Below are positions 1-64,000 of a DNA stretch of 64,000 bases, in pieces. The notes beneath the pieces are model-generated. The model saw only the letters and a list, made by a program, of their open reading frames with translations, had not been told where the DNA came from and searched no databases. This DNA is from Amphiura filiformis (lineage: Eukaryota; Echinodermata; Ophiuroidea; Amphilepidida; Amphiuridae): NCBI RefSeq assembly GCF_039555335.1, contig NC_092637.1:41866990-41930989 (forward strand), in the 5' to 3' direction. Position numbers and translations under genes: made by a program. The stretch's first letter is position 1; every line of letters begins with the position of its first letter.

Positions 1-36
1 GTACAATTAGCGTATAAGATGCAGAATAAGACGTAT

Positions 37-430
37 ACATGTATTTGAATGGGGGTTCAACTTTTACTAGACGAAATTTTGGATTAGAAAACGGACATTT
101 TGGTGAGAAACGGCCAAAATGGAAAGAATTTTCTCATTCTTTTGGATGAGAAAATAACCAGTTTTAAAATAAAGACAATAATGATTGACACACACCGCGA
201 AGTTTCTCATCCAAAAGAATGAGAAAATTTAAATTCTTTCCATTTTAGCCGTTTCTCACCAAAAAGCTCGTTTTCTCATTCAAAACTTCTTCTAGTGTTT
301 GGCAATACTGCTGTTTTCCTTGTTGATTTGCTAATTTTGTTCATTTCAAAAATACCTTTAATTTTCTTAAATAGATAATTTATAAACAATTTTAATTTTT
401 TTACACTTTCGCTGGGATCATTGAATAGCC
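37..430. repeat. Dispersed repeat copy split by a MITE
   Basis: The flanks (37-66 and about 296-430) match a continuous stretch at 23819-23990: both share 'acatgtatttgaatgggg', then 'tactgctgttttc' and 'ctgggatca'. The second copy lacks the palindromic insert, so it is an empty-site paralogue. No coding potential is seen. Confidence 0.7.
67..295. mobile_element. Palindromic MITE (229 bp) inside a dispersed repeat
   Basis: Left arm 67-154 and right arm about 203-295 are inverted copies, both ending in CTAG and sharing 'gagaaaacg' and 'ttggtgagaaacggc' when one arm is reverse-complemented. The loop is about 48 bp. There is no ORF, so it would depend on a transposase in trans. Its limits are supported by the uninterrupted paralogue near 23.8 kb. 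Confidence 0.75.
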
Positions 431-739
431 TTTTAACGTTTGTAATCATATTTCGCACCTAATACATTTCCATGTAAATTTGTAGTAAAGAGGTCATTTT
501 CGCGTATTTCTTGTTTTTTGATTAATAAGTTTTGGTGTTATTTTTCCATAGTTTTTCGTGTTTCTACCATAGGCCTAGTAGTGGCCATTCTCATTAATTT
601 AAGTGCAAATTGTGACACTCTAATGATACTTGACAAGTACGGACAGTAAAAGCCATCAAAGGTTCAAACACGTGGGTCTGTTTAATGTGACAAATTGGTT
701 CAAGTTTGATTAAATGCTCTCAGGCGATCAGTACAGATC

Positions 740-1350
740 CTATTGCAAACTCAACTTCGGTCATAGATGTACTATAATTATGAGTACGCTAATGTACTGG
801 TGGTCCCAGACAAACAAGTCTGGTATGTCTATGCTGGTGGTATCAAAAAATACGGGGCTCAAAGGGCACTTGAGGTCAACTTGTAAAATAGGCTGAAAAT
901 GAAAACAGTTCAAATGCATTATTGCAACCAACTTTGGGCCATAGCTGCACTATAATTTGGTTCACCTCAAGTGTGGTAGTGACGTCAATTCTCTTTCGCG
1001 GTTGCGCCGCAAGCGTGCTGACAAACCGGCCCTGTGCGTGTACACTCAGGGCGTTTAACTTTATGCGCGCGATTCGATACTGCGGCGAACGAAATACGCA
1101 CCTACGTCACTACCGAACTTGAGATGAACCAAATTATATCAGGATGTTCATGTAATGGTCATACACTGAGGTCAATGCTCATTTGAGGTCAACTTGTAAA
1201 TTAGGCTGAAAATGACACAGTTCAAATTCATTTGCAACCAAACTTGAGTCAACTTAGCTGCACTATGGGAACCTTAAAGCAATGCTGGTGTTCAAGGTCA
1301 CACTGAGGTCAAAGATCATTTGAGGTCAATTTGTAAAAATTCATTCCCAA
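740..1350. repeat. Degenerate tandem repeat, about three units
   Basis: The phrase 'ttgaggtcaacttgtaaa' followed by 'aggctgaaaatga' and 'cagttcaaat' recurs at about 870, 1185 and, in part, 1320, with 'agctgcactat' in between. The unit is roughly 140 bp once the nested MITE at 951-1138 is removed. Confidence 0.55.
951..1138. mobile_element. MITE with ~30-bp terminal inverted repeats
   Basis: The left end reads TATAATTTGGTTCA and the right end is its exact reverse complement. Pairing continues through 'ctcaagt' and 'ggtagtgacgt' with few mismatches. The element sits inside one unit of the surrounding tandem repeat and is more GC-rich than its surroundings. It has no ORF. Confidence 0.7.
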
Positions 1351-1489
1351 ATGAATAATTACTATGCGTGGTTTTGATCACTACCCATATCTTCGGACGA
1401 CCTATTTGGGATCGCTGTCCCTATTTTTTTTACTTCTGTTACCAAAGTAATCGCGAAAGCAGGTGGTCGCGGAACCAGACGAGACTCGT

Positions 1490-1783
1490 GGCTATAGGCG
1501 TAGATCCCGGGGGGATCGGGGGGATTTACCCCCCCCCCCCCAATATTTTGCCAGGGGGGGATGTTCCATACAATCACCCCCCCCAATGTTGACGCCTGAT
1601 AATGGGTTTCTGACCAAATTAACCTCATATTTGCCCATTTTAGCCCCAAAAGTGCAAATTTTCGCGCGCTTCGCGCGCATTTAATCTACTTTTACACCAT
1701 ATTTCATCAGTTTGGCTTCAAAATAGCAATTTTTTTCCAACTTCATCCCCCCCAATGTCAAAAAGAAATCTACGCCACTGCTC
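1490..1783. repeat. C-rich dispersed repeat
   Basis: Long C runs flank 'aatgttgacgcctgat' and the block ends in 'aaatctacgccactg'. A related 'ggcgtagat' string stands at the left edge, which suggests short inverted ends. Open frames on both strands here are compositional and match no protein I recognise. Confidence 0.35.
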
Positions 1784-1830
1784 GTGGCTCGAGAACCGCT
1801 TTGTTTAATATTGTAAAAATTGCCAAAAAC

Positions 1831-3440
1831 ACGGTTGTTTGATGTGATCATTTATTAATGTTTTTAACAAAACATTACATATTATCAATTCTAGACCTTC
1901 CCATTACTAACGGCTACCACACTAATATACACATGTTTACTTTTTAGCTATTTTTAACTTAGATTTTCGTTTCTATATCAAATGTTCGATCTTTTTTGTC
2001 TTTTTGTGGTAATATTATTCTATAAACTGTATATTTGTGTGAAAATTTATATCTATTTTAAATTAAATGTAGCCCAACAATATGAGTTATTCCTTTCATT
2101 TCATGATGAAAAAATAGTTTTAAAATTTCCTGGCTATATGTTACTCATTTTAATAAAGATACAAACAAGATCTAAGATAAGTAGCGCCATCATGAATACA
2201 GTTCTTCATGCCATACTCAACTGCTTCCTCTACATCAGCAGGAGATCCACTGTCAAAACGAGGAAGGCGTTTTTTTTTAAATTTGATTTGTTCGGGTTTT
2301 GACAACCCTGGATAATCCAAGAAAGCCTCTATTGAAGCTTATTTCCATTGGGGTCCATTTGAACACCGGGACGGGTTGGGAACAGTCAGGGGTTAACACC
2401 CTACTCTTTTCGAAACTGGCTGCGAGATACATGTACAAGTATGGCTCTCTGTACACGGGACCGACGGCTTAACGTCCCCTCCGAAGGACGGAGTACTTTC
2501 ATGATTCATTTACCCAATTCTAAATGAACCATGGGGAGTGCGGAAGCCTGAATTTAATCTACAGAAGTTGCCAATTAATTTCAGACTTTTTTTTCCCCAA
2601 GTCAATATCCTAGCAAATCGCCACCGCCGGGAATCGAACCCGGGACCTCATGCACTAAAGGCAAGTACCCTAACCATTGCGCCACGCGTTACTTAGGCAG
2701 ATCGTGTTCGCAACCAGGTGGCTCGAGTTCTGGTCTTTCCGTGAGACTGGGACAAAATTGTTCACCGGCACTACTCAATTTACAATTTATGCCCTGAATG
2801 AAATTCCCCTGATATGATATATTAACCTTTATAATACCTTTTGGACAGAAGCAAATCTATTGAAAAAAGTTTGCAAAAAAAGGTGATGCCTAAATAGTGA
2901 ATACTCTTCTTGTGTATGAATCGTAGAAAATATCAAAGGCAAAGCATATCAGGGATATGACAGTATAGATTCCACGGTTGTTTGATGTATATAGAATTGG
3001 CTTCATTATTAAGAAAATGCAAGCTATAGATGGCGTTATTTATCATAAATCATATTTATTAATTTGCAAGGGGTAGGTAATCAATACTGCCATTAAAACA
3101 GGTGGAATAGGTGAAACAAGCAACAAAGACATTTTGTAAATATATTTCATCAAAAAATAAATGGAATTATTATTATTAAAAGCCTGAAAGAGTAATTTCC
3201 AGTATCTAAATAGCGCCACCAATCTTGTCATAAATAGATACATTTTATATCCGAAAAGCTTTAAAAAATGCTGTGAAAGTGAATAATGTTGTAAATAAGG
3301 GTAAATTAAAGTTGAAAAATGACTCAAAAGCATCTGTATACATTGATATTGACCGCTTTAAGCTGTTTAAGCCTAAAAATTGGGTTGTACATGATGTTTT
3401 GTTTAAAAAACTAATAAATGATCACATCAAACAACCGTGA
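1831..3440. mobile_element. DNA-transposon-like element with ~46-bp TIRs
   Basis: 'cacggttgtttgatgtgatc' starts at 1831, and its reverse complement closes the element at 3440. The inverted ends pair over about 46 bp. No transposase frame is seen. Pieces of the same family recur at 5128-5690 and, in reverse, at about 29960-30125. A SINE is nested inside. Confidence 0.7.
2270..2697 (-). mobile_element. tRNA-derived SINE (minus strand)
   Basis: On the minus strand the head (about 2697 down to 2615) has a pol III A-box-like TGGCGCAATGG and a B-box GGTTCGATTCC, spaced as in a tRNA. The anticodon stem is degenerate, so it is not a working tRNA. A body of about 340 bp follows, ending in an A-run at about 2272-2279. 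It is nested in the 1831-3440 element. Confidence 0.7.
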
Positions 3441-3911
3441 TTCCGTAAAGAGGGAAGTATGGAATGAATGTTGTAAAGGTCTACGTTACCCCCGGGAATT
3501 TACCAGGTCTTTCAACTAAATTCATAAGTGAGATGCACTAGGCAATACGTTATCCATCCAATCCTTCAAGTATAAAGACATAATGATAATAATAATCAAC
3601 AGTTCAATATAATGTATGTCTAATTAAATTTAGTGACCTTCATGAAATCAATCGCAATAGAGTTGTGACGTACATTATTATAATTACTATTGAAGTGTGC
3701 CATATCACGGAAATTTTATCCAATTACGTTACTGTGCTGTATGGCGCTATAGCGATTTAATTTGCATAACTAATCACCGGTATGAAAAGAGTGTAATGAT
3801 AAATCTTGCCTGAAATCTGATCAAACAAACATACCTATTTCGACGGACGAACCGACGTTTCGAGGTATCCACCTGGATTGAGATGATAAAATGTTCATTT
3901 TCGAAGGAGAC

Positions 3912-3975
3912 ATGGCTCGACTTACGTTTGTGTTGATCTACTTATGTTATTCAATCCAGGCCCTTCATGGCACTT
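3912..3975 (+). CDS. Receptor exon 1: signal peptide
   Basis: Encodes Met-Ala-Arg followed by a hydrophobic stretch (LTFVLIYLCYSIQA), typical of a secretory signal peptide. It ends in phase 1 at a GTAAGT donor. No TATA box is evident upstream. Confidence 0.75.
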
Positions 3976-6900
3976 GTAAGTATATTAAATTTCGTTCTTT
4001 CTGAAAAAGGGACAGTTTGCTTTACTTTATTTCCGTTTAATATACACCAGGCACAAAAAGAAACTCGTCAGTTATATTCATCCTTGCTGTTCAATAACTT
4101 GATCATTTTGGATTATTCTGAAATATACATTTTGTTAATTGGACTTTTCTTTCTTTTGACACCCTGTTCGTGAACATTGAGCAAGAATTGACCAAGATAT
4201 GCGCCTCAAACTCTCAAACCCCAAAATGAAAAGTTGGAATTTTAACCATTCAATTGTGCCTTCCAATGTGTGCTTTATTGATTGGCCCGTGGTGCTTGTG
4301 TGCAATACACGATGCGTTCCCATTTAAAAACGTTGAAAATGCAACTTTTGATTTTGGGGTTTGAGGCTTTGGAGGCGCATATCTTGTTCAATTCTTGTTT
4401 GTTTTGCACGAACAGGGTGTCAAATGAGAAAGCAAAGTCCAATTAACAAAATGTATATTTCAGAATAATCCAAAATTATCGAGTTATTGAACAGCAAGGA
4501 TGAGTATAACTGACGAGTTTCTTTTTGTGCCTGGTATACACACGCAGTTAGCAACACAAATTGTGCTTCTTTTATATTACTACTGAGTGTGGCTGGCTCT
4601 ATTATATGTCGGGCATATAAAGATTTTGTCGGGCTGGTAACTTTTATGAGTTACCTGCTATGAGTTACCTGCCCGATCTGGCTAGTGGTCAAAAAGTTAG
4701 AGTACACTCCTGGTTCAATGGCGTATCAGGTTCAGTCATCTGAGGGGAAACACACATACACACGAGTCTTTTTTGTTCCTGTGGTTATTATACTCTGACA
4801 ATTGCATGATAATTTTGTTTTCAATTGTGCACTATTGTAACACAAAATTAAGATAAAATTGTACGTTAATCAGGCAAAATTAAGGAGGTAAAATTTATGG
4901 TGTATATACCCGGGGTATATACCTGGCGAATTTTCAACTAACACCCCCACTGGAGGTATATGACAACCATTGTTTGAGGATACGGTTTTATCCACTAAGA
5001 AAAAACAACTACTCCATTGTTAAAACTTGGTCCCATTTGGAAAGGTAATATTGAACTTTCCTATCAACTTTACAAATGTTTGCCAATTTCTCACATCAAG
5101 TTAAAAAAAAAATCGATATTTTAAACATAGATTTTCGTATCTATATCAAATTATGTATCTTTTTCTGCTTTTTGTTTTGTAATTTTTATTATATAAACTG
5201 TACATTTGTGTACAAATTGAGGGCGTTATTTACATATACTTTAAATCTGAATTAGCCAATTAAAGGAGTATTTCGTGATCCTAGCATCCTCTTTTTATGA
5301 CATTTTTCAGTACATATCCACGAAAAAGCATATTCCCAAAATTTCAGTTGATTCCGATTTTGCGTTTGCGAGTTATGCATGATTATGTGTATTACACTGC
5401 TCCATGTACAATACGTTGTAATTTCGTTCTGGTGCACCAGAACGAAATTCAAATTTCAGGATATCTTTGCTAAACGAATTAATCTGCAAGAAATATTTTG
5501 TGCATAAACATTATGTAGCCAGAGGTTTCCAGTGATATAAAAATCTCAACTTTTTTTGAGAAAAGTGGGGGGATGAGGCTGTGGATCACGAAATGCCCTT
5601 TTAATATGAGTTAACCATGTTACCAGTGTCTACCCCTTGTAAAGATGCAAATAAGATTTATGATAAATAGCGCCATCATTGTTCAACTTTTCTTTAAAAT
5701 TGCAGTTTTACATGCCATCAAACATTCGTGCACTTACCCCGGGGCACTTACATCCGTAACTAACAGCAGTAAATTAATTTGTCATTACCTATTTGCTTCC
5801 ATGATTCACAGCTAACCACACCTATGAATATCGTCTTGTTAACGGTGACACACGCTATGAGGGACGCCTAGAGATAAGGAGAGATAGTGGTATATGGGGT
5901 GACGTTGCTGGGTACTACTGGACGTCCACAGAGGCATCAGTAGCGTGTCGCCAGCTGGGATTTTCTTCTTCCGTCTTTCCTCCCGATGCTACGCAGAGGT
6001 TTGGTGCGGGGTCGGGAACGGTGCATGTCAAAATCACTAAATGTTCTGGTTCCGAGTTGTCTCTAATGGATTGTACGCATGGACTGTGGGATGATCCAGG
6101 GATTGGTAAATATGGTACAACTATGGGCCTAAAATGTTTGCCAGGTAATTTATTTTATCTTGTTATTCTCCCTCTTCTTCTTCTTCTCCCTCCTTCAGCA
6201 AAAAAAAAAGTAACTAGTCCCCAAGACAGGCTGCCTGTACTGCCGGAAAGTAATCTGTCCATATGGTATGCATTACTGGTGGACACACGATAATTCGCCC
6301 AATTCGGCCAGTTCCAACAATTGCGTAAGTACAGGCCGTATGGAGAAACCAATTCTTTTGTCATCCATTCACCCATATAATAATAGCAATCACATTGTTT
6401 TGGGGATGGATGTATACACAATGATTTGATTATAACAGAAACACATAATCATTATTTGCCTTTATTATGGATGAGTAACCAAATGTTGACATAACTGTAA
6501 GTTAGATATCCACCACAATAGAATAGCTTCTGGCATTTATTTATCTTCTTAACTCCTCAACAATGGTCACTGACCTTAGTCAATGGACTAAATCTACAGA
6601 ACCTATTCATGGCAAATCATGGCAAACTCTTTGAGCTGTCTGAAGGATCAAAAATATTGTATAAGTTATTGTTGGGCCAACTATCGAGTGACCACCGAGT
6701 AATGTATCTATTTTGGATTTGATGTAGCGGTACTCGGGCGCCGTCTTCATATCTAGTCCAAGGTCGGAAAAAGTTGCAAAATCGTCCACCTGACTTGCTA
6801 CCAGGGTTTACTTTAACGCACAAAACACGCGTATTTACGCGTTCAGGCACTTTGCTGACTCCTTCAAATCCAAAGTCCCAAAGTCCAACGCGTACAAAAT

Positions 6901-9900
6901 CTTGAAAACGTACGCGTTCAGATATTGCAAGATTTGAATAGAGAAACACCCGATATTGTGCATTTATTCTCGGCTTTTGGCATTTAGGACCTACTCCCGA
7001 TATGTGGGGCCCATCACATTTTGTCAGCATTGATCCATGCATGTTTTAGTGATTGCGAGTCTCTAAAATGTAGAGTGTCAGTTTGAAATCTTGCAAATTG
7101 GGTTCGGGTCCTTTTTCTGTTTAATGATGCACCAAATGTCTTTAGGCCTAAACTAGCAATATTTAACGCCATTTTGAACGTCGTATAAACGCACGACCCA
7201 CGCACCACGTATGTAACATTACAGTCTGTCTATTATGTCGTCATCGTCGTCGTCATTATCCTCTTCCAACGTTTTGTATCTTGAAATAGTAAAATACACT
7301 TCGTTCACATTTATTCATTCAATTAAATTATCAATGATATTAAAGTCAAAGATGTTTGGTTCTATTATTTTTCAGCCGGCTTATCTCACTCCTTGCGTTT
7401 GGTAGATGGGAACAACCCCAAAGGAGGGGTTATACAAGTGTACGACGGTGTCTCTAAATGGGGATATATTTGTTGCGATTCCTGGACACGCTACATGCAA
7501 AATGCCGATGCCATTTGTCGCTATTTTGGGTTTCAGCTCGCTATTAAATCTTATTGTGCCTCCCGATTGATTACCGACGAGCGCGATATACTTATTTCGT
7601 CGATGGCATGTCCGGTTAATGATAAAAATGGACAGCCTGTGAGAACCCTTGAACAGTGCCGATTGAACGCTTGGTTCCCATCTGGATGCAGCACTAGCAC
7701 CCATGCTGCTGTGGAGTGCATTACAGGTACGTATTACATCATCATGGATTGCCCTACAGACGAATCCAACGAGCCAAGTCATGGTCAGGATTTGGTCGGC
7801 CATATTAGGGTCCCCGTATGCACCAAACAGGTGTTGTGAGTGCACAATTGGGTGGATTAAACCCGCTTATGATTCGATGTGAGATTCTTTTCTGTTGTAA
7901 ACTGTCGTCATTCTTTTGTCTACGTGTAACACGGGTGATAGAATGCAGTTTAAAATACCCTTCAAGGCCGCATCATTTCACATTTTAGGTGAGATAGTTG
8001 GGTCCCCGTCGCTCCTATGGCCGCCATTGAGGTGCAGGAATGCGTGAAATTGGATTCGTCTATAACTACTGAGCCATATTTTATAATACGCATGAATTAT
8101 AAACGTCATACATACTGTTATATTGGGTACCAAGGTGTATTGCTATAGGTCGCCTCTATCCAGTGATACCAAAACATTACCCACATAATGTCTCTATGAC
8201 GTCATAATGTGCGGGCGCCCATGCAAATGTTGGAAATTCTGGCTATGTACAAAAGTTTAGGGACCGTTCACAAAAATTTCATCGCAAAATTTTCATTTAA
8301 CAGACCTCAACAATTTCAGGGCCCCCTTTTTAATTTGTAAATTATGGGTCAACCCCATAGAAAAGCATATAAACTTAATTTTTCCAGGAAATTAATTTTT
8401 TCCAATTTTTTTCAGGGCCCCCCTTAGGGGCTCAACATTTTCAGGGCCCCCCTTTTGCATCAGGCCCCCCCTTACAAGTGTTTGTGAACGGTCCTTAAGC
8501 AACATTGATTTTCACCCCCCCTATGGTCATCTTTGATGGCTGGTCCTACCCCCGGGTAAGGTGCTGGGGTAAAAATTGTATCACTAAAATAACCGCAAAT
8601 GATGGATCTACGATCAGTTTGGGCGTCAACGGATAAAAAATCTTAGGGGGTTGGTACACCCTCCTTCGTACTTAATTTCTAGGGTTAATGGCCAAACAAA
8701 TTCAAAGAATTGTATACATGAATACAAAAGCCACCTAAGTCCATGGGAAGTGATTTTGAGAGAAAAACCTGTGTATCATTTTAATTCCTTCAGTTAGATT
8801 TACCTGGTCAATATGGTTTTACATGCAAATGAGTGGATTAACCTGTATTAGGTATGACGATTAGCATTTCAGGAACTTCGTGGGTTTCATTTTAAATTTT
8901 GGACTTTTTTGAACCATATACAAAGACAACAATGTTAGAATGAGATTACCACTAGTAAGATAATACAAAATAAAGCGCACAGGTATGTATAATGTTGATA
9001 AGCATTCTGCCATGTAATATAAACCACACACTTTCCTTTATTAAACCCATTTTTTCAAAAGTCACTCTCTAGCAATGAATGTGTTACAAGTGGACTTTTA
9101 TACATACTGGATTTTAATCAATGTGTTACAAGACTCAAATCATGGAATTGGGTGATTCTTTCATACATGCTATTTTTCACATGCTCAATAGACACAGAAG
9201 ATGAATTTGAGTTGTTCTTCATACATATGACAGGCCTATGTAAAGGAACACTTTCCCATGCTTAACTCAATTTGGTTTAAGTATGGACGTAGGTGGCTTT
9301 TGTATTCATATATTCAATTGTATTCCGTGATAAAACTTCCAATGAAGTGATATCACACAGTAATACAGGGTGAGTCAAACAAAGTGCAATAGAGAAAAGA
9401 ATCCATTTTTATTTAAGAACCGAGTTGAACTTTTTAGGTTTTAAAACATTTTATATATGGTATATCCATCAGTGACCTTGTGTGAAAAATGTAAGGAATT
9501 AGCATTTACCGTTTTGTTTTTATGACACATTTTATAGCGCTACCCAATTTTAATGTTTGTCCTCATTGACATTAAAATAAAATGGAGCATCCAAATTGTT
9601 ATTGCCCTTGGTCTTGTTTAAGGAGAAGAAACATTTTTGTTGTTATTTTCATTTCCCCTTTACTTTGATAAAGATGTTTATTCTCTATCAAAAAGATACA
9701 AATTTGTAGGCGGGTTTTTCAAATGTCAAAATGAAATCCGCGCAAATTGAGGTGGAGTGAATTTCAAAATATCCAAAAAGTTGGACATATTGGGACTAAA
9801 AAATCTGGTGTTGGAGTCGAGTGAGGTATGAAGGACTTAAAGTAATGTTAGAAAGTTTGTTTGAACAGAAAAAAGAAAAGAAATTAAAGTAACGCAAAAA

Positions 9901-12900
9901 CAACCTTATTTAAGTCAGTTTCAGATCTGGTGTCTTTTAATACCGTGCACTGTGTGCTCTCATTCAAAATACATGGTACCTCGTGGACAAATAACGAAAT
10001 TGGGTATCGCAGCAAAAGGACTCATAAAAATTAAACGGTAGTCGCGATTCACTTCATATTTTCACAGAAGGTGACCATTGAGTGTAGCATTTATAGAATC
10101 TTTCAATATTGGAAAAGTTCGACTAAGTTCTTACATAAATATTGATTCTTTGCTCTATTGCAGTTTTTTTGACTCACCCTGTACATGTATTTTAAACGAG
10201 TTAAATACATATTTGAACCTTCTTTTTGTGATGCGTTATACAATACCATGAATAATGTGTTATACAATACCATGAATAATGAACTGCAAGAAGTAGCTAG
10301 AAATGTGCAATTGTATAAAATGTAATAGTCTCATTTCCCTGGACCAAGCTTGAAAACTGAAATTCATAAGAAATCGTCATGGTTTTTGCAAAATGCTTTA
10401 AAGTTAACTTTTCTTTATTTCTGCCGTGCTCTCGGATGTGCGTATCGCGATCACCAGCGCGTACTTGGATCACGATAGGAATACAAATTAATTATTATAA
10501 CTGAATACTATAAACAGCCCTAACACGACAAGGGGCAGTCTTCAGTAAACGGCTCTTTTTAGGGCCACCACACCTTTATATTTAGAAGGTCTGCGAGGTC
10601 TGCTTGTTTTCTGTAAACAAGGGGCAGTCTTCAGTGAACGGCTCTTTTCAGAGCCATCAGTAGGCAAGGGCGGCCTACATGTCTCATTCTTAGGTACTTT
10701 GTCCTGAAGAAGTCAGAGCTATACGAAAGCTTGACAGTTCTAAACTTGTCCGACGGCGAACCCGCTAAAAACCCACTAATTGACGTCTATATTATCGTAT
10801 ATTCGTGATTTTACGTAATGCTGAATAACGGAGTGCTATAAACCGCCCGTCCAGTGGAGGCACTACAGGATGGGGTGGCCAAATACTTTTCTTTCCCCAG
10901 TTGCCCCGCCAATGCCCCCAAAAACGAAATGACCCATCTAATACGTTTAAAACCATGAAAAAGCGACAACGACGAACGCAGATACTTCCATAGTATCGTA
11001 TCGTCGTGATGTTTACATAATTCCAGAATGGTCGACTGCAGATCCGTCGGATAATGCTTTTTCAACTTCGCTGCTTGCATGATGTCACGATGATGTTAGC
11101 ATTTATTCCGTATTGAAAAGCGTGTTCCGACGGATCTGCACTCGACCGGCCTCATAGAGAGATTGCGATGTACCGTTAGATGGCGATATTTCAACATCGC
11201 AAAGATTATTGTTGTAGAGCCAATGGGATAAATGAGCTGTGAGGCCTATCTACGATTTTATTTTCATTTTATTCTTAAAAAGGAAACACAACCAATGGTG
11301 ATTACGACTTGCGACTCGGTGATAGCTATGGTGACTCCAAGACTGGTGGATTAATTCAGGCGAAACTAGCTGGCGAGAAAGGCTGGAGAAATGTCTGTTA
11401 TCGCAAGACCATTTTTGATTCTTATATGCAAGTAAGTGTTGAAGTTGATCCAATTATTAGCATCATTTCATATTATTACAAATAAAGTTCTAACACGATT
11501 GTATAGTAATGACCAACGGTGTAGGTCTACTAAAAGACTAAAGCGAGTTTTTACAATTAACCCGGGATTCCGTATGTGTGCATGCATAGATAACTGACGC
11601 ACACCGACATCGCCTGGCAAATAATTACTTTCTCTGCAGAGATACTAAAATCAATACCCGGGATCGATACACGTGAATGTTCTATGCACGAGTTTGATAT
11701 GAGACGAAAATCTTTGGATACCGGGGTAGAAAACGATGAATATCTCCCGTAAATGATTTCGTATAAAGAAACCAGATATGGTTCCTTGCACTTGAATATA
11801 TATTTTGAACAGATATGATAGTCGTTAGCTTGCGTCTTGAGATAAAAGCTTGCGTCTTGAGTCAAAAACTGACAATAATTCTGATTTATATGTGCCGAAA
11901 TATAGCGCAGTGTATACATAGGCCAATCGTGAAGGTAGTCTAAAAGCATATGACCTATGGCGTACATGTACCATGCTCGACTCGGCGAGGTCAGTCACCG
12001 GCCTAATCGGGGCTATTGTCAGTAGCCTTAGTCAGATGTCCTTCGGCCCATTATGCGACTCAAAACTATTAAACAGGTCGATACAAAATGGCCATGCGTG
12101 GCGCTGGATTCACACTACCATGGCGATTTCTGCCATGAAGATATCGGGGCGATGTCACTGTGTGACGTATAAACTCTGCGTATATCGTAAATTCGTCTTT
12201 ACATGTAGCTATGATGTAAAAGTCTTATTTTACCTCATTTGTTTGGCTCGAAATGGAAAGGTTACATAAAATGAGACTTACACCTAATTTTTTATTTTGT
12301 GAAAAACGAAATAATTTATATTATTCTGTATCAAAATCGCACATTATTGCTTTAAGTTCTGAAAAGGCGACCTCGAAAGTGACTCTGGAACGGTGTGATG
12401 GTTTAGATTGAGCTAACTGTGCCAAATTCTTATTTACGCCCAACTTACGTCGATCGTAACTTTACATCTTATGTTTTTCCCTATGATGCACTACAACCTT
12501 ACAACACCTGTATTAACTTCATATTGAAGCGACCCCAGGTGGTATAAAACACGCGACACGTGGCGTACGGGGCTGACGAAACTACAAGGTTAAAAGCCCG
12601 TTCAAAATAGACGGTTAGCAGTTACAAATTGAAAAACGACTTACTTACAGTGGTGTAATTTATCGCACCCTAACGGTGTTTAACAGTTTTTGACACCACA
12701 TGACACATTTAGAATTGTTTGACAACTATAAGTGTTAATCCAATTCAATATCGCATCCGAGCCCCCCCCCCCCTGGGATACCCAGGATTAATTGAAATAC
12801 TATAATGAAAGACAGAGATAAAAAAGACTAGTTCGCGTCTGAAATTCTGACAACTAGACAGAAAATAACGTTCTGTGCAGGTCGGCAACCAATCACGGCG

Positions 12901-15900
12901 CGCCTTTGCCTTGACGTCAGACGCGACACTTGATAAAATATTACCAAACAATAGTAATATTTTTTTTTAACCTCTGTCTTTCATTATATAATGATTTATT
13001 TCGCAGGAAATAGTGAGACCTGTAGGGGAGTTGCTGTGCCCAAAAGGGAATAACAATGCTGATATTGAATTACGACGTGCAGGTGATTGTGAGTTGTCCC
13101 AAATCTATAGAAAAAGACCAAAACCTTCCAGCCTCCTAGTATTAGATGACGAATACCATGAAAGCAACAAAAACGAAACGCGCAATTTACTTGGCAATCT
13201 TGTTGTGGCTGAGGAGTCTTGCTCAAAGTATGGTTACGAATCGTACTACGTAAATTGTAACGTAGGTATGTCTATTTCTTTTTCGTTTTATATAATTTTG
13301 AATGAGCAAAATGTATAGTACACAAAATGGAGGCTATGCGCGAATCCAGGATTTTGAAAGGGGACCGCCCATGAAAATATTACTATATATAATGCTTCGC
13401 AGTTATTTTTATATTTTAAACCAAACATTAACTATTATCGTGTGTCTCGTCTTAAGTTGAGAATAAGGCCATGTGTGATTTTGATGTGGCAGATGCGAAT
13501 CAGTGCGAGTACGTGGTTTCTTTCCGCAGTGTACGAACAAATCGGCCTCCTACGCGTCTGTATATGCCCCGCGGGATTAGCAGCGCGCGCAATTCGAATC
13601 TGTCACTGCAAAATCCAACATGGCGTTACTCTCAACATTAGACGGGACAGACTATAGTATTACGATACTGAAACGTTTTTAAATGTTTACATGTTTAATA
13701 GTTTGACCTCATGAATATACGCGATGTGTGCGTTTTTCAATCATATTTTATTTTTTGTAAACATGCAGACGCAAATGTTGCTAATTAATCTTGTTAATAC
13801 AGGGTGTCCCTGAAAGAACCGTATCGTCGAAAACTGAATGTGGTTGAAGAATAACTATCACATACTTTTTGAATTTTGGCAATTGACCGCTCCATTTTTG
13901 AAACAAAATAATTTTACGAAACTACCTCATTTTTAGCCCGTTCCACGGAGTCGAATATCTGTCAATGACAATAGACACCTCATGCGCTAATGATGCGCAG
14001 TGATTAGCACTCCGAATACAGATCATCGATTAATATTTGAATCCGTGGAAAGGTTAAAAAATGAGGGAGTTTCGTAAAATTCTTATATTTCACGAACGGT
14101 GTGGTCATTTGTCAAAATTCAAAAAGTATGTGATAGCTGATTTATTCCTCAACCACACCAGCTAATAAGTTATGTTTAGTTGTGGCGTTAAAATACCCAA
14201 ACAAGTTTCTGACGATACAGTTCTTTCAGGGACACCCTGTATATTACAATTGACCGCAAATTACGCAATCTTAAAGTGCGAGTAATCACCGCAAGTAAGC
14301 CCACGTACTTTTGTAAAATTCTTTTAAAGGTCCGTAACCCGATCGACAACATCATCCCCCGATTTTTGTCATTGTTAATGAGTTTTTGGTATCACAAAAT
14401 AGATCGTATTTTTCTCATTACTATCCTGAAATTTGACGCCCCAAGTCGATGTATTTCCGGAGAAATCGGAGAATTCACACAAAAATAGCTTCCTTGGTGG
14501 CTATCAATTTCTTGAATTCTGGACATATTCCCAGCCTAATCATGAAGCTCCCGTGGCCAAGTGGTTAAGGCATAGGTCTCGTAAACCTGAGGTCCTGGGT
14601 TCGATTCCCAGGCGGGATCACTTTTTCTCCTTGTCTCCTTTATTATTTGCGACGGCGAACCTGGTGAAAATTAATGTTTAGTTATTAAAACATCTGGAAT
14701 TGGCAATTTTTGGCCAGCATCGAACTTTGCCTGTTTTAGGCCTACATTGGTTGTTTGGTTTTTGTCTACTTATGTGCTCAGTGATTTTCATCACTTGTTC
14801 TAGTACACTTTTTCTTCTAATGCCTATTTTGTTCCCCCACTACGTACTGTCTAGTCTGTATTTTACTTGTTCCCCACGTCAAGTTGGTGTACCTTGCTTT
14901 TTTTCTTTCCATTTTTATACCCTTTATATAACCTGACATTTTTACGTTTTCTGTTAAACGTTTTGTGTTTGCTGGGTTGGTGGGTGGGGGATACTTAGAC
15001 AATTGGGTTAATCTAAACTGAGCTCAAAAAGAAACTTATAATTTTTCACAATGTCATATCTTGAAATCCTGTCTATCAAATTCTACCAAAATTACACACA
15101 GGTTTACTTCAATACTCTACTCTTAACACATGTCAGTAACCAAGCAGTTATCCAACTGACACAACAGCAAAATGCACTGACATGGAACAGCTTCCTGGAA
15201 CATATTCACAGCCCAGCTCTGTTTCATGAAAAAAGTGTATGAAAAGCAGAAAGCAGCACCGTTTTATCATCTGTGCAAGGATCTTGTGTGCATTCTCACA
15301 GATTTTTTTGTGCTGGGTGCCAAATGTTGGGCTGTGAAAGTGGAGGAAGTCCAGGAAGCTGTCCCATGACAGTGCATTTTGCTGTTGTGTCAGTTGGACA
15401 ACTGCTTGGTTACTGACATGTGTTTTGAGTAGAGTATTAAAGTAATCCTGTGTGTAATTTTGGTTCATTTTGATTGACAGTATTTTAAGATATGACCTTG
15501 TGATTCACGCGTTGTAAAAAATTATAAGTTTCTTTTTGAGCTCAGTTTATTTTCACGTGCCTTTTTATTTAGATATCACCTATCACGGTGTCCAGTTTCA
15601 TTACCAGGAAGAATACAGCTGTCGTGGAAGATGTGGATACGATGTCACTGCCTTCCATTGTCATTGTGATCCTGATTGTCAACTATTTCAAGACTGTTGT
15701 TATGACTACCATACCAAATGTCTGGACCCTGCTGATGCTCCTAATATGTCTGCATCGCCGGAGCCACATTTGTTTAGTTGTAGACCATTGGACCAAACAG
15801 CACAAGATCACAGGGGATCAGTTCTTCTACTCAGCAAATGTCCATCTCAATGGAATGAGAGTATTATTAGGGAACAGTGTGAAAACTATCCAACTTACCT

Positions 15901-18900
15901 TGGATCCCTTGATCAAAATTTGCAGGTAGTTTATAAATGGCCAGTCTTTGATCAGTATGGTACTAACTTTAAAAATGTGTTTTGCGCAATGTGTAACGGG
16001 AAGCAGCCTTTTGACGTCCAGCCTTGGAATACAAGCCTAGTTCAGCTGTATCATAGAAGAGGATCTTGTGCGCAAAGTAAGGATATGTCATTTTCAGTCG
16101 GACGAACTCTTCGCCACTGTTTTTCTTCGATCATCGATTCCTGCCCAAAATCTTATAATGACTCTGAAATAGCAACAGCGTGTAGTTCGTATTCGGCTTC
16201 AATTTGTCCTATAAAAGAAGTTTACAAAAATGTACACTGCGGGCGTTGTAATGGATTTAATGCTTCCAAAACCGACATCAGTCCATGTCATTTGGGACTC
16301 GCGTCTTTGGACGGCAGCCCATATTTTGGTACGTTATGGAGCTTTCAACAAAGTGCTAGTTCTCAGCCAGAATATCCATCTCCGTGTTCCTCGAAGGACG
16401 AAATATTCGATCCTTTTACTCGTAAGTGTCAGCGTCTTACTTGTTCACCCGGACTTAAATACAATACTACATCAATGAAGTGTGAAAACTTTCCCGGAGT
16501 CCCAAATGCCATATCTGGAATGTGTTGTATGAAAGAAGAAACTTGGATACTTTACAACAACAAAATTGGATTTAGTGAGAGCATGGCTTTTGAGGAAGAC
16601 ACTTGCTTGGTAGATTACTTAAGTCATATGAATGTAACATACAAACGCACTGATGATATCACATGGCAGACAAATAAAGTAATGAACACATATTCTTCAA
16701 AGATGATGTTACGTTCAGGAAAGCCACTCTGTAACATTGGTAGTAACATGGACCAGGCGATTCTTGAATCTAATATCGTATATGATAGATGTGAGATATA
16801 TAACCTTGAATATCTGCATGTATGTGCAAAAACAGAACTAAAGACACACTGCAATGGAGAATGGTATCAGGGTAGAGCTGAAGATTTCCAATTGGTGGAT
16901 TTCAGTAATATTGCAGAAGTGCTGCAATATAAACAGCAACTTATACTCCCTGAGTTTGTACTTAACCACATCTCATACGAATACGACCACATTGAAGAGA
17001 TGTTTAAAAAACAAGAAATGGTCCTTGTGTGTGGTAGAAACATAACCACTGACTTAACTTGTCCTTTGATAACTCTCGCGCCAGAAGAATATCAGATTTC
17101 ACCACATCGTAAATCTATCATTCTAATCCTCAACGACAATGCAACTGAAGAGATAGAAGACTATCTTATGCTACCGGATGGCCGTGTACAGATATGTGTG
17201 CATGAAACACACAGAGTTCCCCAAAAGTTGTTTTATTTCAATGGGCATCTAGACATATTCAACACCATAGGAAGTGTTCTATCAATGACAGGTCTTACCG
17301 GTACACTTACCTTTCATTGTTGCTTCGCCAAGTTAAGAAGAAATTTCCACGGGCTCTCACTTATGAGATTATCTTTTGCGATGTTCTGGGCATATCTTCT
17401 GCCTCTTCTCAGCATGACATTCGAATTAACAGGGATATGGTGTGTGATCTGGGCAAGTGCTAGTCATTATTTTTGGTTGGCAACATTTTGCTGGAACACG
17501 ATCATTGCGGTAAATTTGTCCGACACTTTTGTTTGGCGGCCTCTTCAAAAAACTGAAATTCGCGAACACAGCGCAATTTTTCGCTGGATATTGCCTGTCA
17601 CTGGTTGGTGCTTACCGTTATCGATCACCATAATCTGTTTATTCTTTCATGTTTATGGAGTCGCAGGTTTCAAGTATGGAAGCAGTACACCGTGTTGGAT
17701 ATCCAGTCCCTTTGCAAATCTTGCAGCATTCGGGGTACCGGTAGTAATATGTTTGGCGTGTAGTATCATATGCTTTGTGGCTACTGTGACTTCAATTTGT
17801 CGCAGTCAGAAATCATCCAGGCAGTTACAGCAAAGGAATAAGGCCGTCACTGTGGAGGATGTGATACTTGGAGTCAAGGTAATAAACTTTGCAGATTTTT
17901 AGTACATACAAAATTAGGCTTGGACCAGGGTCGTAGCAAGAGCCTCGGGGGCCTATGGGCAAGAAACACGTGGGGCCGGATTTACCATCAGGCCAGAGTA
18001 CTGTCGATTTTATACTATGGACCAAACCAAACTTGGCCTCCTGAGTGCACATGCCTTCCTCACGGTGAGTTTGGTGCCTCCAAATTTTGCCCTGGTCCAG
18101 ATAAATTCGGCCCTGCCTTTTAGCATCTCCTTAATCAGCGCTTATTTCATTTTCTCTTTTGCTTGGGGGACAAGCAAGGCTGTTATTGATGAATTTGCTT
18201 AGGGATGAAATCAAAACTCAACCGCGTTTTGACTAGCGGCTACCGTCGGTTGAACCACGTTTTCAACGGATTTCATGAGCAAATGATGAAACAAATCAAG
18301 AGAAAAAAAAATTACAACCTCTATAATTGATATTTAATATGGAAATAATTATATAGTATGGGCTTGTTTGGTCAAAGAAAAGTAATTTGTTAATTTTCAG
18401 TGCCTTTTATCAATTTTCATTGCCTTTTCTTAGAAAAGGCATCATGATCAATACAGAAAAAGAGAAATGAATGGGTGATTAGCGATGAACTGCTGCCCAC
18501 CAGATTATTAACTTACGTTAGATGTTATAATTAGATTAAATTATACATCTTTTCAACTAGACTTACTGTTTTGTTGACTACAGTATCGCATGGATATGAC
18601 GTGATACTGTAGTCAACAAAAACAGGAAGTCCAGTTGAAAAGATTTATAATTTAGTCTAAAGTTAATTTTTTATTACTTCCGTGGTCCGGGTACGCGCTG
18701 GTGAATTGCGGTCGCGTAGAAGTGACAAAGTCGCCTACTGCTCGCCGCGCCGACGACCAATGGGTCAACCGGCTTGTTGTCAAGTGCGTTGATCAGCCAA
18801 TCAGCATGATTGTTGATTTCTTCTGTATGTACGCTCGTCTACGCTTGGCGCACAGCTTGGACCACGGAAGTAATAAAAAATCAAGATTTATAATTTAGTC

Positions 18901-19234
18901 TTACTATATCTTAACTCACTTTTGTTTATTTCAGATGAGTCTTCTGATGGGAATTGGCTGGGTATTTGGCTTCATCGCCTCATTCTCAGATAATCTCGTG
19001 ATGTGGTGGATTTTTGCCAGTATAACGTCGTTTCATGGTTTTTTGTTATTCGTTTCGTTCTGTTCCAGCAAGCAAATCAGAGATATAATAACTGGGCCGC
19101 ACGATAACAGTACAACTTCTAGTTTAAAGAAGGAAAGAATAAGCTTATCATTTATCAACGCTCCTTTAAGGAATCTCGTAAATCAAGATATTATATCGAA
19201 ATTGTCGTCGAAATCCCAGAAATCCAGAATATAA
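3912..19234 (+). CDS. SRCR / somatomedin-B seven-transmembrane receptor (7 exons)
   Basis: Predicted cell-surface receptor of 1,253 aa. Coding exons: 3912-3975, 5812-6144, 7376-7726, 11283-11431, 13007-13265, 15573-17878, 18935-19234. Every junction is GT-AG and intron phases run 1,1,1,0,1,0 with no stop, which is the main evidence for a single gene. Order: signal peptide (1-20), SRCR 1 (about 29-130), SRCR 2 (about 137-247), a divergent SRCR-like part (250-385), somatomedin-B (402-435, eight cysteines), a cysteine-rich ectodomain with two C-x2-CNG modules, then TM1-5 (about 947-1125) and TM6-7 in the last exon. The 7TM part resembles adhesion/Methuselah-like family B, with a CW pair in extracellular loop 2. 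No GPS cleavage motif is seen. Ligand unknown. The start at 3912 has a purine at -3 and G at +4; an in-frame ATG lies at 3891. A split into separate SRCR and receptor genes is the alternative. Confidence 0.82.
4041..4538. mobile_element. Palindromic MITE in receptor intron 1
   Basis: The ends are inverted copies (TATACACCAGGCACAAAAAG and its complement). The arms extend about 170 bp each side through 'aaatatacattttgttaatt' and 'gcgcctcaaac'. About 500 bp long, with no ORF. Confidence 0.75.
5128..5690 (+). repeat. Partial copy of the 1831-3440 element family
   Basis: It shares 'agattttcgt-tctatatcaa', 'tataaactgta-atttgtgt' and 'aatagcgccatcat' with the 1.96-2.2 kb part of the longer element. 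It is interrupted by a MITE at 5260-5604, so this copy is older than that insertion. Confidence 0.65.
5260..5604. mobile_element. MITE family A copy 1 (TIR TTAAAGGAGTATTTCGTGATC)
   Basis: 345 bp with ~22-bp TIRs; the right end closes 'gatcacgaaatgcccttttaa'. The centre has a perfect hairpin around 'ttctggtgcaccagaa'. Full-length kin lies at 57268-57616 and an internally deleted copy at 24404-24605. It has no ORF and is presumably mobilised in trans. Confidence 0.85.
5812..6144 (+). CDS. Receptor exon 2: SRCR domain 1
   Basis: A symmetrical phase 1-1 exon encoding one complete SRCR domain. It shows the family landmarks: RLVNG, EGRLEI, GIWGDV, ASVACRQLGF, GSGTVHV, CSGSELSLMDC and a closing GLKC. 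Six cysteine-type positions fit a group B-like scavenger receptor repeat. SRCR domains usually bind protein or microbial ligands; no ligand can be read from sequence. The phase 1-1 layout is typical of shuffled extracellular modules. Confidence 0.9.
6145..7375. other. Receptor intron 2, no further feature seen
   Basis: Apart from a short (CTT)n run near 6175 and A-rich strings, I see no repeat pair, RNA gene or conserved coding segment. Minus-strand frames here match nothing I recognise. Confidence 0.5.
7376..7726 (+). CDS. Receptor exon 3: SRCR domain 2 (divergent)
   Basis: A second phase 1-1 exon. It encodes SLRLVDGNNPKGGVIQV, then KWGYICCDSW and DAICRYFGF, matching the SRCR landmarks RLV-G, WG-VC and A-VCR-LGF. 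The GSG and SL-DC region is replaced by unusual sequence, so this repeat is clearly more diverged than the first. Acceptor TTTTTCAG, donor GTACGT. Confidence 0.82.
8257..8498. mobile_element. MITE with TTAGGGACCGTTCACAAA ends
   Basis: About 242 bp in receptor intron 3. The left end 'gggaccgttcacaaa' is mirrored at the right by 'tttgtgaacggtcc'. The interior is rich in 'ggccccc' blocks. Confidence 0.7.
8708..9319. mobile_element. Inverted-repeat element, ~610 bp
   Basis: 'aatacaaaagccacctaagt' on the left pairs with 'acgtaggtggcttttgtatt' on the right. Weaker pairing extends to 'aattg'/'caatt' at the outer edge. No ORF; lies in receptor intron 3. Confidence 0.7.
9364..10183. mobile_element. 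TIR element, 820 bp (TACAGGGTGAGTCAAA ends)
   Basis: The left end 'tacagggtgagtcaaa' is exactly mirrored at the right. Pairing continues through 'gcaatagag-aaagaatc' and 'gtaagaac' for about 70 bp. It has no coding frame of note and lies in receptor intron 3. Confidence 0.78.
10551..10566 (+). other. Histone-type 3' stem-loop, copy 1
   Basis: GGCTCT-TTTT-AGGGCC forms a 6-bp stem (one G-U) with a 4-nt loop and is followed by ACCACA, as in replication-dependent histone mRNA 3' ends. It is preceded by 'caaggggcagtcttcagt', shared with copy 2. No histone coding sequence is seen nearby. Confidence 0.55.
10640..10655 (+). other. Histone-type 3' stem-loop, copy 2
   Basis: GGCTCT-TTTC-AGAGCC is an exact consensus histone hairpin (6-bp stem, UUUC loop) with AC before it and ATCA after it. 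It lies 89 bp after copy 1 in the same orientation with the same 20-bp leader. Confidence 0.6.
11030..11147. repeat. Short inverted repeat
   Basis: 'ggtcgactgcagatccgtcg' pairs with 'cgacggatctgcactcgacc' with one mismatch, around a ~75-bp loop. It lies 135 bp upstream of receptor exon 4. Confidence 0.55.
11283..11431 (+). CDS. Receptor exon 4: partial SRCR-like region
   Basis: Encodes YDLRLGDSYGDSKTGG, then LIQAKLAGEKGWRNVC, which resembles the first half of an SRCR domain (RL-G ... G-L-V ... GW--VC). It enters in phase 1 and leaves in phase 0 at GTAAGT. The acceptor is a weak AAAAAG after a T-rich tract, so the left edge is less certain than at other exons. Confidence 0.65.
13007..13265 (+). 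CDS. Receptor exon 5: cysteine-bearing linker
   Basis: An open phase 0-to-1 segment of 86 codons between a TTTCGCAG acceptor and a GTATGT donor. It carries scattered cysteines (LLCPKGN, GDCELSQ, ESCSKYG, VNCNV). It may be the decayed second half of the third SRCR repeat, but the VCR-LGF landmark is absent. It is included because the phase joins both neighbours without a stop. Confidence 0.6.
13798..14241. mobile_element. Palindromic MITE (TACAGGGTGTCCCTGAAAGA ends)
   Basis: The ends are perfect inverted copies over about 20 bp. Pairing resumes inside with 'aactatcacatactttttga' against its complement near 14110-14140. About 444 bp, in receptor intron 5. Confidence 0.8.
14547..14620 (+). tRNA. 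tRNA-Thr (CGT), possibly a pseudogene
   Basis: The D stem GCC/GGC, the anticodon stem TAGGT/ACCTG with loop CTCGTAA (anticodon CGT, Thr) and the T arm CTGGG-TTCGATT-CCCAG all fold. The acceptor GCTCCCG pairs 6 of 7 with CGGGATC only if one extra G after the T arm is bulged, giving 74 nt instead of 73. A TTTTT pol III terminator follows 2 nt downstream. It lies in receptor intron 5, same strand. It could be a live gene with a slip or the head of a SINE, although no SINE body was recognised after it. Confidence 0.6.
15014..15549. mobile_element. MITE family B copy 1, abutting receptor exon 6
   Basis: 536 bp. The TIRs start TAAACTGAGCTCAAAAAGAA and are mirrored at the right end; most of the element folds on itself. 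A second copy stands at 36487-37021. It ends only 23 bp before the exon 6 acceptor, so that exon's branch-point region probably lies within the element. Confidence 0.85.
15573..17878 (+). CDS. Receptor exon 6: SMB domain, ectodomain, TM1-5
   Basis: A single 2.3-kb exon. The SMB domain has the full eight-cysteine pattern (C-x3-C-x8-C-x-C-x3-C-x5-CC-x6-C), with DCCYDYHTKC matching the DCC-DY signature. Next come two modules ending FKNVFCAMCNG and YKNVHCGRCNG, a long N-glycosylated stretch, then five membrane spans starting near 'IFNTIGSVLSMTG'. CWISSP after TM4 and a cysteine before TM3 are the conserved disulphide pair of family-B-like receptors. The exon ends after TM5/ICL3 at AAG|GTAATA. The ATG at 15536 lies in intronic MITE sequence and is not a likely start. 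Confidence 0.9.
18532..18659. repeat. Hairpin palindrome in receptor intron 6
   Basis: Arms of about 57 bp (18532-18588 and 18603-18659) share 'ttgttgactacagtatc' and 'tcttttcaact', separated by a ~14-bp loop. It may be a small MITE. Confidence 0.7.
18659..18883. mobile_element. MITE family C copy 1 (CCAAT-box-bearing)
   Basis: TIRs 'taattttttattacttccgt' and complement. The interior is GC-rich, with 'gaccaatggg' and 'cagccaatcagc' (CCAAT motifs). About 90% like the copy at 22514-22747. The right end is truncated relative to that copy, and an 18-bp direct repeat flanks the element. Confidence 0.8.
18935..19234 (+). CDS. Receptor exon 7: TM6, TM7 and cytoplasmic tail
   Basis: Follows a TTTATTTCAG acceptor in phase 0. 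It encodes SLLMGIGWVFGFIASF (TM6, with the family B GxxW-F-F pattern), FASITSFHGFLLFVSF (TM7) and a Ser/Lys-rich tail of about 45 residues before a TAA stop. Confidence 0.88.
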   Translation: MSLLMGIGWVFGFIASFSDNLVMWWIFASITSFHGFLLFVSFCSSKQIRDIITGPHDNSTTSSLKKERISLSFINAPLRNLVNQDIISKLSSKSQKSRI

Positions 19235-19393
19235 AGTGATACTAAGATTTAAAAAAGTACTTGCTATTCATAATTATCTTATTTGCCTAACAAAAGCACT
19301 TATTATCATGTCATTTGGGACGCGGTTCTTGCTTAAATATCAGTATCGTCATTCAAAATAATATAATTACGAGCTCTAGAATTGCAAGAGAAG

Positions 19394-19399
19394 AATAAA
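19394..19399 (+). terminator. Candidate poly(A) signal of the receptor gene
   Basis: AATAAA, 160 bp after the receptor stop codon. It is the first canonical hexamer downstream. Confidence 0.45.
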
Positions 19400-19498
19400 C
19401 TTGGAGGTCATATTGAGGTCATATCGTCACTGATGCGATTTCTGAAGAAACATTTCGCTGACATCAAAATGATAAGCAAGGGTTAAAAATGAGAAGTA

Positions 19499-19760
19499 CA
19501 GGGTGTCCCAAAAACACCAGAACCTTCATTGCGCCCTCTTTTGATTTTATTTCTGAAAAGGAAAATTAACTTTTTAGGACGCGGTTGGTGGATTAATGAA
19601 ATATACATGAATTATTTGAATAGTAAAATAACCTATCAAAGCATTATTTTGATAGGAAATCTAATACTGAAAATGGAATTTTGCAACTCGCTTTGATATG
19701 TTGCGTCCGAAACCATCAGACTTCATCAGGCATCGATTGATTATGGTGTGACGTCAGACG
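19499..19760 (-). mobile_element. Possible Penelope-like remnant with degenerate hammerhead
   Basis: On the minus strand 'cctgatgaagtctgatgg' is followed by 'ttcggacgcaac'. The CUGAUGA box, a short GUC/GAC stem and a GNAAC box are the layout of hammerhead ribozymes carried by Penelope-like retroelements. The second box has C in place of the first invariant A of GAAAC, so it should be inactive. No reverse transcriptase is seen beside it. Low confidence. Confidence 0.3.
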
Positions 19761-22513
19761 CCGAGGAATGTCTAGTAATGCCGGGTCCCATATGCGTGTG
19801 ACAGTTGAAAGCGGAATTTCCCCTTTCTTGGCGTTTTCCCCCACTCTCTCCAATATGGATGCCCTGACTCCTCTCTCGAATAACCTCGATCTCCTCCTAG
19901 TCAACATAGGCGGCGGAAACTTTTTGATATTTTTAGCGTTGGCTGTAAAACGACTAGTGTACAACTCCGCGCAAATGCATTTTTATTCTCCATTCGCCGT
20001 CGTAGACCAACATCACTTCCTGCTGAGGTCACAACTATTTCAGTAGTGATGGATGACGCGGTTTGCATAACAACGCTATCTACGCTGTACACGTCGATGT
20101 TCTGCTGTTTGAAAATCAAGTTTTAGCCATTTCTTGTGGCTTTCACTGCCTAGTAAGCTTTTGCAAGATGTTTTCCTTCTGAAATCACAAGGTTGCATGC
20201 TTGACTGGTAATTTAAAAAAATTGATCTGTAAATTCAATACATTGATACCGCCATTGCGGTTCTCATGACCCAGTCGCTATGATAACGCTCCGGAGTCAC
20301 CAATGTGACGTCATGTCTACGACAGCGAATTGCTCGCCACGATCCCTGGGTATTCAATGCTTCTAACAAACGCGAGTGACCACTCGGTAATTACAGGTAT
20401 GGGTGTTGCTTTGTATTTTTATTATATTTTGTTGACTAGGTGACTTGACTTATGTCGAATATAATATGTTATGGCGAATGTCTGGTGGAAATGTACTATC
20501 GATTTTACGTCATCAAACATTCGTTAGAAGTTAAACATTACTTGATATAGAATGGGACTAGATTAAATAACGAAGACATGTTGCATCGAATATTCTATAG
20601 CCACTAAGAAGTATGTAGTGGTCCTATCTGCACTATATGTGAACTTTTGGCAGGTATGCTGAAAGAAAAAACAGATATGTAAATAAGTAATAATAATTAT
20701 GTTAATACAAGTAGAAATTATGTATAGGGCTAATAGTGAAGAAAAGTCAACACAGACACTAACCCACAGCACCAGTTGATGTATCTTAAAATATACATCG
20801 TATTAGCTAACTTTGTGAGGCACTCGCATATATTAAAAGTATTTAGGCATCTGAATATTCTTGTCAGTGTCAGTAGATGAGTAGTGAGTCCCAGATAGTC
20901 ATCCAAGAAGTATATCTGCGGGGGAGGGGGTCCTTGCTAGGCTGCTATCATTAGGAAAAGTTGAAGGACATCTCCCATTCACCCGTGTGTGGTGATTTGA
21001 CTATGTAATAATCACACACTCAAGGGTATAGGCCAAAATGTAATTAGGCCAAAATATCACAATTAATATTGATTTTGAATATGTTATCTTCATATTTCAT
21101 GCAAACAAAAATTAAAAACCGACTCAGGTACCGATGTAATTTCACTGTTTAGTAGTGAATCAAGGCCCGATAATGCCATTGCTACTATTCATACTACAGT
21201 TCATTCATAAATATATGAAACTCACTCAATAGTATCGACCATAAGGTATATTCGAGCCAAATTTGGACACCATTCGGGTATTTTCCCTTGACGTACCAAG
21301 TAATATTTATAAAATACTGGCTATAATGCCCACATTTGGCAAACAGGCCAATGGTTCTCATTACACATATTTACAGCTATCTTCTCTTTCGATGTTTACT
21401 GAGGTATGGAGAGTGTGTCCTTCAACACGTAAAATTGGGAAGGCTATTTAGCAAAACAAAGGGTTAGTTCCCGATACACCGTGGAGCTTGGAAAGTGGTT
21501 ATTTGCATAGTAAATACACTATTAAATACTTTTCTATCGCATTGTGTATAAATGATAATGCCATGTCCAACTGTATTGGCTGTGGACGGCGAGATGTAAA
21601 TTGGGCGATGATGTCACAGCTCATTAGAGTTTGTCACTCGGTCTATGGCAACTTGTTGTAATGTATGGTGGTATATATGTGTGGGAAGACCTCGGTCAAA
21701 CCTAGCTAAACAGCCTCGCTAGACTAGAATGATTGATATTCCTTTTTGGGCGAGAAGCGTACGAGCTTCCACCCCTGTTTTAGTTTCACTTTTGACGTTT
21801 TCATGACCTCTAGTGTAATCACATTTGGTCATTAGCGGAAGTTGCAACGATATTATTATTGACACAAGCAGCTGTTATATTTGCACAGTACCAATTGCCA
21901 GTGTGTCGTCCACATACTCCCACATATTATTTGCATAATTCGTAAGCTAGATTACGGACATAATTTGTTTGTTATAATGATTGATAATGTTTATCATCTG
22001 ATTATGGTGAAATAGGTGAAAAAGTAATTATCGTGAAAATCCATCTGAACTGAAGTATTGCCAATTCATGCAGACTTCTGATAAAATGATCTTGAAAAAC
22101 CTGTGTAAATATCTATTTCATGTATTAAAGAAGAGATATATATTTTTTCGTCAGTAGATGTATACAATAGTATTTTATATGTAATTTACAATGTATTTGG
22201 GACCGAAGTCTTTAATAAATGTCCCTCATTTGAGGGAATTGGAACGCATTGCACGTATCGGGGTCTTTTCATATGCTTTGGTGGAAAGAATCCACAAGGC
22301 TGTGCATGATAGCTATCATGCTATTATCATCATGTGGATGAAGTTGAAGATTTGAACTGAATTCCATAAATTATACGAATTTTTATTACAACAAACTTAT
22401 GATAAAATATTAACATAACAGATACATTTTGAAGAAAACACAACCCGACCGGCGACGGCTTTGACTTGAAATGCTATAATTAATTATTAATTTATCTGGT
22501 TTATCGAAAGTTG

Positions 22514-22747
22514 CTAAAGTTAATTTTTTATTACTCCCGTGGTCCGGGTACGCGCTGGTGAATTGCGATCGCGTTTAATGTGACAAGGTCGCCTACTACT
22601 CGCCGCGCCGATGACCAATGGGTCAACCGGCTTGTTGTCAAGTGCGTTGATCAGCCAATCAGCGTGATTGTTTAGTTCTTCTGTGTGTACGCTCGTCTAC
22701 GCTTGGCGCACAGCTTGGACCACGGAAGTAATAAAAAATTAACTTTA
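22514..22747. mobile_element. MITE family C copy 2
   Basis: Complete at both ends (AAAGTTAATTTTTTATTAC and complement, extending to TTAAAG/CTTTAA). The interior matches the 18659-18883 copy, including both CCAAT motifs. It lies about 600 bp upstream of the YHYH gene. Confidence 0.8.
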
Positions 22748-23190
22748 AATCGTGACATAGCTGTCTTGATTTCTCACCAAGCTTTGCCATTATCTATGGT
22801 TCGGGCGCGCAGTTTATTAAAAAACGTGCCATATAGATAGAAAACTATTGATAATTATTTGCACTATTAACTTGAAATATTTTTATGTATATTTATATCA
22901 TGGAATTTTACATTAGGGTCAACAAAATTGTAAGCAAAAAAAAAAAAAAGGAAAGGATAAGTGTTCAAAGCCACATTAAAATATGTGTTTTCAATTCGTA
23001 TAGCTTTTTGGAATATAATTCAACCCACGTTTGGTCAAAGTTAATTGATTGAGAAGTTGGTATATTTAAAATTGCAATTTTGAAATTTGAAATAAAACAA
23101 TCCCTACCACGAACAAAGATAAGTTTATCAAATTAATCGAGGATAGTAACCTAATCGTGCGAATTATTAAGATTTTTTTTGCTGATCAGT

Positions 23191-23200
23191 GCTATAAAAG
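23191..23200 (+). promoter_or_regulatory. TATA box of the YHYH-protein gene
   Basis: GCTATAAAAG lies 155 bp before the ATG. Initiation about 30 bp downstream would give a 5' UTR of roughly 130 nt. Parts of this upstream region recur in intron 1. Confidence 0.5.
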
Positions 23201-23354
23201 TGTTTTACTTGATGCATGATAGGTACACTTCGACCAATGTTGTCCTGACTCACTCGTGAAGTTGTGGCAAAGTGCATTATTCTAGTGTCCTACTTCTAGT
23301 TTTTACACATACAGCAGTTTAAAACCGCTTCACTGACAAAGCATCCTCTCCATC

Positions 23355-23533
23355 ATGGCACTTATCAGGATTCTGTCAACGGCTATAGTATTAGCTATTG
23401 CTTTACAATGTTATGCGATTACTGAGGAAGAAACGAAGAATTTTGGTACGACCGGTATGCCAGAACGCAACACTGGATTGGTTGGCTGGGTGACAGTAAC
23501 CGAACACATGGACGGAACTAAATGGATATTCAG
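23355..23533 (+). CDS. YHYH gene exon 1: signal peptide and N-terminus
   Basis: Starts at the first ATG after the TATA box. It encodes the signal peptide and the lead-in GWVTVTEHMDGTKWIF, ending in phase 2 at CAG|GTAAGC. Confidence 0.85.
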
Positions 23534-26500
23534 GTAAGCTTAGACGTGGTTCCTTGAACACTTTTCAAATATTGAGAGGAGATACCAATGGCCAATATCA
23601 TAACGAATTTTACAGTTTCCTTTTAAAGGCCCATTCAGTCATTTGCTCATCCGGACGATCATAAAAATCATCAAAATTCAGATTTTGGTACCTTTGTCAT
23701 TGTCATAGATGTGCTAACATAGCTTGCGAGTGGTTCAGCCGAAAGCCGTGTATTTATGACAAAATAAGACATTTTATACGAATCTGTAATTTAGATACTG
23801 ACAGTATCTAAATTAGCCACATGTATTTGAATGGGGCTTCAACTTCGTCATGTACTGCTGTTTTCTTTGTTTTTTTGCCAAATTTGTCTTGTCAAAAATA
23901 CCAAATGACAATTTGAATGACTTATCCTTCACTTTTAAGCAATTTATAAACAATTTTAATTTTTTTTACACTTGCGCTGGGATCACTGAATGGGTCTGAG
24001 TATTAAAGCAATAATATGCGAGCTGCTCACTACAGAGACGAGATTTTTAAAGAAAATTTCTACTTTTTGCACGATTGTAATACAAGGGCCGTGACAGCTG
24101 CTAGGCATATGAGTGCATTTAGGCATAGACCATTTAGGTTTGCAACTATTTTCAACTGTTGTGATTTGGTAGTTCAGAGTATCTTGTAAATGGCAGTGAG
24201 CATTTGCAAAAATTGCATTGATCATATCATAGCGAGTGTCTAGAAGAATTCAAATATCAAGTACTTTTGTAGGTCCTGTGGTTTGTTCGTGAGAACTAAA
24301 AACAAAACCTTTATTCTTATTCTTAAACACTTCAATTCATATCATATGTATACCAAATTTGAATCAAATTAAACCCTATATTTTACACGGAATTACCTAG
24401 GGCTTAAAGGAGTATTTCGTGATCCTAGCATCCTCTATTTATGTCATTTTTCATTAGCCCCCCCCCCCCAAAAAAAAACGCGCTAAACGCGCTGGTGCAC
24501 CAGAACGAAATTCAAATTTCACGATATCTCAGTGATGTAAAAATCTCAACTTTTTTTGGAGAAAAGTGGGGGGATGAGGCTGTGGATCACGAAATGCCCT
24601 TTTAAAATCGATCAGTCCCGTTGTTGCTATGCACCTCCGATTGGTTCAAACTGCCCGTACGTGTATCTCGTCGACACCCACGGGATGAAGTGTGATATCG
24701 TGTCATATCACACGAGTAAGACCCAATAAGGGTACAGGAACGTTCTCAAGTGTTTAAAAATGGGACATACTGTTGTTATGTGGTGCACAGCGTCATCATC
24801 CCTATATCTTCGTGTCAAAAATTGCCATGATAGTACGGCGAATCCTCTCGTTTTTCAAAACTATGCATGGCGATTTTGTTCGAGAAAGGCCGAGCGACTC
24901 CGGCTAAGTAATACCATATGCACACGATATGAGACACCACATAGCCTGCAACAGAGTTTCTATTCTATGTTTTTACGATTTGCGCATGATCAAGTACCAC
25001 ATATGATATTGCCATTACAAGAAAATTCGATTTTTGTCAGGTAAACCCCAGGAGGGCGAGTTAGCGCAGCGGCAGTTCCCTCGCTTTGCATCACTGAGGT
25101 CCCTGGTTCAAGCCCCGGCGCGGCCCAAGGACTCATGTGCACTTGGTTTATCCCGATTCCATCCTCGCTCTCGCAGGTTTTCTCCGGGATCTCCGGTATC
25201 CTCCTGCTTTCAAAAAATCGGTGATTAGTTGTTTGGTTATCAAAAACTTCCTTCACCCAATGGAATTTGAGGAGCTGCAGAGATAATTGGTGGATGTTAC
25301 AATCTAAGTGCGGATAGGTCTGCGCCTGAGGTTCGGCTGCAACTGGCCTAGATGATGCGATCTAATTGTGATGATTCAACATGGCAGCGAAATTACAGCG
25401 CTTTGAATCCTTCAAGATCTAGCTGGAAAAAGGCGCTATATAAATCCGAAATTTATTTATTATTTATTTTATTTTGTTTCCAATACACTATTGGAAATGC
25501 AATACACAATTAGCGGGGATTGCTGTTTGCTGTGAATATATTTTACTGCATTTTATCCGTAACGATTTTGAAATCGTTCGTCAAAATTGTGATATATTAA
25601 ACTATTTGAGAATTACAATTATATAAAGGAACACTATACAAGTCTATACAAAGTACTATATCAACACACTATACCACTTTCTTTATCTGCGTCAATAATA
25701 GAATATAGATTTCAATCGAATTGAATACATCTCTCCATTTTGAGTTTGTACTCCACCACTGAGCGATCTAGCGATCGATTTCTAGCTAATCAGATGGGAC
25801 TCCTTTTCTTGCGTTCGGTAAAATACCAATCGCCCGTCGCTCACCAACGGAGTATTAAGTTTATATTTATAATATAGGGTGTCGACACTGTGTGGTGAAA
25901 CTACTAAGAGCTCTTGAAACTACTAATCAAAACTAGCTCCTATAATCAGCGCCCTCATGATATAACCTAAGTCCAGTCTAGTGATTAGGTCACAAACAAT
26001 GCACAAATCCCCTGATCACCACGTACTGTGGGTGCTCCTTATCACAAAATAATTAGTCACCGCTGCCAGATATTTTTTATAACGATGGTTTTAACATTTG
26101 TTTATTTAATAACAACTAAAGACTGCACAAAAAGTAACGCAGCTGTTATAAATACGCCTATAGCGTCAGAACTAATGATTGTGTTCACAATATTTCAACA
26201 TAGAAAGAAGGAAAATTTATTTACGCTTATTTTGATACCCCATTTGTCCAATTTTGTTAAATATTAATAACAAAGCAGCGTTTTTAAAGAAAAGTACCCG
26301 AATTGAAGATTTGCAGCTATCTGTATTGATTTGAAGTCAGCGCGAAGATAAATGGGGGGTTTACGTGCCACAATGCTTGCGTAATAACCATTAATCGCTT
26401 TAAATTCGGGTTTTTTCTTTAAAACCACTACAGCTGCGTTACTTCTTATGCAGACTTTATATTGAGGACTCATCAAAGCACATAAGCTGAGCTAGATCAA

Positions 26501-29500
26501 CCATTATCAATTTGGAAGGCAACCATGTAAAGAATATGAAAACCAACACTTGGGTCTAAACGTGTAATAGCTTTCTATAGATATCTCGCCACTACCTTTT
26601 TTTTACCATTATCAGTGGTTCGTGTTGAAGTTCAGAACTTGTAGAGTTATTGTTTAAAATATGCAATTCTAAAACAATACAATCTTTTCCACGCACAAAG
26701 ATAAGTTTATCAAAATTAATCGAGGTTTTAACCTTATTATGATAATAAATAGTGCTTCTTTTCTTTGCCTGTTTGGTGTTTGTTTTACTGAACAGGCAAT
26801 ACAAGTGCTTTAGTTGGGACGTGTACAATTTGGCCGGTGTCGTGCTGACTCGTGAAGTTGTTGTAGCATATTGCATCTTACACACATGAGTCTAAACGTT
26901 TGATAGCTTTCCATAGATAACTCGCCATTATCATTTTTACCATTATCAGTGGTTCGTGTTGAAGTTAAGAACTCGTACAGTTAAATTGCAATTCTGATAT
27001 AAAACAATCTGTACCACGAACAAGGATAAGTTTTATCAAATTAATCGAGGTTTAGTAACAGGGCTGTCAACTCTCACGCATTGGCCGTGAGTCTCACGCA
27101 TTGGGTCACTTTCTCACGGTCTCACGCCTAGGTAGTATAATCTCACGCCTAGGTATTAAACTCACGCAAAAAGCTGGAAAATGACTAAAATCAATACATG
27201 CGTTTTAATTTTGGTTTGGTACTCTCATACACTATAATTATTCGTAATGTATTAATTAACAGACTGTATCAAAATGATTGGTAGAAACAAAATCGGATTC
27301 ATATATAGAGCGCCTTTTTCCAGATCTTGAAGGATTCCTATAGCGCTGTAATTTCGCTGCCATGGTCATTGCAGCCGAAACTGGCGCAGACCTATCCGCA
27401 CTTAGATTGTAACATCCACTAATTATCTGTGCAGCATCCCAAATTCCATTGGGTGAAGGAAGTTTTTGATAACCAAACAACTAATCACCGATAATTTTGA
27501 ATTTGAAAGCAAGAGGAAACCGAAGATCCCGGAGAATACCTGTGAGAGCGAGCATGGAATCGGGATAAACCAAATACACATACTGTCCTTGGGCACAGCT
27601 GGGACTTGAACCCAGGACCTTAGTGGTTCAAGGCGAGGGAACTATCGCTGCGCCAACTCGCTCTCCCAATTGGTACCCATCAATTTTTATGTTTATGCCC
27701 GCATCTTCCAAATCCAGCATTGGATACACTTGAAATTTCACAAATGTATAGTTTATGACTTGTTATACAATAAATCTACAATTCAACTCATGTTGAATTT
27801 GGTGTGTCAGACTCATCCACTATCAGTGAAACCTGATGAGTACCAATCATTTTGAAACAGCTTTAATTATGTTCACTCAACATTCATTCTTCCACAGATC
27901 CAATGGCATTCCAGATCACGACACCGCCACCTGGCCATGGCCTGGAGTCAACCCAAACTTCATCAGAGAACAGTCCTACCAGTACACATTGCCAAAAACA
28001 CCAAGGTTTGCAACAGAAGCCACATGTTTACCAGGTGGTCCCATAGGTATGGCTAGCAATGGATTGCCACTTTATAATCCATGGAACGCATTCAGTGAAA
28101 ATGCAGTGGCAGGTGACACGGCAGAGGTAGGTTAGGCTTCGGTTGTTAGTTTCTTTCATAGATTAATAAACACATAGATTGGAATGTTCCATACAATCAT
28201 GTGCCCTCTAAAGCGTACTGGGAGTCATCCGGCACAGCGTTCAGACCTGGCGACATCGCTTATCTTACGCACGAAGTTTCCTTTGTGTACGCTCGCACTA
28301 TTTGCGCTATAGTGGTGGTGAGTTCGCTCACGCAAACCTAACTTAGCGTCGATCCTATAGGCAACATGCCCACATTCTGCGGTATGGTTTCTATGACCAG
28401 TTGTATGGGACCTTGAATTCAGACTCCTGTGAAATCGCTTTACCACGAGTCTGAGATCTGACATATTATACCTATGCACGTATTTCTACTTTGGCAGTAA
28501 TCAAAGCATTTTGGCACTTATGTGATTACATTAGGGACATCAACCGGTTTCATCCGGTTGCTATTGTTCTAAACAATGGTAACCGGACGGAACCGGCGGT
28601 TAACTGCTGCCGGTCGAGGTTTGATTTCATCCCTTAGACAATGCATCATTCTTTGCTTCAATTTCTCATGTGCAAATTGAAATTAAAATTCTGCCTGTGA
28701 GTTTAGTAAAGGGTTTAGGCTTGACAGGAAAAAATATGCATTTTAGTAGGTTCTGTAATAACGGAAATAAGGCCATAATTATACAGGTGTTACTTTTGGC
28801 GAAGATGTAACTCGTGCCAATTTTCACTTTTTATTATTATATAGATATTTGACCTATGTGACGGTCATCCAGACGAGCCAGGTCGATACCATTATCATAA
28901 ACAACCAGCAAGTTGTCTCTTCAAAGATCCATCTCAAATGCTTGGTGTTGCCTTTGACGGGTTTGCTATTTATGGACCGGTCGACGAGAACGGAAAGACC
29001 TTAACATCTGCTGATTTGGATGAGTGTCATGGAAGGTATGTCAAATTGTCAAGACATCCCCACATACCCCTACCGTAATTTATTAACCGGCAAACGAGGA
29101 TGCATGTGATGTATCCTTACAGTTGGAAAAATCATCATAATTTCAAAGCTGAACAATATTGGGGTATATTTGTTTTTTTAATAGATGCACTATCTAATCC
29201 CGCACATTATGATACCACATTGAATCCAATGTGACCTCAAGAAGTAAAGTTATAAGCAATTGAATAGACGATGGTCCCGTTTTAAAAGTGACAAACTGGC
29301 CTATACAAGGCGCAAAATGATTCCAACAAGCGCAACAACGAGACAAAACAGTTTCTTCAATGAAGCGTTATTTAAACCAGTTTTTATTTCAGTTTTTACT
29401 TACTTCTCTGTACTTATCATAACCAAACGCATAAATTAGCCATTCACCACTCTCAAACCAGATGTCTAGTCCGTGGAGTTTTGAATAGGTGCTTGTAACG

Positions 29501-30753
29501 TTACTTCTTGAAGTCACATTGGATTCAATGTGGTATCATATAATGTGCGCATTAGATAGTGCATCTATTAAAAAAACAAATTTAGGCCTACCCCAATATA
29601 GTTCAGTTTGGAAATTGTGATTATTTTTCCAAGTGTAAGGATACTTTATTGGCGCAGTATATGTTATGATTGGTGTAGGTATATTAGATTAAGTTGCCAA
29701 TAATATTTTGCCAGTAGATTTTACTTCAGCATGTTCAAAGATCTTATCCTTAAAGAAGTAACTTTGACCTCTAGTTACGAACTTACGACGGTTATGCAAC
29801 ATTTGTCAAAGAAGTAACCATGATTTTCGTCAAAACAATAAAATTACCAAATGACCACCTTTTTTAGAAGATCGATCGGCAGTTATTTTTTCTCAACTGC
29901 TCAATGATTATGGGCTTGCTTTGTCTTGTTTTGTTTTATTTTATTGTTTGATAAAATATGTTTATAAAATGTCCTTGTTGCTTGTTTCACCTATTCCAGG
30001 TGTTTTAATGGCGGTATTAATCACCTAACCCTTGCAAATAAAGAAATATGATTTAGGATAAATAGCGCCATCTGTAGTTTGCATTTAGTTAATAATGAAG
30101 CCAATTCTATACACATCAAACAGGAAAGAGGACATTAATCAATGCGTCATCACCATAATTATTAAAGGCCTCTGGCTTTGATTAGTTCTCTTCACGCGGG
30201 TGTCAACTGCAGACAACAAGTTCAACTTATTTTTTAAATTCAACAAATTCAGAATTATAAATTTTCATGACCATATTATTTGGAATCAGCATTAAAAATG
30301 CATTATAATGAGTACAAACAAGCCTAGGTTCTGTGGTTCTTGAGATAGCTCTTGATATTTTGAGAAAACTTGGGACATTTTAATGTTTAAAAATGTTTCT
30401 TTATTCTTTATAGATACAATAATGGCGGCACATACCAATACCACGCTACCGCAGACTTCCCCTACATCTTAGGATGCTTCAAAGGCAAACCACATGGCAT
30501 AGTCATCCATCCAGATTTCTGTTACTTCGCCAGTGACGCTGATGAGAATGGAAATATTCCGAAAGCTTCTGCGTCAAACCACGAGATGAAAATTGCTGGG
30601 GCAATTGCCGACATTGAAGAAGATGTTGCTCTCGAAGCTTTATCGCATGATGAAGAGCATAGGCCACGTGTCCCAGCCAATCTGTGGCAGAGACGTCTGC
30701 CTAAAAATTACATTGAGTTTCTTAGCAAGAAGCTCTTTGAAGGGGTTGCATAA
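23355..30753 (+). CDS. Secreted YHYH-domain protein (4 exons)
   Basis: Predicted 312-aa secreted protein. Exons 23355-23533, 27898-28126, 28845-29035, 30414-30753; intron phases 2, 0, 2, all GT-AG, uninterrupted. Residues 1-21 are a signal peptide (MALIRILSTAIVLAIALQCYA). The YHYH domain follows: SNGIPDH, NPNFIREQ, GPIGMASNGLPLYNP, then IFDLCDGHPDEPGRYHYH (YHYH at 151-154) and MLGVAFDGFAIYGP. The second histidine-rich echo GGTYQYHAT lies at about 203-211, with conserved cysteines around it. The C-terminal ~70 residues (EEDVALEALSHDEEHRPR and on) are acidic then basic and match nothing I know. The biochemical role of the family is not established; the histidine cluster suggests metal binding, which is inference. 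Confidence 0.9.
23819..23990. repeat. Empty-site paralogue of the 37-430 repeat
   Basis: Uninterrupted copy of the repeat split by a MITE near the left edge of the window. It lies in intron 1 of the YHYH gene. Confidence 0.7.
24404..24605. mobile_element. MITE family A copy 2 (internal deletion)
   Basis: Both TIRs are intact, but about 145 bp in the left interior is replaced by a C-run/A-run junction near 24460. The right half ('agtggggggatgaggctgtg') is well preserved. Confidence 0.82.
25050..25475 (+). mobile_element. tRNA-derived SINE, copy 1 (plus)
   Basis: The head has A-box TAGCGCAGCGG and B-box GGTTCAAGCC. The body ends in 'aaaaaggcgctatataaat' and an ATTT-rich tail, a 3' tail of the kind shared with L2/CR1-type LINEs. 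An inverted copy lies at 27290-27668; both are in intron 1 of the YHYH gene. Confidence 0.8.
26117..26459. repeat. Inverted-repeat element
   Basis: 'taaagactgcacaaaaagta' with 'acgcagctgt' pairs with its complement at 26430-26459. An inner pair ('tttaaagaaaa-acccgaatt' and complement) continues the stem. Likely a ~343-bp MITE. Confidence 0.65.
26554..27060 (+). repeat. Two partial copies of the YHYH upstream region
   Basis: 'gataagtttatcaaa' with 'attaatcgagg' occurs at about 26700 and 27030, as it does at about 23118 just upstream of the TATA box. 'actcgtgaagttgt' also recurs at about 26851 (original about 23255). The two intron copies form a tandem pair beginning 'gtctaaacgt'. Confidence 0.6.
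27290..27668 (-). mobile_element. tRNA-derived SINE, copy 2 (minus)
   Basis: Reverse-oriented relative of the 25050-25475 SINE: the tail 'gagcgcctttttccag' is at the left and the pol III boxes at the right, ending near 'aactcgctctccc'. Mismatches and indels suggest independent, aged insertion. Confidence 0.78.
27898..28126 (+). CDS. YHYH gene exon 2: first half of the domain
   Basis: Enters in phase 2 after CTTCCACAG, completing an Arg codon before SNGIPDH. It contains the PGGPIGMASNGLPLYNP box typical of YHYH proteins and leaves in phase 0 at GAG|GTAGGT. Confidence 0.88.
28845..29035 (+). CDS. YHYH gene exon 3: signature motif
   Basis: Carries CDGHPDEPGRYHYH and the GVAFDGFAIYGP box, followed by ADLDECHG. 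It leaves in phase 2 at AAG|GTATGT. Confidence 0.92.
29111..29644. mobile_element. Palindromic element in YHYH intron 3
   Basis: The outer pair is 'gtatccttac' and 'gtaaggatac'. The inner pair is 'atagatgcactatctaat' and complement, with 'cacattgaatccaatgtgac' next. The arms are about 135 bp each. Confidence 0.75.
29960..30125 (-). repeat. Reverse partial copy of the 1831-3440 element
   Basis: 'gtttcacctattcca' and 'aatagcgccatctgtagt' through 'gaagccaattctata' match, in reverse complement, the region around 2970-3130. Confidence 0.65.
30414..30753 (+). CDS. YHYH gene exon 4: domain end and tail
   Basis: Completes the domain with YNNGGTYQYHATADFPY and LGCFKGKP, then a charged tail ending in TAA. 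No canonical AATAAA was found in the next few hundred bases. Confidence 0.88.
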
Positions 30754-30997
30754 TATTCTGATGTGACCAAGAGTTTACTTTTAAGTTTAAGTTTTAAGTT
30801 TTAATCTGTATAATAAGTGTTTAAAGCCACTATTTCATTTTGACAACAAATTGAACATGATTTTTGTCTGCCGTGGAGCATTTTAAAAGATTATGTTATT
30901 CAAATGATCTTCAACGGACCGCGAATTCAGTTCAAAATTATTTTTACCAAACTTTCCACAATCAGAGATATTGTACAACGTGAAAAACAAAGATACA

Positions 30998-31682
30998 CCC
31001 CAGCAAACACAAAAACGTTTTAAAAACATTTTTAATAAGTTATATTTTGGCTTTTGGTTTACATAAAAACGTTTTAATAACATTAAAATGTCGGGTTATA
31101 TAAAGGTCATGAAAACATTTTAAAACGTTTTGTTTGAAAACACACTACAACAATATTTTTCAAATGTTTTCAAAAATGTTATTGTAAACTATTTTTGCCA
31201 AATTCTTTTGCCAAATATTTTGTCAACACTTAAAATAACATTATGTTATAATATTTGCACCCCGCAAACACAGAAATGTTCTTAAAATGTTTTTTTCAAA
31301 ACGTTTTAATAACATTTAAATGTCGGGTTATATAAAGGTCATGAAAACGTTATTGCAAATATTTTGGACAAACATTTTTCACAAAATATTTTTTCAACCC
31401 CAAAATAACATTCTGTTTAGAATGTTTTGTATCAAGTTTTCAAAATGTTTTTGGAATGTTATTAAAACGTTTTTATACCCTTTATATAACCCGACATTTA
31501 AACGTTTTCTGTAAAACATTAATGTTTGCTGAGCAGTAGATTATCAAAATAATGATTTTTAATGTTATGAAAACGTTTTATACCCTTAATATACCTTTTA
31601 TATAACCCGACATTTAAACGTTTTCTGACAACCTTTTATAACCTTTTGCGAATGATGTCGAAAACGTTTTGTGTTTGCTGGG
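30998..31682. mobile_element. MITE family D copy 1 (CCCAGCAAACACAAAAACG ends)
   Basis: Inverted ends 'cccagcaaacacaaaaacg' and 'cgttttgtgtttgctggg'. The interior repeats 'atgtcgggttatataaagg' in both orientations. A near full-length copy in the opposite orientation is at 48793-49483, with fragments at about 14922-14980 and 33890-33991. It starts 245 bp after the YHYH stop codon. Confidence 0.82.
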
Positions 31683-34123
31683 ACACATTCCGTCGGGTGC
31701 ATTACATAGTGACGGACATTGGGATAACGTTGAGTAGGTGAATAGCATTGACCTTTGCGGTAAATCCCATAAGCCTTTGCGAGTACACCTGAGATGTCGT
31801 CATTAGACGTCACGCCGAATTGTAATGCGCAGTAACGATGTCCGATAAACGATGTGCGCATCGGCGCATGCCGTCATGACGTCCTAAAAGGTCAATAGAG
31901 CATGATTATAAACTTACCATGTGTCTATTCAAAGTAGACATTTGAAAGTTATTTTCAAAACGTTAAAATGTTAAAAAATCACACATCTCACGTAATAGGC
32001 CTAGATTGCCAACGTTATCGGTCACTATAGTGAATTTCACTTTTTTTTTGAAAATCTAGCTGAAATTGTTCAGATCCGTCATTATGCACCCGACGATTTG
32101 TAGGAATTGGGTAAAAGTGGTAGATAAATCAATAAAATTGTCATTAGGTTTTTTTTCTAATTATGAATAAAATTGGCAAAAAGGATGAAAACTTGAAACT
32201 TGTGTGTGTGTGATATTTTAATTCTTCTACACGCTCGCTATGAATTGAGCAATGCAATTTTGCCAAAGCTCACTACCATTCGTAAGATGCTGTGAACTAC
32301 CAAATCACAACAGTTTAAAATAATTAATAACCTTAATGGCCTTTGAGCCTCCAGGGAATGATCGATGAAAATGAAGCCGGTTTTCTCTCAAATAATTCAA
32401 ATCATTCCAACCTTGGGCACGAAGCAACCTTCTTCAATGAAATTAAGAGACACAGATTTATTAAGGTGTTCGACAGGGGTGTGTCATATCAACATCTCTT
32501 TTCAATATTTATGCTGATACTGAAGGCATTGGATGACACTTGGGTAGATTTCGTTGGATGAACTCACTATGATACCAATATTGTAGCTATAAATGTGTTG
32601 ACCTATGATGTCACATGTTTACATTCAGAACGCCCTGTGCTGTTTCAAGCCAGGCAAAATAATACACATAAATCTTTTCAAACCCCAACTCTTAAAACCT
32701 GATAGTATGTATATAGCTTGATGCATTTGTAAACAAATTTGATAACATGTTTAGCATTTTTTGCTTTGAAACCAAACTTCATGAAAAAAACTTCTTCCAT
32801 GTAAACTATAGTGTTTTTTTGCCTAGCAGATTTTAAAAATCTCTGACCAACAGAGGGCGTATCAAATGTAAACACATATCAACTCATCAATAGTCATAGA
32901 TAGTTACACACGCTTTTAACAAGACTACCATGACTACAAGATCTTATTAATAAAGGGAAGAAAGCAAGTGAGGACTTCCAGGTTGGCCTGTATCTAAATA
33001 TATTTTAAAGAAGAAAATAACACGAAATGAATGGTTTCTCGATGCAAGATTGACGTAGCTATGTCTCTTAGATGGACGAGGAGTAAAAAAAGCGAGTCCT
33101 TCAAGTTGTCTCTTTCAACTTTTTTGGACGTACCTGAACTTTCACACTGTATTCAAATGAAACGGGAAATACTATGAAGATACGGCTATTAGCAGGCGTA
33201 TGTCAACTTGCATCAGTATAGCGGGTAAAAACCGTTGCTGTCAAAAGGGTAAAATTTCAAAGGCCCCACCCATAAGCATGATATGACAGAGATTATACCT
33301 AGTCTGTCATAATAGTAAGCATTTCAGTAATTGAAATGTCAGGTGGAAAATTATCCGGGCAAAATGAAATATGTGACCGGACACTACGAATCAGCCGTAA
33401 AGTCGGCCGCGGTCAATTTTGTTTTATTTCGTGTTTAGAAAATATATATTATAAGCTTTAAAATGGTATATCATTTGACTTCAAATGATATCCTGAAGCG
33501 GGGTTATAGTTTGTTGAACTCTGCTCCTTCAACAAAATGGTACCTTTTTCGGTTCTACATGTGTCTCTTTTAAAGTCATAATTGGCGAGTCAACGTGGTT
33601 CAGGAATGTCCTCTCATTGTTAATTGTTGGTCATACATACCTAGACAAAATACAATTATGCAATTGTAACCCACCACTTGAACAGGATTTAGCCAAAGCA
33701 AACAAAGACTAGAGCTATTTAATGATTCTATAGAAATAGGTAGAAGATTATTATCCTCTTCAGCAATAGGATTATTGATTGGTTTAAACGCTATCAAATG
33801 AGAAACATGTCGCGTCTAATTGAGGTACCTATGAATACGACCTTATATGGTAGAATATTTGGCAGCAAGTTCAAAGGCATACTTTTAAATGTTATGTTAC
33901 ACTTTATATACCCTTTATAAAACCCGACGTTTTCTGACAACCTTTTCTAATCTTTTGCGAATAATGTGAAAACGTTTTGGATTTGGTGGGAAGCAAATCT
34001 TTCACAAATATTAAATTTAGTATTTTTTAAATAAATGTAGAAGTGTATTGTAAGATGAAGTGTATGGTTCTGAATAAGAAAAAAAAATGAAATCTAAACA
34101 TTTAAAATATCTATATTTGTGAC
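31683..34123. other. Intergenic, nothing recognised except a MITE D fragment
   Basis: Mostly unique AT-rich sequence. 33890-33991 resembles the right end of MITE family D ('ccctttataaaacccgacg', 'gaaaacgtttt'). No convincing coding exon was found; the 72-codon frame at 32343 has no recognisable motif. Confidence 0.5.
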
Positions 34124-34535
34124 GTGTCATGTCAAAAGGAGACACTTTTGGGCAGGTTATCAATTTTGAGGTTTTTACATTTCTTAAATAAAGAGATATT
34201 TTGCTCCACAACGCCGTTTTATCCAATGAAAACGGACATTCCTAAGCGAAGATATTGAGTTCGGCAGTTATGGTATTATAAAATTGGAAATTGAGATATC
34301 AGCCTTTAAAATTATTATTGACAATGTTGAGAGTAGGAATTACCTTGAAAAATTTCTCAAAAAATACAAGATGTCAGTTATATTCCGGTCTGAAACTATC
34401 AGACAATGTTTTTAACATTAATACCATCACAAATTCGCAACAAACCCAAATTGTGAAAAATTCACAATCGGCCAGATTTTTGGCTATTTCTCCAATTACG
34501 ATCCTGCCCAAAAGTGTCTCCTTTTGATATGACAC
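34124..34535. mobile_element. TIR element, ~412 bp
   Basis: 'gtgtcatgtcaaaaggagac' with 'acttttgggcagg' pairs with its complement at 34502-34535 with one or two mismatches. AT-rich interior without an ORF. Confidence 0.72.
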
Positions 34536-34644
34536 GATACACTTGTTAATACTTTATTTACCATTTCCTGTTGCAGAGGTCAAATAGGGCGAGCTGGGAG
34601 AGAGGTTTTAAATTAGGTTAGCTTACTTAGAAAAAAAAACCCAG

Positions 34645-34730
34645 GAATGGAATAAAGGTATAATTATTCAAACTTTTAAAAAGGGTGATAAAAAGGATCT
34701 AAGTAATTACAGATATATAACCCTTATATT
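34645..34730 (+). pseudogene. Non-LTR reverse-transcriptase fragment
   Basis: Reads EWNKGIIIQTFKKGDKKDLS then NYRYITLI, closely matching the conserved P-EWK-GI--P-FKKGDK-D-NYRPI-L block of endonuclease/RT LINEs. Only about 28 codons survive; flanks are unrelated. Confidence 0.7.
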
Positions 34731-35166
34731 AAAGGCGCACTAGCTTGATTAGAGTATCAATAATTTTTAAACAAATTCTAGTATTTCTAACAGTAAATAT
34801 TGTGTGTTTAAAATAATAGGACTTTTGTATGTAGGCCTACAATGCATTTTATGTAGGCATACAGTGCATTTATAGTTATATTATTTACATGAATGAAATA
34901 TATAGCTTTTAATAAAACAAATGCCAAAAGTGGTAAAGTCAGTCATATGGATTTAAAAAAATCAACCATTTAAGATGTGTAAAAAGCTAGGTTAATGTTG
35001 TGTTTTTATTATATTATTGTTTTATATTATTTTGTAGGGGTAACTCAATTCATATATTATTAGGTGTAGTGACATATGAATGTGTGTAAAATAACAATAC
35101 AATTTTCAATGAAACAGTGATATTTAACCCTGTTCATTTTAAAAGACACACTTTTAAATAGTAGCC

Positions 35167-35389
35167 TACCGTAAAACCTCGTCTACAAGCATATATAGTG
35201 TTTTTGATGAAAGCTAAGTTCATACGAAACTAGCGTAAATATGCCAATACAAAATATTGGTCTTACAATAACACTTGTCCGTATATGCTTGGATCTGTCA
35301 TTTATTTGTTCAAACTCTATAATGGCACCGGGATTAAGTTAGTTTTCATCAGAAGCACTCCATATGCTTGTAGACGAGGTTTTACGGTA
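35167..35389. mobile_element. MITE, 223 bp (TACCGTAAAACCTCGTCTAC ends)
   Basis: The TIRs are identical over about 27 bp and continue into 'gcatata'. No ORF. The sharp ends suggest a fairly recent insertion. Confidence 0.82.
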
Positions 35390-36486
35390 TATCTGATGAA
35401 TGCATGCGTAAATTCCTGGTTAAGGAAATTGATGTAAATTTAACCATTTTCTGAGTTTATGCATTGCTTCTTATTTGCAATGATGTTTGTTTGTCGTGCA
35501 TGATACAATTGTTGCACAGCCATGGGGGATATTTTGGACGATTTCCATATTTTTTCTCGACATTTTGTACGTTCCTCCTTATGGCTTCGGAGAAAATTTC
35601 AGGTTAATTATAATTATTCCTCCAACCAATCAGGATGCTCCGCCTATACTAAACAAGGCCTACTTGTGCCTTCTGAATTCACTGAATATTTCTTCAAGTT
35701 TTGGCCGAAGTTTGCATATTTCAGCTTAGCGATACTTTTAAGAAATGTGCGCGAATCGCGAGAAAATTTTGAAATTTTATGTTAAAAATAAAAAAGGGGT
35801 CTGTGGTGAAAAACATTCGTGTTCCCCCTTGCAGATACAAATAAAAATACATTGTCCCCCCTGTCTTTACAGATTTTTTTTTCCGTGTTCCCCCTCAAAT
35901 CCTCCATGCCCCCTGACTTAAATAATGACCCATCCCTTTATGTTTGAAATAAATAAAATAAATAACATCCTGTAAAGATCTGTCTGAACAGATACGGTAA
36001 TCATTTTCACTTGAACTGTGCCATACATTTAATTAAGACAGATCTTCTGGGTTTCATGATTGTGTGGTATTCTTTGGAAGTTATATATGTATAGAGTAAG
36101 CCTATATCATTGGCAGCTAAACGAGAATTGCTTCCAAGTTTTCGTGTGTCGGAAAGCAGGTAAGCTTTTCATTAAGTTTATAGCCTATATATTGATTATG
36201 AGGTACGTTAAAGCACAAATGCATAAGTTGATTAGATTTGTTCTTCGCAACAGTGATCGGGTGGGGTATTATTTCACAAAATTTCACTGATTATTTTTTT
36301 TACCCTCCTCAAAATATGTACCAACCCTAATAGATAATTAATTAATAAAAAGAAAAAAGTCTAAACTGCTAACCCCCGGTACATACCCTCTGAATGTTTC
36401 AAATTAAGGTTGCCGAATTCGGAAGACTTGCACTGCTTTTAACACAGGGAATTCATGACATACATTATACACGTATTACTATAACA
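35390..36486. other. Intergenic, nothing recognised
   Basis: AT-rich. Two overlapping plus-strand frames at 35487-35785 share no motif with known families. No repeat pairs were found within the window. Confidence 0.45.
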
Positions 36487-37021
36487 TAAACTGAGCTCAA
36501 AAAGAAACTTATAATTTTTCACACGGTCATATCTTAAAATCCTGTCCATCAAAATGAACCAAAATTACACACAGGTTTACTCCAATACTCTACTCTAAAA
36601 ACATGTCAGTAACCAAGCAGTTATCCAACTGACACAACAGAAAATGCACTGACATGGAACAGCTTCATGGACCACATTTACAGCCCAATAAGTGGCACCC
36701 AGCACAAGAAATTTGTGAATGAGTACAAGATCGTTAAACAGGTGATAAGTCCCAAATGGTAAGTGGAATAATGTGGAACAAGACCCGTTTCTTGACGAAA
36801 GGGCATGAAAAGCAGAAAGCAGCACCGTTTAATCTGTGCCAGGATATGCAATCTCACAGATTTCTTGTGCTGGGTGCCAAATATTGGGCTGTGAAAGTGG
36901 TCCAGGAAGCTGTTCCGTATCAGTGCATTTTGCTGTTGTGTTGCTTGGTTACTGACATCAAATATGACCCTGTGATTCACAAGTTGTGAAAAGTTATAAG
37001 TTTCTTTCTGAGCTCAGTTTA
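36487..37021. mobile_element. MITE family B copy 2
   Basis: Same length and ends as the 15014-15549 copy (TAAACTGAGCTC... mirrored), with shared interior 'cagtaaccaagcagttatcc'. Confidence 0.85.
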
Positions 37022-37529
37022 GGTTTAAAATATCACAAGATATCTTGGTTATCACTGATAAAATGATCATTTTAGTGTCCACAATTGTCAGTTCACATTT
37101 GAGCAGTTTAAAACATTTATTTGTTATAGGCTAGTGGATAGGGTGTCAATATTTCGGGAGGGGGGGGGGTATTATTAATTTCTCATGCAAACCAACTTTT
37201 TATATTGGCGAGTAAGATATCTACTGCTACTCACACAAAAAATCCTGGTTGCGCTATAATTATAAGAATATCAACTGCACGTTTGAGAAGCTTTTTAAGC
37301 TTCCATGCCTTTCTTCTTTATATCCTCGATCCTGTATAAAGTATAGAACTGGTATGGGGCCCGAGCACTGATGAAGACCTCAGCATCGCTGGATGCAGAT
37401 GTTTTTGTTGACTTAAAACTTTTGCCGTGTTTAAGGATTATGTCCGACACAGCATAAAAAATTATTTCAAGACCTATGACCTTATTTTGCGGTTTGTTTC
37501 TGAATCAACTTTTCATGCCGTCGTAGCCA

Positions 37530-37945
37530 CCTTTACTTTAATATTCTTAATAATATCCATATTACCTGAAATATCGAAATTATCCAATAAGCCATCATAA
37601 TACACCAATTAGCCATAATGATGTACAAATTATCTAAAATATCCTCAATAATATCGAAATTACCTGAAACATTCAAATGCTCCTAAATACACAGTAATAT
37701 CCGAATTAGCCATAATAATATCTGTAATCTGTATTATCTAATATATCTATAATATCCTCAAAAATATCTGAATTATACATGTACAGAGAAAGAATAATAA
37801 TATCCAAATCATCCTAAATATCAAAATATATATTTTTATCATAGCCTTGATAATATCCATATTATCTAAAATATCCAAATCAATGGGTTCAACTGTTATC
37901 CAAATTATCCATAATATCTTTAATAATATCCAAATATCAAAATAG
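37530..37945. repeat. Degenerate minisatellite (aatatccaaattatc)n
   Basis: Repeated 'taatatcc', 'aaattatc' and 'taaaatatcc' phrases at roughly 30-bp spacing across 400 bp, with many point changes. Confidence 0.6.
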
Positions 37946-38028
37946 CTTATTTATTGTCCAGTCAATCAAACCGTCTTGACTAAAAGTGGAAAGGTTTTTG
38001 AACTGTTTTTTCATTGGTTAAAATTACT

Positions 38029-38091
38029 TCATTCATTCATTCATTCATTCATTCATTCATTCATTCATTCATTCATTCATTCATTCATTAT
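38029..38091 (+). repeat. (ATTC)n microsatellite
   Basis: About 15 uninterrupted ATTC units. A (CAAC/CAAA)n tract follows at about 38190-38235. Confidence 0.95.
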
Positions 38092-38378
38092 ACTACAATT
38101 TTTACTCCAAAGCGTCTTTGATTTCTTCAAACATTTTTTTTAAATTTTGATAAAGTGACTCATCTGCCCCTATCTGTACGAAAAAACCCAACCAACCAAC
38201 CAACCAAACAAACAAACAACCAACCAAACAAACAAATAAACATAAAAAACAGTGACCTTAATCCAATCTCGTTTCAGTATTAAAGCGGGAAGTCAACGTT
38301 CTGTTCGAACTTATGGTAGGTTCTCCGAGAAGTGATGGGGTGAGTATTTTAGAGAATATTTTACAGTCCTCACAGTAC

Positions 38379-39900
38379 TATAGGTTTTCTCAGTTAATTT
38401 AACACAGTTTTCGTTATATTTAATATCCCGTTAAGTTTGAATTCGTCCATAAAATTTTGAAGTGTCTATTTGTAAACTTAAATTTCGTCTTTGGTCAGAT
38501 ATATTCATATTTTGATCAAACATATTCATACAATGTTCATTTAATTTCGTCCAAATGTATTTAAATTTCGTCCAATGTATGGGTTATCAACTTAATGTGT
38601 AAATATATTTCGTCTTTGATCAAATCTTTTCATATTCGGGTCATTTAATTTCGTCTTTAACATAAAGCATGTAGAAGTGGGCCTGCATATTTTGTGTTTC
38701 TTTCTGTCTTTCTCTCTTTCATTCTTTCTGTTTATATTTGCATTTTTATATATTTCATATTTCTTTATTTTCTTTATTTCGTTTTCTTTCTTTCGTTATT
38801 TCTTTCTTTTCTTTTTCTTTTTTTTTTTCTTTGTTTTTGTTTTATTTTTTGTTTATTGTTTCTTTCTAATTTTTATATCATTATATATTTCAAACGTGGT
38901 TGTATGGCCCTCTTTGCCTCGCTCCCATATTATATGATAAATGTTATTTGGTCAGAATAAATTTAGACGTCTGTTCGGATTTATATGAGCAAGGTGAGAG
39001 CTAGTGTTATTTCAATGCATTGGAGTAGGAATTGAATTGAATTTGATTTAGGCCATATTTCATTTCAATTCAGTGAAGTGAAGTGAATCGAAATGGTTAT
39101 TATATATTTTTTTCATTTGAATTTAATTAAATTAATTTTAATTCAATGTTTTTATTCCTTTATTTCAATTCAATGCATTGAATCGAAATGTATTTTTGGT
39201 CATTTCAATTAAATTAATTGAATCGAAAATGCATACAACATGTATTTGATTCTACCATTTCACCTGTATTGTCAGCTTATCAGTTACAATGAACTTTCTC
39301 CCTGAACTGCTTTTAGCCAAATGCCCGGTAAAATATATCAGTGTTGGTAATAAGAATTGAATTTGAATATGAATTGAATTAAAATGCTGTGAATTGGAAT
39401 TAAAATTAGTTAGCAGTTAATTTCAATGCATTGAATTGGAATTGAATCAAAGCGACTTAAAGTAGAGAAGAATTAAATTGAAATTGCATCAAAATGATTT
39501 TATATAATATGAAATTGAATTGAAATTCATTTTCTGAATCGAAATAACACTAGTGAGAACTCAATACCAGTGGTTGAAATCTAAGATGTAATTAATGAAG
39601 GCCTAAAGTGCATTATTGATGAGGACGAATTGTTTTGATCAAAGCATGAAAATTAATGAACAAAGACGAATTATACTTGTGCAAGTACTCTCCATGCAGA
39701 AGGTGAAACGATTTCAATGCGCTCTAGGACGAAATCAAATGAACATTGTATGAATCTTTTTGATCAAAATATGAATTTATTTGACCAAAGACGAAATTTA
39801 AGTTTACAAATAAACACTTCAAAATTTTAAGGACGAATTCAAACTTAACGGGACATTAAATATAACGAAAAATGTGTGAAATCAACTGAGAAAACCTATA
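38379..39900. mobile_element. TIR element, ~1.5 kb
   Basis: The left end 'tataggttttctcagtt' pairs with 'aactgagaaaacctata' at the right. Pairing continues through 'aacttaaatttcgtctttgg' for about 160 bp. It contains a pyrimidine-rich tract (38690-38880) and many 'gaattgaatt' strings, with no transposase. Its right half is duplicated at 53369-54114. Confidence 0.75.
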
Positions 39901-40161
39901 TTATATGTTCAAATTTCAGTCAAATGAAACATAACTCAATCCTAATCCTTTAGTTAGTCCTAACTGGCAATAAAAGAACAAAATCACTATTCTTGAAAAA
40001 AAGAGCCAAAAACATGCATTTTCGGCATATTTTTTGACAATCGAGTGACAAAAATCAAAGACTTGGAACAAGTATAAGCATTCAAAATCTTGAGTATATG
40101 CCGAAATTTTGCTATAATTTTCACTTTTTGTTGTGTTTCTTTAATTAAATTATCGGTTATC

Positions 40162-41543
40162 AGAATTCAATACAATTCAATTCAAGAAACATTTATTTCA
40201 CAACTTCAAAAATACATAGAATAAATGACAAATGCCATAATTTTCAAACCAATTACATACAAAGCAAAGTAGTGAATCCGATCACAGGCCCACTGATGAC
40301 AGTCAAATGCGATCACGTAAGAACAAACAACCTATTAAAAGGCAAGAGACAGGACAAGAGTGGGCCTGAGACAAGATTATGAGGGGCATCAATAAAAAAC
40401 CTAAAATAAAGTTGTGGGGCAACACGCGGGGAGCAAGCTCGTGGGTGCGGGTTGCCGGCAAACACTACAAACGAAAATACAAATACAAACAGGACAAGAC
40501 AAGACATTACAACAAAAAAAAAGATGTGAACAGGAGTCAAAGAATAATTACTGGTAAACCGGTTTAGAAAGCAAATTGCGCTTAAAATGATGTTTGAAGG
40601 AGCTTGTGGATGTGGCATTTTGGATGGAAATGGGAATGGAGTTCCAAATGTTAACTCCATGCACTTTAATCGAGGCGGATAGAAATTATTCACACGCCTT
40701 GTATTATGACTATGAATTGTAGCACTATATTGAAAATAGTTGTCAAAAAGTGCAGGAAGCAAGCAATTGTGAGCTTTGAACATAAAGATAGCTGTATAAA
40801 GTTCATTTATATCATCCAGACGGAGAGTTTAAAGATTGGCAAACAAAGGCCCAGTATGTGCACGAAAATCAGCATGGGTGATATATCTGATTGTACGTTT
40901 CTGAAGTCTAAAGAGAGGGTTTAGGCGTGAAGACGCAGCTCTACCCCAAGCAATATTACAATAACTCAGGTGGGGAGCACAAGGGTGTCATAGAGTGACT
41001 TCAGGATGACAGATGGAAGGACATAACGAAGCTTAGATAAAATACCCGCGCTTCGGGCAACTTTGCTTGAGATGTATGAAAGATGATCAGCCCATGATAG
41101 TTTATCATCGATGATGATACCCAAGAATTTTGTGTGAGAGACTTGATCAATAACTTTGTTGTCAATGCGAATATCAAGAACAGCAGGGAGTTTATTCTTC
41201 ATAGCTCTGGTGGTGAAAAGCATGAACGAAGTTTTATCTACGTTCAACGAAAGCTTGTTGGCATGAAACCATGAAGCAACTTTATCTAATTCTGTGTTCA
41301 TGGTAGCAACCAGGGCATTTATATCACGATGTGAGAAGAAGATGTTTGTATCATCTGCAAAAAGTAGGAAAGAAAGCTTGGAGGATACATGGGAGAGATC
41401 ATTAATATAAAGAAGAAAGAGCAAAGGACCCAGGATTGAGCCCTGTGGCACGCCACAAGTGATCGGGAGATGTGATGAAAGTCGGGAGTTGAAGTTCACA
41501 ACCTGTTGACGGTTATTCAAATAATTTTCAAACCAAGACATGT
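40162..41543 (-). pseudogene. 5'-truncated LINE with RT 3' half
   Basis: The minus strand reads SWFENYLNNRQQVV, GVPQGSILGPLLFLLYINDL, LLFADDTN (catalytic FADD) and FLGIIIDDKLSWADH: the RT palm and thumb of a Jockey/CR1-type non-LTR retrotransposon. A frameshift near 40968 and a stop (NL*TLRLDD) near 40840 break the frame. The C-terminal part resumes through MFKAHNCLLP and NTRRVNNFY. The tail is a GAATT-type repeat. It is inserted in the left arm of the fold-back element, where the right arm has no counterpart. Confidence 0.85.
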
Positions 41544-43528
41544 TAGTCCCTCAGCTAGCATCGATTTAATCACCCCTCGGGTTCCAAAATTCTGACAGAG
41601 TCTATCTTATTCAGAATTTTCCACAAAATTCAAATATCAATTTCTTACTCGCCAAAGCGCTGGCCATGGGGTGAAAATTTTACTTTTTACCAAAAACCTC
41701 CATTTTAATAGGAAAATCCTCAAAATCAGTATTTTAATTATTTCATCAGTATTTGGTAAGCTTTTGATGTCTTTTTGGTGTCAAATTAAAGCTACGCAAC
41801 TGTTCCTGACAATCAATTTGTAATCTTTTCATATAAGGTAATATTAATGTTGAAAAAAGACAAATTTTGGGCAAAAATCATGTTTTTAATCATTTTAATA
41901 CTTTTGGCTTTTCAAATGTTTTGAAATCTCTAATGTGACTTAAAATACAACTCTGTATGTTTAACCTAAGAGACAAGATTCTTCTGATTACAAAAATGTC
42001 TTTTTTTCAAAAAAATAGTGAATTTAAAGGTAAGAAATGCATTTTTTTACCAAAAACCTCCACTTTAAAGTAAAATTCTAAAAATCAGTATTTTGACCAT
42101 TTGCTCCGTATTTGGTGAGCTATTGGTGTCTTTTGGTGTCAAATTAAAACTACGCAACATTTCTTGACAATTATTTGTAATCTTTTTCACATAAAGTCAT
42201 TTAATGTTGAAAAAAGACAAAATTTGGCAAAAATCATGTTTTTTATAATTTTTATTAATTTTTGGTTTTTCAAATGTTTTGAAATATTTATGTCACTTAA
42301 AACACAATTCTGTATAATAAGTCTAAAAGACAAGCCTAATATTCTGCTGATTACAAAAATATGTCTTTTTTCATGAAAATAGTAAATATAAATGTGCGAA
42401 TTGGATTTTTACCAAAAACCCCATTAAATTTTTTTTTTTCTAAAAATCGGTATTGTGACCATTTTATCAATATTTGGTGAGCTATTGATGTGTTTTTGGT
42501 GTCAAGTTAAAGCCATGTAAGTGCTCATGACATTCAAATGTAATCTCTTTCACACGAAGTACTTCTTATGTTCAAAAATACCAAAGTTGGGCAAAATCAT
42601 GGTTAATAACTTTTGTTTCTTTTGATGCTTTTGAAACATTTAATGTAATTTAAAGCATAATTTTGTATGTTTACCCTAAGAGGCATTATTCTTTTGATTA
42701 CAAACATATCTTTTTTCATGAAAATAGTGAATGCAAAGGTGAGAAATGCATTGTTTTAAACCAAACACCCTCATTTAAAAGGAAAATGCCCAATATTGTT
42801 ATTTTGACCATTTTAGGCTATTAAGTAAGCTATTGATGTCTCTTGGTGTCACATGAAAGCCATATAGTTGTTCCTGGCAATACATTTGTAATATTTTGGA
42901 TTATGAAGTACTTAATCTAACTACCAAGTTAAAAGTCAATTATACTTTAGAATAATTTGACAAGGGCAAAATAAAAATCATGGATACTGCAGAAACCAAT
43001 TGCGAGCTTCACCAACACCAACCCCATAGGTCAACATTGATGGTGGCCATGATGGGTTATCATTTTAAGTATGGATCTACGTTTAGCTTTGGTCATTCAG
43101 TTAGTATGCCTGAGATGAAACCATAAGGGGGTTCTACTAGTTCAGGACCTTATGACGTGCCAGTGGGACCCTGGTACAACATTGTGACAGATAGTAAGTG
43201 TCACTTATCTGCCTTCAAATCTCTTCATATGACATCTACACTCTCTACCCGCAAGGGAAGATCCGCCACATGAGCTGCGCTAATACGTGCAGGGATTGAC
43301 AGAACACTGGTGCATCAGATGTCATGAACTGGGTGCTGGTCTACAGCTCAGTCACAAAATAGATGCAAGGAGAAGTCTAAACACATTCACAGGACCACCC
43401 CCCCCCCAGTGTAAAAACTAGTCATCACGACTGTAGTATGCTCCAAGGAATAGGAGTACTAGACCAAGTAAAAACCACAATATCAATCTCATTCTTGAAT
43501 CTGTGATTTCAATGCCAGAATAAGAAGC

Positions 43529-44130
43529 TTGGACAACCATCTTTCTAATCATCTGGTCATTCGACGCAACCACTTCCATAGAAACACCGACAATGGTGAC
43601 CGACTGGTCAATATGTGCCAGGAATACAACCTTAGACCTGCCCATATGACATTTCTCCAGCCCAGAAACTGTCTTTGGACTTGGTGTCATCCAGCTGGAT
43701 GGATGCACATGGGACCACATTCTATTTTACAGCAAGTTATAGTGTGAGTAATTTTTCTGCGACAGTTGTTCCTACAATACAGTAGAATTGGATTCCGACC
43801 AATGTATCATCAGTATCCTATACTTCTTACCAGTCTGCGAACAGGCAAAAGGAAGCCTGCCAAAAGACCCAAGTTCAACTGAATGAAGCTGCAAGAATCT
43901 GCTCTGAGGCTTCAAGTTGGAGCTGCCAAACTAATTCTAAGCCCTGCATTTGGATGACACATCATCAACAATCTCTGGCTGGTATGATATCTTTGAAAAC
44001 GCAATCCGACATGTGGCAGAGAGAATAGTTGTCAAGCATTCATTTAAGCTGGGTTTCAGACAAGACAATCAAACTGAAATAGAAAGGGATGAGGACAAGA
44101 AGAATGAAGAACTTGAACATCTTCCTGAAT
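43529..44130 (+). pseudogene. Endonuclease-domain fragment of a non-LTR element
   Basis: Reads NTDNGDRLVNMCQEYNLRP and then LWTWCHPAGW, which resembles the NDNG-RLV-FC--NLR ... TW-HP-G block of AP-endonuclease domains of LINEs. Later pieces in other frames (for example 'VELDSDQ') fit the D-H region, so it is frameshifted and dead. It lies in the middle of the fold-back element. Confidence 0.65.
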
Positions 44131-44329
44131 GAATCCTACAAAGTGGATTAACTTGGTGCAATCATCAAACAGATGAAACTGGTAATTTATACACAGCCAC
44201 CTGTAAAATCAACCAGGTTTTTCATTTCTTGCCGGTATTCACTTTCATGGGTATAAATTTAAATTTGGTGTAGAGTCATTATGTGGTTTTAAACTACGGT
44301 ATTTGAATGTTCCAAACTGTTCCCAGGGG

Positions 44330-44600
44330 GGCACTCATGTATAAAAGTTGTAAGCATCCGCGTAAATTGACTTTAAAAAATGACCCTAAGCTAGGATATT
44401 GAAAATGTGTCAAACTAACCCTAAACGAGGATTTTACTCAAATAAAAACACCCTAAGCGAGGAATTAGTTTGAAATTTGCCCCTAAACAAGGATAGACAT
44501 TATTATAAAACCCTAAGCGAGGAATTGGTTTGAAATGTGCCACACTAAAACAGGAAAGACATTGCGTGTGTCGGTATGAGTGTCATTCATCGGCAGGCTT
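44330..44600. repeat. Short tandem repeat around CCCTAAGCGAGGAAT
   Basis: 'accctaagcgaggaatt' and variants occur about five times at 50-60 bp spacing, in the central domain of the fold-back element. Confidence 0.6.
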
Positions 44601-46976
44601 AAAATTAAAATGAACCCCCTTATGTTTTCATCTCAGGCATACTAACTGAATGACCAAAGCTAAACGTAGATCCATACTTAAAATGATAACCCATCATGGC
44701 CACCATCAATGTTGACCTATGAGGGTTGGCATTGGTGAAGCTCGCAATTGGTTTCTACAGTAAACTCCATGATTTTTATTTTGCCCTTGTCAAATTATTC
44801 TAGAGTATAATGGACTTTTAACTTGGTAGTTAGATTAAGTACTTCATAATCCAAAATATTACGAATGTATTGCCAGGAACAACTATATGGCTTTCATGTG
44901 ACATCAAGAGACATCAATAGCTTACTTCATAGCCTAAAAATGGTCAAAATAACAATATTCGGCATTTTCCTTTTAAATGAGGGTGTTTGGTTTAAAACAA
45001 TGCATTTCTCACCTTTGCATTCACTATTTTTATGAAAAAAGATATGTTTGCATTCAAAAGTATAATGCCTCTTACGGTAAACATACAAAATTATGTTTCA
45101 AATCACATTCAATGTTTCAAAAACATTTTAATGTTTTTGAAACATTTAATCTGATTTAAAAAAGAAACAAAAGTTATTATTCATGATTTTGCCCAACTTT
45201 GGTATTTTTGAACATAAGAAGTACTTCGTGTGAAAGAGATTACATTTGATTGTCATGAGCACTTACATGGCTTTAACTTGACACCAAAAACACATCAATA
45301 GCTCACCAAATATTGATAAAATGGTCACAATACCGATTTTTAGAATTTTTTTTAATGGGGTTTTTTGGTAAAAAAATCCAATTCGCACATTTATATTTAC
45401 TATATTCATGAAAAAGACATATTTTTGTAATCAGCAGAATATTGTCTTTTAGGCTTATTATACAGAATTGTGTTTTAAGTGACATAAATATTTCAAAACA
45501 TTTGAAAAACCAAAAATTAATAAAAATTATAAAAAAACATGATTTTTGCCCACATTTTGTCTTTTTTCGACATTAAATGACTTTATGTGAAAAAGATTAC
45601 AAATAATTGTCAAGAAATGTTGCGTAGCTTTAATTTGACACCAAAAAGACATCAATAGCTCACCAAATACTGAGCAAATGGTCAAAATACTGATTTTAGA
45701 ATTTTTACTTTAAAATGGAGGTTTTTGGTAAAAAATGCATTTCTTACCTTTAAATTCACCATTTTTGGGGGAAAAAAGACATTTTTGTTATCAGAACAGT
45801 ATTGTTTTTATGGCTTATTATACAGATTTGTGTTTTAAGTGACATAAATATTTCAAAACATTTGAAAAACCAAAAATTAATAAAATTATAAAAACATGAT
45901 TTTTGCCCAAATTTTGTCTTTTTCAACATTTAATGACTTTATGTGAAAAAGATTACAAACAATTGTCAAGAAATGTTGCGTAGCTTTAATTTGACACCAA
46001 AAGAACATCAATAGCTCACCAAATACTGAGCAAATGGTCAAAATACTGATTTTTAGAATTTTACTTTAAAATGGAGGTTTTTGGTAAAAAATGCATTTCT
46101 TACCTTTAAATTCACTATTTTTTTGAAAAAAAGACATTTTTGTAATCAGAGGAATATTGTCTCTTAGGCTAAACATACAGAGTTGTATTTTAAGTCACAT
46201 TAGAGATTTCAAAACATTTGAAAAGCCAAAAGTATTAAAATGATTAAAAAACATGATTTTTGCCCAAATTTTGTCTTTTTTCAACATTAATATTACCTTA
46301 TATGAAAAAGATTTCAAATTGATTGTCAGGAACAGTTGCGTAGCTTTAATTTGACACCAAAAAGACATCAAAAGCGTACCAAATACTGATGAAATAATCA
46401 AAATACTGATTTTGAGGATTTTCCTATTAAAATGGAGGTTTTGGTAAAAAAGTGAAATTTTCACCCCCATGGCCAGCGCTTTGGCGAGTAAGAAATTGAT
46501 TTTTGAATTCTGTGGAAAATTCTAAATAAGATAGACTCTGTCAGAATTTTGGAACCCGAGGGGTGATTAAATCGATGCTAGCTGAGGGACTATGTCTTTT
46601 CCAAAAATTAGACTGCATAAACTGAAATTAGTCTTGGTACAAGTCTTTGGGCTTGATTGTCACAGCATACGAAAAACACCCTAATAACGCATGTTTTTTG
46701 CCCTTATTTCCAAAAATTGACCAAATATTAAATTTGACTTTTATTGCCAGTTAGGACTAACTAAAGGATTAGGATTTAGCTTTGTTTCATTTGGCAAAGG
46801 ATAATATTTTTTTAATCCCCAAAAATTAGTTCTGCATTTTTCTGGAATAAGGAGAGTAAGTCACGGCAAACCTATGACAAATCACGCTGGTTTGCTACCC
46901 TTGCTAGTAAAGTAGCGAAACCAAATGGATGATACGAACATCAGGGCTATTTCTAGCCTCAGGCCCAAACAACAAC

Positions 46977-46977
46977 A

Positions 46978-47054
<77 letters not shown>
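46977..47054 (+). repeat. (ACT)n microsatellite
   Basis: About 24 uninterrupted units, followed by 'caatggtccttaa'. The same flank, inverted, precedes the (ACT)n array at 53239. Confidence 0.95.
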
Positions 47055-48792
47055 AATGGTCCTTAAATTTAAATTTGTGCTATTTTCTTTATTTATTAAC
47101 CGATTTTAATCAAATAAAAAGGTAATTATACACAATTAACAATTGCCATTCTTATAAACACATTAAATTTGATCTTCGATAATCGTATAAGCAAAATTTG
47201 TTATTTTTTTTTAAGTATTGGCCATTAGTGGACACTGTTAGGGACCAAAAGTGATGGCCTGTTAATTGATCTTTATAGATGATGTTCAGGTACAAATTAG
47301 ACAGAAATACATAGTTTAATTGTTATTTTGATATTTTAGCATCATAACTCTACTACTGATTATAAAATGACCCTATGCAACCACCTGACGAAAAAATGAA
47401 GTTGTCTTATATTAAGACCTAACATGCATGAAATGTTTATTTTGATGAAATTTTGCAAAACACCAATAGACCATAGTTTCTTTATTTCCATCACAATTAG
47501 GCTCAAATTTTCAGGGAAGGAAGTCAGACACGCCCTAATACACATATCAGATGATGGGTTAAATACTATTCAAATAAAGAGCTTTTAATCGATTTTGCGT
47601 TTTTCACGTATCATGTCCTCTGATGTGCAATGTTCACGCCCGCTTACGTCAATGCACATAGACCATTTTGGGAAAGTCGAATATTCTTTTAAATAAACTA
47701 TACAATTGATCAATACTCTAATGATTTATTAGTAAATCATTATGAAAGCAAATTGCACGCAATTTAAAAATCAAATATAAAGAACCAAAGCGTCAGTGAA
47801 TGAAAAAAAAAACGCCGTTGAGGGCGCTAAAACACTTCATTAAGTAAAATGATTATTTTTTTCATTAAATGTGACCACTTGTATAGGGTCAATAAAGATA
47901 TGTCAATGTATGCGAAATGTGCATCTTGCACCACCATACTGCGATTTTGTGCACTAAAATGAATCCCTATTAAGTATCACCCTCTTTCATCATTGCCTGC
48001 TTAATTAAACATTAGCTCTTGGAAGTAGATACGATCAGTAGCGTTACCAGGATTGTTGGGAGGGAGAGGAGCGTGGGGGTTGGTTTAGGGGGAAATGTGA
48101 CTAAAATGTACCTATATAGGCTAAAAGTACAAGTCCTAAATGTCTAAAATATCACAGCGGACCCCGGGGTCGAGCACGTGGGGAAGGGCTATATCCCACA
48201 GGGAGCTTCACCCACTCCTTCCCCACTACGCCATTGGTCCCATGTAAAGTAGGAGGACAGGTTCAGCATGTAAACCATTCGTGAATTTTAGTACGTATTA
48301 GCTTGCAAATTATGCAAATGTGTTAATGTTATTACTGCTGACAGCAATTATGAAATTATTCATTAATGTTTAAAACAGTAATTATGCAACTTTTATCGGA
48401 GTATGGTAACTTTGTGGAGCAGGGTCATTTGGTGTCATCGATAATAATTTATTATTGCTATCTACTGAAGACAGTTATTAGGTAATTTATATGGCAATCT
48501 ACTGGAGACGGCAAGTAGGCCCTATTTAATTAATTCTGGGAGTAAGTATATTCATTTTTGGATTTGGGGTCTGGGGTAAGGGTAATTTTGGGTTAAAGAA
48601 AATTTTTAGGGTAACTGTGGCGTCAGTAGTCATTTGTGGTCACTTTGAAGACAGACTAATTAAGGTCCCTTTGTGGAGCAGCGTCATTTGGAGTCACTAT
48701 CTACTGAAGAAAATATTGATATCGTTATCTATTGAATACAGTGATCAATTGTATATTGCTATCTACCGGAGACAGTAATTATTTAATGTATT
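47055..48792. other. Intergenic with degenerate minisatellite
   Basis: From about 48360 'gctatctactgaagacagt' and 'aattat' recur loosely at ~75-bp spacing. The pattern resumes at 49490-49630 beyond a MITE. The rest is AT-rich with no recognised gene. Confidence 0.5.
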
Positions 48793-49483
48793 CCCAGCAA
48801 ACACAAAACGTTTTCGGCATCATTCGCAAAAGGTTATGAAAGGTTGTCAGAAAACGTTTAAATGTCGGGTTATATAAAGGGTACATTAATGGTATAAAAT
48901 GTTTTCATAACATTAAATAACATTTGTTTGTAATTTACTGCACAGTAAATACAAATGTTTTACAGAAAACATTTAAATGTCGGGTTATATAAAGGGTATA
49001 ACAACGTTTTAATAACATTCCAAAAACATTTGTGAAAACTTGGTACAAATCATTCTAAACAGAATCTTATGTTGGGGTTGAAAAAATATTTTGCAAAAAA
49101 TGTTTGCCCAAAATATTTACAATAACGTTTTTAAAATGTGTTTACGACCTTTATATAACCCGACATTTAAATGTTATTAAAACGTTTTGTAAAAAACATT
49201 TTAAGAACATTTCTGTGTTTGCTGGGTGCAAATATTTTAACATAATGTTATTTAAGTGTTGACAAAATATTTGGCCAAAAATATTTTCAAAAATAGTTTA
49301 CAATGACATTTAAAAAAATAAAAAAATATTGTTGTAGTGTGTTTTCATACAAAACGTTTTAAAACGATTTCATGACCTTTATATAACCCGACATTTTAAT
49401 GTTATTAAAACGTTTTTACTTCAACCAAAACCCAAAATATAACTTATTTAAAACGTTTTAAAAACGTTTTTGTGTTTGCTGGG
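48793..49483. mobile_element. MITE family D copy 2
   Basis: About 690 bp, inverted relative to the 30998-31682 copy, with CCCAGCAAACACAAAACG ends and internal 'atgtcgggttatataaagg' motifs. It splits the degenerate 'tgaagacagt' minisatellite, so it is younger than that array. Confidence 0.82.
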
Positions 49484-51985
49484 TTCTTACTATCTCCTGA
49501 AGACAGTCATAATAGAATAATTATACTGAATCTACTGAAGAAGAAGTATGTATGTTATTATTGTTATTATACTGACAGTAATCATTCAATTCATTATTAC
49601 TATTTATACTATAGAAAGCAGTAATTATGTAATTAATCATTACTGTATAGGTCTATACGCTATTGGTGCCAAGTGGATTAGGAGGACGGGCAGCGTATGT
49701 AAACCTTGCTATAATTAGGCCTATGTTAATTAATCCCATTTACACTAAAAATGTTATTGTTTTTTACCTGGATACATAAAAGGGGCGATATTTCACATAA
49801 GCTCGAGTAAAATCCATAATCTATTTAACTAACATAAATCCCTTTAAGATAACTAAATGAATTATGACTATAAAAACGCCTATACTTTAAAAATATAAAA
49901 CCTTGAAATTATTTTGGGATACATTACTGTCACTATACTATAGTGGGTTTCTTTAAGGCCTACATTGTACATTTTTTTTTATTGGTTTGCATTTTGATTT
50001 TGTAACTGTTACGGTAAAGCCACTTTAGGCCTGCTTTTATATAAGGTATGTAATATAGGCCTAATCGCATTAGTATTAATTTTAGAAACGCGTTGTAGAA
50101 TCCGCATGACCGAAATCTAATACGCTAGCTAATCTAGTATCCCAGACATTTTTCCTAAATGCATATGCATTTTGGGATCATCACATGATGGCGCTCTACT
50201 CATTCACTCCAGCCGGGGTATATTCCCTATTAAACATGTTTTAACAAAACTTTAAAAAGTGCCTTACACATGTTTTGAAGAACAGAATGGTCAGTTACTA
50301 TACTGTAGCCTATACTGGTACATAATAGGCATAATTATGATTATTTCATAGTGTACATTTAGAGACAAAGCAATAATAATTCCTGTTTTATTATTACTGA
50401 AGCTGTGTACAAAAAAAATAGTAAGATACGTCAAGCAAATTGTGGGTAACAAAAATGGCAAACAAGTGCGTGCAGAGATTTATTTTTAAAGGCTAAATTC
50501 TATAGGTCCAATCTGTAATAGAGGTTATGAAATAGCTTGTAACTTTCATTTGGCGAGGACTTTAAAATGATGACTGTTAATGTACGCGCACGAAGAGTTT
50601 ATGTTTAATTAAAAAAAAAAATAAGAGGGGGAGGGTAAAAGAGCAATATGTGTAGAAGCGATTGTGAATGTAGTAAAAACAAAGTCTGATTTTTGTTTTT
50701 TTCTTCTTGAAATATACCTCAATTTAAAATTGTTACGTATTATGCCTAATGAGACTGTCGTCTAGTATAAAGGGTATATTACAGTATTATACTGTATAGG
50801 CCTACATAGGCCTAATATCACAATAGCAGTGAGGACTGTGCACTAAAATGATGCGATGACCCGGGGCGATGACATGATCAAAGTGTATATTGAAGGTCTG
50901 TGTTTGTAGGCCTATACATGCACAGAAGGGCGAGAACGCACAAAACGCAAGATAGAAAAAAAAAGGTACACAATTTTTTTTAACTTCGTATCCGCGTGAA
51001 TATTTCTCACACTTTTATATAGTTTGGAGCAAATTTTTGGAAAAGGGAAATCGTGCTTATGAAAACATGAATACAAATGTGCATAATTAAGAATTAAAGT
51101 TTAAGTTAGAATAAAATATGATTTTCATTATCATGTAAAGGCAGTCTACTGTTGGAGGGGCACTTATAGCATTACAATGAAGGGCGTATGTTCAGATTAA
51201 GAATCCATAACTTCGGCCTAACCTAGGACAAATCTTATTTAATAGTTGTTTTAATTGCAAACTTTATACACATTCTTGATTTGGTAAAATGAGTTGATTA
51301 GCAAAAAAGCCATAGGTCATGGTTATAGGTATAATATCCTAACCAAAAGTGTAATTATAGGGTGGGGAAGATTCCATTTGCTTTATTTCACAATAGTGAT
51401 TAGTGAAACTGTAGAATCAAGCCTGTTCGTGAGAAAGGTTGAATCATGCGAAGTGTTTTAATATGGAGAAGACTCAAATAAGGGGCTATTTATAACTTTT
51501 TATCGGTAGCCAAACTTTGGTGGCAAGAAGAGGTCCCTTTGGCACTTTTTTTTGCAGGTCACTTTTATCCCTGAAATTAAAAATTAAAGAAGCATAATTC
51601 TTTCTTTAAAAGTAATTAAATAGATTTAGAGTCGAATTTATAAGACCTGAACATACCAAGAGCTACCAAAGTTACTCCTATGAGCTGAAGTTATTTCCTT
51701 TTACTGTAATTAGCACCCAAAAGTCATATATGAAGTCCTATGAAAATTACCTTTTACCATATTTACAGACCTGTTTTATTTACAAATGTAATTGATGTTT
51801 AACTCCTCCCCTCTTTTTGGCTCTAAAAATCTCTTCAAGAACATTAATTTCTAAGTAGCCAAGTTTATAAAGTTTAAAGTGTGTGTTTGTATTTTACTTC
51901 TGATACATGTGCATTTTTCTTTATACAGACAAAGTTACCCACCGTTAAAACCCTTGTTAAATATATCATTATATAAACTATGAAA
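49484..51985. other. Intergenic, nothing recognised
   Basis: AT-rich, with frequent 'taggccta' strings. No ORF of note, no inverted-repeat pair and no RNA gene seen on either strand. Confidence 0.5.
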
Positions 51986-51987
51986 TA

Positions 51988-52062
<75 letters not shown>

Positions 52063-52064
52063 AT
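51986..52064 (+). repeat. (AAAT)n microsatellite
   Basis: About 19 AAAT units; open frames over it are simple-sequence artefacts. Confidence 0.95.
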
Positions 52065-52129
52065 AGATAAATATCCGTGTGATGTTTTTTTTAAATTTGA
52101 TAATTTTATGTTACATTTTGAATGTTTAT

Positions 52130-52538
52130 CATTGCATGTGATGAGCATTAAATATACCAGCACCAAGGATCATGGCGTTGTTATTTTACATTTAGTTGTC
52201 TCATCTTTATAGGATGTATCGTTCTTTTAATATTAATGAATAAATAAGTAAATAGATACATTTCTCATCTTTATAGAATGTATCGTTCTTTTAGTATAAA
52301 TAAATAAATAGATAAATAAATAAATAAAAATAGCTGTGTAATGTGCTTTTGTTATAATTGTATGTTTCATCTTGCATTTGTATCATTGCCCGTGATGAGC
52401 ACTAAACGATTATGGCGTTGTTATTTTGCATTTAGATATCTCATCTTCATAGCATGTATCGTTGTTTTAATATTAATAAATATATAAATAAGTAAATAAA
52501 TAAATGTCCCATCTTTATAGGATGTATCATTCTTTTAA

Positions 52539-52585
<47 letters not shown>

Positions 52586-52645
52586 ATATATAAAAATAAA
52601 ATAAATATAATTATATAAATATATAAATAGATATATAAATAAATA
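52130..52645 (+). repeat. Compound minisatellite with AAAT tails
   Basis: Three to four units of 'catctttata-gatgtatcgtt' plus 'ttttaatattaat' each end in their own (AAAT)n run. 'atggcgttgttatttt' precedes two of them. It looks like repeated duplication of an AAAT-tailed segment. Confidence 0.75.
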
Positions 52646-53039
52646 AAGGAAAGAATAAAATAACTATGCCCCAATTCTTCACCAGCCTGCTTTTAAACGT
52701 GTATTACGTATTGGAATTGTGCAATACACATTAAAAAAATCATACCAATTGGGGCAAAGTACTCTCATTTTTATTTATGAAACGTACAAATTAAACAATT
52801 TTACAAAAGAGCGCACTCTACCACTGACCTCACCAACACGTCAGAATATTTACACTCATCCACACCCGCCTCATACCCATCCCCACCTTAATACACACGT
52901 ATACGCACCCCCCTGTAACCACACACTACACCCCCTCAATATAACCCGTGTTTTGCATTTTGTCACGTTGTGACAACAGAGGCGCACTGTGATTGAAATG
53001 CATGGTGTTTTAGGACGCATAACCTTTGGCCCCTTATGC

Positions 53040-53235
53040 GCAATAGATGTCCTCTGATCACTGACGTTTCTATGAAAATGTCCGCTTATAGCCAATATAT
53101 GTCCCTTTACGTCAACATATGTCCGCTAATAGGCAATGCAAAAAGGTCCACTTACGTCAATGCATTGCCTATCAGAGGACATATGTTGACGTATAAGGAC
53201 ATCTATTGAGCATTAGCGGACAATTCACATTAAGG
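53040..53235. repeat. Nested short inverted repeats
   Basis: 'aatagatgtcc' at 53041 and 'ggacatctatt' near 53200, with inner 'tatgtcc...acgtcaacatatg' and 'gcaatgcat' pairs, make a multi-arm palindrome rich in 'gtcc', 'ggac' and 'acgtca'. Confidence 0.5.
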
Positions 53236-53238
53236 ACC

Positions 53239-53365
<127 letters not shown>

Positions 53366-53368
53366 CAA

Positions 53369-54114
53369 ATTCATTGAATCGAAAATGCATACAACATGTA
53401 TTTGATTCTACCATTTCACATGTATTATCAGCTTATCAGTTACAATGAACTTTCTCCCTGAACTGCTTTTAGCCAAATGCCCGGTAAAATATATCACTCA
53501 GTGTTGGTAATAAGAATTGTTTTTGAATGTGAATTGAATTCAAATGCTGTGAATTGGAATTGAATCAAATGCTGTTAATTGGAATTGAATTCAAATGTTG
53601 TGAATTGGAATTGAAATTAGCAGTTAATTTCAATGCTTTGAATTGGAATTAAATCAAAATGATTTAAGTAGAGAAGAATTGAATTGAAATTGAATCAAAA
53701 TGATTTTATATAATAAGAAAGTAAATCTGAATTGAATTGAAATTCATTATTTGAATCAAAATAACACTAGTGAGAACTCAATACCAGTGGTTGAAATCTA
53801 AGATGTAATTAATGAAGGCCTACAATGCATTATGGAGGACGAATTGCTTTGATCAAAGCATGAAAATTAATGAACAACGACGAATTATATATGTGCAAGT
53901 ACTGTCCATGCAGCAGGTGAGACGATTTCAATGCGCTCTAGGACGAAATCAAATGAACATTGCATGAATCATTTTGATCAAAATATGAATTTATTTGACC
54001 AAATACGAAATTTAAGTTTACAAATAGACACTTCTAAATTTCAAGGACGAATTCAAACTTAACGGGATGTTAAATATAACGAAAATTGGGTTAAATTAAC
54101 TGAGAAAACCTATA
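53369..54114 (+). repeat. Direct copy of the right half of the 38379-39900 element
   Basis: Runs from 'attgaatcgaaaatgcat' to 'gagaaaacctata', highly similar to 39216-39900 with a few indels. It abuts (ACT)n on the left and (TAA)n on the right. Confidence 0.82.
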
Positions 54115-54131
54115 ATAATAATAATAATAAC

Positions 54132-54164
<33 letters not shown>

Positions 54165-54180
54165 ATTGCTACACTAATGC

Positions 54181-54220
<40 letters not shown>

Positions 54221-54245
54221 CGTCGTTGTTGTTGATGTTGTTATT
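54113..54245 (+). repeat. (TAA)n then (TTG)n microsatellites
   Basis: (TAA)n spans about 54113-54160 and (TTG)n about 54181-54245. The second ends only about 30 bp before the splice acceptor of the NXPE exon. Confidence 0.93.
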
Positions 54246-54283
54246 AATTCAACCTTCATGTCACTTTATCTTTCAGATCTCAA

Positions 54284-56023
54284 ATGAAAGTAAAAGAAGA
54301 CTCATCAATCCGGATAATTTCTCGTCGGAAATTGTTGATATGTGGTATCATCATCTTTATAGCAATATATTTGTATCTGTATGTATTTAGAGAGGAAACA
54401 ATTAATTTATCTTATCGGCCACCTACAAACACCAGATGCACTAATGTCGATCAACTGCCAATGATTGACGGACTTACGAGTTCAAATAAATCCTGGCCAA
54501 TTTGGTTATTAAATGGACGTGCCGTTGAACTCAATGAGTCCAAACATCCACAATTTCAACATGTTGAAATGTACAACTCAGTTCCAGCCTGTCCAATGTA
54601 TTTCGATGCATTTATCAAAGATCCTAAACCAGTTTATCTGCTATGCGATACAATAGAATTGATAATTACGGCAAGAGATTGCAAGAAAAAGAGATTGAAC
54701 TATGGAGGCGACTTCTTGTGGACGTGGGTAAAAACAGATTCCTTGAAAGCAAGTCAAACTCAAGAAGGTAACATTACTGATGTGGGTAATGGGACCTACA
54801 TTGCGCGGTTTACCCTCAGATGGGTCGGGGAGGTGACCCCTGTTGTAGCTGTTATTAGAACTCGACAAGAGGTCAATTATATGAGGCAATGGAGAGAGAA
54901 AGTTCCTGCTAGATTTTGCTATAATGGAATATTCAAACTCAAAAATATCACTGCAACAGTACCATGTCACATAACTCCTTCGATGAATCTTACTCACACT
55001 AATATCAAAGTGGATAAAACGCGCAATTTGTGCAACTTCACAGACCCTTTCACAGGTGCGCCGTGGTATTGCATTAAACCACCAAATATGCCGTGTTCTG
55101 CGTATGACTACGGTCGAGGAGACACAGAAAGAGAGGTGTTGTATGATGATTCAAAGTTGTATTTCAATACATCAAAAGGATTTGATTATGTAAAAAACAT
55201 CCAGCCTCGTGTTATACATGTTGTTAACAACACCGACCAAAACCCTTCTCTCTCCGGATCATTTTCAACTTGTGAGTTCACCAAGAAACTGCGTATGTGT
55301 AACTCTAATGAGCGTGGGGGTATGTTCTCGCCAAACAGCGCATCGGGGTTATATTACAAAAATGTATGGGTATCTTTGCAGTGTAAAAAGTCAAAATTTG
55401 ATAGGAACAAAATGATTCAAATTTTGCAAAACAAAACTATGGTTTTTTTCGGTGACTCAACAGTTCGACAATGGCTTGAGTTGATAACGGATACGTTGTG
55501 GAATGAGACCTGTATTACGCAACTTCATGCTACTAAGTTTGGATATTCCGCAAAATACAACATATCATTAGCGTTCACTTTCCATGGTTTTCCTATTCGA
55601 GGTAGTCATTCTACGGCATCAAGTGTAGAATACATAGCAAACAGACTAGATGCTTTAAAAACCGGAGGACCTGATGTGATCATTGTGCTCACCATTTGGG
55701 CGCATTTTACAACTACTACACTGGAATTTTATCACAATCGTTTGTTAAGCATCAAAAATGCAATCATTCGTTTACAAAAAAGATATCCAGGGACTAGGAC
55801 ATTCATTAAATCTGCTAATACTAGAGAAAAAGTAAGGATCTCAATGAGCAATTGGTATGCTTGGGAATGCGACCAGCTAATGAGAATGACGCTAGGAAAT
55901 ATTCCAGGGATTACCATAATAGATGTTTGGGGTATGACTACTGGTCACTACACGGGTTTTAACGTTCATCCTGACAAAACTGTTGTAAGAAATGAAGTTG
56001 ATATGCTACTGTCGTTTATCTAG
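54284..56023 (+). CDS. NXPE-family protein, PC-esterase-like fold
   Basis: Intact 579-aa frame. Residues 1-16 are cytoplasmic and basic; 17-34 form one hydrophobic anchor (LLICGIIIFIAIYLYLYV), so a type II Golgi or cell-surface membrane protein is predicted. The mid region has NXPE landmarks (GGDFLWTWVK, DVGNGTYIARFTLRWVGEV, WYCIKPPNMPC). The C-terminal domain has FFGDSTVRQW (Ser in the GDS box, about residue 391) and VHPDK (His about 562), the catalytic pair of the GDSL/PC-esterase superfamily. Family members are proposed to modify glycans by acyl transfer; the substrate here is unknown. TCTTTCAG ends 8 bp before the ATG, so at least one upstream, perhaps non-coding, exon is expected, and translation could begin earlier. 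No AATAAA was seen close downstream. Confidence 0.88.
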   Translation: MKVKEDSSIRIISRRKLLICGIIIFIAIYLYLYVFREETINLSYRPPTNTRCTNVDQLPMIDGLTSSNKSWPIWLLNGRAVELNESKHPQFQHVEMYNSVPACPMYFDAFIKDPKPVYLLCDTIELIITARDCKKKRLNYGGDFLWTWVKTDSLKASQTQEGNITDVGNGTYIARFTLRWVGEVTPVVAVIRTRQEVNYMRQWREKVPARFCYNGIFKLKNITATVPCHITPSMNLTHTNIKVDKTRNLCNFTDPFTGAPWYCIKPPNMPCSAYDYGRGDTEREVLYDDSKLYFNTSKGFDYVKNIQPRVIHVVNNTDQNPSLSGSFSTCEFTKKLRMCNSNERGGMFSPNSASGLYYKNVWVSLQCKKSKFDRNKMIQILQNKTMVFFGDSTVRQWLELITDTLWNETCITQLHATKFGYSAKYNISLAFTFHGFPIRGSHSTASSVEYIANRLDALKTGGPDVIIVLTIWAHFTTTTLEFYHNRLLSIKNAIIRLQKRYPGTRTFIKSANTREKVRISMSNWYAWECDQLMRMTLGNIPGITIIDVWGMTTGHYTGFNVHPDKTVVRNEVDMLLSFI

Positions 56024-56589
56024 TCCAAATCCACGAATAGATTCTAATAGTACAGGGAAGGGGACTAGAAAAAGAGTCTAAGTCAAATTACCTACTAGAT
56101 GCATATCTGCTCATTCGAAGCTATCCGCAACGTCTCACATCATTAGGTTTATGAGCCTGTGTAACTAGCTGCATTCCAGTCATGACTCATGAGCCCACCC
56201 CGAGCATGGCCTTTGAAGTCCAGCCTGTTGTTTTCCCCAATGAGATGAATGAAATGAGGCAAGGACTAATGTCAGAGTCCTTGTTCTTATTGTTCTTATA
56301 TATCGGTGCATAATAACAGTGCCCGCCTACAAGCACATCTCTATGTATAACATCGATGATTGTAACAAGATCCTTGCTGCTCCGAGGATATCACCAGACT
56401 CACTTTTTCTAAATCCAAAAGATCCGAAAGTGACCGTGCTTTCTCTGCGTACTAGTGAATGGTCCACGACTCTGTAATTGCACTTCTCATTTCCATCAGG
56501 CAGGTCCCGTCACTTCAGATATTTTTTAAAAGGAATCGTAAAAGGCTCATCTTTTTTGAATGATTGTAATTTTATTTAATTTTGCTTTG
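56024..56589. other. 3' flank of the NXPE gene
   Basis: Unique sequence, probably including the 3' UTR. No repeats or RNA genes recognised. Confidence 0.45.
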
Positions 56590-57231
56590 TTAAGGGCTCG
56601 GATAGCGACGTTTTCACGTATTTTGTGTGTGACCTGAGAGCACATCAGACATATCGAATTGCATTTTGAAAATGAGGGATGTCCTTCTGATATGAAATAA
56701 TTTTGATTTTTTTTAAAATTCGCAATATAATGCACATTTTATGGCAAATGATTCAAAATTGATATTTTTGAAATGTAACAGTCCTCGAAGTAAATTGTAA
56801 TTGTATAAATCTAAAAATATGTACTTTAAGCATATGTAGCCGGGATGAAAAGCCGACGATTGATTGAAAATTTTGAACTTTCATATTGAAGACGTTTCGT
56901 ATTGTTGTCCCAAAATCTGAAAAAATTGTCTTTTTGCGAAAAAAAATCTATATCTGCAATTATGAAAGGTGAACATTGTCAATTGATCATCGGCTTTTCT
57001 TCCCAGCTACATACACTTAAAGTACATATCATTCGATTGATACAAAATATTTCGAGGACTGTCGAATTTCAAAGATATCAATTTTTAATCATTTGCCATA
57101 AAATGTGTATTATAACATTACTTGATAACAGAAGGACATTCCCCGTTTTAAAAATGCAATTCGATATGTCTGATTTCTCTCAGGTCCCACAAAAAACAAC
57201 AACGTGAAAACATCGCTATCCGAGCCCTTAA
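56590..57231. mobile_element. MITE family E, full copy
   Basis: Ends TTAAGGGCTCGGATAGCGA and complement. The arms pair almost throughout ('gaattgcatttt', 'gaaggacatt', 'attttatggcaaat'), so the 642-bp element is one large hairpin. Confidence 0.82.
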
Positions 57232-57267
57232 GCGCATAGCACTACTCTGAAAAGAGTACAAAACAAG

Positions 57268-57616
57268 TTAAAGGAGGATTTCGTGATCCTAGCATCCTCT
57301 TTTTATGATATTTTTCAGTAGATATCCACGAAAAAAGCTTATTTCCAAAATTTCAGTTCATTCCGATTTTGCGTTTGCGAGTTATGCATGATTATGTGTA
57401 TTACACTGCTCCATAGACAATGTGTTGTAATTTCGTTCTGGTGCACCAGAACGAAATTCAAATTTAACGATATTTTTGCTAAACGAATTAATCTGCAAGA
57501 AATATTTGGTACATAAAACATTATGTAGCCAGAGGTATCCAGTGTTGTAAAAATCTCAACTTTTTTTGGGAAATGTGGGGGGGGATGAGGCTGTGGATCA
57601 CGAAATGCCCCTTTAA
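57268..57616. mobile_element. MITE family A copy 3
   Basis: Full-length relative of the 5260-5604 copy with the same ends and central 'ttctggtgcaccagaa' hairpin. It lies between two family E elements. Confidence 0.85.
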
Positions 57617-57721
57617 GTTTCACATCTGTCCAAGAATAAAAAAGTCAATTTTACTCTCAACAATTTACAATATGATAAAAATCTTTGAATCAAACAATAA
57701 TACAATTGTAGCAACATTCAA

Positions 57722-58200
57722 TTAAGGGCTGGGGTAACGACGTTGACACAGTATTTATTGTGGGACCTGGGAGCACATCAGACACATCAAATTGCATTCT
57801 ATTATGAAGAATGTCCTTCTGATATCAAATAATTTTGATTTTTTGAAATTGGCGATATAATACAAATTTTATGGCAAATTATTAAAAATGGATATTTTTA
57901 ACATTTCACAGTCCTCGAAGTCCGAAAATTAAAATCCTTTTGCAGACAGGTAACACACATGATTAGGAAAAATTTCCAACCGGGTTTGCTAAAACTCACC
58001 ACTGTCAGCAGTAAATATGAATATTTTTTTCCGAGCAGCTTACAATTTTTATGCCTTTTGGGAAACTTTATTTATATCTTCAATACGGCAGGTGAAAATT
58101 TTCATATAATCGTCGCATATTCATCAATGGTTCATACACTTTAAGTACATAGCATTAGATTTATAAAGACTTACCTAGTTTTAATGAAAATATGCATTTT
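57722..58200. mobile_element. MITE family E, truncated copy
   Basis: Starts TTAAGGGCTGGGGTAACGAC and follows the left arm of the 56590 copy ('gcacatcagacacatc', 'aatgtccttctgatat'), but no right TIR is found. Confidence 0.65.
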
Positions 58201-58522
58201 TGACATGACACTCGGGGAAGAATAGCTACGAATACAGCCGGTACACGAGTTGTAAATATAACAGCTGAATGCTGAGACGCTAGACGTTTGTTCCCGTCAC
58301 TTTCAAAGCTCAAGCCGTGAGTAATAATATTTCTGGGTTTTTCAAACAAAATAAGAAATATTGAAACAAAAATTTGGTTCATTTAAAGATATCCATGGTG
58401 TAGGAAATCTGTTTTTGTTTTTAATAATGATACAAGGTGTCCCATAAAAAGGTTACGTGTAGAAAGTGCACCAAATTTTGTGATGGTACAACAAAATAAT
58501 GTTATTTTTTCAGAAATTATTT

Positions 58523-58556
58523 ACCTAGCTGGGGGGTTTACACCCCCCAGCTAGGT
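58523..58556. repeat. Perfect 15-bp hairpin at the edge of a tandem array
   Basis: ACCTAGCTGGGGGGT, a 4-nt loop, then its exact complement. Half of the motif ('ccccagctaggt') recurs at about 59480 beyond the array, suggesting element termini. Confidence 0.8.
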
Positions 58557-58853
58557 ACTGTAATGCTCTCGGATTCTTCTTTCTTCTGCCAACAAACTTC
58601 AAAATGCTTCTTCTCCTACATGTTACACCCTACAATTACGTAACTTGCACATATGTATCGGCTATGTCCAGTGCCCATAGTGTCTAAACAGAATTGGGGT
58701 CAAAGGTCATTAAGGGGCATTTCTGGTATTTAACCAAATACCTTCAAAATGCTTCTTCTACCACATATTATATAGTACAATGATGTCATTTGCATATGTA
58801 CATCGGCTATACTACACGCCTATAACTTGCATACAGAATTGGGGTCAAAGGTC

Positions 58854-59470
58854 ATTAAAGGGTAAAATCTTACAATTGCATTATCTGGACATCTGTAAGG
58901 GGTATGGGGCTCAAACTCGGTGACAACAAATCTCATGACCAGGGGACCATTTTGCAGGGGTCAGGTCAAAGGTCATGCAGAGGTCAAATTTTAGAAATGC
59001 ATTTCCTGGACATCTGTAAGGGGTATGGGGCTCAAACTTAGTGACAACAAACTTAATGATCAGGGGAACACTTTGCAGGGGTCAGGTCAAAGGTTATATG
59101 GGGTCAAATCTTATAATTTCATTTTCTGGATATCTATAAGGGGTTTGGGGCTCAAACTCAGTGACAACAAATCTCATGAACAGGGGAACATTTTGCAGAG
59201 GTCATGGCAAAGGTCATGCAGAGGTCAAATCTTAGAAATGAATTTTCTGGACATCTATAAGGCGTACGGGGCTCAAACTCGGTGACAACAAAGTAGATGA
59301 ACAGGGGAACATTTTTGGAACATTTTGTAGGGGTCAGGTTAAAGGTCATCTGGGGTCAAATCTTAAAATAGCATTTTCTGAACATCTGTAAGAAGTACGG
59401 GACTCAAACTCGGTGACAACAAACCTCATGACCAGGGGAACATTTTGCAGGGGTCAGATACCTCCACAAC
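58854..59470 (+). repeat. Tandem array, five ~120-bp units
   Basis: Units marked by 'ctggacatctgtaagg' start at 58885, 59006, 59126, 59247 and 59378. Each also has 'ggggctcaaact', 'gtgacaacaaa' and 'caggggaacattttgcag'. Because 120 is a multiple of three the array stays open, giving a spurious repetitive ORF. Confidence 0.85.
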
Positions 59471-59499
59471 ACCAACACGCCCCAGCTAGGTTTGTGGTC

Positions 59500-60594
59500 T
59501 ATGACCACCATTTGCCACTAGTTATTCTTCCTTCTTGTGACTGTCGGCTAAGTTTTAACTCCATACCTTAAAATCAACTGAACTTATGAGCGCAAGATGG
59601 CACGGGTGTCAAGAGTGGCTAACCATTAAAATATCGTACAACGAAAGTTGAACACATGTACACATGCGTTTTCATATTTTTTTCTTTATTACTGTTTATT
59701 TTTCTCTTAAATTTTTGCACAAAGGAAACACATTGAAAAATTAAATATTGAACACTGATCAGTTTTAGAGCTTCTTGACTCTTGATGGTAACACATAAAG
59801 GAAGATGGTCATATTAGAGAAGAACACGCTTTTGGTGAAGGTAATTCTGCGTGCTGTATATCTCCTGTCATCAACATAATGAAATTAATAATAATCTTTT
59901 GCATTTAGGTTTTATTGAGTTGAAATCGCTGCTGTGTTATAAACTGTAAGAATATTTGTACATTTCTGACTGAACTTGAAATAAAACTGAACAAGTTTTA
60001 TTCTCTGTTCAAATCCGGCATCTGCCTTGATATGGGCCTATTCGAATGCCCCACAAGTGTTTTAAATGAGCCTCTTATTGCATGTAACGTAATCAGCAGG
60101 AATGCGTGGAATGCGGGCTAATTACATAAGTTGTGAACTTGACTTTCACAGAGGTACTAGTAGAGGGTACATCAATTATGTCATGAAAAGAACCGTGATA
60201 TTTGTTCACATTAAATTAGATTATTTTCAAAAATCTACATGTAACCTTTTTTTGGGACATCCGGTAGCTAAAAGATGTGGCTTCGGATAGGGCTGGATGA
60301 TTGTTTAAGATTGTTGAAAACATACATTTTTAAATATCAGCAAGAAACCAGCAATTTTTAAACTACTTAGAAAACTGAGCTAATCACTTGTTCCAATAGT
60401 TTCATTTCTCGGACACACAATCAGTGACTCTTCACAACTACTGCTGCACACACAGCGCAGCAAAGGAAAGTTTTTCATGTGAGTAACTACTGTCTATAGT
60501 TTAATTTAATCACTATGTACTGTCTGTATTATATAATATATAGGCCTATAGTGTATAGCGCTCTCCACTGATGCTTTGCATCAAAGTGTTCAGT
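59500..60594. other. Intergenic, nothing recognised
   Basis: AT-rich unique sequence without repeat pairs or recognisable exons. Confidence 0.45.
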
Positions 60595-60781
60595 ATTCGC
60601 CACTTGCACGGTTCCGCCATTATGCACTATGTGCGGGGAGAGCCTCGAACTGGCAGCATACATGAATGGGAATTGAACCAGTCATATAACATTCTACGTA
60701 ATTCTTCCTTTCATGTATGCTGCCAGTTCGAGGCTCTCCCCGCATATAGTGCATAATGGCGGAACCGTGCAAGTGGCGAAT
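60595..60781. repeat. 72-bp near-perfect inverted repeat (hairpin)
   Basis: 60595-60666 and 60710-60781 are inverted copies over 72 bp with a single difference, which becomes a G-U pair in plus-strand RNA. The loop is 43 nt. The arms are GC-rich for the region ('gtgcggggagagcctcgaac'). Confidence 0.9.
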
Positions 60782-61329
60782 TATACTGGATGGACTGGAG
60801 TAATGCTTATCATATTTACAAATTGAAATTCATTGCCATGAGTCAAGAAAGAGTAGATTTGTTTACACCATTAGCGGAACTTTGTCCTTTTTAAGGACTC
60901 TTCTTGTCTGGTATATGATACCGAGCAACAAAGTGCAACATGGGCTAACATGGTGACTGCTATAATAGTTGAACTTGATCCCAGTGACCTCATGAGCTCT
61001 TAAGCTTGCATGAGAGTCTATGCTTGCATACTTACATGTTCAATGCTAAACCACTGACGACTCGACTCGCGACTGAGAGTAGCTGTTTAAATTTGACTAG
61101 CCCTGGTACGTATGGAGAAAGCGACACAATTCTAAGGTAAATTTTCATTTTAAATAAGCTTGTTTTTATTTCTTAATTCTCTAAATTTAATAGCATGACA
61201 TGGTATAATTTTAGTCATTTGGTTTTTTTAAAAACTATAATCGTATAATATTCACGCTAATGAGTTGCAAGACTACACAAAAATACGGTGTCTGATCTCC
61301 ATCATATTCTCCCTTTTATTATTCATTTT

Positions 61330-61830
61330 ATCCCTTTTATTATAGTTCCCCCTTTTTGACTTTCTCTCTTTTCAAACTTTTTTACTTTCCCCTTTTTGCA
61401 AATAGTTTCACCCTATTTGACTTTCCCCCTTTTCAAATAGTTCCCCTTTTTTACTTTCCCCTTTTTGCAAATAATTCCCCTTTTTTATTCCCCTTTTTTA
61501 CCCCTTTTTGCAAATAATTCCCCTTTTTACTTTCCCCCTTTTTCAAATAATTTCCCCTAAATTGCAAATAACTCCCCTTTTTGACTTTCCCCGTTTCAAA
61601 TAGTTTCCCCTTTTGCAAATACAGTTCCCCTTTTTTACTTTTCCTCTTTTTCAAATTGTTCCCCTTTTGCCAATTATTCCCTCTTATTTACTTTTTGCAA
61701 GTACTTTTCCTTTTTTTTTACTTTCCACCTTTTTACGTACCCATTTTTGCAATACTTTTCCTTTTTCCATACAGTTACCCTTTTAAACTTTAACCCTTTT
61801 ACTTTCCTCCGCTTTTCACAAATACATGTA
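61330..61830 (+). repeat. Pyrimidine-rich minisatellite
   Basis: About 20 degenerate units of 'ttccccttttttactttccc' and 'cctttttgcaaatagtt'. Frames in either direction are repetitive and not genes. Confidence 0.85.
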
Positions 61831-62045
61831 GATTCCCATTTTAAATAGTTTCTCCCGTGGAGCTATTATAGATGGAGAAGCAATAGTTAAACTTCTTTTC
61901 ATTGAAATATTAATGTAAAACATTTGAACAAAATTTGCCAAGTGGTAAACAACTTTTATTTCAATTTAAAATGCTAAACATTTGATATGTGTGATAATAG
62001 CAGCATGTAGACTGATATTGGCCTCTGTCATATTGACGTAATGTG

Positions 62046-62193
62046 TTACCGTCTCAGAGTCTGAGTTGAGCAAAGACGTAGCTTGCGACACCATCAGCGT
62101 ACGGCGTCGGAGGAGTGTAATCACTACGCTGAATGAAGACGCCGTGATGGTGTCGCAAGCTACGTCTTTGCTCAACTCAGACTCTGAAAAGGT
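62046..62193. repeat. Hairpin with perfect 42-bp arms
   Basis: 62055-62096 and 62145-62186 are perfect inverted copies. An inner GGCGTC/GACGCC pair and an outer GTTACC/GGTAAC pair extend the structure to 62046-62193. Confidence 0.9.
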
Positions 62194-62566
62194 AACTTTT
62201 TAAAGGGGGGTAACCCTATTGGTTTTGGATATGGATTGTGTTTAAAATTACATAATAATATCAAATATCGCCCCCTTTATGCTGCTTTGTGAAAAAACGA
62301 GAGCATTTACAGCGTAAATGTGAATAAATAGCCAAATTTGCAATCCAATCATGGTATACGTGAATTGCATTATGGGCAGGCAAGCAACAACAACAATTCC
62401 CGTTCGTATGACGAATGCATGACATGCTGTACAATGCCCGGCCCGTATTGAACGGAAAATATTTGTTGTTTTTTTCGTACCGTTTCAGAAAAAAAAGAAA
62501 CTAAATTTATTTCCCCTTGCAATATGTACATTTCAAATGAATATAAAAATGGAGAGGAAAAAATTC

Positions 62567-62640
62567 TTCCGATACCGGATTTTGAACCGGGTACCTCACG
62601 GGTGAAGCATGATGCGCTAACTAATTGAGCTAATCGGCCC
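62567..62640 (-). tRNA. tRNA-like sequence, anticodon TTC, probable pseudogene
   Basis: The minus strand has an A-box-like TTAGCTCAATTAGTTAG, an anticodon stem TCATG/CGTGA with loop CTTCACC (anticodon TTC, Glu) and a B-box GGTTCAAAATCC. The acceptor pairs only about 5 of 7 and the T stem has a mismatch. A TTTTTT run follows downstream. It may be a SINE head or a decayed tRNA. Confidence 0.4.
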
Positions 62641-64000
62641 ACTACGTGCGACGTGGAAGTTTTATAAATATATACGGCGCACCGTCTCCTCAGCAGTTAG
62701 TGTGGTTCGCTTTTTTCACAGAATGTGTATGACGCGAAACCAAAGTAGCTGTTGAGGAGACCCATGATTCGCAATTCATTCCCTACCCAGAAATCCGAAG
62801 TAAGTTTTAGTATTTACAAACTGGTAGTCTGTAAAAGCCGCTGTGTTTCATGATTTCTCCGGAAATACATCGACTTGGAGCGTCAAATTTCAGGATAGTG
62901 ATGAGAAAAATAGTATCTATCATGTGATACCAAAAGCTCATCAACAATGAAAAAAATCGGGGGGATGATGCTGTCGATCGGGTTACGGACCTTTAAGCTT
63001 ATGTGTGATAATGTAACACTTTGGACTATGAATATCATATCCGACAGTTTTTGTGTTAATATTAATAGCTGAGACTAAATTGAAATTTAATAGGACTAAT
63101 CTCTAGGAATCGGATACACACACACACACACACACAGACATACACGATATAGAAATCTATAGAATATGATATACAATTTCCGTCAAATTTTAATTTTGTT
63201 ATTCTTTACCCAAAATGCTGAAATAATATTAGTAATAACTGCCAACTATCTGAAATTTACGGCGAGAATAGGGGGAGGGACCTGGCCGATCAAAGAACAT
63301 ATTTTAAGTTGTAACTGAATAAATTGACAAATTATTATGAAAAGGTGCAGCACTTTCCTATAGCAAGAGATATCATCAAATGGTACTAGTTTTATGATAA
63401 TTACAAAAACATATGCTGCCCATTTTTTGTGGGCAAAATAATTTACTGGGTGGGCATGTTATTGACCTCCCTGCATCACCCTGACTGCCCTCCCCCTTTC
63501 AAAATCGTTCCGCCGCCGCTGGAAATGCCTAATTATTTCACCTCAATGCATTTCTAAATCTTACATCCAAATTTAGAAGAGGACTTATTACATGAATTGT
63601 TCTAATATCTATTGAACATGTTTTCATCCTCGCTTTAAATTGAAGTTGGTGTGGAATAGTACACTTATATGTTAAGATCTGTTACGAACAGAAACAGTTC
63701 CCATTATCCGACAGGGAGGTAAATAACATGAAATAAGATGGACAGAATTTTATAATATGAAATTAGTTAATTTTTTCAAACTTTTTTCTTCCTTTTTTGT
63801 TGGTATATTTGTAATGTTTACACATTCCCAATTTACACCTAAATGAAGTAAGCCAAATTTGTTGTCTTTGTAGGTCAACACAGCAATTTTGACATAAAGT
63901 TATAATTAAGACTTTATGTCCCAGTGGGGTTTCTTTCACTTTCTTTTATTATTTAAGCTGAAAATGGACAGAAAAAGCCTTCCCGGCAGTTATTACTAAT
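62641..64000. other. Window end, no gene recognised
   Basis: Contains a short (CA)n at about 63117-63135. Otherwise it is unique AT-rich sequence without inverted-repeat pairs or convincing exons. Confidence 0.5.

Follow-up and report, generated by a model that had tools for sequence, protein, structure and literature searches.

A gene on the plus strand of an Amphiura filiformis chromosome appears to couple scavenger-receptor-type and somatomedin-B (SMB) modules to a seven-transmembrane core. We put at roughly 80% the probability that it is a protein-coding gene for a multi-domain class-B or adhesion-like GPCR, lacking a detectable GPS or GAIN domain, with a ligand-binding ectodomain and G-protein signalling. 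The window, meaning the whole 64,000-nucleotide stretch of contig NC_092637.1 that was analysed, holds seven plus-strand exons between 3912 and 19234 that read in a single frame, 1,253 residues long and free of internal stops. The encoded order is a signal-peptide-like start, SRCR, SRCR, the module of exons 4 and 5, SMB, about 500 cysteine-rich residues and 7tm_2.

Gene model and coding evidence

The first-pass annotation had joined seven exons in phase, and this model withstands closer inspection: all exon borders are GT-AG, phases are consistent across the seven exons, and the 1,253 codons run to the final stop. From this continuity we infer that exons 1–7 form a single transcript. The features are as follows.

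3912–3975, plus strand: exon 1, carrying the start codon and a hydrophobic, signal-peptide-like stretch; phase 1 at its end; donor CTT/gtaagt
5812–6144, plus strand: exon 2, SRCR domain 1; symmetrical phase 1-1; Pfam SRCR 1.4e-19
7376–7726, plus strand: exon 3, SRCR domain 2; symmetrical phase 1-1; Pfam SRCR 1.5e-12; matches PDB SRCR chains
11283–11431, plus strand: exon 4, first part of a module without a Pfam match; phase 1-0; coding-like codons
13007–13265, plus strand: exon 5, second part of the exon 4-5 module; phase 0-1; coding-like codons
15573–17878, plus strand: exon 6, SMB domain (15617–15727), cysteine-rich stretch (15728–17248) and start of the 7TM core
18935–19234, plus strand: exon 7, rest of the 7TM core, followed by a short cytoplasmic tail and the stop codon
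19394–19399, plus strand: AATAAA, possible poly(A) signal, the sole AATAAA or ATTAAA within 1 kb past the stop

Exon 1 reaches a hydropathy of 2.27 over its best 10 residues; a second ATG, read by eye, lies in frame with it at 3891. Since exon 4 is phase 1-0 and exon 5 is phase 0-1, the two are jointly 1-1, like exons 2 and 3. Scored against a consensus matrix, 11 of the 12 splice sites rank in the top 6% among the window's GT or AG dinucleotides, the exception being the weak acceptor of exon 4 (top 26%).

Codon use was scored with exons 4 and 5 kept out of the training set. Equal-length open non-coding stretches, which are overlapping windows and not independent, scored as high as exon 4 in 5 of 594 cases and as high as exon 5 in 0 of 57. 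The measure must be interpreted as supportive only and not decisive, because it was weak in leave-one-out controls (medians of −0.008 to −0.108 for exons 6, 7 and the NXPE gene described below) and lent no support to exon 1, which was matched or exceeded by 2208 of 3235 stretches and for which it is uninformative. A tblastn search of the model against the window returned its own exons and two weak cross-matches between the SRCR exons (E 0.30 and 0.37). In a profile scan of the window's 1189 stop-to-stop frames of at least 30 residues, exons 2 and 3 were the only SRCR matches at E <0.7.

The introns and the remainder of the window carry other elements. A tRNA-Thr (CGT) lies at 14547–14621 on the plus strand, within the intron preceding the SMB exon, and another tRNA match at 2625–2686 on the minus strand. 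Long imperfect inverted repeats, 74–96% complementary, occupy intron positions 4043–4538, 9364–10183, 13855–14136 and 15046–15503 and are perhaps MITE-like elements. Farther downstream, a long open frame at 54248–56020 (plus strand) belongs to an NXPE family gene (NXPE4_C 2.1e-59, Neurexophilin 5.4e-10), and a reverse transcriptase fragment is found at 40969–41550 on the minus strand (RVT_1 1e-17). Two plus-strand stretches, 27830–28132 and 30391–30750, are possible exons of a gene for a YHYH-domain protein; their matches (E 0.084 and 0.028) are below the Pfam cut-off and fit opposite ends of the profile. Tandem arrays were found at 45182–46451, with a unit of about 356 bases, and at 58843–59457, with a unit of about 121/241 bases containing several GGTCA words.

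Domain content of the predicted protein

Pfam profiles recover the domain order SRCR–SRCR–SMB–7TM that had been proposed from the letters alone. Across the joined protein, SRCR matches over two stretches (1.7e-29), with exon 2 at 70.7 bits and exon 3 at 48.2 against a cut-off of 26.1. Given the joined gene model, Somatomedin_B follows at 9.4e-08 (32.7 bits, cut-off 23.1), and 7tm_2 matches at 4.3e-16 over profile positions 4–249 of 250 (59.4 bits, cut-off 20.6). The SMB domain and most of the 7TM region sit in a single exon, exon 6. Kyte–Doolittle hydropathy at a threshold of 1.2 gives just five peaks across the 7TM region, so the assignment of seven passes rests on the full-length 7tm_2 match.

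Comparison with sequences of known structure is in keeping with these assignments. The N-terminus matches SRCR proteins, PIT54, CD5L, LOXL2 and DMBT1 among them, and the SMB region weakly matches vitronectin (0.014 to 0.052). The 7TM core matches 19 PDB sequences at E up to 0.001, every one an adhesion GPCR (class B2), with ADGRG2 the best (1.1e-16). By appearance, the TM3 region may be closer to Methuselah-like receptors than to adhesion receptors of vertebrates. The pattern that follows the SMB domain may likewise resemble that of other invertebrate SMB receptors.

Between SMB and the 7TM core lies the cysteine-rich stretch, about 500 residues with 27 cysteines, which matches no Pfam family and, at E up to 10, no PDB sequence. 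Searches with HMMER at default filters and E up to 10 detected no GPS or GAIN domain either in the whole protein or in the 481 residues preceding TM1 when these were searched apart, although a diverged fold could escape such searches. Nor did Pfam return a match in the joined protein to the HRM domain of class B1 secretin receptors or to Methuselah_N (PF06652). NCBIfam gave nothing near cut-off for exon 6, exon 5 or the NXPE frame, and an AlphaFold prediction of exon 6 alone from a single sequence had a mean pLDDT of 34.

Neither Pfam nor a PDB sequence search, the latter at E up to 10, gave a match for exons 4 and 5. In pairwise comparison, however, shuffled sequences aligned to the start of exon 3 as well as exon 4 did in only 4 of 2000 trials, and the alignment starts at a near-equal distance from the exon border in each and ends at each one's first cysteine. 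For exons 4 and 5 together against exon 3 the count was 32 of 2000. There was no resemblance to exon 2, with 590 of 2000 shuffles as good for exon 4 and 892 of 2000 for both exons. A profile built from PDB SRCRs and the window's two SRCRs was matched as well by 24 of 1000 shuffles of exons 4 and 5 and by 7 of 2000 shuffles of exon 4; an SRCR profile without the window's own domains was not selective (464 of 1000 and 359 of 2000, respectively). Judged on these alignments, exons 4 and 5 may represent a degenerate third SRCR.

One gene, two genes or several splice forms

The SRCR and receptor portions might belong to two adjacent genes, a secreted SRCR protein comprising exons 1–3 or 1–5 and an SMB-7TM receptor with an exon of its own before 15573. 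Phase alone is no argument against this arrangement, since a phase-1 end is common among signal-peptide exons, and exons 1, 6 and 7 alone would yield an open protein of 889 residues, so that the receptor could do without the SRCR exons. An ATTAAA at 7856, just past the stop reached by reading through exon 3, could end a short form with SRCR domains only; signals of the AATAAA or ATTAAA type occur about 2.5 times per kb in the window. Between exon 5 and position 14684, some 1.4 kb beyond the exon 5 read-through stop, there is no such signal. The frame of exon 6 contains no ATG ahead of the SMB domain, and an SMB-bearing receptor therefore needs an upstream coding exon. The first-pass annotation had named an independent signal-peptide exon just 5′ of the SMB exon as the alternative to its model. 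We searched 13266–15560 for single exons beginning with ATG, encoding 14–60 residues and ending in a phase-1 donor, and among 41 candidates none had a donor as good as that of exon 1 (top score −1.47 versus 2.15), which leaves that alternative with no plausible candidate there. The search leaves room for a start exon that is non-coding, multi-exon or farther from the SMB exon. Overall, we consider two genes unlikely.

Alternative splicing of one locus is compatible with the single-receptor reading, and the odds we attach to the two overlap. Here each phase 1-1 SRCR cassette would be either included or left out, so that SMB-7TM receptors would carry 0–3 SRCR-type modules. With exons 1 and 7 fixed, 10 of the 32 possible exon combinations stay open to the final stop. 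Seven of these retain exon 6, six of them with at least one SRCR-type exon and one without; the other three lack the SMB exon and would not encode receptors. The SRCR cassettes could thus be spliced alternatively, but frame compatibility of this kind is to be expected from the symmetrical phases common among extracellular modules and is no evidence of use, and we regard such a repertoire as unlikely. A decaying or artefactual gene, whether pseudogene or assembly error, would explain the weak acceptor of exon 4 and the state of SRCR 1 (5838–6137, plus strand), whose Pfam stretch has only 4 cysteines compared with 8 for SRCR 2 and reads WGDVAGYYW, without the cysteine that the PDB SRCR chains compared with it carry at the fifth place. 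Such a history is highly improbable for a reading frame that stays open for 1,253 residues across seven exons and includes a complete 7tm_2 match.

Proposed mode of action and comparison with known receptors

SRCR and SMB modules serve in ligand or protein binding in other proteins, and SRCR modules are familiar from innate immunity. In the receptor that we favour, the SRCR and SMB modules together with the cysteine-rich stretch would bind an extracellular ligand, a microbial or host glycoprotein, at the cell surface; the cysteine-rich stretch (~500 residues) would relay a conformational change to the 7TM core, which may then signal via G proteins. The surface location, ligand class, cell type and G-protein coupling envisaged here are all what we infer from the domain content. 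With no GPS found, autoproteolysis followed by tethered-agonist activation is unlikely; a ligand acting through the ectodomain is likelier. As the SRCR modules are phase 1-1 units, they may have joined an SMB-7TM receptor by exon shuffling. Pattern recognition with a G-protein output is a plausible role. A more specific proposal, in which a GPS-less SRCR–SRCR–(SRCR-like)–SMB–7TM receptor is carried on one chain, spliced SRCR cassettes tune microbe recognition and G proteins provide a direct readout, strikes us as quite unlikely. Evidence of expression in immune or gut cells, together with a microbial ligand, would make it possible to test in an invertebrate whether scavenger-type recognition feeds directly into G-protein output.

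The first-pass annotation was aware of no SRCR domains on an SMB-bearing 7TM receptor and treated the architecture as unusual. For SRCR on a 7TM protein that novelty fails, as the combination is in print for amphioxus, a sponge and the sea star Acanthaster planci (PMC2246102, PMC4302439, PMC10855680), and the SRCR-7TM domain architecture is not a first. In amphioxus, some adhesion GPCRs carry SRCR at the N-terminus and others carry SMB there (PMC2246102, 2008). Like the Amphiura model, these receptors pair a family-B-type 7TM with SRCR or SMB; many amphioxus adhesion GPCRs have a GPS, in contrast to the Amphiura model, in which none was found. The passages compared, as distinct from Figure 2 of that paper, make no statement that SRCR and SMB share one receptor. 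In the sponge Amphimedon, the adhesion GPCRs Aq712029 and Aq715659 carry multiple SRCR repeats (PMC4302439, 2014) and so share with the Amphiura model multiple N-terminal SRCR domains on an adhesion-type 7TM, whereas SMB, which the Amphiura model has, goes unmentioned there in that the word somatomedin is absent from the paper's text. For the sea star A. planci, a survey covering 1747 SRCR genes from 29 species lists 7tm_2 among the top five SRCR partner domains (PMC10855680, 2024, Table 1). The combination of SRCR with PF00002 is shared with the Amphiura model; the sea star gene models are the survey authors' predictions.

The SMB half of the architecture has its own precedents. Methuselah-like homologues with Somatomedin_B are reported from N. 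vectensis (XP_001628572), B. floridae (XP_002608881) and S. kowalevskii (XP_006821924), and the Methuselah_N ectodomain is limited to arthropod members (PMC4768249, 2016). These homologues outside arthropods share with the Amphiura model an SMB domain before a 7tm_2-type core; SRCR, present in the Amphiura model, has 0 occurrences in the text of that paper (PMC4768249). For the sponge Halichondria, a figure legend names SR, SO (somatomedin B-like), GPS and 7TM, and the accompanying text does not state which proteins combine them (PMC8242945). Within the text of the open-licence PubMed Central papers searched, as distinct from figures and supplements, we found no description of SRCR and SMB on the same receptor. 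Relative to these systems, the Amphiura locus offers a clean, complete gene model for a receptor class that we otherwise met only in surveys, in which SRCR is wired to a GPCR core.
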